Source of the DNA: Paramacrobiotus metropolitanus
Taxonomy: Eukaryota; Tardigrada; Eutardigrada; Parachela; Macrobiotidae
DNA length: 64,000 nt
Assembly: GCF_019649055.1 (NCBI RefSeq)
Contig: NW_026570222.1
Span: 558,001-622,000 of the forward strand
Direction of reading: 5' to 3'
Part shown: piece after piece, positions 1 to 64,000 of the stretch
Layout of the letters: the number at the start of each line of letters is the position of its first letter
Position numbering within the stretch: the stretch's first letter is position 1
Made by a program: the position numbers and the translations under genes
Notes under the pieces: model-generated
What the model was told of the DNA's origin: nothing
The model's input: only the letters and a program-made list of their open reading frames with translations
The model's database searches: none

Positions 1-1036
1 CTTAGGATTCACTACGTCAGAAATTCAGCAGATGCTGGGAGATTCAGCTAACAGTATTGTTAAATATTTCTTCAAGCCTGACAAAGAGGTTGGGTGGTTA
101 TTCTTTTGTGTGGAATGTGAATATCGTAATGAATTTGCATTTATTTCGATACAGAGAGGCAGCATGACCATGCTGCTCTGCGGTGAAATGGGATTGATTT
201 TTTGTATCGAACAAGCCTTAATGCATGGCTATTCCCCATTGAGGTTACTGCGTCAACCGTATCTATGGAGTGTTTTTGGTGAGTGGAACGCGTTTTTATG
301 TGAAACGTGGCTGGAGTAAAAAGTACAAGTTAATTTATTCGGAGGGTGATTGCAGAAAAAACAGATCAATTTTTCCGAACGGAACTGCTTGGAAAAACAC
401 CGATGACAGGCGAGCGCCATGAAAACGTGCGCATGTTCTGCCGCAGTATTGGCAAAATCAATCGATCGTTGCACTCGCTTGGCAAAGATGGGAAATTCCA
501 AGTGTTTGCTGCTATTTCGCTGCGGTAAGCTTATGAGCGCGTTGTTGAGTGCATTTGATAACGACTACCGATATATCATTTTAAAATAACTGGTATATTT
601 TAATTAAATAACTGGTATATTTTAAATAAGGTTTTTCATTTTTTATACTGTCATATCGTTTGATGTTGTGATGAGAAAACGAGAAAGTAATGCGCGATTT
701 TAAAACTGGTAGTTTAGGTTATATTACTTGCGCCTTGGCTTTATTTACAAATATATCTACGTTGGTGCGAAAGTATTTCATGAACTGTATATACTGTCAA
801 CTCTTTACCTGTTTACACTAATTGTAATAAATTTCTCTGGTTTTTTCAACAGAGATCGCATGCTGCACAAGTGGCTGGAATTGATCAGCACGTGCCCGAT
901 CGTGGACACGATGTATGAGCGAGACAGTTTTATTCGGGATCCGATTTTATTTCGTTTCATGATTGCCATTATTCGATCCTTGGACGATTACAAGATCGTC
1001 CTGGAGCCATCCTTAACCAAGGGCATTGAATTGTGA
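1..1036 (+). CDS. DENND5-like protein, C-terminal RUN domain (5' truncated by window)
   Basis: This is the 3' end of a spliced gene whose start lies left of the window. Exons read as about 1-88, 141-281, 351-525 and 852-1036, ending in TGA at 1034-1036. Each is bounded by GT donors and AG acceptors, and the frames join across the junctions. The translated pieces include GSMTMLLCGEMGLIFCIEQ, FFRTELLGKTPMTGERHENV and an end in SLTKGIEL. This hydrophobic and helical pattern fits the second RUN domain at the C-terminus of DENND5A/B (Rab6-interacting protein 1), a DENN-family Rab exchange factor whose RUN domains bind Rabs. The family name comes from remembered resemblance, not a search; another RUN-domain protein is possible. 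It ends 285 bp before the convergent myosin gene. Confidence 0.6.
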
Positions 1037-1321
1037 TAACTTGGGACACCTTAAGTTGATAAGAGCATGTGTGATTGATTGCGGTTTGACCGAATGAGGG
1101 GATGCATGTTTGGATGTCAAACATATAGACATCTGCCAAAGATCTCTGCCAGTATTGACTGTTTAAATTTTTTAACACTTTTTGTGTGAGTTAACATTTA
1201 TTTCAGCATGTTACGTACATGTTTACCGAAAATGAGAAAAGTATAAATTAAACTTGACCTGTGCAATGGAGAAGTTCAGTTAAGGAAATAAGGCTGTTCA
1301 TCTCCGTTAATACTTGAAAGC
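1037..1321. other. Convergent 3' intergenic region
   Basis: Short gap between the 3' ends of the DENND5-like and myosin III genes. It holds AT-rich 3' UTR sequence for both, and I see no further gene. Confidence 0.5.
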
Positions 1322-9630
<8,309 letters not shown>

Positions 9631-12600
9631 AGGCTCATGCAATTTCTCAGATTTAACAAAATTTTCCACGTGCACCTGTTGATCATCGATTGTATTAAAT
9701 TATATTCAGTTGTCAGGATATCTTTCGGTCAATAACACATCTTATTTTCCGAAAGCACTCGTACGATATGACAATCCACCACCTGAATGCGAAACATTCG
9801 AACAGCAGTTGCATGCAAAATTCGCACAATTCATGGGCTGGTATCACTTTGTTACGTAGAAAAAGCAAAAAAACAAACGGTAATATTAACCGCAGTCACG
9901 CAGATATTTCCGATGAAGTATTTCCACACAGATTCTCCATTTTTGTATCGAATTTTTATTTAAAAGAAATCAGCTCGCAAAAGTAAGTATAGCACAGTAG
10001 CCCATATAATCACCGCCTAGTGGTCAGCGATCGATTGAACTTAACGCGAATCGCGGACAAAAATATGTTGGTTTGAAAACTAAACTGTTGGTGTTGGGCA
10101 GTGTGTACTCGCAGAAACCATGCTCTTTTGGCTGACGGACAATCAAGTATAACGTTTCAGTTTGCCATGTCATTCAAATAGCAGACAGTTCATGTCCATA
10201 ACGCATACTAGCCCATAAATAAACGAATGTCCAGTTTGATGCACGCGCTTTTAAACGTGTCTGTAAAAGAATCAACTTACGTGAACTTGAATCAACATTG
10301 CCAGACGGGAAAGCTCACTTTTCGTCACACTACATGGATTTAATTGCACGCACACTTTTTGGTAGCTGCTGTCCTTTTATTAGCGCAAAAAATGGTGCTC
10401 GGTGACTTAGTCCAGTGCAAAGACATTTAAACGGTGCCATGCAAACGTATATTATTCCAGAGATACTTTAGCAAACTGCATCCCATCGCAAAACAACGCA
10501 CAGTTTTTTTATTTGAAAAAAATTCAATAAAAATAAAGGCAGTTTAAAGTGAAGCCGTATGGCTGAATTATTCACGATTCCGCGGCATGACATGCTTCAC
10601 GAAAAAAGTACTTTAACTTAAGGATTTAACATAAGGTTAGAAACAAATTATAAGCTAACCAGTGCTCTAGAAAATAGAAGAAAACCATACGTGATCGCTT
10701 TTCTTTTACGCAACAATGGAGAGCAGCCGTGTTCACAGAATCAAAGTTGATAATTAATTTAGTGTGCATCACCGGTACAGTAAATCATTTGCACTTCAAC
10801 GTCCAGTGAAGCGTAGTGTCACTTTTAATGTGACATGGTATAGAAGTATGCCTTTAAAAACTCTGAAGAAGCAAACGGGATCGGCACATATGCTGTATAT
10901 TTATGTGTGTGGTCACTGTGGTGCAAGGCTTAATGTTCAGTGAATTTCCTAAAAATTGCTTGTATTAACAATGTAAGCGCAAAAAAAACATTTATCGGCT
11001 AGTAAATGGTGGAGTTCGCTCAAAACTTATTTGATATCACATTCAAGCGGCAGTTTTATTTTGCAGTCACAAAATCGCCATGTATTGAACGATCGCCGAT
11101 CACTCGTTTATCTTGCTTAGCTTGTCTTCGTCATTTGCAAGCAACAAACCTACTTTGTTGCAAATGCGGGGAATTCCAGAAAAAGAGTTGAAAACATGGA
11201 ATGTAAACAATTGCGACAACTATTTCAAATCGTATTTATTTGTTAATACGGGCGCAAGAAAACCAAGAGTATAGGCTTTCTGGCATCATCCGTAACACTA
11301 CATGGCTGAATCACAATACAGACCGTAGTTTAAAGAAATACCCAAACGCAAAGCATTTGCTCTTACTCGCAGATAATACAGTTAAGTTTACAAAACTCAC
11401 TGCCAATGTGATGTTAATTATTATTATCTCCAGTGCATACATACCCGGCTTCCAGAGTTTTAGTTCTTCGCAAGATCAAAGATGAATATCATTGATATCT
11501 CAAATCATAACAGCCATCCGATATTCCGACTAACCAAAGCGTCCATAACACCACGTGCAAACGGAAATCCTACCGCTAATCTTGTTACTGGACTGTGGTA
11601 GCCCATATATGTAATTACTTATCTATGGATGCGAGATATTTTTTGGGACGCTCCATTCACAAATTAGCGGATTTCAGTTTTAAAATACAATAACGCTGTC
11701 CCTTACAACAAGAATTCTCAGCTAATAGGACCATTTTTGAGAGAGCAATATATTTTTGTGTAATCTGTCACTGATATGCGTGCGTATGCGGTCGGTAACT
11801 GCTGTGCAGCCGCATCATGAGATAAAACCAGTAGCCAAGGCGGTAACCAAAAAAGTGGATCAACAACATTTGCATGACATGCCGCGCTCTTTTTGAAGGA
11901 TTTCGAAGATGAATGGACAGCTTATTTACAATCTAGGTATACGCTAAATTCATACACTGGTTGTACCGTACATGGCAGGCTCTACCTATTATAAATGACG
12001 TTTCACTCGTACAGTTCTTTGTGGTCTACAATGCCGACTATGTTTCTGCTCGTCCACAACGCACATGAACCGTGTAAATGTCTTATAAAGGGCACTAATT
12101 CTAATTACCCCCGCCGGCAGCGCAATAAGAGATTATTAAAAATTAAAACTCTAATTACATCAGTCTTACGAAAGCTACCTTCCCACCACATTTGTAATTT
12201 TAAAGCAGTCGATGTATAGCTTTGCGTGGCAGTTTGTTATATTGGTGACTATAACGGCAATCTAATCATGCATTTGTGTACAGTCAGTACAGACAAAATG
12301 TATATTTAAAGCAACGTTTAAAAGTTTTTCTTTTATGAAGGAGCCTTTCATTAATCTGGTAAAGACAAATTAGAACAATTTTATTTGAAAGACAACCACA
12401 AAAAAATTCAAACTTCTTTTCCGTCTTTCGATGCGAACAGTTTTAAATTAATCTTAAGTTTCATTTGCAACATTTTATGCTCTTTGCGTTTTCCAGTCGG
12501 CAGCATTAAAGCACAAGTAATAAGATGGATTCTCTAGTTGACTGGTCATGCTTTAACATTTGAATTTTAAAGCATGGCAGTATTACCGATATCATACGGA

Positions 12601-14346
12601 ACTAAATTTAGTTCTGTTTGATATCAAAATAATATCCAGTAATAACAGTTTATTAGTAATAAACAAACTTCGAAACGTTGTATGTCACCGAATTGAAGGA
12701 TAGGTGTCATATATGGCAGCACTTTAAATTTAAACAGCGATGCATTAATTCCAATGCTACTCAATCCGGCTTTAAATGCATGCTTACTTGTGTAGCATGT
12801 TACAGAAAATCTTTTTGTGAATTATTTCTCCTTGAGGCACACCAACTGGTCAACTGACAAAACCTGCAGAGGCAGACCAAAATACAATAATAACGGACTG
12901 GTTTGTTGCCATTCTGTCGCAATGAATGTTACCGTGCAACCTTGATGGTGGTTTACTGTACTTAATCAAATTAATAAGCACAAATGTAGATCGGGTAGTA
13001 GGCACTGCAACCATATCCAAATAAATTATAGGAATGTGTTCTGACTACTAAACGCAAATCTGATAGTCAACTGCCGGTGACTGTCGCTCCATAATACATG
13101 TAATATGTTGATCGACATCAAAAGCATTAAATGTGCATATTATATTGCATATTTTACTGTCGCAATTATTATTATTATTATTATCATTATTATCACTCAA
13201 CAGTCGCCAACTTCTTTCAATGGAGATACCTTACCAGACTATTGGAAATTTTTTTTGGTTAGTTTAGAAAATTTTATACTTTTTTTTGGTTTGATTTTCT
13301 GAGATAAAAGTACCCAATCTAGAAATCGAACCCAGGACATACAATCTTAAAGCCAGACGTATTACCACCAGGCTATGGGCAGATAACACATTAAATTTAG
13401 TAGTATTATTATCACTCAACAGTAGCCAACTCCTTTCAATGGAGATAAATAAGAAATCCCTATTCCTCCTTGAAAAAGAGAAGATGACCGTAGTTCTCAA
13501 CAGTTATAAAAGCTTTACTGGCATTTGGGCATAAACATTAGGCTTACCTTCTAATTTTACTATCATAAGCGCAAACTTAAGTTTAATTTAAATATGTATG
13601 TATGTACGGTAGTTACAGTCTCTCTTCCATTTTCTAACTGAACTTCACAACTAAATTATATAGTATGATAAAATCTTACCATAGGACTTGTTTTCTTATG
13701 TTTTTTACCTAGGACTTGTTTGTTATTTTACTGCTCATGACCTGAGTTTTGTTCCTTTGCGTTTTGTTCTTAATTAAGGAACTAAAAATGTAGCAAAGTG
13801 TTGCACGCGTTGTTAAAGTGGACAATGGATAGTTTGCACCCATAACTAAACCAAATGCAGCATTGCAGCTGTAATACTCTTACTTCGATGTACCGGTATA
13901 GTCGTTGTTGTTAGTGAAACGCGGATAGTGTTGTTGCGCGCGAGCGACGAATGTTTAATACGTTTGTTGGTGCAATCCAAGGGCTCTGCAGAGCAATAAG
14001 CTCAGCAAACGTCGCTTGCGATACTTCGAAAAGTAAATTTGTTTTTTCTATTCAACTTGACTGACTCCGCTTATGACAAACAAAAGCAGAACCGAACACC
14101 TTTGACTTGCAGACGGGGATCTAGCAGACCAACGACCATAGTTTTCAACAAATGTACTGCTCTATGAACGAAATCCTTGTGTTAATTACTGTGGCAGTAA
14201 ACCATGGGGAAAGAGTCCAAATCATGGCTGATCAACATTGTTTTCGGTTTCCGTGGCGCACAGTCCAGCTGCGCTTATGATTTAGAAATTTCTTTTTGGT
14301 AGTTTTTGTATCTTATATATTCTGCGCACTGTGAAATAACACGATA
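9631..14346. other. Gene-poor intergenic region
   Basis: 4.7 kb between the divergent MYO3 and SLC9C-like start codons. I find no exon with family resemblance. It probably holds the 5' UTRs and promoters of both genes. It is AT-rich, with a short ATT microsatellite near 13167-13192 and the SINE-like insert described separately. Confidence 0.5.
13186..13447 (-). mobile_element. tRNA-derived SINE-like insert between 43-bp direct repeats
   Basis: On the minus strand, about 13380-13319 reads like a tRNA 5' region. It has an A box (TAGCCTGGTGGTAATACG) and a good B box (GGGTTCGATTTC) at normal spacing, then a non-tRNA body ending in A/T-rich sequence. 13186-13228 and 13405-13447 are direct repeats of 43 bp with two mismatches and flank the insert. 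They are longer than usual SINE target duplications, so they could instead belong to the element or to a local duplication. Confidence 0.55.
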
Positions 14347-17300
14347 ATGGATAATTCCACCCTGCTAGAGATTTCCGGGTCTGCAGATGACGAACCGGAA
14401 GTGGATCTGGACACGCATTCGCTGCAGTATGGCGGCCATCCCAGACCTCGGACGGTCCTATTCGTCTTCGTGACAATTTGCATAGGCAGTAGGTCGAAAC
14501 CGTTGCAGTGTTTCTGTGTGCAAATCATTACTTTGCTCGAAGATAGTTAAAAATCAAAAAAGTTTATCTTACACCGAGATAGACCATAAATGATCGATGT
14601 GTTAATATCAGATGTTCAATTGTTCATGTTTTATGCTCTTTTAAGAATCAGTATATTTCATCGTTTGCGCGTATTAAAAACAGTTCAAGAGAAATTTTGA
14701 TCGTAAGTGTTTTTTTTGTAATTTAAAGCCGTTCAGAACTTTATGACTTGCAGTTACGATGCAAGTGCTGCAGCCAAGAATTCCCATACCTTATACAGTT
14801 GTTATTTTACTAATTGGAATCTTTTACGGAGTGCTTTCAACATTTGTTCATAAGGTAAGTGACTCGGTATGAATACATTTTAGCGCTTATTTTCTGGAAA
14901 TTATGCTGTAGTAAAAGTGAGGAAATGTTTAGCCTTTAGCGGAGTACACAGAAATCGTTTATTTGGATCCTCACTGGATACTGCAAATTTTTCTTCCGGT
15001 TTTATTGTTCGAGTCCGCTTTTACATTGGACTTTCGAATCTTCAGAAAATTAATGGGACAAATTCTCATTTTAGCTACTGGAGGTCTAGGTACGTTTGAC
15101 GGCGTATTAACATTGCAAGGTGTCGGTAACTGCGCCGATTATTATTCATGAACCAATTGACCTTTGGTACATCTGCTAATTTTAACAATATTATTGTCTG
15201 TACAGTGATGTAATGTTTAATATTATTCTGCAGCTGTTGCTACCTGTTTGACAGCTGTAGTCGCTAAATTTACACTTGGAACCGACTGGACATGGCTATC
15301 GTGTTGTATGTTCGGAGCGCTGATTTCCGCTACTGATCCTGTGGCAGTGGTGGCCTTGTTAAAAAATGTTGGTAAGCGGGAAATGGGCTTGACCAGCAAA
15401 AAACAACAATGCTGTTTTTTAGTAACTCTTTTGTAACTTATTAATCTTTCGTAACTTTTGTAACTTCGTTCTTATGTTCCTAAGCGTCGAGAAACTAACA
15501 ATTAATGTATGACTTGCCTCATACTAACAAAGCAAGTAATGACGCAGCTGGCTGGAATTGGGCAACTCAAACGCAAATTGGATATTCAGTTGTTAATAAT
15601 GATCTCACCTTTTGGTTGAAAATGTGGTGATTTTCAACACTTTTTTCTTCGAATTTTACAGGAACAACACCAGAACTGAGTGTTGTCCTGGAAGGCGAAT
15701 CACTTCTGAATGATGGAACTGCAATAATTTTATTTAACGTATTCCTAGCGCTCAGCATTCCTCAAGACGATTTCAGCGGTATGAAAATTTGTAATCTGCT
15801 TATACACATAGGAAGTACTTTACCGTAACTTACATGCCGTTGGTTGCCTTTTTAATATTTAAATTTTAAGTGTGAAGTAGTGTGCACGAGCTTGCACTCT
15901 GTTGTAATTTGATGGCTATATATTGCCTATTAAAACCAATTTGACGTTTGCTTTTGTTTTGACAAAAACGGCATAATGTTATAAATGTTTTGGTTTCTGG
16001 TGTGCACAGGCGAGTGGTTAGCAATAAATTCCGTGTTGATGGTGGCGGGCGGTCCTTTGTTTGGTTTTATATGCGGAAAAATCGCGACATTTTGTATATC
16101 CAGCATCTCCAATGATGCCATTCTGGAGACATCCATTACGTTGGCTGCCGCATACCTGACATACTACATCAGCGAGGTTCTTAACATTTCTGGGGTGCTG
16201 GCGGTGGTCGTGCTGGGACTACTAATGAACTACGAAGGAACTGTTATCAGTCCGGAAGTTGAACCTTTAGTGCATGAGTAAGTCATCAGACATATCCGCA
16301 TTAATACCTATTACGAACAATATTATATTCAAAGAATACGGTTTTGTTAGATTCTGGAATACGGTGACTTATCTAGCAAACACATTGATATTCGCTATAG
16401 TCGGAATCACGATCTCCGAACGCGGATTGTCGTATTTCACCGGCATGGACTGCTTGAATTTATCCATATTGTACATTTCCGTCGTTGTCATCCGGTAAAT
16501 ACATATCTAACATTTTAAGTTTGACAGCGTCGGTCAACGAAATTGTTGCTGTATCCGTAGTGTAATCAGTATCGGTGTATTTGTGCCATTAATTCGCTAT
16601 ATCCAGCCGTCAAAACGATACGAATGGAAATCAGTGTTGGTGATGTCATGGGGAGGATTACGCGGCGCAGTCAGTCTTGCGCTGGCTATTTCCGTTAATC
16701 TGGATCAACGCATCGATCAACATGTAATAGGTTCCAAGGTATGCAGTACTCACATCATCTGCACAAATCCGGCCGGTTGAAACATTTACTTAAAATCAAC
16801 AAAAATTTATAAACTGATGTTCAGTCCTTCAGAGTCCTTCAGCAACTAGCAAGCGTATTGTAATTTTACCTGCTCATCTTTTCTCACTTTCTCTGTACGT
16901 AACTAGCAATCAGTTAAAGTTGATGACGCTTTTAGTGTTTTTCTCGACAGGTCCTAATCCACACAATTGGAATCGTTCTGCTGACCTTGTGCATTAATGG
17001 AACCACCACCGCGAAACTGTTGCAGTTATTGGGTAACACGAGATAAACTGGATGGTTGCAATCGGCGCACAACTACTGTATATGCTTAAGCCGCGTAACG
17101 TTTTGTGCGCTGCAACAAATTTGTATAGTTCAAATAAACAAGCGCCTTCACAACCGAAAACTATTCCGTGCCGATGACAGGTTAAAGATCTGTTTATCAA
17201 CAAATCAGCAACAAAACCAAATATATAATACACAAGTTATTTAAAAGATGCTGTTTACGTATATGTATAATATTATGTTATACAGAGTGTATCCCCAGAG

Positions 17301-20300
17301 GATTATAAGCGGCATGACATATAGCACATAATTATCTGGTTCCAGGGATGGATCGCGTCTCGGAAAGTAGATTATACTCGGTGGATAATGCTATTAATCA
17401 CATCCTGGGTGTTCGAGCTAACGAAATTGCAGTTCTTAAACATGATCATTTTCTTGCGGATACGAACTGGGAAGACGTGATCAGCAGCACTAACTTACCG
17501 AATCCATATCGGAAGGTAGGAGCTATGTGATCATTCAGAGAAAATTGTTCTGTAGCTAACAATAAGCAACATGCCATATGTGATTGAACAATAGAATAAA
17601 AGGAAAAAGCGGCACCGCAAAGGACCCCAGTCTCCAACACCAACCGTACCAACATGTACAGAAGTCCCTTCGTCTACCCATACATGTAGTTCGGTGATTA
17701 GCACCATAATCCCATCGGAACAGGATTTTCAGTTCACTCGTACCGTATGGCTGACATTGCTGAAAAGAAGCTTTTGGGAGCAATTTGAAAGCGGTCTAAT
17801 ATCTCGCCATGCCTTTCGCTTCCTGGCAGGATGCGTGGACAGTGTACTGGTCGATCCGAGCAGCAGTACAATCAGCGCTGATTTGATTACCGCACGGTGG
17901 CGAATCGGCCATAAACTAAACTACTGCGTAAGGCAACTGCATTAGCCAGCACTAACGATAAGCGTATATACGGTATATACAGTATACCTATTTATATACT
18001 TTCGTAATGTACTGCTTTTGTGTACAGTATTATTACCTACAGAAGTATGCCAGTAATAAATAAATAGTATTATAAATCTTACATATTGTGAGCTGCAGTA
18101 TTAAGGCAGCTACACTGTTGTAGGTACAAGCACCCGTGCGGGGATGCGTAGCTGATTTTTTTTTGTCTATGCGCTAAAATATTGTCTCATCGAATTGTTT
18201 TTAATTGTAGCAAAAAATCCTTCACAAATTGACTGGACATGTACCCACAGCATCGGAGCCGGAACAGTCTGCGGATGCTAAATGTCCCCGGAAAGCGTAC
18301 CGACATCTCGCCAGATCGGTCGTCCATACGTACTGGTTTACCTCGCTTTTATACGTTACCATAACCATTCATGTGACAGCGGCCATTGTTAATTTGGCTC
18401 TTAACTGGCACGGACATCATCTGAATGAAGACTTCTTTCATGAAAATATTTATTTTGTTGTGGCCAATGGATTTTTTTGTCTTATTTATATTATGGAAAT
18501 TGCTTTAAACGTAAGTATACTTTGGTTCGAAAAGCCGATAGTGGTGAACAACACGCTACTGCTACTAAAACTTGACCTTTTGCTTTCGTATTCGATTGTT
18601 TGAATGTTTGCTTTGCTTCTTCAATTCTTATTGTGCTCGCAACTAAAAAAAATTCTGATCATAAGACGGGTATTTGCAGATTTGCGCATTCGGATTCCTC
18701 ATCTTCTGTAGCAGATTGTGGAATAAATTAGAGATTCTCATAGTGTCCATTTTACTAGTGGATTTGTGTTTGGATATTTACGTACTGGCCTACGGGGATG
18801 GCGGTACTCCAATACACAAAGCGATGTTGCGGTTTTTTGATGTTTTAAGCCTTTTGAGGGTGCTTCGCGGAATTCGGCTACTTAAGGTACGAGTTGTTCT
18901 AACTTAATTTGCTACAAGCAGGCGAGATGGTTAGCGTATCATTTGCTGAGTTATTATCAGCTATCTCTGCACAAAATATATCGGCTGGACAGCCTAGTTT
19001 ACGGTAGCGGTGAATATTTCAGGTTATTTTCCCTATGATTGGAAAGATAATGGATGGCTTGGTTACGCACCGCTTGATGCATGGCTTCGATATTGGCAAA
19101 GCCTTCATCATTGGCCAAGGAGAAGCCACGCGAATGGCAAGGAATATCATTCGCAACGACGATGCATTGTCGCACTTACAGGAATCAGCAGAAGAAGCCG
19201 AAAAGGAAGTTTGGAGAGACCTTGGTAAAATTGTGTTAAAGTATAAATATAACAGTACTAGCGACAGTACTAGCGTCGAACTGCAGCGTGAGATTACGGA
19301 ATTGCGCTGCACGGATTACATACATGCAGTGCAGTCTATCTATATCTTACCGTCGTAAAAGAGGTGCGTGAAGTGCGATGGCAAATACAAAAATTTGCTA
19401 ACTGCTTTAGGGATTCTTTTGGCGGAAAGACCGGACATTGCAAAGGCAGCGAAAAAGCGTTATGTTCTGCGTAAAGTTCTGCATAGTATGCGAGCAGATG
19501 TAAAAGATCTGCGGTCCAAAGGCCTTCTTGACGACAAAACAGCGCTGATTTTCCGAAATGTGAGTCAAAATGTAGCTTTGGCTGCTCGCACATTTATTTA
19601 CGAAAATGTCTGCAGTGCGCCAGCTTCTTGTAATAGCGCTCTTTTTCATTTATATACAGATCTTTAATTTTTAGACCCTTGAAGTTAAGATGGACAAAGC
19701 CTCGCATGTACCGTATCGAGCCACAAACGCGGATGACCTTTTGAAACAGGTTGACTGGATTCAGAGCGAGCCTTTAATTCGGGCATTTTTGTTGGTAATG
19801 AGCTCTGTAATTTCAATGAGTCTAATATTAGGTAGTAAGCATAGATAGTTTTGTATGCTTGAACTAAAAAATGACAATGGCTAAGATCTCTAAAGTTAAT
19901 GGTACCGGATTTTAGTACTCATCAAAACACCCGTCGACGGTGTGATAGTAGGACATGGTACCGCATGACGAAAGTAATTTGTGTTAATAGGTGCGATCGA
20001 CTATTTCAAAATTTTCCAAGCGGCAAAAAATTCTGTTAGCCGGCCAGGAACCTTTTGGCGTTATTGTGATAGTTTCTGGAATAATAAAGGTAAGCACCTC
20101 ACACTTAAATTTATGGTCCACTTTCCTGGCCATAAATTTAAACCATTGTGGATGCGACTTAAGGGATTTGGCCCGGTACATAGCACCAAATTCGTGTACA
20201 CCGACGGGAACTTTCGCTGTCGCGCACTCCCAAACACTTTTTTGCATTGCTTTATGGTAGTTTGTAGCCAAAAGATTTGTATACAATTATACATAGGCGT

Positions 20301-22007
20301 GAAATCCGTTTGTGCGCGCAACATCCGGTTCGGGAGTTATGGCTGTTAGAATATTCCAAAAAGTTTAAATGCATTCAGGTGTACCAAAAGTCTCATTATG
20401 GACCGATCCCTTTCAAATTTTGCACATAAATGCGCATTACCATGAAGATTGTTTTGGTACGGATCCAGAATTTCATGATTTTTTTCGAATTTTAAAATGA
20501 ATTTCAAAAATTTTAAAATTCATTTTAAAATTCGAAAAAAAACGGATTTCACGCCTATGTATACAAATCTTTTGGCTACAAACTACCATAAAGCAATGCA
20601 AAAAAGTGTTTGGGAGTGCGCGACAGCGAAAGTTCCCGTCGGTGTACACGAATTTGGTGCTATGTACCGGGCCAAATCCCTTAAAGAAACACCAAGGGAA
20701 CACGGTTTCTTTATGCTGATTACTTGCTTCGTGCGCGCTGCGCTTGAATTTAGCAAAATAAAATATTTGCCATTCAATTATTTGGCATTCAAATATTAAC
20801 TTATTATAATAGCTCTAATTTTATAATTTTTTATTTATTTTAGTAAAGCAGAATCATATCTTTTGCATGGGATCGACGGATACAACCAAGTATTATTTGA
20901 AATCTTAATTTCACTTTGTGCATTCTATCGATACTCGTACATGTGGAGTGTGCCCATAGTAGCCAACAAAGTAGCTAACGAAGGAAAAAATACCCTGAGT
21001 ATGTGTTTTTCAGTCCATTTTGGTTCGTACCCTCAGTCCATCTCAAAAAATGATCGAAGAGGAGGAATCGCTAACGTCTGGATGCGTCATAGGCGATTAT
21101 CAAATTCTATCCGGTAAAAGGTCATCCACAACATTCCTCTGCCAAACTAACGTTCAGGTCAGTACATGCATAGTAAAGATCGGATAAATCGTTGAGATGA
21201 AACGCAGATCGTACGCATGTGAACGAGGTTTGAATGTTTGAACATACGGTTAGCATCGGCGAATAAAGTACGAGTAGCTCATACTTGGCATTTTGTAGGC
21301 TATTACAATTCCGAAAGGCGTCATGGAGCTCGCTATTGTAGAATTTCCTTGCCTTCGCCAGAGTATGTGGAACGTTTGGGGATTTCGCCTGGTTTTGCAT
21401 TTATTATTAGATCAACCAACATTCCAGGTAGGAAGCTTTCAAGAAAACTGCTAAAAATGCTCGTAACATTCTGGTAACGTCACTGAATGTGTTCAGCATT
21501 ATTCAATTGACCAACTGAGACGAAAAGTTGCCAAAGGTCACGCAGTGCTAGTCGACAAGGAGGTTTGTCGACTCCAACCCAGTTGGGAATTAATTGTTTT
21601 AGTGCATGGTAAATGTACTGGATTTCCTCAACAAATTACACTGGAAGGTCCAAAAATAGTGTCAAACCGGTTCGAATCGCTTCACTTCGCCAACTCACAA
21701 TTCAAAGTAAGTTGTCTTTAATTGTTTGCTATATATAGCATGTATTTAATTTTGAATAACTTTATATACACCACCAGCAATGTCTATGTGTTTTCAACTG
21801 GATTACAAGCTACTTTTGCCATGTTTGCAGTTCGCTTTAGTGAAAAGGTGTTTTCATGTTTTGTGTCCATAGCATTCTGACTGGAGTTCTCAACCGGTTA
21901 TCTTCGTCATCAAACAAGAATATGTCAATGAACAACGAGAACCAGATACAGATACTTCGTATCCCGTCATCAACATTCCAGAGTCCCAAGAACGGTTATT
22001 TTTGTAA
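14347..22007 (+). CDS. SLC9C1: Sperm-type Na+/H+ exchanger with voltage sensor and cyclic-nucleotide domain (SLC9C/sNHE-like)
   Basis: A multi-exon gene of more than 20 exons, roughly 1,100 residues. Placed exons: 14347-14488, 14754-14854, 14933-15089, 15234-15371, 15662-15778, 16010-16277, 16351-16494, 16561-16738, 16951-17032, 17346-17515, 17595-17927, 18211-18510, 18680-18886, then about 18922-18994, 19022-19225, 19410-19560, 19674-19797, 19991-20087, 21017-21114, 21252-21296, 21341-21426, 21500-21706 and 21872-22007. The first nine encode the transmembrane exchanger, including FLPVLLFESAF, ISATDPVAVVALLKNVG and the LEGESLLNDGTAI carboxylate motif. Then come cytosolic helices, S1-S4 (18211-18886), in which S4 reads LLRVLRGIRLLK with a charge every third residue, and a cyclic-nucleotide-binding domain from about 19991. 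In animals this exchanger controls sperm pH in response to voltage and cAMP. The last exons and the cNBD middle are less certain. The ATG at 14347 is followed by an acidic N-terminus. Confidence 0.9.
20105..20684. repeat. Foldback (inverted-repeat) element in an SLC9C intron
   Basis: 20159-20310 and 20541-20684 are inverted repeats that match throughout by eye except for an 8-bp insertion in the left arm near 20282. Two smaller hairpins accompany them: 20105-20116 with 20130-20141 (12-bp arms), and an AT-rich hairpin at about 20480-20540 whose arms carry TCGAATTTTAAAATGAATT. No coding capacity. It looks like a non-autonomous foldback/MITE insertion within the intron just after the first cNBD exon. 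Confidence 0.85.
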
Positions 22008-22137
22008 CAAAATAGTAAACATTTTTTAAACAATACTGCGAGAATAATATTCTGCGATGTCGGAAATTCTGCGTAGTTTAAAGGCCGTGGAGGGAATAAA
22101 ATGTAAAAACAATCACAGATCCAAGTAATTTCGTGTA

Positions 22138-24608
22138 TCACTTTCTATAAATAATGTGGTTAACTGTAATAACAACGATGCTCGCAAACGCCCACATATT
22201 AATTAACACAATCCAAAAGAAATGGTGGAACGGCGATCGGTATGGTAATTTTGTTCCGGCTGTATCTGGTATTAATCGCAAAACCATTTTCCGTGAACAA
22301 TATACCATCATGGCAGGAATTACGTATTGGATCCCGCATCCAGCGTACGATCCTGAAAAAAACCATGCATGAGAAAAAAAACCATATAAACGTAAAGCTA
22401 ATAAAAGTACAAAGTACTGAGAGGCAGATATTGTCCATCGGCCATCCTCCATATCCTGTCCAAATCTAATTCTTACCGGTAATGCCAACCAGAATCTGCA
22501 CTTCGTCGGTCAAGAGAGCAATACAGATGGGCGGTATAAGTGTGATCAGTGGGAATGCAAATTTTTCAATCATCCAAGGAAAATCCTTTTTCGTGAATAA
22601 TCCAAAAAGTGTACGAATGTTATTACGAAGAGTGATTCCGACAATAGGGAACGTGCTTGACAGAGTAAATACGGGAAAGAGTGCCAGGAAATAACGAATG
22701 ACATCGGGTGCAATCTGCGATTTATCGCCAACGTCGAAGAAGTTCAGTGTATACAAATCTTTAGGCTGCTTGTACAGAAAAACTCCAGTGAGTGCCAATA
22801 GTAGATACAAGCATAATGCGGAAAAATAATCCCCAAATATTAATCCATAAACTCTGGATTTGTGACGGATGGGCGTGACGACGCCCGGAAGCGAGTGATG
22901 GCACATGAAAGCATATACGGCCGTTCTGCGTCAGTAAAGTTAGACTATTATTAAATGGTACTGAAATTGAATATCGCTTTCTCAATATTCACTTTAATAA
23001 AATTTAAGTAGACGTAAAAATGAATAGTATTCACCCAAAAATATTTGGAAAGGCAGTGAGATCAGCCACGACGGGATGTCCTTCATTTTTCCCTTCAGCG
23101 ATCCAAATAATGGCCAATATAATCATCTAGAAAGTTTTCAAAATACAATACAGTACTTTCTCTGAAATGGCATCTACAGCAGCGACAAAGCAGATCGCTG
23201 TCAAATTGAGGACAGAATCCATTGCAACTTACCATAATCAGGGCGACCCAGCGTGTTGCGGATGTAACGATTTGAAGGTACTTCGTTTTTTGGACGTTGA
23301 AGAACAAGAATGGCCCCAAAGTGCATGCAAAAACCGCCTTCATGAGATAGAAAATACTGTCAAACATATTCATAAAAATTCGATGCCTTATTTACCACAA
23401 ATATACGGTAAGCGTTTCGTCGAGACAAATTTTCAGCCGTAGCCCAACATGGATCGTCTTCAGTCATGTTGAACACTGAACTTCCATTCACAAATGTGCT
23501 AATAAAAAAGGATGAGGGTTTAATGACTGTTTGGTTTCCTGAAGGACCTGACTAAACATGAGAAACCGACCATGCGATGTCACGAAGACTTTTGGGAACG
23601 GCAGTGGCATAAATGGCTAAATCGCCGAACAGATAGATAACCATGCAGGCATAAAAAAGATAGATCCCAACTGCAAAGATTAAGATGTTTAACCTGAAAT
23701 CGGCACGAAAACCTGACTTCCTTACTGCGCCTGTAAAACATGCCCGCCATTTGACCCTTAAAAGAAACAATGCATAAAGACCAGTACGAAATAATGCCCA
23801 ATATTTTCCCCAAATACCAATTCAATACGCTTGCGTATTTGGAACACGGTGCTGTCTTCCGGTAACAGTTCGCGAGTATCAATCAGCGGCTCATGATCAG
23901 AAATTATTTCTGGCGATGACTCCCTTTCACCGCGACTGCTTTCTGTTTCCTGAAATCCATACTCACGGAAATATTACTTACTTATGAAAACGAACAGGCA
24001 ATAAAATTCCTGCTACCTCATCTTTTCCGACGGAAGTGTCGAATTTTTTTATCCTGAGAATTGCATTGGCATTTGACATAGACTCCAGCACAAATGTCGC
24101 GCTAATGTAACTGCAAACCAGACACTTTAAGCAAATAACAAACTCCACTAACCGTTTCCGGAAAAATTTATGTTAAACATAGGCTTAATAATTTTATTTG
24201 ACTGTTCCGAATTTGGGTTACGAACTTCCGACTTACAAAATTTAACGAATCGATTTTCTAATTTGCGATCGATAAACGCAAATCAACAACCGATAAAAAC
24301 ATGCTGTTCGTAACTCGCACATCATGCACACGCACGACAAACCTCATGAAACCAATTATGGACAGCACGATTGTCCCCAAAACATATCCCGCCTGAGAAA
24401 ACGCCTTCGGCAAAGTCAGCGCACCAGTTCCGACGATAAGGTTGAAGATGAAGAAAAAACCCACCTACAAAATGATATGTAAACGGTACGGGCAAGCCTT
24501 ACAATTTGGTCAAAGAACGGCGTCATGAGAACAATTCGCCACTGTGCAGCATTAACGTACCGCAGGCGAGTAGGATGATCCAGGGTCGGTCAGACTATCT
24601 CCCGCCAT
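22138..24608 (-). CDS. TMEM104: TMEM104-like multi-pass membrane protein (amino acid transporter superfamily)
   Basis: The first exon, 24608-24561, begins MAGDSLTDPGSSYSPA. Later exons lie near 24468-24345, 24111-24020, 23952-23820, 23757-23730, 23675-23560, 23536-23415, 23370-23233, 23127-23040, 22925-22474 and 22355-22138 (TGA). Recognised family segments are FNLIVGTGALTLPKAF, VIYLFGDLAIYATAVP, LGPFLFFNVQKTKYLQI, KDLYTLNFFDVGDKS, FPIVGITLRNN and AGCGIQYVIPAMMVY. About 11 hydrophobic segments are expected. The family belongs to the APC/AAAP fold; its transported substrate is not firmly established. The luminal or extracellular loop carries an NMT glycosylation sequon and a conserved cysteine. 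The gene is tail to tail with SLC9C, 130 bp apart. Middle exon borders (23560-23760) are approximate because of several tiny introns. Confidence 0.92.
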
Positions 24609-25499
24609 GATTGTGAGATTTCAAGGAGCAAGGTATAAAGTATCTGAGCTGTTAAGGAAATGTATAAACTCAAAATATAACACCCAAAGAACTCCTAGCT
24701 GGTATTCACACTTGTACAGCACGGACTTCGCAGGCCGCAGCTGATGCATAATCACTGATACAACGACAAAAATGCTTACGAATGCACATGCAAAAACTCT
24801 CTTACATCCTCACAGGTGCGGTAACAGCGATGGAATATCGATTTCCAAGAATATTTATGACGTATGAAATCCCCAGTTTCATTGGAATTTCAGGAATGCG
24901 ACGCACGTGAACGCTGCGGAGAGCATTATGCAGTGATTAGTAGCACTTTACAAATCCGCAGGCTAGGAAACAACTGCAGGCATCAAGTGGCCAAAACTTA
25001 ATCTGAATAACACCAACAAAACCCTTCAAATTCTAATAATTTCCTAACAACAAATATTATGCTATTATCAGAAGTTTTTATTGATTATTAGACATTTATC
25101 AGGAAAACAGCAAAACGAAAATTTTGTCTACATTCTATATTAGTACTTTTCTGCTTTCATTAGTACTCAGTACGCGTACTCGTACTGTTGTCCACTTTTG
25201 GACTCATACTACGAAACTTGGATACCTGGGCGGTAGCAATAACGGTCCACAATTTTAAGGAAACCCCCGACCCGAACCGGCAGATCCGATCCCAAATGCT
25301 CTAAAAAGTTGAGTAAAAATTTGGATGTGTACAGTACACTGTAAAGCCACTGTAAACTGTAAAGCAGTAATGAGTAAATGTTTCCTCGAAACTTGAAAGT
25401 CAGTACAAATATAATTTTGGCTAGTGTTATTTCCTTCCGTTTACCGCGATATTATTTCCGTGCTTTGCTGTGGATTCCTTCCTTGTATTCTTTATCGCC
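24609..25499. promoter_or_regulatory. Divergent intergenic region TMEM104/DHDDS
   Basis: 890 bp between two divergent start codons, so it should hold the promoters and 5' UTRs of both genes. No TATA box stands out at the expected spacing. No coding signal seen. Confidence 0.5.
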
Positions 25500-26611
25500 A
25501 TGGGGGGTGGTGATACATGGATTCGGAAAGATGGACGTTCGTGGCTGCAGAAAGTTGCGTGTGATGTTGTCAAGATGGGACGAATTCCTAATCATGTGGC
25601 TTTCATCATGGATGGCAATCGAAGATTTGCTAAACGACTGCATATTGACCGTGCGCAGGGACATCTGATGGGATTCGATAAACTAACAGAGACTCTAGAG
25701 TGGTGCTCGGATCTGGGAATAACGGAAGTTACAGTTTATGCCTTCAGTATTGAGAATTTTAAACGTTCCAAAGAAGAAGTGGATTGTTTAATGGAACTTG
25801 CCAGACAGAAGTTTGGCGTACTGTTATCCGAAAGGTAAGATTGACGGCTGCTTTCTGTGGCATCAACACAGTATTATTTTGCAGAGAAAAACTCCATCAA
25901 CATGGTGTTTGTGTGAGAATCATTGGAAATTTGCATATGCTGCCGTTGGATATTCAGGAAATTGCCAACGAAATAATGGAGATGACATCTGAAAATAATC
26001 GGTGCGTTTCTCCGCTTGACTATTAATTTACTCATAGTTTTAACTTTCCCTTTAACAAACACTGTACATTCACGTTTGTAGGGCGTTTTTAAATGTTTGC
26101 ATGGCGTACACAGCACGGGAAGAAATAGCACACTCTGTAAAGGAATTGGCCACGTTGGCAGTCAATGGGGACATTAGACTAGAGTAAGCTGGAAGTTCCA
26201 TAATTATAATATTTGCGAGGGATTTGCGCTTCCTTTATAGTTTCTAACTTTCTGCATCGATCTGACGAGTGACATTTTTTATATTTTTAGTGAAATCGAT
26301 GAAAAGGCGCTGTCCAGTCATTTATATACGCGGATGTCTTCCGATCCCGATTTGTTAATAAGAACTTCCGGTGAAATCCGCTTGAGTGACTTTCTTTTGT
26401 GGCAGGTATCGACAGATACACGAGTGCACGCTTTGATTATGTTTCATTTGTACCGTATGTTAATTGTATTTATGCTTTTTATCCAAAGGCGTCCCATTCC
26501 ATTTTGAGTTTCGTCGAAGTTTTGTGGCCGGATTTTAGCCTTTGGCATCTTCTGGCTTGTATACTATATTATCAACACCAGATTTCCTACCGCACTGCAG
26601 ACGAGATATGA
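25500..26611 (+). CDS. DHDDS: Dehydrodolichyl diphosphate synthase, catalytic subunit
   Basis: Five exons: 25500-25834, 25885-26001, 26082-26183, 26291-26405 and 26489-26611. They join in frame to 263 residues. The protein extends farnesyl diphosphate with isopentenyl diphosphate units in cis to make the dolichol precursor for N-glycosylation, acting at the ER with a NUS1/NgBR partner. Family signatures are [14 protein letters not shown] (catalytic Asp and diphosphate-binding Arg), the [14 protein letters not shown] helix, [19 protein letters not shown], and [15 protein letters not shown] followed by VLWPDF. The ATG at 25500 is the first in-frame Met and gives an N-terminus ([15 protein letters not shown]) like other animal DHDDS. 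The C-terminus stops soon after the catalytic fold, so the long charged tail of the human protein is missing. Confidence 0.96.
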
Positions 26612-27366
26612 CATTCCTTTCAACAGATTCCTTTCAGCAGTATGTCTCACTGCTGTTTTACGAATTATTCGTTTCTTTCGGTGAATTTGAAATGTGTTAA
26701 TGTCGGGTTTTACACAGCAAAAATTGTGGTCGCTGTCTCGTTGTCAGTCGTTGATACTTCTTAAAAGGAGAAGACACTCACTTGAGACAACAACAGTTTT
26801 GCTTATTACCTTAGGTGTGTTGTATTTCAGACGTACCAGTTTGTGGAAAATTTTATTCTCTTCAAAATAAAAAAAATACAGTTCGATATTTTATAAACCT
26901 CTGGCTCTGTTCGCCAAAACTTCAGCACTTGTGGCTGTACCTTATTCTGTGACCGCGTTTTCGGTCAGTTAGTTCAAGATTTGTCTGAATTCGGAAACCA
27001 GTCTGCGCCATACGATGAAATTCAAGTTAAAAAACCTTTAACAAAAGTCCACATTTTGTGCCACCAGCAAAATTTCATGACACACACCGTTTAACAGAGA
27101 TGTACCACATAGAATATATAAAATCAAACAAGCTAACTAAAGAAATTACTAATTAAAATTTCTTAAAATCATGGCATATGCATTGGAATTCCATAATTAC
27201 ACATTCATATTGACATCTCAAGCTTGAGCGAAGCAATCTATATTTTTACAGGCAGTGAAAAAAATTAAAATTTGGCCAAGCCGTAATTAACCTGAAAATG
27301 TCATCGTCAAAATTCCTTGCGCAACTCTGAATTTTCACTACGAGTACAGTACTTGCAATAAGTGAT
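26612..27366. other. Convergent intergenic region
   Basis: 3' flank of DHDDS with an AATAAA-like signal near 26864, then AT-rich sequence toward the 3' end of the minus-strand gene at 27367. No coding signal found. Confidence 0.5.
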
Positions 27367-28634
27367 CTAATCGCTAGTCCCACTGGAACTCCCGCTGAAA
27401 CTTCCAAACAAGCTTTCCTGGGTGTCGGGCAATCCGTCACGGTCAAAACTGTTGCGGTACTGTGATTCCGGCGTATCATCAGCTAGGACAAACTGGGCCG
27501 TCTTCAGTGGTGTTTCAAAATTCATGTATCGGAAGCAGCGATCAATAATGCAGTCGGGAGCAGCGTCTTTGACCTCCGACCGAGGTGTAGACTGGATCTC
27601 AGGCACCTGAGAAAAACCTGGCGGGGGAATGGGATCGCCGTTTTCGTCCAAGAGCAACACCTGGGTGGGCTCTAATTCCTCCGCATCTTGCAAGGAATTC
27701 TGAGTCAGCTGCGAAAATGTCACGGGAGTATTTACCGGTGACGGTGTTCGTTTTGGCCTCACTGCCACGGGATTATTCAAGAATGATATACCGTTGACCA
27801 TGTTTCCATAGACGCAGGGCACGTCCTCCATTTCATCGTCGGAAAGGTCAAAGTCGTCGCAGGTGTGCGCGACTGCTGCCGGCGTCCCAGGTATCTCAGC
27901 GTCAGGAGTCGCAGGAATAACCAAAACACCATCAGAAGCGCAACTGGATCCGCTTCGTCCTCTTTTTCGATGCGACATTAACGTTCGTTTCGTTGGTAGA
28001 TCTGAGTTTAATGTGCAGGTCAACAAATTCTTAGGAAAAGGCCCATAAAATACTACTCCCGGCACATCTGCCTGATCAGCACCCTTCTCGGTGCGGTTTT
28101 CCTCTCCGTCCACGGCGTGGTCGTGTTGGTTTACAGGGTGAGATTCCGCTTCCGGTTTATCGGGAGTTGCGTCATAATCATATGGCTGAGTACAATTTTT
28201 CTCCGATTCCACATTTTTATACTGTCCCAGAGGAATTTCTGCACAGATACCAGCAGCCTCCTGTGGTTGCCCGTCATGCGAATGTGCAGCATTTTGCTGA
28301 TCGGCGGCAACATTGGCGCAATCAGTCTTCTTTTTCGGATTCCTGTCAATAATTTCCTCTTCTATCTCGGCTTTCGGTTCCAGAACGTTGCAGTACTTCT
28401 TCGATTTTTTGGGAGTGTGGTCGATGCCCAATCTTCCCTGTGCAGTCAGCCTGTAGTACTGCGTCGCAGTGGTTTCGCATTCCGATGGGTCTATGTCCTC
28501 AACGTCGGAGGTGCCTTCCGTAGTATTTTTCAGTTTCAGATCTTCAATGGGTGGCAGTTTTTGTTTTCGCAGCGGACGCATACGCACACGTGCGCCGAGA
28601 CGGTTGACGTTACAACGCTGTCGCTTCGGACCGT
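27367..28634 (-). CDS. Unrecognised disordered, probably nuclear protein (main 3' exon)
   Basis: A 422-codon open exon ends in TAG at 27369 and begins at a CTTGCAG acceptor at 28635. I do not recognise the protein. It starts with a basic cluster (ARVRMRPLRKQK), then is rich in Glu, Asp, Pro, Ser and Thr, with several TP/SP sites (PKRTPSPVNTPVTF, ATPDAEIPGTP) suggestive of proline-directed phosphorylation. It ends in a Ser/Gly-rich tail. Upstream exons must exist. Candidates on the same strand are about 29032-28968, reading GFSKNWEAISEFEKY with a SANT-like look and a donor whose phase fits this exon, and 29360-29301, beginning MEQIDKKSEVPANAQ. The frame between those two does not join cleanly, so an exon may be missing. 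Confidence 0.6.
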
Positions 28635-30529
28635 CTGCAAGATGAAACCGACCAAGTACAACAACCACAACCTCTCTCTTTGTTAAATTAATCTACTGAC
28701 CATGCTTTATGCAGCCAGCAAACCCGTGATCTGTATCAGAATTCTGGTGGGTAGTACACAAAGTGCTTTGATAAGCAGATATTATCAGCGAGTTAAAATC
28801 ATTAAAAGATCATTAGCATTTGTAATCGTGCCGGATTTTCACATCTTGCTAAATGGAGGTTATACGCTGACATCACACCGCTTGCGGTAAATGCCTCATC
28901 ACACTCTACTTGACTACTTGTATACCTTCTTGCCTATTGCGAGAGCGCGGCACCGTATTTTTCGAATTCGCTGATCGCTTCCCAGTTTTTGGAAAATCCG
29001 ACTGCACCTATTAAACAAACAATGTCTTCTGCAAGAAAGAACTGGCAGCAAAATTTGTTGCTTTACTCTATAGCACATAATAGAATATAGCCATAAGGCT
29101 CATAACGCGCTTCGACGCCTTGTTAAAAATCAAAAAACATCGACGTCTCCAGTCTCCATTGGCTAAAGCTAACTTAGTAATTTCAAATTCAATTATTTCT
29201 GTTTGCTAGCACCCGTGTCGATTTGTATATTTTACCTACGGAAAAGAAGTACGAAAGCAAATCATGAAGGGCTTTTTTGACAATTATTATTAGACCTTAC
29301 CCATTTAGGCTTCGCCTGCGCGTTGGCAGGAACTTCAGATTTTTTATCAATCTGCTCCATAGTATAATGCTAACTGTAAGTCTCCAGTGGCTTTGGCTTG
29401 TCGACAAACCGCTCACTCTTCATAGTGCGTGGTCCGACATTCGCTAGACAGGGATTGCATTTAGTTATTTGTTGCCAAGACGGAAGGAAACACAAATTCA
29501 GAAACGCGAAAAGCAGACCTCAGAATCCGATGCGTAAGAAATGTCAAAATGGATTTAAGCAGAAAACAACACCAGTAAGAAATGCATACTAGTAATCAAT
29601 TTGCAACGGGAAATCAAAGAGGCATTATCAAATCCAGTCAGAAGGGGAGTCCATAACCATTCATTTTACTTTTACTTGCAGTTACTGCCCACAAAAGCTA
29701 CAGTGAGATTTTGCTATTCCTGTATTCCAGCAGTGAAGAAAAAAAAATCATTGTGATCTCATCTCGAATCACCAATCAGATGATGCTGAGCTTATTAATA
29801 ATTTTTCGATACGATGAATCACAAGGTCTATTAGACGGTTTAGACCAACGATTGACACCGATTGTCAAAATAAGTCCACCGGAGGATCGCCAACAAACAA
29901 CCGTATCACGGTATCAGGACGTCACTGGCCGTTATTAAAATATGAAGTATCCGCTTCTCAGAGGCAGACTTCCGAAATGCGGACGCATATCACTATGCGC
30001 AAGCGGTAGACGAACTCAAGCTATGGCAGCTGAGTATGGCTGCTATGCGGTACTCAAGGTTTCAACTTTGCAAAACAAACGCCAATAAAAAAAAACTTTA
30101 GGCACGAATCGAATGTTGTGAATAGTAACACAGCTTCGTGTGACCTTCTAAAGAATTTAACGCTACAGTATTTTCACAACTAAGGTTCATGAGGTGGTAA
30201 CTCTACATAAGGAAAAACACTGCGTAATCAAAAAAAAGAAGCGAAATTTTATACAATACTTTATACCAAATTCACCAATAATTATTTTAATGGGCAATAC
30301 AGGTACGTAATTGTTTGATCAGCTGACAGTTTACGGGAAAGAATCTTTATAAACCAACAATTTCCGAAATATTTTTCATTAAGTACCTCCGCCGAAAACG
30401 ATAGCAGTGTCACTGTTTTGAATGATTTTTATCTTACTACATAATTGCAGAAAGTCGAAGCCAGGTAAAACCACAAGTACTAGTAACTTATACGAAAAAC
30501 AACGACAGTGTGCCACAAATCTGCAAAGT
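28635..30529. other. Intergenic/5' region with possible upstream exons
   Basis: Holds the candidate 5' exons of the minus-strand disordered protein (28968-29032 and 29301-29360) and the 3' flank of the Rab gene. Otherwise AT-rich with no recognisable coding sequence. Confidence 0.4.
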
Positions 30530-34050
<3,521 letters not shown>

Positions 34051-35181
34051 TCCGGCTGTAACGCGTCCCGTTGATCCCAGTTCTTTCCCAATGTAACATC
34101 TAATTACATTAATGCCACTGTATACTTATTTGTCTTCTCAATAAGATTGCCCAGAGTTGGATGCAACCACAGACGTGTATGTTTGCATCTGTATTGCGTT
34201 CTGTTGATCAGTGTTTGCAGACATCGACCAGTGTATTTAAATCGTCGCTGCGTCCGAAGCTAGGAAGACTTGTGTAGCAGGTAACGAATCCACGCTACTT
34301 CCAGCCGATTATTTATAATTAACGTTGCTAAAACGCCGGAATGGAGGAAAAGAAATACTGTGTTTATAAAGGAGCGTCTAAAATGTTATTTTACAAATGA
34401 TCGCAGATGATTCCATTATCCGAAGGAACTGCGCTAGCGCGCACTTATTGTCCATATGGCTCCATATGCAGTCCTTGTCGTTTATGGCATCACTGACTGG
34501 ATTACTGGCTGGCAGTTTCGGGCGTTCATGACAGGAAGTCGTGTTTGGCTGATGGTTGATTTTTCCACCCAGCTTAAGGCCAGAGCAACACGGGGAGCAA
34601 CAAAAAGATAGGAAACATAAATTAAACATATATATTTACCAGTAATCCCGGCAAGAATAGGCACGCAACAGACAGCTTCCTTCTGCACATTCGCCAACAA
34701 GTGACTTACAGTAGAAGGCATTTCCTCTTTCAGACCCCGCCTGATAATCGATCTGCTCAACAGGAAGCTGTGGTATACGGTAAGTTAGCGGCAGCAATGC
34801 CAAATAACTCCCTACGTGCACCAGTGCCGGCTTATACGGTGCAGCCGGATGCATCGTCCCCATGCGTCTGGAGTCGTGATGATGGCTAGCTAAAGTGCCA
34901 ACTGCCACGGTTCAAAATGGCTTCGTAATGGGATAATGGTCTGATCCCGATTCGATTGCCAAAGAGCACAATAGGCCAACCTAGGGCTGTTAGTATGAAG
35001 TGTGGACCTTATTAATACAAGGTCCGAAGGAAACACGATTGAAGAGTCAAATGTCGGAACCTAAACGCGACTAAATTGGCATCGTTATGACCGGAAAAGT
35101 CCGAGTTTAAGTATATGCAACTATGTGCCGATGGCGAGCAGACAATATAAATAGAAAACTATGGACTATCGACAAGGAAAC
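34051..35181. other. Rab upstream region and left flank of the LTR element
   Basis: Contains the presumed Rab promoter and the weak Cys-rich frames described separately. The base before the LTR is the left target flank (GGAAAC). The matching right flank lies beyond the window, so a target-site duplication cannot be scored. Confidence 0.5.
34378..34908 (-). CDS. Possible small cysteine-rich secreted protein (weak)
   Basis: Two minus-strand frames, upstream 34908-34636 and downstream 34629-34378, are separated by a plausible GTAAAT...TTAAG intron (about 34642-34580). The first has a hydrophobic stretch (GSYLALLPLTYRIPQLP), then four cysteines within about 25 residues. The second also has spaced cysteines. 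Splicing gives different C-termini depending on the donor phase. I do not recognise a family, and codon bias gives no support. Confidence 0.2.
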
Positions 35182-35418
35182 TGACGTGTACTGGCGTCCC
35201 TTAGTACACATCGGTACTACTTTACTACTTCTACCCCTACTACTAAGGCTTAGGCTTTACTACAACTTCTACGCGAGTCCTGACCCCGAGTCTCTAGTTC
35301 GACTTCTCAGAAATCTCCAGCAGAGAACTTTGACCGCGACTTGCCATTTCGACTTGACCGCGCTTCAATGACGTAGCTCAACCTATTGTTCTAGTGTACT
35401 AGTTGACCTCATGTTCTC

Positions 35419-35463
35419 ATTAGTCCACGTGTAGAGATGCAGCGGTGTGATTAGTCCACGTGT
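35419..35463 (+). promoter_or_regulatory. Duplicated E-box motif in LTR U3
   Basis: ATTAGTCCACGTGT occurs at 35419-35432 and again at 35450-35463, about 100 bp upstream of the TATA box. CACGTG is a canonical bHLH site. The pair is a likely enhancer; the binding protein is unknown. The same pair is in the 3' LTR. Confidence 0.45.
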
Positions 35464-35558
35464 CCTTAGATGTCTTCTATTGGCTAGCGTGTAAATCCCT
35501 ATTGTTCTCAGACCCGTACCTGCGCGTACGAAGAGCCAGCACTTGCGGTGCCCAGGGC

Positions 35559-35568
35559 TATATAAGGC
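35559..35568 (+). promoter_or_regulatory. LTR TATA box
   Basis: CTATATAAGG, the only strong TATA box in the LTR. RNA would start near 35590-35600, giving U3 of about 410 bp and R+U5 of about 565 bp. Confidence 0.7.
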
Positions 35569-36158
35569 GCTCGTCGCCCATTGTAATGTCAAGAGTTGTA
35601 ATCCCAACAAAAGTAGAGTCTTGTTACTCGATCTGATTAACTTCAGGCTTTTGCTCTGGTCTTCTCTTTCCAAGTGAGGCTGTTCAAACTGACCTCTGGG
35701 TGACCTTTCACCTATTGTCAGGGGTCATTCCTCTACTTCGTCGACGTGCATTATCATCTTCGGATAGTCTCGTGACGTAACAGGTTACCCACTTGATCCC
35801 ACTTGTTTGCCGTGACCTTTCGGTCTCTTCGATCTTCATGCCCTGTAGCGCCAGGTTGATGGAGTTCTCATACGCTTCAGCTACCATCTAGCGTCGGACA
35901 GGTAACGTATAACTTCACGCATCTCTTGTGCTTTCCTTTCGTGTCTTCTCTTTCAGCAGGCTTTCGAGTTCCGGATCCTCTTCTTCATCCTAGCATATCA
36001 TCTCATACTTGTACATCAACATCCTTAACCTTTCGCTCCATGAAATACATAAGAAGTTGAGATAAGAGTAGCTCTATTTTCCGACTGGTCGTGGTTGGGA
36101 AGTGCAATTTCACCACCGGCACACCGCGTTCGTTCACCCTATTCTCTATTGCACGACA

Positions 36159-36173
36159 TGGCGCCCAACGTGG
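36159..36173 (+). promoter_or_regulatory. Primer-binding site, tRNA-Lys(CUU)
   Basis: TGGCGCCCAACGTGG directly follows the LTR CA end. Its complement matches the CCA-ended 3' terminus of animal tRNA-Lys(CUU) over 15 nt, the normal minus-strand primer arrangement. Confidence 0.85.
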
Positions 36174-37202
36174 TTCAAACTTTCCCGATGGAGCAGAAAG
36201 TTTAATTTAATTTGATAGTATAATTAAATTGATGGTGCAGGATGGTTGGTGGTCAACTCGAGAGAGCCCACATTTAAGAAAGTCCGTTAGGAGCCACTAG
36301 TGTGGTGCAGGAGGTCTGCGTTCCAGTTCTGACCTAGGGTAACCGAGTCCCCCGGTTTGATTGATGTATAGATTGATTCGCACTTAGCGATATATATTTT
36401 GGGTGACAATACGGACTGAGAACAGTATAGGCACTTGAAAACTGTTCGTGTATGCGGCACTTTACGTGTCTATGATTGAAAAAGCACCGTAAGACCATTC
36501 GAGGTCAAAATTTCCTTTCATTTTATTTTCTTTTTTGAACCGGGCAAGCCAGAAAGACTACGTGAACGTGAACGGCAGAATCAGCAGGATTAGCTGATCG
36601 GAATTTGTAAGTCAAACGTGCGAATATTCGCAACCTATTTTTAGCCGTTCTTTAATATTGAATCTTCGTAAAAATGTTGAATCTTGGTAAATATGGCGTA
36701 TCCGAGTTAGCGGAGTAGCCATCGTACTACGATTTTTGAAAATTTTCGGTAATCAACAGAGCAGATATAGCTGTCTCTTGTTGTGTAACGCAGTGTCACT
36801 GTTAACTGGAAATCAGTCACAGTGTTGTAACTAGCGGTAAAATACGATTAGCAGTTGAAACCTTAAAGGTCAGCTGTAAATACGAGTTGTTTACACATGC
36901 TTGAGTGTGTGTTGTAGCAACGAGATAAATACGAGTTGTTTGCGCATGCTTGAGGGTGTGCTGTAACAACGAGATTTTCGGTCGTGTTGTCTCAGTATCG
37001 CGGAGGTTGATATTGAGTCAGCATCGTCCTAACGAAACGGTGTTGTCAGGAGTCACAGCTTTGAGTAGCGTACGTGTATTTCTGTCAAGAGCCGTGGGTC
37101 ATACGAGTTGGTTGATTCGTCAATCAACGGGTACAGTGTAACCTTCACTTTCTGAACCCAGTATTAATTGGTAAGGTTAGTCGCGGTTGCATTGCAAACA
37201 AA
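36174..37202 (+). other. Element 5' untranslated leader
   Basis: About 1 kb between primer site and ORF1 start, with no long frame. Probably holds packaging or dimerisation signals. Contains a 49-bp tandem duplication at 36877-36974. Confidence 0.6.
36877..36974 (+). repeat. 49-bp tandem duplication in leader
   Basis: 36877-36925 and 36926-36974 are head-to-tail copies starting TAAATACGAGTTGTTT and differing at about six bases. May extend a leader RNA structure. Confidence 0.85.
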
Positions 37203-40200
37203 ATGTCAGAAGCAGCAGATTTAACTGTAAAACGAGATAATTTTTGGCCAGTGAGAAAAATCGAATCAGAAAGATTGCAGTCGAAAGCGGTGGAAAGCGG
37301 GTTTGATACTCGTTTTCAGTTTCCGAAGAAAGTTCCCCTTGGCTTAATGTATAGAGCAGTAGGGTTAGAACCTCCGGAGAAAAAGAGCGCGTACTGTAGT
37401 CAACAATGGGTTGACTGGGAAGACAAAAATTCAACGTTGGTAAGAGCTCCGAGTTATTATAGCACTTGGTTCTCGCACGAACGATCTATCCCGTCAGCTT
37501 ACTTGAATATGTCAGAAGCGGATTTCAAAGCAGCAAAAGAATGGGCGACTTTGAATGTTACTGCGTACGAGGCAGAAGTTCAGCAAAGAAAGGAGTCAGG
37601 TATTAATAAGAAATCTCGGGATACCATAGTTATGTCAGATGGGCAGTTAAACGCCTCGGTAATTATTGAGAATTCTGGGAATGCGGTAAGTGAGTCGTTG
37701 TTGGACTTGGAAGATCGTTCGGCTTCGAGTGCACAGAAAAATGGCATGACTCTGTCCAGTATGCAGCTAGCTTCAAGTCAGTCTGTTGGTACGGTTAATC
37801 CTGGGAAACAGGTAACTCCGTCAGTGGTAAACCCAGATCAAGTGGTGGATCCGAGGAGATCGGTGATATCGCAACTGGTAAATCCACATTCAGTAGGGCA
37901 ATCAGTAAATGTACAGAATACAGAAGTAATCGGAAATGCAGCAGTTGAAAATTTGAATTCGATAGCGGTAGAGAATTTTGTAACTCCGTCCAATGTGGCG
38001 AGAGAACGTAGTGCAGTGGCTCAAGTAACCGATGAACGCGCGATTACTGTGAGCAATGATCAGAATAATAATGCGGTTGGCAGTAATCTTTTCGGTAATA
38101 TTACGATGAGAGAAGGAACTCCTTTTTCTGAAAATTCAGACGATGAAAATAATACGGCGTTTAATTGTGAAAAGTCATTATTGGATGAAGATATTCCTTT
38201 CGACGAAAATACGAATAATTTTTTGCATCCACTTCAGTCAGATTTACGGCATTTCATTTTTGAAAAAGATTTTGATCCTTTAAATCAGGAATTCGCGCAA
38301 GAAGTAAGTGAGGTTGACGCTAAGTTGAGAGCTTCTAAATCGGAGCAAGAGGCGTTAGCAGTCACTCGTGATTCATTGGGTACCATGATTCGGTGTACAA
38401 AAAACTATGTTGCATTGTGTCTTAGGCAATTGCAAAATAGCGGTGAAATTAATCGGTTGAATGAAATTTTGACTAAGGACGACAAATTGAAGAATAAACT
38501 GCACGGTGATATTTCGGCTCTAAGGCAGCAGTTATTGGCAGTTCAGGCAAGTAATGCAGAACATGAGAAAAATGTTCGTGCACTTTCGAGTAAGTGTCAG
38601 GTGAACGAGAAACGTATTCGCGATCTTGAGGAGGAAGACTCTCAGTCGTCGAAATTAATTTTGGAAAATCAGGAGCTCAGTGCTCAGTTGCGGTCAGTAA
38701 CTGAACATTTGCAGAGAGTTAAGGCAGAAGCGTCAAAATCGCTTGGTTCGAGTAATTTGCAGGCTTTAGCTATTTTCAAAGAAAATGAGAAGAAAATGCT
38801 TTTGGAAATTGAGCAGTTGAAAGTTAACTGTAAATTGGAATGTAATGCGAAATTAGTCGCGGAAAAAGATTTGAAAGCAGCTCTGAGCAGGGAACGTAAG
38901 CTTAATGCAGCGCTTGAAGAAAAGGAGAAATTAATTCATTCAGTGGGTGTCAGAATTGACGGTAAAGATTCCGAAATTCTTGATTTAATGCAGCGTATGG
39001 AAAAATTGAGAGTCGAGGCAGAAGAGTTAAAAAGTAATCAGATTTCGCACGAGAGAGAGTGGAATTTTGAACCAGAAGTTCGAGTAGGTACGGGTAATTT
39101 GGCTTTTAATCAGCCACCGGCTTACAGCAGTGTTTCGCATATGTCAGGTCAGTCTCAGGGTTTTGTACCAATGAGCAATAACGCGAATGTGAATAGTCAT
39201 GGTAACGGAAGTAGTCAGTTTTACGCAAGTAATTTAATCGGTAGCAGCAGCAATCAAGTTTGCGGGGGCGAAAACTCTCTCCGAGTTCCCTCAGTATTAC
39301 GTAATGATAGCGGACAGGTAATGGAACCGAGATCAGATCAACCTCGATCGGCAGCATCTCGTGTTAGGCAGCAGTCGCAAGATAGGCGTCAAACGCAGGC
39401 GGTTAATGCAGGGCATATTCCCTTGATTAATGTTGAAATACCGGTAAATGGCGGTATCGAAGATGACGGTAATGTTGATATGGAAGATGTGAATGCAGCG
39501 CCGGTAGGTGGTTTTGCTGCACAGCAGAATGCTAATCCAGATTGGCTTAGTGTAATCAAAATTATGGCGGAGGCGATGAAGAATGCAAATTCCAGTAAGC
39601 CGAGTAATGTGATGAAATTGCAACCATATGAAGGTAAGCGGAAGTCAGGTTCGATTGAACATTGGCTCACGCAAGTTGATCAGTGTCGATTGTCGAATGG
39701 ATGGAGTGACAACGATACGTGTAGGCAAGTTGTTGGTGCATTGAAAGGTAACGCAGTATTATGGTTTCAAGGTTTGCTTCGCGATAAACCGAATCGCGAA
39801 TGGGAAAATTTTTATAAGATAGAAATTCTTGAGCATTTTAATATTGCTACATCTCCAGCAGATATTCGCAGGGAAATGACGGCAAGAATTTTTCGAGACG
39901 AAGATACAGTCGATAACTATGCGGATAGTTTTATCAAGTGGTTTAATGATTTGGAATTAGGTGATATTGAGAAAACTAGCATTTTGCTCGAAGGTTTGAA
40001 AAGTAATAAGCCAGATTGGTACAGGCATTTATTTATCATGAATATTACTGATCCGTACGAATTGAATAAGCACATGAGAGAGTTGGAGAAACTGCAGAAT
40101 ATTCTCGGTGGGGAGAAAAAGTCTCCTGAAACTCAGCGTATAAGTGCAGGCAGTAACAATGGTTTTAGCGGATTTAGCGGCACTTTTAGAGGTGGCCGAG

Positions 40201-43200
40201 CTAATTTTGGAAATCGCGGTAATTATTCAGTACGTGGTAATTCCTTCCGTGGTCAATATTTAGGGCGTGGTAATTATACACGTCAGTACGGTAATTTTGG
40301 AAATAGTAATGGCGGTAACTGGAGTGGTCAGCCTGTTCAGATGGTTCCACCAGTTTATCAGAATCCGGTAGTTTTGCAGCAGCCTGTGTTGTCTTCAGTA
40401 CAGCAACCAGTGTATGCTCCAGTGCAGATGTCGAATCCAGTACAGATTTCAGATCAGCAGTCTTTTTTTCAGGTAGCACAACAGCCAGGTAGTATGGCGA
40501 TGGCTCCGGTAAATATCGGTCAGCCAATTCAAAATTTTCAGCCTTTGCAGAATAATCAGAATATGATGAACTCGCAGAATTTCCAGAATCAGGGTAATTT
40601 TAGGCAAAATGCGCCTATGAATAATTTTCGCGGACAGAATAATTTCAGACCGAGATTTCAGAACGGTAATAATTTTAATCGCGGCGGTTTTAATGGAAAT
40701 AATGGTAATGGTAATTTCCGTCCTCGGTTTAACGGTAATAATAATTTCGGTAACGGTGGTAATAATTTTGGAAATAACGGTGGAAATTTTTCGAATGATA
40801 TTCGAAACGATCAACAGCAGAATAACGGTCAGTTTAATGAAAGTCAAATTCAGAGAGACAAGTGGCGATTGTCGAATGGTAGGGAAATTTGCTATAAGTG
40901 TCACGATTTGCATGCAGCGTTAACATGTCAGCGACCTTTAGCGTATCCTCGTTTGATCGAACCAACTACAGAAATGTTGCGGCGTTATGGTGCACAGGTA
41001 AATGTGATTGAATTCGAGTATGTATGGCAGAAGAAACCAGCGCAGTGTAATACGACGGAAGTTATCGATATGTCAAAGTATCCAGCGTCAGAATTGGTAA
41101 TTCATAAGCCGACGTTAGACGCGCAGGCGTGGTATTGCACGATTGATGTAAATTACAAACAGGTTAAGGTCATGATCGATACAGGTTCGAGCATTTCGAT
41201 AATTCCTTTTCGGTTAGCGAAGAAGTTAGATTTGTATATTTTTCAATGTCCGACTCATGTTAAGGGTATGTTGGTAAATACGGCGTATAACGGTCAGCAC
41301 GCAGTTGAACCTTTGTCGACGTTAATTACTATTCATGAATTCGGTACGGCATTTGAGCATACGTGTTTGGTAAGCACAAATTGCGATCGCGATCATATTA
41401 TTTTGGGAATGGACTTTTTCGTCACGAAGCCTTTTATTCTGGACTTCAGTTCTATGACTTGGCGCATGATTCGTCAGAATTCGTTAGCTAAATTACATGA
41501 GAATGCGTTAAGGAAAACTTGTGATATGGATGAGATCGTCAGAGAGCATAATTTCGTCGAATTAGCTCCAGTACATACATATTTTGGTAAGTCGATTCCG
41601 GCTTTAATGCAGGCGAATATGTTGGGTTTCGCTCCGTATGCAGAATTTCTACCGTATAAGACAGCGCATAATGTGTACATCGGTGCACCAGTCGATATTT
41701 GTCAGATGGAGATGGATTATGCAGTGAGAAAATGGCCGAGAGTGTCAGATTCGATCTGTTATGCAGATGTAAGTAATTCTGAGTCACAGTCGACAATTGA
41801 ACCAGTAGCGTCAGGAGTTTCACAGTCAGTAGACAAAACTTTTGCGCCTAATAGTAATCAGCCAGCAGGTGGAGGTAAGCAAGTTTGCGGGGGTGTATCT
41901 CAGTCCACCGCCCAGCAGAGAGAAGTTACGAATAATACGGCAGTAAATCGTAGTGTAATGGATTCAGAATTAGTGGATGTACGTAAGCGGTATGACAAGT
42001 TACTTGGTCATGGTGACAAACCGATAGTCGTGAACGATCAAAATTTTCGTTCAGTCAATAATGGCAGAATTTTTGAGGAAGAAGTTTTCAGTATTATGAA
42101 TTCAGGTGAACAGCAAGTTTGCGGGGGTGTGTCTCAGCAAGTTTGCGGGGGTAATTCTTTCCCAGCCGATAGCAGTGCTAAGCAAGTTTGCGGGGGTGAG
42201 AACATGCGAGAGAATGTGCGTAGTTGTGCGGTCCCACCCGCCCAAACCCTTCAGAATAATTCGCAAAATAAGAGTATTGTGCAGCGACGTACGTTTCCCG
42301 ATTCGAATATGGTTAAGCGTAATCAGCATATTACGGAAAAAGGTATTAATCAGCCGACGCTTAATAACGGTAAATCCTTGACGATTGCGGGTAAGAAACT
42401 GAATGTTGTTCCAGTCGAACAAAATAACGGTAAGAGAGTGCCTGTTAAAAGCGCACAGTATAAAGTTGATTCGGATTGGAAACGATGGATGATACCGAGA
42501 CTTGATCCGGAAACGCGTGAGATGAAACCGAGTCTTGCGGATTTTAATAAGGTTACGTTTTGGCGAGCACAGCAGAGAGCGCAGGGTGACGCTAAGTGTT
42601 GGTATCATTTATACTTAAATCCTCATAAGGCAGATACTAATTTCATTAAGGAAGAAATTAATTGGTTTACAATTTACGATGGAGTTTTGTGTCATAAGAA
42701 TGAAGCGCGAGGCGCTAAACCACGTATTTTTGTACCGTATCATTGGCGTGTTAAATTAATTTTAGCAGTACATGCGGCAGTTAAGCATGAGAAAATTTTG
42801 AAAGATACTACGACTTATCGTCTTTTGGTTGAGAAATTTTATTGGCCGAATATGCTAGTTGAAATTGATCATGTTGAAACTAATTGTAAGTTCTGTTATC
42901 CTGAACATCGGGATACGCGTCCTCCGAGACATCCTGATCCAACAAGTAATGAGTACTTGCAGTCAGATTTGTCGAAAGATGAAGTTGCGACTTGGGTTGA
43001 TCCGAAATACACAAATAAGTTCGCGGTGTTGCAAGGAGAAACTGGAGATTTTGTCGATGGAAAATTTGTACCGGCTGAAGGCAGTTTTGATGTTGACCTT
43101 GGTAAGGCACCAGTCTCAGCGGAAGACCAGCGTGCTATGGCGAGAGCTATTTCTCGAGTGGACTTTGACGGTCCGATTCAGGTAAACAAACCGGGAGTAA

Positions 43201-45431
43201 TTCAAAAAGCTTTACCGAGTAGTCTGTTGGATCCGATTAAGCGGAATAGAGTAGATGCGGCATTTAAGAAGAGTGATAAGCCGACGAAGTCTAAGAAAAA
43301 CGGTAAGAAAGTGACATTTTCAGGAATAGCAACGGCAGCTGATGATGAGTGGTCAGTTTCACCTGTTCAGTCGAATGTTATGCAAAACGTTAGACAGTCG
43401 AATGTTGAGAAGAGAAATCTTCGGAATGGGTCTGTTCCTCGAAATGAGTCTGTTTCTCAGAATGAGCCTATATTTGAGTTGAACAAAGAAGTACCTGTGG
43501 TGAGCAATGAAACGGCACGACTTGTGAAGGATGCGGCAAAAGAAACGGCAGTTAATAAACCGGCAGTCGATTTTTGCACTATGGAAGTTTTTCCTCAATT
43601 TGCGGTTGATATTAAACCTCGGTCTAAAGGTGTGATTCGTGCACGCATAAATAAGTCTGAATCTGAAATTGCTGAAATGGTGAGAAATGGTTTGGTTGAG
43701 CAAAATTTTGAGTACGAAGGTAAACGGTTTAGCAATTTGCTTTTATTTGACGGTGTGATTGATGTTAATGAAAATGGGTGTTTGCGTATTCCTGTGATGA
43801 ATCTGTCGGATAAAACTGTGCAAATTGGCAGTAATCTATTTCTGGGTGAATTAGATCCTATTGACGAAATTTATGCGGTTAGTTCAGAGAAGTTTAACGA
43901 TAATTTTCATGATGCAGTGTGTACTATTGCAAAAACTTGCGAGTGTTGGGCGAAAAATCTCGTTAATAGGAAAGCAGGTGTCGATAATATCGACCGAGAT
44001 ACGGAGGAAATGGTTAACAAGCTTGAGTCTAAACACTTGGTGTCCGATTCAACTTTTGGAACTCCAGCGGTGATCGTACAGAGGAGTAATGGGTCAGTAA
44101 GTCTAACTGACGATTGGCGGAAATTATCGCATAGGATCAAAGATTTACCGAGACAGGAGTGTCAAGTAGCTTGTATCGAAGCAAAGAAGGTTAGTAGTGT
44201 ATCACAAATTCAGAACAGTAGGCAGGAAGTCGATATTAGTATTGAAGGCATGTTTGAGAGTGTGCCTGAATCTGAGCTAAACATAGTAGTTCTTGGAACT
44301 CAAAAGGTCGTAGAAGTCGGGCCGACTCCGACAGTACAGGCAGTTAAGGAAGTTGTTTCAGTACCGGCGGTACATGATCAGAAATCAGTAGAAGTTAATT
44401 CAGCAACGATGAAACGGTTAGCAGATTTTAGTAAACTTGGGTTAGTACCTCAGTATCCGATTGAAATTCAGCCGAGAAATAGGGGAGTTATACGTGCTCG
44501 TATTAATAAATTTGGAAGTGAATTATCAGAATTAATTAAGGGCGGATTATTGGAGCAGAATTTTGAATATGAAGGCAAAAATTGCGGCTTATTATTGTTT
44601 TGTGACGGTATTGTTAAGTTTGATGAAAATGGTTTTTGCGGTATAATTGTTGTGAATAATTCGGACGAGTCAGTCGATTTATCTGAAAATTTTTATTTGG
44701 GAAATGTTGTTCCTGTTGAAGAAATTTACTCAGAAGGCGAAAATTACTATGAAGATGATTTTCACGATGTTATTTGTAAAAAACTACAAACATGTGAGTG
44801 TAATGCAGTTAATATTTTTAACGAGAGAAATGGTGCTAACAGTATTTGTATTAAAACTTCGAATGCTTTTTGTAATAATGGAAAGTCAGTTTGTATTGTT
44901 AAAGATAGTAAGGGAGTACATAAAGTAGCGGACGACATTAGGAAACTAATTAATGAGGACTTTTATTGTTATTTGCCAAAGCAGTCAGTTGCAGCTAATG
45001 CGAGTCCAGAAATTATTTTTGACGGTGTAGTTAGTAGCGGCAGTCAGGTACAGCATGTTGATGCGGGTACAGTTGAAAAACCTTTGGTAGTCCATAAGCA
45101 GGTTGAACCGGAAGTTAGTTCCGTGGCAGTACAACAGAATGTGGTTAAAGGGTCGGTAGTACCAGTAAATGTAACGGGTTATGCGGAAGTACCAGTAGAG
45201 TTGCGTGGTAAATACGTACCCCCGCAAGAGGTACCTAAGAAAGCAGAAGCACAGTGTATAGAAATCGTTAAGAATGACGAACCTAAAGTGAAAAGTAAGC
45301 GGTCAGGAAAATCGAACAGTTTGCCTAAGTGGACTAGACCTAAGACGAATGACGGTGATGAATTTTACTTTCCATCAAATGCAGAATGGGACAGTAAAGC
45401 CTTTTGGTTAAACAACAACAGAGGTGTGTAG
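37203..45431 (+). CDS. Giant Gag-protease polyprotein, ORF1 (2,742 aa)
   Basis: Starts at an ATG in a good context (AAAATGTC) and is uninterrupted to TAG at 45431. Order by residue: acidic, Ser/Asn-rich start; coiled coil about 365-620; Ty3/gypsy Gag capsid about 800-970 (YEGKRKSGSIEHWLTQ, then ALKGNAVLWFQGLL); an RG/GNN/Q-rich RNA-binding region about 975-1215; CCHC-type zinc knuckle at about 1229 (CYKCHDLHAALTC). Next are a retropepsin with MIDTGSS (catalytic Asp about 1326) and ILGMDFF; an H2C2 integrase-type zinc finger at about 1855-1896 (EKFYWPNM, CKFC); and two copies of a linker module at about 2121-2312 and 2405-2589. Each copy ends in a short stretch like the start of RT fingers. 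No RT, RNase H or integrase core follows. The intact length implies selection or extreme youth. Five QVCGG repeats are encoded by identical DNA. Confidence 0.92.
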   Translation: MSEAADLTVKRDNFWPVRKIESERLQSKAVESGFDTRFQFPKKVPLGLMYRAVGLEPPEKKSAYCSQQWVDWEDKNSTLVRAPSYYSTWFSHERSIPSAYLNMSEADFKAAKEWATLNVTAYEAEVQQRKESGINKKSRDTIVMSDGQLNASVIIENSGNAVSESLLDLEDRSASSAQKNGMTLSSMQLASSQSVGTVNPGKQVTPSVVNPDQVVDPRRSVISQLVNPHSVGQSVNVQNTEVIGNAAVENLNSIAVENFVTPSNVARERSAVAQVTDERAITVSNDQNNNAVGSNLFGNITMREGTPFSENSDDENNTAFNCEKSLLDEDIPFDENTNNFLHPLQSDLRHFIFEKDFDPLNQEFAQEVSEVDAKLRASKSEQEALAVTRDSLGTMIRCTKNYVALCLRQLQNSGEINRLNEILTKDDKLKNKLHGDISALRQQLLAVQASNAEHEKNVRALSSKCQVNEKRIRDLEEEDSQSSKLILENQELSAQLRSVTEHLQRVKAEASKSLGSSNLQALAIFKENEKKMLLEIEQLKVNCKLECNAKLVAEKDLKAALSRERKLNAALEEKEKLIHSVGVRIDGKDSEILDLMQRMEKLRVEAEELKSNQISHEREWNFEPEVRVGTGNLAFNQPPAYSSVSHMSGQSQGFVPMSNNANVNSHGNGSSQFYASNLIGSSSNQVCGGENSLRVPSVLRNDSGQVMEPRSDQPRSAASRVRQQSQDRRQTQAVNAGHIPLINVEIPVNGGIEDDGNVDMEDVNAAPVGGFAAQQNANPDWLSVIKIMAEAMKNANSSKPSNVMKLQPYEGKRKSGSIEHWLTQVDQCRLSNGWSDNDTCRQVVGALKGNAVLWFQGLLRDKPNREWENFYKIEILEHFNIATSPADIRREMTARIFRDEDTVDNYADSFIKWFNDLELGDIEKTSILLEGLKSNKPDWYRHLFIMNITDPYELNKHMRELEKLQNILGGEKKSPETQRISAGSNNGFSGFSGTFRGGRANFGNRGNYSVRGNSFRGQYLGRGNYTRQYGNFGNSNGGNWSGQPVQMVPPVYQNPVVLQQPVLSSVQQPVYAPVQMSNPVQISDQQSFFQVAQQPGSMAMAPVNIGQPIQNFQPLQNNQNMMNSQNFQNQGNFRQNAPMNNFRGQNNFRPRFQNGNNFNRGGFNGNNGNGNFRPRFNGNNNFGNGGNNFGNNGGNFSNDIRNDQQQNNGQFNESQIQRDKWRLSNGREICYKCHDLHAALTCQRPLAYPRLIEPTTEMLRRYGAQVNVIEFEYVWQKKPAQCNTTEVIDMSKYPASELVIHKPTLDAQAWYCTIDVNYKQVKVMIDTGSSISIIPFRLAKKLDLYIFQCPTHVKGMLVNTAYNGQHAVEPLSTLITIHEFGTAFEHTCLVSTNCDRDHIILGMDFFVTKPFILDFSSMTWRMIRQNSLAKLHENALRKTCDMDEIVREHNFVELAPVHTYFGKSIPALMQANMLGFAPYAEFLPYKTAHNVYIGAPVDICQMEMDYAVRKWPRVSDSICYADVSNSESQSTIEPVASGVSQSVDKTFAPNSNQPAGGGKQVCGGVSQSTAQQREVTNNTAVNRSVMDSELVDVRKRYDKLLGHGDKPIVVNDQNFRSVNNGRIFEEEVFSIMNSGEQQVCGGVSQQVCGGNSFPADSSAKQVCGGENMRENVRSCAVPPAQTLQNNSQNKSIVQRRTFPDSNMVKRNQHITEKGINQPTLNNGKSLTIAGKKLNVVPVEQNNGKRVPVKSAQYKVDSDWKRWMIPRLDPETREMKPSLADFNKVTFWRAQQRAQGDAKCWYHLYLNPHKADTNFIKEEINWFTIYDGVLCHKNEARGAKPRIFVPYHWRVKLILAVHAAVKHEKILKDTTTYRLLVEKFYWPNMLVEIDHVETNCKFCYPEHRDTRPPRHPDPTSNEYLQSDLSKDEVATWVDPKYTNKFAVLQGETGDFVDGKFVPAEGSFDVDLGKAPVSAEDQRAMARAISRVDFDGPIQVNKPGVIQKALPSSLLDPIKRNRVDAAFKKSDKPTKSKKNGKKVTFSGIATAADDEWSVSPVQSNVMQNVRQSNVEKRNLRNGSVPRNESVSQNEPIFELNKEVPVVSNETARLVKDAAKETAVNKPAVDFCTMEVFPQFAVDIKPRSKGVIRARINKSESEIAEMVRNGLVEQNFEYEGKRFSNLLLFDGVIDVNENGCLRIPVMNLSDKTVQIGSNLFLGELDPIDEIYAVSSEKFNDNFHDAVCTIAKTCECWAKNLVNRKAGVDNIDRDTEEMVNKLESKHLVSDSTFGTPAVIVQRSNGSVSLTDDWRKLSHRIKDLPRQECQVACIEAKKVSSVSQIQNSRQEVDISIEGMFESVPESELNIVVLGTQKVVEVGPTPTVQAVKEVVSVPAVHDQKSVEVNSATMKRLADFSKLGLVPQYPIEIQPRNRGVIRARINKFGSELSELIKGGLLEQNFEYEGKNCGLLLFCDGIVKFDENGFCGIIVVNNSDESVDLSENFYLGNVVPVEEIYSEGENYYEDDFHDVICKKLQTCECNAVNIFNERNGANSICIKTSNAFCNNGKSVCIVKDSKGVHKVADDIRKLINEDFYCYLPKQSVAANASPEIIFDGVVSSGSQVQHVDAGTVEKPLVVHKQVEPEVSSVAVQQNVVKGSVVPVNVTGYAEVPVELRGKYVPPQEVPKKAEAQCIEIVKNDEPKVKSKRSGKSNSLPKWTRPKTNDGDEFYFPSNAEWDSKAFWLNNNRGV
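39255..39268 (+). repeat. Polypurine-tract-like motif copy 1
   Basis: CAAGTTTGCGGGGG, followed by C. In frame it encodes QVCGG (residue 685). Shares GTTTGCGGGGG with the true 3' polypurine tract at 63041-63051. Confidence 0.85.
41880..41893 (+). repeat. Polypurine-tract-like motif copy 2
   Basis: CAAGTTTGCGGGGG followed by TG, exactly as at the 3' LTR junction. In frame QVCGG, residue 1560. Confidence 0.85.
42114..42196 (+). repeat. Polypurine-tract-like motif copies 3-5
   Basis: Three identical CAAGTTTGCGGGGG copies at 42114-42127, 42138-42151 and 42183-42196, each followed by T. All are in the same frame (QVCGG, residues 1638, 1646, 1661). An inverted copy of the core (ACCCCCGCAA) lies at 45218-45227. 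Confidence 0.85.
43567..44975 (+). repeat. Tandem duplication of linker plus RT-start module within ORF1
   Basis: 43567-44150 and 44420-44975 encode homologous modules. Shared peptides include KGVIRARINK against RGVIRARINK, EQNFEYEGK in both, and FHDAVC against FHDVIC with TCEC in both. The fold looks like the beta-rich segment between protease and RT in Ty3 elements. Copy 1 continues with FGTPAVIVQRSNGSVSLTDD, resembling the RT fingers start, and then loses similarity. Copy 2 keeps only a faded version. The DNA is diverged, so the duplication is old. Confidence 0.75.
45407..45413 (+). promoter_or_regulatory. Probable -1 ribosomal frameshift site
   Basis: GTTAAAC is read G-TTA-AAC in frame 0. 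Slippage by -1 gives GTT-AAA-C and enters the frame that runs on to 45784. GUUAAAC is a known -1 slippery heptamer (arterivirus type). It lies 18 nt before the ORF1 stop, and the shifted product restores the H2C2-like homology. I have not identified the stimulatory pseudoknot. Confidence 0.55.
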
Positions 45432-45784
45432 ATATTCAGTCATGGCGTAATTTTTATAAAAATCCAAAGAATGTGGATTCTGAGGCAGTACGTGCGGAAA
45501 TTAATTCGTTGTTAGTCGAAAATAATGAACTCGTAAGACATAAAACGCCAGGTAGTGAGCGGTATAATTCGCATATTTTTATTCCTTTCCAGTGGCGTGA
45601 GAAACTTATATTAGCTACGAATAAGCGGGTTAATTATGAGAAAGAATTTGGTCCAGATATGACGATATTCAAATGTTTATATGAAGTAAAAAGATATTAT
45701 TGGCCTAATATGAGAGAAGAAATTGAAAAGTTCGAAAGCAAACTTCCTGGGCATATTTTTAGGCAGAAATGGGGTACGAGTTGA
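45407..45784 (+). CDS. ORF1b frameshift extension, degenerate second H2C2-like domain
   Basis: About 125 codons in the -1 frame, ending TGA at 45784. It resembles the first H2C2 region of ORF1 (IFIPFQWREKLILA against IFVPYHWRVKLILA; RYYWPNM against KFYWPNM). The metal-binding His and Cys are replaced, so the zinc site is lost. It has no independent ATG in a good position and would be made only as an ORF1 fusion by frameshifting. The alternative is that it is a decayed remnant of the integrase region after a frame-disrupting deletion. Confidence 0.55.
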   Translation, partial: VKQQQRCVDIQSWRNFYKNPKNVDSEAVRAEINSLLVENNELVRHKTPGSERYNSHIFIPFQWREKLILATNKRVNYEKEFGPDMTIFKCLYEVKRYYWPNMREEIEKFESKLPGHIFRQKWGTS

Positions 45785-47668
45785 GGAAACTGTACATAGC
45801 AGTATAAGCGTTGTTAACTTCAGTAGATAAGAAATGACGTAGGGAAGCGGCGTGTACGTAGGAGCTGCAATTCGCCTGGTATAAGCGCCTATAGTTGCAT
45901 AATCAGTAGGCAGTGCTTTAAAATAGAGAAATTTGATGTAATGAATAGCAGTGTGAAAATTTTTAGCATGGGAAAGCGTGGTTAACTGTAGAGCAATGGC
46001 TTAAGAGCACTTCCACAATGCGGTCAACATTATGCTCAGTTAAAGATTAATAGAGCTGTATGAAGTCAGGGCAATGGTGATTTTAGAATTTAATTTTTGT
46101 CGAATATTGTAGTGCATAGGCAAACACATACATCGGGACAGTTGAGGCTGAGATCACTGAAAAAGTCCAGTCAATTTAAGAGTCACAGCGGTTAATTGTA
46201 GTCTTATGCAGCGCTTAAATGGAAATCTAAATTTTTCATTTTTTTGCTCAGAAGTATGCGAATTATGGTACAGTATATTGGTAATCAGAACTTAAGAAAT
46301 CAGCTTGTATGAGTTACTATTGTTTTGCGTATGTGGAAATTAGAATTCAGCGTTGTGAGAAATTGTAGCTTAAAGGCTAATAAAGTACTGCATGTCGCTC
46401 AGAGTGCTCACTATAAGTACACGCTACTTTGCAGTATGATTCCGGTTTTGAGTACAGATGTGGTGAGCCGTAGTAGGATGGCTAAAACGCAGGGAATTCC
46501 ATATATTGTTGTTCGAATCAGCCATTTAAGTCAAGTATGGATTTAACAGGTACAAGGCGGTTAAGAAATTTAAGTTTTTATGAATAAAAATGTAAATGGA
46601 GGGAATAATTTTTGGACAAAAGATGTCAGTAAATTTTTGATTCAGCCAATGAAAGTAAGAGAATTTGGAACTATGAATCGGTATCTGACAGATATAGAAA
46701 ATTGCAGCATGATTTCGTGTAAAATAGGAATTGTAGCGAATCGTAGTACAGGGGTTGAAACCCAGACCGACATCCGTTTTAAGAACCAGATGAGTTAGTG
46801 TATTAGTGGATTTAGCCAGCGCTAAGGTGGCTTGGAATTTTAGTTTTTGCGGTTGTACGTAGTATAAAGGCTTGGAGAGCAGCAAGCCATCCACAACACT
46901 AAGTCCTTAAAAGTACGCGTCAAAGTGTGAATGTATGAACAAAAGTGAAACGTCAAAACTTAAACTTTTTGGTTTAGAGATTATGTTTTTGCATAAGAAG
47001 ATTCCTATAGGATCGGAAAAGTAGCAAATCGGACTGAGTAGAAATGACTTTTGAGTTGGTTATGAAAATATGTATATTGCGGCATGTATTATTTAACTGT
47101 AGTAAACATGAAATTTCGTAGAATACTGGCTGTATGGTTCAGTATGTGCTGTCTCGAAACGGTACGCATTCTTCATCTTGAAGTGCGAGAAAAACAATTA
47201 TTAAAATTTATTTTTTTTTATCGCAAGTTTGTAGAATTGCGGCAGAGCACGGAGTGGCCGTCTCAAGCCAATGCAGTATGTGAAAATTTATTCTAGCAGA
47301 TGTGAAAAAGTGTAGTGTAATGACAGCTGCAGTTCTTCTTGGCTATTGTTGTTGATAAGCAGCTAATAAAACAAACAGGAGAAGTTTGTATTCATTTTTC
47401 GAGAAAATTAGAATGAGAGATTGAGTTTTTCGCGGAAATACAGATAGTATAAGCAAAATTAAGATATACGGAAAAGCGAGTACTTTTTGGCGAGAAATGA
47501 CAGAAACGGAATGTGAGTCATAGGTGGAGTAACTGGATGACGTAGTATTCAGCACGTGTCTGATTAGTGGTCAGCGATAGTGTGCTTTGTGGATCGCGGA
47601 ACTTCTTGTTTGAGTAGTGTAGTTCTGAGCGGTGTAGAACCTGTCCTTTAAATTTGAGAGTGTAAATT
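45785..47668 (+). other. Non-coding stretch of element
   Basis: 1.9 kb without a convincing gene; the short frames at 46325-46546 and 47084-47296 lack support. Base composition (frequent GTAG, CAGT, TTTTTG) is like the inter-array sequence further right. Probably holds the promoter or 5' UTR of ORF A. Confidence 0.5.
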
Positions 47669-47971
47669 ATGAATCCTTCGCGTGTTGGAAGACTTGATAT
47701 TTTGGCTCAGCACTTTGATAAGTTTAGTTCTGAGAAATCTGTTGAAATGCCAGCGTTGATCAAACCTGATGCGGAAGGCTTGATTCGCAGCGGTACGAAA
47801 ACGATTTTCGTACGCCAGTACAATCGCGAAAATGGCGAGAAAAGTGTGTTCGTGACTACGATCGAAGAAGGGCCGGAGGCGGAGAATTCGGAGTTTTGGG
47901 TGAAAATTCACAGTCTGGTGGACGAGCAGCTGCAGAAAGCTGCGCAGCAACAGAATGCGGGTCAGAACTGA
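47669..47971 (+). CDS. Element accessory ORF A (100 aa, unknown)
   Basis: ATG at 47669, TGA at 47969-47971. Unrecognised. Compact mixed alpha/beta-looking sequence (PALIKPDAEGLIRSGTKTIF, FVTTIEEGPEAENSEFWVKI) with a Gln/Ala-rich C-terminal helix. Codon use is richer in GC than the flanks. A stem-loop and AATAAA lie about 290-330 bp downstream, suggesting its own mRNA. Confidence 0.6.
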   Translation: MNPSRVGRLDILAQHFDKFSSEKSVEMPALIKPDAEGLIRSGTKTIFVRQYNRENGEKSVFVTTIEEGPEAENSEFWVKIHSLVDEQLQKAAQQQNAGQN

Positions 47972-48259
47972 CCAGTGAAACGTACGGAGGAAGTGCGCGG
48001 AATTGTCCTTCCGGTATTCTGTTATTTGAGCTTTCAGTGAAAGCCTGTCTTATTTTGAAATCTTTATTTTTTGTGAGATTTACGGATTTTAAGCTTTAAT
48101 TTTGTGATATTACACGGTGGGGAGAACTCAATGGTGTAAGCGCTGTAAAAACAGCGGATTGAATGCGGTGTTGCGATAATTGCTTGCAGTAATTACTTGT
48201 TGTGGTGATTGATTGCGAATTCATAGAGTTCGTGGGAGAATTTGTCTTTCTTCAGTTTT

Positions 48260-48300
48260 GAACACTTCCGAATTGAAAGTGTTCGGTATTTGTCAATAAA
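48260..48300 (+). terminator. Stem-loop and poly(A) signal after ORF A
   Basis: GAACACTT (48260-48267) pairs perfectly with AAGTGTTC (48277-48284). AATAAA follows at 48295-48300. A GT-rich downstream element (GGTGTATTTCCGGTTG) lies at the right distance. Confidence 0.5.
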
Positions 48301-48942
48301 TTCGACTTCGACGGTGTATTTCCGGTTGTTCGTACAGTATAACGTACCGAATGTATCCCAGCTGGGATATTAGCAGCAAAACTGATAGAAAAAGTTTAGA
48401 GGTATGAAAATGCATCGTGAAAACGCAAATCAGTGTGAAGAATGTTTGTGCACACCTCCGAAATGTAAATGATCAGCAGTTGGGAAGAAAAAGGACTTCC
48501 GAGTACTTTGGTGTAGCATGACAGAGCAAAATACAGAATCCTGTATCGTAGCGTAACGAAGTGTGGTGTAAGTGTGTACACACAGCGCGGAGAACCCAGC
48601 AGTTTGGGGATACATTTTGTAAATTCCTGATGTGTATTTTCGTCTGTCAGTTGTAAATTTAAGGTAGAAAACCTAATTCTCTATCTCCCTGAACGAAAAG
48701 GAAGGAGAGATTGGTGATTTTTGGGTGAGAAAGAGCAGCTTTTTGAAAGTTAGCGGTGTAGCGAGCCTAGGCTCAATAAATCAGCTGTGTATCGACTGCG
48801 TAATCGCAATGTTGTGGTTTTTGTACTTCAGATTTTCAGATTTTAACATTTTTATTCCTTTGAGATTTTTGTCGTGCTTGGAGTGGTTTGATCGTTTGAT
48901 CTTTGAAATCTAGCACTTGGTAGTGCGAGTGTATTGATTTTA

Positions 48943-49509
48943 ATGATGGCAGCAGCTTTTCGCGCGGATAAGAGTGGACAGGAGTTGATTGTTCCTATTC
49001 CTCGTCGTATTAGACGCGTTGAGCCAGTTGAGAGCTCTGCTACGGAGAATGTTGTTGTTTTGCGAGCGGATGGCGAACCTATTGATTCGCAGCGACCTGT
49101 GGCATGTCGCCCATGTGACTTGAAACGACGACCAGATATCAGTGGTTTGGAGAGAGCGTTGGAAAAGCTCGATCTCAACGAGGAGAAGAAGGCAGCGAAG
49201 AAGCGCGAAGCAGTCACTGGAATTTCAGTGAGATTTGGTGTGAAACGTTCGGGATTTACGGTATTTCGTCGAACGGAGGTTCCTTTTAAAAACACAACAA
49301 TGCATTTGAAAGGAGAAACGGCCCTAGTTAACGAACTTGTGCAGAAATTACGCGAGCGCAGATTGAAGATACGTCGTGTTTGGCAAAATGGTCGAATTGT
49401 GTGGATGTTGGGTCCTACTTTCGTAGTTCCGTGGCGATGGTCGGCGAAGGTGAGAAATCGTCCGATGCAGCACTTTCGGTGGTACACGTTTCCTAAGGAT
49501 CGTCAATGA
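48943..49509 (+). CDS. Element accessory ORF B (188-189 aa, basic, unknown)
   Basis: ATGs at 48943 and 48946, TGA at 49509. Strongly basic with RRIRRVEP, a charged helix (ALEKLDLNEEKKAAKKREA) and an Arg/Trp-rich C-terminus (RRVWQNGRIVWMLGP, VPWRWSAKVRN). It could be a nucleic-acid-binding protein by composition, but no family is recognised. Another AATAAA precedes it at about 48775, and one follows at 49708. Confidence 0.6.
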   Translation: MMAAAFRADKSGQELIVPIPRRIRRVEPVESSATENVVVLRADGEPIDSQRPVACRPCDLKRRPDISGLERALEKLDLNEEKKAAKKREAVTGISVRFGVKRSGFTVFRRTEVPFKNTTMHLKGETALVNELVQKLRERRLKIRRVWQNGRIVWMLGPTFVVPWRWSAKVRNRPMQHFRWYTFPKDRQ

Positions 49510-49707
49510 AACAGTTTTGTAACTGTGATGGATTATGGTGTTTGTTGTTGGAAGAAATCGTTTGAGAAATGAGCATTTCGGTAGTGATTTGTGCGGTAAT
49601 GATTCCGGTATGATTGTCTTATCTTGTTGAATTTGTACACTGATCTCTTTTGTTGTGGAGTATTGTTCTGATAAAACAAGTCAGAAGAAACTGTGCAGTG
49701 CGTTGTA

Positions 49708-49713
49708 AATAAA
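49708..49713 (+). terminator. Poly(A) signal after ORF B
   Basis: AATAAA about 200 nt downstream of the ORF B stop, followed by the first tRNA-like unit at about 49813. Confidence 0.45.
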
Positions 49714-49812
49714 CCGACGATAGAGTTATGCGTACGGCTACGTGCAGAATTGCGGATTAAGACAGCACAAAATTATCAGTCAAATGCAGTAAATTTAAGC
49801 AATTTATAGGAA

Positions 49813-49915
49813 ATTCGTAGTGGCCGAGTGGTTAGCGAATGCGTCCGGATGAATCTCGTAATATACTTAGTAATTCAAAGTTATGAGTTCAAAGCCAGTA
49901 TAGGTCAAAATTTTT
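49813..49915 (+). other. tRNA-like unit 1
   Basis: A box TGGCCGAGTGG at 49821-49831, identical to the Ser/Leu tRNA D-arm start. B-box-like GAGTTCAAAGCC at 49885-49896. Pol III-type T run at 49911-49915. A long variable region is possible. The acceptor stem does not pair. Confidence 0.5.
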
Positions 49916-50002
49916 GACTGTTATTTTTGTCAGAAGCGATGAAATAGGTAGCAGTTATGAGCAAACATGTTAGCGATATAGAAAAACGAGCAATTATAGA
50001 AA

Positions 50003-50091
50003 TCAGCAGATAGCGTGGTGGTTACGATCTTCAGCGAAGTCGAGTGTTAAAAAACCACAATCGCGGGGATCAGTCCCAAACGATTATTTTT
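50003..50091 (+). other. tRNA-like unit 2
   Basis: A box TAGCGTGGTGGTTACG from 50011. B-box-like GGGATCAGTCCC at 50066-50077. T run at 50087-50091. Confidence 0.5.
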
Positions 50092-50129
50092 GCAGTTTAT
50101 TTTGTGAATTATCGGTAGTTTAGTGCAGA

Positions 50130-50200
50130 GATCCATAGTAACGTCGTAATGGATTAAGCTCTGTGTAACCGGGATCGAGTCCCTGGTAAAATTTTATTTT
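50130..50200 (+). other. tRNA-like unit 3, shortened
   Basis: A-box-like TAACGTCGTAATGG at 50138-50151. Very good B box GGGATCGAGTCCC at 50171-50183. TTTTATTTT follows. Only about 33 nt separate the boxes, so the anticodon arm is reduced. Confidence 0.5.
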
Positions 50201-50447
50201 TAGTATTTATCCGGAAGTAGCAATATGTTGCAGTATGTTAATAGAAATTTCACATAACATCAGAAATCGTAGTGTAATGTTTCAACAGACAATCCTACAA
50301 GGACCCGAAGTGATTACTAACAAAGAAAAATAAAAATAACAGATGTTGAAAAGTGGTAGAATTATAGGAAAAACTTCACCTTTTGTATTTACTGTATAGT
50401 GATGTATTTTCTCTTATAGCGGTATGAATTTCTGTAATTTTCAGTAA

Positions 50448-50575
50448 AGCCTCAGTAGCGTAGTGGTAGACGCCACGGACAATATTACGTTCTGTTTGTT
50501 CGGAAGTTGATATCCTGTCGGCATACATATGGTTGATCCTTCAGAAATCAGGATAGCGCTTGTAGGCAACTTTTT
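50448..50575 (+). other. tRNA-like unit 4
   Basis: A box TAGCGTAGTGG at 50456-50466, followed by TAGACGCC as in real tRNAs. B-box-like GGTTGATCCTTC at 50531-50542. T run near 50571. Confidence 0.45.
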
Positions 50576-50591
50576 ATTCTTGTTTTTAGCG

Positions 50592-50705
50592 AGACTTGTA
50601 GTGTCTTATGGGTAGTAACCTTGTAGTCGCAGAACAGAGAAACCTTTAAAGCAGCATTTGTTTCATGTGTTCCAGAGTTCGAAGCTGAGCACAGTCATAA
50701 TTTTT
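50592..50705 (+). other. tRNA-like unit 5
   Basis: Header TAGTGTCTTATGGGTAG near 50599. B box GAGTTCGAAGC at 50675-50685. T run at 50700-50705. Confidence 0.45.
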
Positions 50706-51807
50706 GGTAATTTTTACGTAAATTCTTGTAGGATTTATATTTGTAAATATAGGGCAGTATTTATTGATAATTATCAGTGGTGTTTGGAATTGTAATTTTA
50801 GTAATTTCGTAGTTGGCGCAGTGAGTGCGGCCTTCGTGATACTTTCGCATTGCATACCAAGAGAAACTGGTATCAACTCTTCAAAACAATTTTTGACGCG
50901 TATTATTTTTCGGTAGATGTATCTTGCAATTTTTAATTCACGGAAAAGTCAGAATGTTATTATTTAGCTGTAATTTATAGGGAATTAGTTTTTATTTTGG
51001 CTGTATATGTAAACTTCGAAATATTAGCGTGTAGTAAAAGTCGTAGAGCAGTGGCTCCATTGAACGAACGCATCAGGAGTACGCTGAGAAATCTTATGTA
51101 TACAGAGAATTGAATTGGTATTAAAAATTCTTTTTCCTTTGTAAAGCAGTAATGAGTGTCTTGTAGTATTTTTGGAGAATAGTTGGTGTCAGAAAAATCA
51201 TAGAACTTCAAAACGTATGGTAGTACTGATGTTAGGCGCTTCCGGTGTCATCTTTCCTCATCAGTTACTAGCTAATATTTTTCAGAATACGTACGGTAAA
51301 TCCTTCAGTATTTGTGTATGTGCGGAAATGTATGTAACAAATTATTCACTTCAGTATAATTAATTATGTGTGTAGGAGATTTTCCTTTATTGACGGCGGA
51401 TTATGTGGATTTTAGTAATTACTATAGGCAGAAGTAGTAGTACAGTGACTATAAGATAAATCTGTACAGTAGCGTTTAACGTATGTTCATGTCACAAGAA
51501 ATTTGGCAGTACGTCTGGAAAATTCATTTTTATCAAAAAAGATAGGAAAATATTATTGTGATAAATGTGCGGATTATGGAATTCAGAATTATGCAGTATT
51601 AAATCAGCGGCAGTAATGACGTTTATATGCTTCCGTATGGTCAGTGGTATGAGCCAGTTAGATTTTAACACGACAGTCAGTATTGTGTGTCTTTGAACGG
51701 CAGAATTCTTCAGTGTTGCAGTCTGAGTTTGTGATACTTTTAGTGGCAGATTTTCGATTTGATTGCGGTGTTTGAATCATTCCTTGTGTTGAGAATTTCG
51801 TATTATC

Positions 51808-52194
51808 ATGTCGAAACGTAGCGAGATTATTAAGCAGCACAGCGGTGCTCGAGCTCTTTTGTTTCCTGAGAATGCATTCGATGATCGCGTGAAAGTGGCA
51901 GACAGTGTGAGAGAGCGTGTGATGGAAGATCTCTCCTCCAAAGTTCTCGATTGGCACGTGAAAGACGATTTGAAGAACGAACCTAATGCGGTGAAAGTTG
52001 CGGAGAAACCGAATGTCGAGACTCCGGTGCAGTCTCGTGAAGTTCCGAATGAAGCAGAGAAGGCGATGACCAGTGGGTCTCAGCAGTCAACTATGAGTAA
52101 GGAAGAAGCAGACAAAGAGTTCTTTCGTAAGTACTATCGTCCGTATAATATTCCGAAGCCGAGAATTGATCCTCATTTTCCTCATGGTTGGTAA
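51808..52194 (+). CDS. Element accessory ORF C (128 aa, unknown)
   Basis: ATG at 51808, TAA at 52192-52194. Unrecognised. Helical charged N-terminal half (DDRVKVADSVRERVMEDLSS), a disordered Ser/Glu-rich middle, and a tyrosine/proline C-terminus (KYYRPYNIPKPRIDPHFPHG). GC content is raised relative to the arrays on both sides. No close AATAAA seen downstream. Confidence 0.6.
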   Translation: MSKRSEIIKQHSGARALLFPENAFDDRVKVADSVRERVMEDLSSKVLDWHVKDDLKNEPNAVKVAEKPNVETPVQSREVPNEAEKAMTSGSQQSTMSKEEADKEFFRKYYRPYNIPKPRIDPHFPHGW

Positions 52195-52513
52195 TGGACA
52201 TGTTGTTGATTTTGAAAGGAATGATTTTTCTTGGGATTTTGTGATTTATCGGTGATTATAGCCTTTATTCAGAGATTTTAGAGAAATTCCCTTATGTTTG
52301 TAGAGCAGCATTTGGCAGCATTTCAGATTTCATTCTCAGATATATCAGTCTCCTTCTTCAGTATTTAGCTGTGGATTTATTCAGAGGATTTACTAAAGCT
52401 TTATTTCGACAGTATTGTGTGTATCGGTTGTTTGCGGATTAAAGTGGTGGTTTTATCGTGATATTGTTGTCAGCGGTTAGCGGTGTGCGAACGTAACAAC
52501 AGCAGCAGTGGTG

Positions 52514-52660
52514 GTGTTGGCGCCCCCCGGTACCATCTTTCTTCACCATTAACTTGCTGTCTGTAAACTCACAAATTATGAAAACAGTAAAGCGCAAATA
52601 TGTAGTAGGGAGCGACACGGCATGTATATTGCACGACAATGGCGTGTAACCCGTTGTCCC
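52514..52660 (+). repeat. Dispersed GC-core repeat, copy 1
   Basis: GTGTTGGCGCCCCCCGG at 52514-52530 and the following ~110 bp resemble 60741-60840 (GTGTTGGCGTCCCTCGG, then a shared CACTTGC/AAATTAT/GTAAAG series). A shorter relative is at about 61375-61395. Function unknown. Confidence 0.45.
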
Positions 52661-52872
52661 AGTAAACTTTGAACAGTCAGAAGTCGGTATTTCGTGTTAT
52701 TACAGTATGAAAAAGCAGTAATATTATGGTATCGAAATTTGTAGTGTAGTGGCGCAAGGAACCATGTCCACGCAACGGCTGAGGTTCGCTTTGAGTAATC
52801 AAAACTATTAAGCAGTGTGAATTTTGGAACTTTAACTTTTGCAGGGTACAGTGATATTTTTATTTCGGTGAA

Positions 52873-52970
52873 ACTCGTAGTGGCCTAGTGGCTGAGAGAT
52901 CTCGCTGTAGTTATTCAAGACAAATAGTGTTAGCGATGATCGGAGTTCAACTCCTGACTTTTGAATTTTT
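52873..52970 (+). other. tRNA-like unit 10
   Basis: A box TGGCCTAGTGG at 52881-52891. B-box-like GGAGTTCAACTCC at 52942-52954. Six-T run at 52965-52970, a strong Pol III terminator. Confidence 0.55.
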
Positions 52971-53008
52971 TGTCTCGTAGCGTGTTTATTTTCAGTAGAA
53001 TTATCGAA

Positions 53009-53110
53009 TCTCGTAGTAGTCGAGTGGTTATGAAGTGGCGCTACAAATCTGGATATTGTCATCGGTAGCAGTATAGCCATAGTTCGAAACCCGAGCAAGT
53101 TGTAATTTTT
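53009..53110 (+). other. tRNA-like unit 11
   Basis: A box TAGTCGAGTGG at 53017-53027. B box AGTTCGAAACC at 53081-53091. The 5' CTCG can pair with CGAG at 53092-53095. T run at 53106-53110. Confidence 0.55.
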
Positions 53111-53663
53111 ACTTTTCGGAGTGGATATTTTTAGGATTATTATGAAATGCGTAGTGTCCGAGTTGTTATGCGGTAAAGGTGCACGGTACAAATAACTCTA
53201 AGGTATCCAGTTCGACTTTGCGAGTAGTGTAAATTGTTGCGAAATTATGTTTTTAGAAGTTTTAAAATATTGCAGTAAAAACTCAATATGGTATTAGTAG
53301 CAGCAATTTTTCAGTATTAGCGGTGTTGTAGATTTGTAATTTTTAGTAAACGCGTAGTGGCGCAGGGTACATGCATTACAGATCATAGTAATTTCTGTCA
53401 AATAGTAGGACAAGTAGGTTTCGAGCTCAAACCCGTGCTAGCAGTAAGATTTTCCTTTTTGCATCCAGTTTTGAGCAGATGAATGTCTTTTTATATTGGT
53501 GAATTGTAGGAATAGTATTATGAATTATGAAATAATAAATAAAAATCAGAGAATTTCTATAGCAGTTTATGGAGATTTGTTGTCGTATATAATTAGCGAT
53601 TTATGGTAGTCAGTTATACAGTAGCAGTTTAGGGCGTAGTAATTTGCGGCGTTTGTTGTGAAA

Positions 53664-53775
53664 ATTCGTAGTAGTGCAGCGGTAGCAGCGGTCGAACTAT
53701 GTAACGCTGAGTCAGATTTTAAACGGCTTTACTTCCGTAGCACTTGTTCGATTCCCCTTAAGGGCGAACTTTTTG
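53664..53775 (+). other. tRNA-like unit 14
   Basis: A box TAGTGCAGCGG at 53672-53682. B box TGTTCGATTCC at 53745-53755. The 5' TTCG can pair with CGAA just before the T run at about 53769-53774, a partial acceptor stem. Confidence 0.55.
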
Positions 53776-54245
53776 CAAAACTTTGACTTTATTTTTGTGT
53801 TTTCGGTATTCAGTAATTATTCCTATTTGTATTTACGGCGTAATTATTTGAGAAATGTTGAAACTTGTATTTGTGGTAATTAAGCGGATAAGTTTTTCAT
53901 ACTTTGCAGACAGACAGTGTATTATTAGCGGCTTTGACAGCTTTAGCAGTATTATCAGCAGTTTTACTTCGTATTTTTATTTTCGTAAACACGGAATTCT
54001 TCTTTCGTATTGAACATCGCGGCAGTATCAGAATACGCCAGAAAAATAAAATCAAAATAGAACTTTTCACCAGTGTTCATCGCAGTTGAACAGTATTCAC
54101 TCGGTAATTTGTGCAAATATGCAGAACAGAATCGCAAAAGGCGATCTGAATAAAATTGAACGTAAATGTACAAGACGTAAGAGAAAAGATAAAAGAAATA
54201 AAATCAATACAGCAATACAGCAGACAAGATAAAAGACTTCGTATT

Positions 54246-54635
54246 TTAGTTCTTCTTGAAACGCTTAGCAGCAGGAGTTTTCAGATGCAGAGATCCATCA
54301 GGTTTACGTGAGAAAACCATAGCAACTGATTTTGGCATGTCTCCACGTATCTCAGTTCCTGGTGCATTAGGACGTTCAGCAATCACGGTAGTAGGATCGC
54401 GTAGCATAGATAGCGTGTCCTCAGCAGTTTCAGTTTTTGGCAGTAGCGGAATAGGATTTGCGGCCAATTGTCCACATAGAGGCATCGGCCCATGCATCGC
54501 AGCAGCATCAATTTTCATGGCAGTCTGACGCAGAACACTTTGTGCATCGGTTCCGAGATAGGGAATTCGTACTTCGATAGTAGTTCCTTCGCGAGCGCAG
54601 CGATCACAGCCATGATTATGCTCCTGAACCAGCAT
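54246..54635 (-). CDS. Element antisense ORF D (129 aa, unknown)
   Basis: ATG at 54635, TAA at 54246-54248, on the strand opposite to the retroelement RNA. It starts MLVQEHNHGCDRCAREG, a possible metal-binding cluster, and ends in a basic KRFKKN tail that could be a nuclear signal. The frame is GC-richer than the flanks. A TTACAG acceptor lies directly before the ATG, so a 5' exon or UTR intron is possible. Unrecognised. Confidence 0.55.
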   Translation of the reverse strand: MLVQEHNHGCDRCAREGTTIEVRIPYLGTDAQSVLRQTAMKIDAAAMHGPMPLCGQLAANPIPLLPKTETAEDTLSMLRDPTTVIAERPNAPGTEIRGDMPKSVAMVFSRKPDGSLHLKTPAAKRFKKN

Positions 54636-54850
54636 TCCTGTAATAATAACAAATTGTTAGGAAATTAATATTTCATAAATTGGGTTAAATCAGCGGAATT
54701 ACGTAGGAATTAATTCAGTAGATATTTACACGGAAATGAAAAAGTATGCGGAATTGTTGTAATAATCAGTATGGAAATAATACGCAGTAAATTATAGGTA
54801 ATTATGCAGTAATTATTCAGGCGGAAATAAGAGATATAGTAAGCGGTCAA

Positions 54851-55534
54851 TTATTTCAGCAGTTTTATCAGATTTTTTGTAAAGCTTTTGATCTTACCGA
54901 CTCCTCGTACTAATTCGTCCGACAGTCCTTGAGTTCGTCGATCTGTCATTTCACGGTATACGATCGCACTCACGAACTTGTCTCCTCCGATAGATATTAG
55001 GCATCCAATTTCCAGTAAGAAGTTTCTTTCCTTATGATAGTACTTGATCCAGTTGTGCAGGCAGACAGTGTACGTTGTTCGGATGACGCGTTGAATCTCG
55101 AATTTCGTCATCGCGTATCCTCCTTCCTCCAGCACAGTCAGAATAGCATTTCGCAGTTGCAATCGTGTGGTAATTTCCTCGTTGCGATCTCGCTGAGTTC
55201 GTGACGATACTTCCAGGAAACAACGTCCTTCTTTCACTCTTTTGCGTAGAAACCCAGAAGTCACAGCAGTCTCGATGTACTTGTCGATATTCAGCATGGT
55301 GAATTCATGGTGTGCGTTGTTCAGTGTGGCTTTCAGATAATCAACATCTACATAAAAGCCAGAATCGGTGTGATGTCCAATGATAGTTCGGACAGCGAAC
55401 TGAAAAGCTTCATGTAGTCGCATTCGTCGTGTGTAAAAACTCGTAGTATCACGATCGAAAATCTGTTCGATACCAACATGTAATCCAGCAGGAGCAGTGG
55501 ATAAGGAAGTAATGGCATTCAGCATAGCGGACAT
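54851..55534 (-). CDS. Element antisense ORF E (227 aa, unknown, helical)
   Basis: ATG at 55534, TAA at 54851-54853. The longest antisense frame, 215 bp upstream of ORF D on the same strand, so the two may form one minus-strand transcription unit. Mostly helical with repeated basic segments (FYTRRMRLHEAFQFAVRTII, LQLRNAILTVLEEGGYAMTK). The latter has a winged-helix look (helix, GGY wing, helix), but that is only a guess. No family recognised. Confidence 0.6.
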   Translation of the reverse strand: MSAMLNAITSLSTAPAGLHVGIEQIFDRDTTSFYTRRMRLHEAFQFAVRTIIGHHTDSGFYVDVDYLKATLNNAHHEFTMLNIDKYIETAVTSGFLRKRVKEGRCFLEVSSRTQRDRNEEITTRLQLRNAILTVLEEGGYAMTKFEIQRVIRTTYTVCLHNWIKYYHKERNFLLEIGCLISIGGDKFVSAIVYREMTDRRTQGLSDELVRGVGKIKSFTKNLIKLLK

Positions 55535-55890
55535 TTCAGTAGTTATAGGTCACGTTTTAAGGAAACTAAACATCTCAGTAATAATTCTGGTAGAAAAACG
55601 TATGAGGAAACAGAACTGAAAATTTTTCGGAAGCAGTGATGACTTTTATAGGCTTGCAACAGGAAATTGTGCAGTTTGCTCAGTGTATGTGTGTATCGCC
55701 CTTGTATGGCAGTGTGTCAGTACAACTCGTAGTACGTATGTTCTTCTCATGTATTGTACGCCTTAGTACTTTAGCGCGTATTTCAGTGCAGTTTTGCAGG
55801 TTGTCTTCTCAGAATTATGGAATTGTCAGTTTTTGCGGTCAGATTTTCAGATTATCAGATCTTAAGTAGTAGGATATTTTTTGTCCTTAT

Positions 55891-55914
55891 TGCACGACTT
55901 GCGCCCAAACGTGG
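55891..55914 (+). other. Relic LTR-end/primer-binding-site sequence
   Basis: TGCACGACTTGCGCCCAAACGTGG matches the 5' LTR end plus primer site (36150-36173) apart from a substitution and shifted single-base changes. It suggests that the right part of the element was joined from another LTR element, or that the leader was duplicated. Confidence 0.6.
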
Positions 55915-56157
55915 TGTTCGAATATGCGGAAATAACCTTCAGATTTAGGAAAAGTCAAATTTTGCAGTAATTTCAGTGTAATTAGTAGCATGCGGTTAAC
56001 CCTCGCGGTATGGCAGTTTCGTGTATCTATGCGTTGAGAGCAATGACAGTGCAGATTTGTTGTGGTTTTTAATTCAAAGAGATACCGACAGTGTTGTGAT
56101 TTCGTCAGAGCAGTGAACTCTTTGTTGTGGTTTTTCGATTTTGAACTTTGTGCAATC

Positions 56158-57186
56158 ATGCCTCCTAAAGCGATTAAGCGTATCCAGAAGCGTAAGAGGG
56201 AAACGAGTTCTTCTTCTTCTTCTTTTTCTTCCAGTAGTAGCAGTTCGAGTACTTTTGACAGCAGTTCTAGCGTTAACTTTGCGGACGAATCGGAAATGTC
56301 TCTAATTTCGATCTCCAGTATTCCTTCGAATGAGTCAGATGTGACAGAAACTCAGAGATTTTTGACAGATGTTGATCCTTGTGCGGTTGATTACATTGTG
56401 AGAAAACCTGATCCTGAAATCGGTAATCGCAGTGACGTAGCAGATGTTGAGAGTGTGCACAGCGGCAACTCCAGTGCAGGTCTTGAGAAGTCAGCGGAAA
56501 TGTTCGATTGTCATCAAGAAGACGGGAAACGTTAAAAAGTGATTTCTACGACTGATACTGAGAGTTTTACGACCTTGATATCTACTCCCAGCGAATCGTG
56601 TGATGACGAAGATGAATTTGCGTCGTGTTCGACCGGTCCTTTACCTAATACAGCGGAGAGACTAGCTAACTTGGCGGATGTGAATGTTGAAGTTGAGTCA
56701 GATCGCAGTTCGGAATTTGAAGAGCAACCCATGGTGTATCACGAGAAAGCTCCTCCGAAACGTGATGAGAAAGGTAACATAGTCCTTCATCCTGGAACTC
56801 GTTTGTTTTTGAATGGCAAGCTATACCATGCCGGAAAACTTATCAGTGTGAAGAAGTTTAACCATTTTGTGCGTAATATGTCCAGAGAACGGAATCGATA
56901 TCTTAAAACTCAGTATTTATTTGCTCATCCTGATTCCATTGAGAGTCTTAACTTGATTGCGCAGTTGCACCGGAAGAATGACAGCGTGGTTGATTTTCCG
57001 ACGCGGATGATGTACAATGGCGGGTTATTGCAGTCGCAGCATATTGAAAAACCTTCCCCAGCAGCAGTGCGGAAGAGGCATCGGGAAAATAGTCCTGAAT
57101 TTGTTGAAATCCCTTCTGTCAAGACGTCGCGTGAATCCTCTCTTGAAATTCCTATTCAGTCTCGTAAGAAGCAACGAACCTTTTAA
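56158..57186 (+). CDS. Element accessory ORF F with one in-frame stop
   Basis: ATG at 56158 (MPPKAIKRIQKRKRE) opens 125 codons to TAA at 56533-56535. The same frame then runs 216 more codons to TAA at 57186. The first part is basic, then a serine run coded by mixed TCT/TCC/AGT/AGC codons, then acidic. The second part has a folded-looking core (HPGTRLFLNGKLYHAGKLIS) and a basic C-terminus with KKQR. Either stop readthrough, two products or one recent nonsense mutation would explain it. It begins 240 bp after the relic primer site, as a gag would. Unrecognised. Confidence 0.55.
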
Positions 57187-57614
57187 GCCTTTGTTGTCGG
57201 TTGGCATTTGTTGAGTTTTTACTTGGAATGGTGTGTAGTATTACGGTACCTACGTGGAAATTGTCTTTTGTTATTTACAGTCGTCGTACAGAAACGGTAG
57301 TATTTTTGTCAGTGCTTTTCGCGGTATTTTCTAGTTTTACTTTTGTTGTACAGATCGGTGTATACGGTGGTATTTTTGTACTATGACGTATTCCACTTTG
57401 TATTCGTTGATCGGTGTGTCGTACAGTACCATTTGCGGATGTGCGGTTGTTCAGTCATTAAAACTTGTGAGCGTCTTAGCGCTAATGCGGTTGAAATTTT
57501 GCAGTCAGAAATCAGTGTGTTGTTTGAGAACTTTGAATTCACTTTTGATTTTTATTCGGTGATTTTATTTTGCGACCTTTTTCACTTATTTCCTGGTCAC
57601 TTTTGTTTGGTATT

Positions 57615-58553
57615 ATGGATCTTAACGCAGCTTTTAATTATATGGTAGATGCTTTGTGTAGTAATGGTCATCAATATCAGAATCAGTATGGTAATCGCGG
57701 AAATTATCGTGGTCGTGGCAATAATCGACGTATGAATTATTATCGTCCTTATTCTCGTGGTGGTTATCGTGGAAGAGCGTATAACGGATATCAGAACAAT
57801 GCTCAGCAGTGGCAGCGTAATCCTCAGTATCCTTTGGCGAATAATGGCGGAAATGGTGTTAACGGTGTTCAGTTAGTTGTACCGGAGAATGTACCTATTG
57901 TTGGCGCAGTTTTGCCTGTTGTGAATAACCCTGGTTGGCAAGCTCAGAACGCGGAAGTTGTCCAGCAGAACATGGCGGCTTTGCAGTTGAATCAGCCTGT
58001 GGCGAACGAGGAAATGGACATTAACGAAGAGAATATTGTTCCTCAACAGCAAGGTCAGAACGTTGCTCCTAATGCTAATGGTGTCATTGGTGTGAATGAT
58101 CAGAATCCTGTGGCGGTTGGCAATGTGGTGAATCCTGAAGTTGTTGCTCAAGTTGCGAACAACGTCCAGAATGCGATGAATGGCGGAAATGTTGCGGCAG
58201 AACCATCTCAGAATGCTGTGGCGAATGAACCTTCAGTTGTGGTTCCTGGTATCGCGTATGTTCCTATGAATGGTGATGGAAGACCTCAGTATCCTTCAAT
58301 CAACCCCTCAGACCTATTTCAGCGTAATGCAGAGGAAGAGCGGCGAAAGCAGTCGGCAGAGCGAGCTCGTATGGCGGCGGATGCTAAACGGAACGATTTA
58401 ACCGGGTTGCAGTCTCGTTCTTCATATCCAGATGTGCAGCGCAGTCGTCTTCGCGTCCAGTCCTCAGATAACCTAGTCGCTCCTGATCCTAGAGCTCATC
58501 GTCGTAATAATTCTGTGGATAATTCTTTGCAGTCAGCCTGTAAACCTCAGTGA
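57615..58553 (+). CDS. Element accessory ORF G, RG/Asn-rich RNA-binding-like protein (312 aa)
   Basis: ATG at 57615, TGA at 58551-58553. The N-terminus has GNRGNYRGRGNNRRMNYY and RGGYRGRAYNGYQNN, like the RG/GNN region of ORF1 (GNRGNYSVRGNSFRGQ), so a duplicated nucleocapsid-like segment is likely. The middle is Asn/Val/Gln-rich and disordered; the C-terminus is charged with EEERRKQSAERARMAADAKR. An AATAAA lies at 58695-58700, so it may have its own 3' end. Confidence 0.65.
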   Translation: MDLNAAFNYMVDALCSNGHQYQNQYGNRGNYRGRGNNRRMNYYRPYSRGGYRGRAYNGYQNNAQQWQRNPQYPLANNGGNGVNGVQLVVPENVPIVGAVLPVVNNPGWQAQNAEVVQQNMAALQLNQPVANEEMDINEENIVPQQQGQNVAPNANGVIGVNDQNPVAVGNVVNPEVVAQVANNVQNAMNGGNVAAEPSQNAVANEPSVVVPGIAYVPMNGDGRPQYPSINPSDLFQRNAEEERRKQSAERARMAADAKRNDLTGLQSRSSYPDVQRSRLRVQSSDNLVAPDPRAHRRNNSVDNSLQSACKPQ

Positions 58554-58694
58554 TGTGACGGGTTGTAACTTTGGCATTTTTGTCATGATTTTGCGGTGTA
58601 TTGTGAATTCCCTTTCGTGTTTATATGTTCTCAATTTTTGCTGTATATACGTTAGCGGAAGTCAAGTTTAAGTTCTCACTTCAGTCGTGTGTTC

Positions 58695-58700
58695 AATAAA
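58695..58700 (+). terminator. Poly(A) signal after ORF G
   Basis: AATAAA 142 nt after the ORF G stop, followed by a GT-containing stretch (CGTTCGGTGTATGG). Confidence 0.5.
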
Positions 58701-58850
58701 CGTTCGGTGTATGGACGAAGTACGAAGTATGGAAGCAGTGATGCAGAAGCAAGCGGAAGTAATTGGAGCAGTAATTTTGAGTTATAGGACATTTTTCATC
58801 ATATTTTAGCTGTGCAGCATGAAGCGGTAAGATTTTAGGTAATGTAGAAT

Positions 58851-61800
58851 TTCGTAGTGCATTGGCTCAGTGATCACAGTCTATAGGCAATTTTAGCGGT
58901 ATTTACGGGTGCTATTGCTCAGTAGTACTATAGCTTGGTGAAATATGATTTTGCAGTCTGGAATCTGAGATTTAATTTTTCGTTGAATTTCGTAGTAAAT
59001 GGGCAGTTGAGTAATAGTATGTGTTCGATTAGCCTAGCAGTATAAATACGTCAGCGTGTTGAAATATTACAGTACTGTTTCGGAAATATGATTTTGCGGT
59101 ATGTCGTTTGAACTTTAACTTTTTGTCGATTTTCGTAGTATTACGGCTAGTAAGACTAAGAATGCTTCGGTAAGCGGTCGGCATTAACACTCTCCTATCA
59201 ATTTTGTGTTGTGCTATAGATTTCTTAATATTGCGGTATGAGAATTAGAGTTTTAATTTTTCGTGGAATTTCGTAGTGTGACGGCCTTGTAGCATTTTCG
59301 GCAAATGCAGTAGCGGCGTTCTAGCTTTGTAGTTCATCAATTGACTCACATCAGCTAAGAGATCACTTAATATTAATATGCGATATGCGGTTTTGACATT
59401 AACTTTTTGTAGTGATTTCGTAGTATCATGGCAGTATGGATGTTCGGTGTAATTTGCCAGAGGAAATGCAGTTAGCGTGTGCAGATATGAATTTGTTGCT
59501 TCGGAATTAGCTTTTTGCGTTAGTTTGCGGTATGAGATTTGGAATTTGTATTTTTGTAGTGATTTCGTAGTATTATGGCTTATTAAATACTGGTATAATA
59601 ACACCTCAGTATATTGCCGAATACTAGACAGACACGGCGAAAATAACTTTGAACTCAGATTAATGCAATATTCCTAGAAAATTGACTTTTTCAGTTTTTG
59701 CGTACTTAATTTCTCGTAGTAGGTTATCAGTAATCGATTGGCTTGTGAAATTTGACGCTAATATTCTCGGATTTATATTTTAGCAGTACAGCATCAGTAT
59801 AATTGTTCAGCAGCGGCATGTTTAGTTTTCCGTGTAGATATCGAATATCGTAGTGTTATGGCGTGTACATCGTACGAAATGTTCATCCTGTGTTAGTAGC
59901 ACGCTTTAATAAATTAAGGCTTATGCCAGTGAAATTTTCCTTTTTGTTGAATTATCTATGGATTAGTAATTTTTACATAGATATTAGCTCTTGTAGTGGG
60001 TATTGGCTTATTTGTCAAAAGCAGTTTGTAATTTAGTACAGTAGTATGTGAATTTTCGTAGTGCGAGAGAGAGCTCATAACAAACAAGTGGTCATTTTGA
60101 GTGTATTAAGCAGTAGTAGTATTAATTGCAGTATATTCGGTAAAATCTCAGTTTTTAGTAATTTGTGTAGTAAAATGTATTCTGAACTGTTAAGCACTTC
60201 TCGGTAGTCAGATTTGCAATTTCCGTCAAAAATGAAGCATGAGATCCTAAGCAGTATTATTTTTGTTGTAAGAATGGTGTATTATTTTGCAGTATGAGCA
60301 GTGTCATTATTAGTCGATATAGAAATTCGTAGTGTGGTGTCCAGCTCGAATGCTGTATGGAAGTTGATCTTGAACGTTGAACTTGTTCCAACTGTGTAAA
60401 TAATGTCAATAGGCAGCAAGAATTTCCTTTTTTCGCAGAAATTGATAGCTGTGTAGTATTTTTGTGCGTTCCCACCCTCCCAATCCCGTTTCAGAAATAA
60501 CTGTGGATGCAGCATGAAATTGGCGGTAGTAATTTTCGTGATTGTTCGTAGTAGAGTGGCTATGGTCGGTAACGTGCCACGCAGTATAGCGGTCTAAATC
60601 AACAGTTCCTCCATCTTAATACGGTTTGTTGATAAATTTAGCCTAGAAAAATAGAACCCTGTTAGTAGAATTTTGAAATTCTTTTTGTGTTAGTAACTCA
60701 GTATTTTTCCCTCATAACAACATCAACATATGCGGTGATAGTGTTGGCGTCCCTCGGTGTCACCAATCCACACTATTCACTTGCATCCCAACAACCAAAT
60801 TATAATCTGTGTAACTCGGCAGTAAAGTACAGAATGTGCGGTAATTTTTGTTCAGTATCGATAACTCGTAGTTCAATGATTCGAATGGAATTTCTACCAG
60901 TTAGATCGATATCACGTTATTAGCAGTGCAGCATGTAATTTTCGGTATTAATTTTTGTTGAACTTCGTAGTGTAATGGTTTTATATCACTGTATCGGCGG
61001 TCATTAAAAATTTACTCCAGCATATATGATATTCGCTTTAATATTCACAAATGCAGAATTTTCAGTACTTTTTACTTTTTGTGGCATGTTAGCAGTAATT
61101 TCTGGCAGTATCGGAATATCGTAGTCTAGTGTTCGTCTATGCAAGGAAATCGTACCAGAACTTTTCCTAATGACTTTGTGCGGTATGGGATTTTCGATTT
61201 AGCTTTTTGCAGTAGTTCGTAGTAGTTTGGCTTATCGGTGTATACGAAGTTGAGCAAGATTCCTTAAATTTCAAATTGCAGTAGTTAAAATTTTCCTTTT
61301 TGCAGTAAATATTAAATAACTTCTTTTTAACACCTTAACACCATAATAACATCTTATACATCTCAACAACATCTTCGCGCCCCCCGTTGGCCCTTAAATC
61401 TTTAACACCCATAAAACACGATAATATATGCAGTGTGTGTATTGTGAGCAACTTTTGGTATAGTAGTTCGTAGTTTATCGGCTTTGTGTTGTCTATGCAC
61501 ATGGATGTGTGTAAAGCCTTATATAAATCCTTAAATACGGTATTTAGAATTTCAGCAGTATTTTTAGTAATCCTTCGTAGTTTGTTGGCGTTAACAGTGA
61601 TCTTGCGCAAATCTTTATATCCTTCAGTCAGTACGTTGAAATATAGGCTTATGCAGTATCAGTTGTCAGTATTTATTTTTAACTCGTAAATCGTAGTGTA
61701 GTAGCTGTTATTTGATAAGATTCAGCATTTGCAACAGCAGTCTAATTCAGTATTTGGCAAAACTTTCAATTTTTTGTCTAACCTCGTAGTTTATCGGCAT

Positions 61801-62602
61801 GCTGAGTCAGCGCGATGCGTAACAGTTTTCCTTAATCAACAGTATGTCGGAATTATGTTTGTGCAGTATGTAGTCGAATTTCAGTGTTTTTGTCGAATTT
61901 CGTAGTGTAACGGTTTTTATATCCATATCGATGTCTTCCAATCATCCCCAGTTGTTTAATCAGTGCGTTTGCAGTATGTTGTGGTTGAACTTTATTTTTG
62001 TGAATCACCGTAGAATTTCGGCTTCAGTGTGTGTTTCTCACCATCCAGTTATAAGCTTCTGATTCAGATTTTGGTCCATGTAGCAGTAAAACTTCTTTTT
62101 CGTTGAATGCTCGTAGTTAGACGGCTTTAGATCCAGCAAATCCTTTATAACGTCTATACTTCAGTAATAATTTGTTGTGTTTTAAATTTGAACTTTTTGG
62201 CTTTGTTTGTCGATGTTACTTTTGCAGTATGATTTTCAGCAGTCTTTAACCTTGTGGTTTATCGTAGTGTAGTGTCTTTTAGTCCATTTACGCAGTACTG
62301 CAGTTGAGTGCTTTGTAGAACAGAATGATGCACAGATCTTACACTTTATCAGAGTCAGCAACTTTAGAATTTTCAGTTTTTGTTAATTCCCGTAGTATAA
62401 TGTCAGTCTAAGCGTTTTGCATTGCGTATCGTCTGAACTTAGTATTCCTTGTCACTGCAGTATGATTAGTAACCTTTATTCGTAGTATAATGTCTTTTTG
62501 TTCGCTTTCTAACACGTTTTAGGCTTAGTACAGATACAACTTTCATTGTTGCAGTTAGTCTTTTTATCTTTTAATTTGTAGCAGTCGATCGTAGTATATG
62601 GG
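58851..62602 (+). repeat. tRNA-header array 3 (about 26 units)
   Basis: Units begin with a header close to YTCGTAGTNNNNNGGC, as in tRNA-Val/Asp/Glu 5' ends (CGTAGTGTAGTGG). Starts near 58851, 58989, 59132, 59270, 59417, 59564, 59713, 59847, 60055, 60326, 60545, 60865, 60964, 61118, 61216, 61467, 61574, 61690, 61793, 61899, 62007, 62110, 62262, 62388, 62478 and 62587. Spacing is about 90-320 bp, often near 100-150. Between headers lies unlike sequence, then a GCAGTAT-type motif and a T-rich tract (such as AATTTTTCTTTTTGT) just before the next header. B boxes are mostly lost; one remains at 59021-59033 (GTGTTCGATTAGC). Confidence 0.65.
60741..60840 (+). repeat. Dispersed GC-core repeat, copy 2
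   Basis: GTGTTGGCGTCCCTCGG and following sequence resemble 52514-52620; see copy 1. It interrupts tRNA-header array 3 between the units at 60545 and 60865. Confidence 0.45.
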
Positions 62603-63040
62603 TTTTAGTCAACTAGCTCGCTTACACTGTTCCCTTTAGACGAATACGATATAACACTTTCACATCAGTCTTTAAAAGCACTTAATGCTAAAACAACATC
62701 TTTTTCAACATCTTTTTAATACGATAACACCCTGGATCTCATGGGCGTTCCTGCTCTCCGCCTTTCCACTTCCTTGGACTTCCGGATTGCCAGTTACGCT
62801 CCAGGATCCGATGACCTATAACACTCAAACTCACTAATAACTTACCGGATCGAGCGTTGTTACTTACCTTTTGATGGCACCGGATAGTCGGGATGGAATT
62901 TGGCGATAGTGCTAGATGTTGCACGCACTATGCGGATGGAGCAGATGTTACTTTTTCCTATGTCCCTATGTTCCTTCCTCTTCGTTCCACGTCGTTCCGC
63001 GAAGCTTCACTTTTGTTCCACTACGATCCAGAGAAATCTC
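62603..63040 (+). other. Element 3' untranslated stretch
   Basis: From the last tRNA-header unit to the polypurine tract. No gene; the open frame 62900-63241 runs into the LTR and is not supported. Confidence 0.5.
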
Positions 63041-63051
63041 GTTTGCGGGGG
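63041..63051 (+). promoter_or_regulatory. 3' polypurine tract
   Basis: GTTTGCGGGGG abuts the TG of the 3' LTR at 63052, the normal place of the plus-strand primer. It is short and contains a C. The same 11-mer recurs five times in ORF1. Confidence 0.75.
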
Positions 63052-64000
63052 TGACGTGTACTGGCGTCCCTTAGTACACATCGGTACTACTTTACTACTT
63101 CTACCCCTACTACTAAGGCTTAGGCTTTACTACAACTTCTACGCGAGTCCTGACCCCGAGTCTCTAGTTCGACTTCTCAGAAATCTCCAGCAGAGAACTT
63201 TGACCGCGACTTGCCATTTCGACTTGACCGCGCTTCAATGACGTAGCTCAACCTATTGTTCTAGTGTACTAGTTGACCTCATGTTCTCATTAGTCCACGT
63301 GTAGAGATGCAGCGGTGTGATTAGTCCACGTGTCCTTAGATGTCTTCTATTGGCTAGCGTGTAAATCCCTATTGTTCTCAGACCCGTACCTGCGCGTACG
63401 AAGAGCCAGCACTTGCGGTGCCCAGGGCTATATAAGGCGCTCGTCGCCCATTGTAATGTCAAGAGTTGTAATCCCAACAAAAGTAGAGTCTTGTTACTCG
63501 ATCTGATTAACTTCAGGCTTTTGCTCTGGTCTTCTCTTTCCAAGTGAGGCTGTTCAAACTGACCTCTGGGTGACCTTTCACCTATTGTCAGGGGTCATTC
63601 CTCTACTTCGTCGACGTGCATTATCATCTTCGGATAGTCTCGTGACGTAACAGGTTACCCACTTGATCCCACTTGTTTGCCGTGACCTTTCGGTCTCTTC
63701 GATCTTCATGCCCTGTAGCGCCAGGTTGATGGAGTTCTCATACGCTTCAGCTACCATCTAGCGTCGGACAGGTAACGTATAACTTCACGCATCTCTTGTG
63801 CTTTCCTTTCGTGTCTTCTCTTTCAGCAGGCTTTCGAGTTCCGGATCCTCTTCTTCATCCTAGCATATCATCTCATACTTGTACATCAACATCCTTAACC
63901 TTTCGCTCCATGAAATACATAAGAAGTTGAGATAAGAGTAGCTCTATTTTCCGACTGGTCGTGGTTGGGAAGTGCAATTTCACCACCGGCACACCGCGTT
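63052..64000 (+). repeat. 3' long terminal repeat (cut by window end)
   Basis: First 949 of an expected 977 bp. Matches 35182-36130 with no difference seen when read line by line. TATA box copy at 63429. Confidence 0.95.

Follow-up and report, generated by a model that had tools for sequence, protein, structure and literature searches.

A giant Ty3/gypsy-like LTR element of a tardigrade carries arrays of candidate Pol III-type RNA units

The element, its genes and its repeated units

The window, a 64,000-nucleotide stretch of a Paramacrobiotus metropolitanus contig, contains an LTR element of about 28.8 kb with protease and Gag-like parts (Table 1). Two LTRs, a primer-binding site (PBS), gag and protease agree with a Ty3/gypsy-like LTR retroelement, the Gag and Ty3/gypsy labels being assigned by eye and from recall on the translation. 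The 3' end of the host tRNA-Lys(CTT), CCA included, is complementary to the first 9 nt of the PBS-like stretch. LTR matches across the genome numbered at least 41, including a fragment of 74 bases; of 122 candidates, 40 were scored. Pfam detected no reverse transcriptase or integrase core in the window copy. An RVT_1 domain was found at the corresponding place in copies C80, C292 and C347, and we therefore no longer regard the family as non-autonomous throughout. The arrays described below are common to both forms, with and without reverse transcriptase.

Seven further ORFs with low dN/dS lie between the arrays. Searches for relatives of p227, of ORF1 residues 1250–2000 and, in viral contigs, of the Gag found none; AlphaFold gave no usable model of p227 (pLDDT 44.9). 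Insertion beside host tRNA genes was also rejected, as ARAGORN found none in eight flanking stretches of 95–2,907 bases.

The preliminary description had reported about 37 tRNA-like units in three arrays inside a retroelement. These arrays are real and now count 41 units (8, 6 and 27), and a fourth, array 0 at 45.9–47.4 kb, had been missed; its nine units bring the inventory to 50, all on the plus strand. Unit A-box positions were set by eye from the headers, and at least five are poorly registered (46857, 50596, 59992, 62014 and 62397). The arrays are at least partly present in all 10 other element copies retrieved, as the preliminary description required, with large parts of array 3 absent from copies C91 and C17. 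Unit number varies among copies and the breakpoints fall at headers.

Table 1. Coordinates of the element's features within the window
Feature	Position	Strand	Details
5' LTR	35182..36158	+	977 bp; repeat of 63052–64000, 949/949 identical
PBS-like stretch	36159..36173	+	TGGCGCCCAACGTGG; complementarity to host tRNA-Lys(CTT)
ORF1	37203..45431	+	2742 aa; Gag-like, aspartyl protease, weak HHCC zinc motif (Pfam and translation)
Array 0	45900..47450	+	nine A-box-like units; upstream element in 5, B box in 1
ORF p101	47669..47971	+	median dN/dS 0.09 across 10 copies
ORF p191	48934..49509	+	dN/dS 0.15; open in 9/10 copies
Array 1	49801..51230	+	eight units
Array 1 unit	49810..49915	+	A box 49821, B box 49886, T5 49911
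Array 1 unit	50000..50091	+	A box 50011, B box 50067, T5 50087
Array 1 unit	50105..50201	+	A box 50116, B box 50172, T5 50197
Array 1 unit	50445..50575	+	A box 50456, T5 50571; alignment fold a closed terminal stem (z -3.7)
ORF p128	51808..52194	+	dN/dS 0.15; open in 6/10 copies
Array 2	52690..53790	+	six units; A/B pairs 52881/52944, 53017/53081, 53358/53424, 53672/53745
ORF p129	54246..54635	-	dN/dS 0.12; open in 8/8 copies
ORF p227	54851..55534	-	dN/dS 0.10 (3 copies whose retrieved stretch included p227)
ORF p215	56539..57186	+	dN/dS 0.21; open in 7/8 copies
ORF p327	57570..58553	+	dN/dS 0.09; open in 5/8 copies
Array 3	58780..62640	+	27 units; A-box-like header, no B box; upstream element in 19
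Array 3 example	59095..59146	+	TGCGGTATG 59095, TCGTAGT 59133, A-box-like 59136
3' LTR	63052..64000	+	cut off at window end

Promoter-like boxes and an upstream element

The header TCGTAGT occurs 24 times on the plus strand and never on the minus strand of 58600–62700; in 58780–62640 its 24 copies compare with a mean of 0.72 and a maximum of 4 in 300 shuffles. A- and B-box matrices were derived from the host's own tRNA genes and likewise compared with 300 shuffles. Strong A boxes (score at least 9) numbered five in array 1 and four in array 2 versus shuffled means of 0.4 and 0.4 (maximum 3 in each), and A boxes followed by B boxes formed three and five pairs versus 0.1 and 0.1 (maximum 1 and 2). 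In array 3, A boxes scoring at least 5 were likewise in excess (26 versus 8.9, maximum 19), with no B box scoring at least 6 (2.7 in shuffles); of the A boxes assigned to its 27 units, 13 score at least 5. Array 0 yielded no A–B pair in the matrix scan; its two strong A boxes fall within shuffles (0.7, maximum 4) and its 14 weak ones exceed them (4.7, maximum 12). On the minus strand the same scan found no A–B pair in any array, and single boxes comprised one A box of at least 9, in array 1, and 3, 2, 3 and 2 B boxes of at least 6 in arrays 0 to 3. The boxes are thus enriched over shuffled sequence, and the earlier claim that those of arrays 1 and 2 stand in the right order is borne out by the A-then-B pairs; no such order is seen in array 3. 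The A box, B box and T run have the order and spacing of a tRNA-type (type 2) promoter in 8 of the 50 units (B score at least 7) and in A–B segments pooled from 11 copies, and array 3 lacks this arrangement.

A unit that has no B box tends to have TGCRGTATG instead, some 41 nt ahead of the A box. With up to two mismatches this upstream element lies at -45 to -38 in 27 of the 50 units, and within -50 to -28 in 28, versus background rates at random places of about 3% in the host flank and 15% within array 3; the seed was picked after the arrays had been seen. Across 11 copies, the spacing of 217 elements to GTAG peaked at 39–40 nt (150 counts), other spacings reaching at most 17. The upstream element and the B box seldom share a unit (upstream element in 1 of 8 units with a B box versus 26 of 42 without, Fisher p 0.017). 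A genome-wide scan for the motif pattern gave 79 matches (control 0), 77 of them on contigs of the element family; TGCRGTATG plus header plus A-box end gave 95 (control 1), 94 on family contigs. In viral contigs the pattern matched 74 stretches once each, with no array, and we judge these matches to be chance by estimate rather than by computation. Among 30 host tRNA loci, some redundant and a few with misplaced A boxes, one had the upstream element at up to two mismatches, and inspection by eye found none in four host U6 upstream stretches.

Terminators, conservation and the predicted RNAs

In 66 of 70 A–B segments, drawn from 11 copies and each with its own distinct B end, the first T5 run sits 10–16 nt after the B box. 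The 4,997 nt within these segments contain no T5 run versus 111 in the 4,200 nt just after, and T4+ runs number 17 versus 137. Between A+0 and A+65, T5 starts count 0, 0, 0 and 2 in arrays 0 to 3 versus 7.1, 5.0, 3.9 and 17.4 by circular shifts. This depletion in all four arrays, together with an A–B–T geometry in arrays 1 and 2 that equals that of tRNA genes, argues against reading the upstream element and header as a recurring module for Pol II-type initiation or for regulation, with the A/B likeness of arrays 1 and 2 partly inherited. Such a module would suit the missing B boxes of array 3 and the scarcity of the upstream element at host tRNA and U6 loci; we consider it distinctly improbable.

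The signals are also kept between copies. A-box divergence was 0.131 versus 0.198 in random windows, with none of 5,000 draws as low (n=47), and the upstream element diverged by 0.148 (fraction of random draws as low 0.002). T runs of the nine B-box-positive units diverged by 0.084 versus 0.173 (fraction 0.019), and the B box taken alone was marginal (fraction 0.054). The units are related by descent, and these are therefore not independent tests. The retention of the key signals between copies suggests that the element is itself a source of many small RNAs.

Are the units remains of tRNA genes? ARAGORN found no tRNA in the window. Rfam at E<=10 found none in 45400–63000, its sole match being a sub-threshold PhrS, while its tRNA family scored 58–72 bits on 60 host tRNAs. 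Whole-unit similarity to host tRNAs was within shuffles for 10 of the 11 units examined, the one outlier having its A box at 50456 (15 versus a shuffled maximum of 13). The headers had been described as tRNA 5' ends with A boxes: the A boxes hold, and "tRNA 5' ends" is too strong given the similarity result. We rejected tRNA genes as such, because neither program recognised a cloverleaf, and the same searches speak against the earlier suggestion of repeated tRNA capture. SINE-like spread was rejected because all 12 places matching unit 1 sit on family contigs. It is very unlikely, too, that the units are tandem relics, decayed and functionless, of captured tRNA genes or SINEs. Relics would account for the divergence among units and for the varying unit number with breakpoints at headers; against them stand the slower change of A boxes, upstream elements and T runs relative to their neighbours, the lack of tRNA similarity above shuffles in 10 of 11 units, and the confinement to family contigs of all 12 places matching unit 1 and of 94 of the 95 motif-pattern matches.

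Alignment folds gave z < -3 in 2 of 48 units, with A boxes at 50456 and 62592 (the latter -3.8, with short helices); the other two of the 50 gave no alignment. No shared RNA structure is visible at this frequency, and a common fold was rejected. Neither of these two units forms one long hairpin, and the stable hairpin precursor of retroviral Pol III miRNA loci is thus lacking. The longest exact antisense match of the unit transcripts averaged 10.5 to the element versus 10.6 in shuffles, and 7.8 to host tRNAs versus 7.7. The proposed role as reverse transcription primers or decoys accordingly finds no support. Use at the RNA level, as primers or decoys or as tRNA-like processing sites cutting a polycistronic RNA, would fit several same-strand ORFs in succession with arrays in between; lacking both a cloverleaf for RNase P/Z and complementarity above shuffles, it seems to us extremely improbable.

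The units might instead work as DNA, with Pol III factors on the boxes making the arrays insulators or anti-silencing boundaries and RNA a by-product. The arrays do lie between the element's gene blocks, their promoter parts are better conserved than the surroundings, and the RNA bodies share no fold. Yet terminator position and T-run depletion call for short transcripts, the conserved terminators would be unexplained, and the main TFIIIC contact, the B box, is missing from array 3. We regard this reading as unlikely.

A proposed Pol III-type gene system and its known counterparts

From these sequence features, we think it probable that this giant Ty3/gypsy-like family encodes about 50 short, non-tRNA, Pol III-type RNAs in sense orientation in four arrays. 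A typical unit would start near a T(T)CGTAG header with an A box. Recruitment would proceed through the internal B box, mostly in arrays 1 and 2, or without one through TGCRGTATG about 41 nt ahead of the A box, mostly in arrays 0 and 3. The transcript would stop at the first T5+ run, usually 75–130 nt downstream, giving RNAs of about 85–140 nt. The preliminary proposal of Pol III small RNAs is supported, as a prediction, by the boxes, by where the terminators lie, by the scarcity of T runs within units and by conservation. We infer that Pol III transcribes the units and, taking viral Pol III RNAs as the model, that their RNAs may act for the element. A stronger version, improbable in our view, is a private Pol III programme in which TGCRGTATG, hardly found at the host Pol III genes examined, replaces the B box for some 50 RNAs per element and is perhaps read by an element-encoded factor.

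If transcribed, the units would give one retroelement the largest number of Pol III-type genes known, with two interchangeable promoter classes in one array system; we know of no virus or retroelement with as many. They would also offer a natural gradation leading from B-box promoters to upstream-element ones, and a way to test how small RNAs serve a retroelement. Searches of open-licence literature turned up no account of an LTR element with such arrays in its internal region.

The MHV68 TMERs, adenovirus VA RNA and EBERs are viral Pol III noncoding RNAs with internal A/B boxes, and the TMERs form a tandem array. They resemble the present units in these respects and differ in belonging to DNA viruses and in the tRNA folds of the TMERs; to our knowledge none of these classes has an upstream element in place of the B box. 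Bovine leukaemia and foamy viruses, in the portions of the sources available, carry Pol III miRNA genes, some with double-hairpin precursors. They are likewise retroelements with Pol III-directed small RNAs (here predicted), but they make miRNAs, whereas the present element has no shared hairpin and about 50 units in four arrays.

Among LTR elements, the planarian Burro elements are giant Ty3/gypsy elements with an internal region of up to 25 kb and, like the present one, extra coding parts; the word tRNA is absent from the available text of the Burro review (PMC6431247). Helenus, Ajax and Cassandra (TRIMp3) are small non-autonomous LTR elements, none above 1263 bp, whose LTR contains a Pol III promoter, according to the accessible part of PMC10886601. 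They share with the present element tRNA-like A and B boxes and an RNA that is unlikely to be a working tRNA. Here neither strand of the 977-bp LTR has an A–B pair (a lone B box of at least 8 lies on the plus strand), and with 28.8 kb and a 2742-aa ORF the element is not very short and noncoding. Thus, the TRIMp3 promoter lies in the LTR, whereas here about 50 candidate units occupy the internal region of a large coding element (comparison limited to the same part of PMC10886601).

Units, promoter boxes and terminators

The simplest account of the arrays is that the element carries a set of short Pol III-type genes for non-tRNA RNAs, with two promoter classes; we infer that Pol III transcribes these units and that the RNAs are functional. 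Fifty units, all on the plus strand, fall into four arrays. The preliminary description had recognised arrays 1–3, which stand, and had overlooked array 0.

Positions of the element, its arrays and associated features in the window
Feature	Position	Strand	Details
LTR element	35182 to past 64000 (window end)		LTR 977 bp
Region exchanged for pol	43925-50338		second pre-RT module, array 0, p101, p191, first four units of array 1
Array 0	45900..47450	+	9 units
Array 1	49801..51230	+	8 units
Resumed match of RT-bearing copies	50326-50338		within array 1
Hairpin, degenerate	near 51219-51290		z -2.3 (3 sequences)
Hairpin	52486-52575		
Array 2	52690..53790	+	6 units
Two ORFs	54246-55534	-	dN/dS 0.12 (8 copies), 0.10 (3 copies)
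Array 3	58780..62640	+	27 units
Header-bounded gap	59571 to 60056		3/10 fetched copies
Hairpin	60711-60800		z -4.0 (7 sequences)
Header-bounded gap	61589 to 61783		5/10 fetched copies

With matrices derived from 11 distinct A boxes and 14 B boxes of the host's tRNA genes, strong A boxes and A–B pairs in arrays 1–2 exceeded 300 of 300 shuffles. The same matrices found no A–B pair in array 0, no B box in array 3, and, on the minus strand of the arrays, no A–B pairs and a few isolated single boxes. The LTR also lacks an A–B pair.

In the array 0–2 stretch of 11 copies, a single pattern delimited 70 A–B segments, all with distinct B ends. T5 or longer runs numbered 0 per 4,997 nt within these segments versus 111 per 4,200 nt directly after them (T4 or longer, 17 versus 137), and the first T5 started 10-16 nt beyond the B box in 66/70, which is the spacing of tRNA genes. 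In the window, T5 starts in the first 65 nt from the A box numbered 0, 0, 0 and 2 in arrays 0–3, against 7.1, 5.0, 3.9 and 17.4 expected by circular shifts (fraction of shifts with a count as low, 0.018, 0.019, 0.034 and 0.007); the units share descent, so that the 50 cannot be counted as independent events. The nearest downstream T5 lay at least 65 nt from the A box in 46 of the 50 units.

The units as tRNAs were considered and rejected, tRNA models giving zero matches. Whole-unit likeness to host tRNAs was within shuffles for 10 of 11 units tested, and complementarity of units to the element or to tRNAs did not exceed shuffles. Among the 48 alignable units, alignment folds reached z < -3 at those with A boxes at 50456 (-3.7) and 62592 (-3.8).

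Upstream element and conservation

The proposed second promoter class is marked by TGCRGTATG, about 41 nt before the A box. Across the stretches retrieved from 11 copies, GC[AG]G[TC]ATG occurs 217 times on the plus versus 8 on the minus strand, and its spacing to GTAG peaks sharply at 39-40 nt (150 counts; every other spacing at most 17). This spacing is unchanged where no T5 run is visible in between, as before 46471, 46744, 47313 and 50270, and thus the upstream element belongs to the unit downstream. Allowing two mismatches at -45..-38, it precedes 27/50 window units, being present in 1/8 units with a B box versus 26/42 without (p 0.017). An equally close match was found at 1/30 host tRNA loci, and none was seen before the four U6 genes inspected. 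Throughout the host genome (169.8 Mb, 533 contigs), upstream element plus header gave 79 matches (control 0), 77 on family contigs, one on C516 and one on C21, a contig not known to hold the family; the pattern lengthened into the A box had 95 matches (control 1), of which 94 lay on contigs of the family and the other on C516.

Conservation between copies was measured as mean pairwise divergence relative to random windows in the same units (47 of 50 units). A boxes diverged by 0.131 versus 0.198 (0/5,000 draws as low) and the upstream element by 0.148 (fraction 0.002). For nine units with B boxes, including 50814 with a weak one, the values were 0.055 versus 0.17 for the A box (0.0004), 0.084 versus 0.173 for the T run (0.019) and, marginally, 0.114 versus 0.171 for the B box (0.054). 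In array 3 alone they were 0.136 versus 0.217 for the header (0.0002), 0.171 versus 0.216 for the A box (0.024) and 0.178 for the upstream element (0.052); in array 1 the upstream element was not conserved above chance (0.36). Inter-box bodies ranged from near-fixed (53017, 0.03) to highly variable (52881, 0.42), the latter partly because this unit is missing from some copies. Two between-copy gaps in array 3 are bounded by headers, as if units had been gained or lost by switching there.

The element and the two forms of its family

The two LTRs are identical over 949/949 bases, the 3′ one being truncated by the window's end, so the insertion is young. Directly after the 5′ LTR lies TGGCGCCCAACGTGG, whose first 9 bases are complementary to the 3′ end of host tRNA-Lys(CTT). 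In ORF1 (2742 aa), Pfam assigns an aspartyl protease domain and, weakly, the HHCC zinc motif of an integrase, and a Gag-like region is recognised by eye in the translation; Pfam found no reverse transcriptase or integrase core in the window copy. Downstream ORFs, including two in minus orientation, have median dN/dS of 0.09-0.25 with the window copy as reference (p227 from 3 copies only). From their substitution ratios, both minus-strand ORFs are under purifying selection. Distant relatives of the 3′ genes (68-80% identity) occur at G000:C17:413645-415423, C17:325288-326506, C245:2475-3686 and C344:12442-12886.

At three sites in the window's element, one of them degenerate, and again in other copies lies a bulged hairpin whose core reads TGGCGCCCCCCGG. 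The core equals 12/13 bases of TGGCGCCCACCGG, the complement of the host tRNA-Lys(CTT) 3′ end, and the hairpins could possibly serve as extra primer-binding sites or as dimer or packaging signals.

The family exists in two forms, one without RT (window-type, 14 copies by an ORF1-end probe, the window's included; whole probe in 11) and one bearing RT (3 copies, on contigs C347, C80 and C292). In these three the probe match breaks off at query position 812-825, an RVT_1 domain begins ~370-382 nt beyond, and the match to the window later resumes; thus, pol replaces a window-form segment in RT-bearing members, and one exchange junction falls inside array 1. RT-bearing copies number at least three, the best 150 of 1,953 candidates having been scored, so further ones may exist. 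Common to both forms are most of the remainder of array 1 plus array 2, and the 3′ genes, each in 3/3 RT-bearing copies. The array-3 pattern was seen in C80 and C347; C292 gave zero exact matches to it. The LTRs of C80 and C292 share 93-96% identity with those of the window copy.

Closest known cases

The open-licence literature searched yielded no description of comparable arrays. Herpesviral tRNA-like arrays are among the nearest described cases. So are retroviral Pol III miRNAs and the TRIMp3 elements, very small elements with a Pol III promoter within the LTR (PMC10886601).
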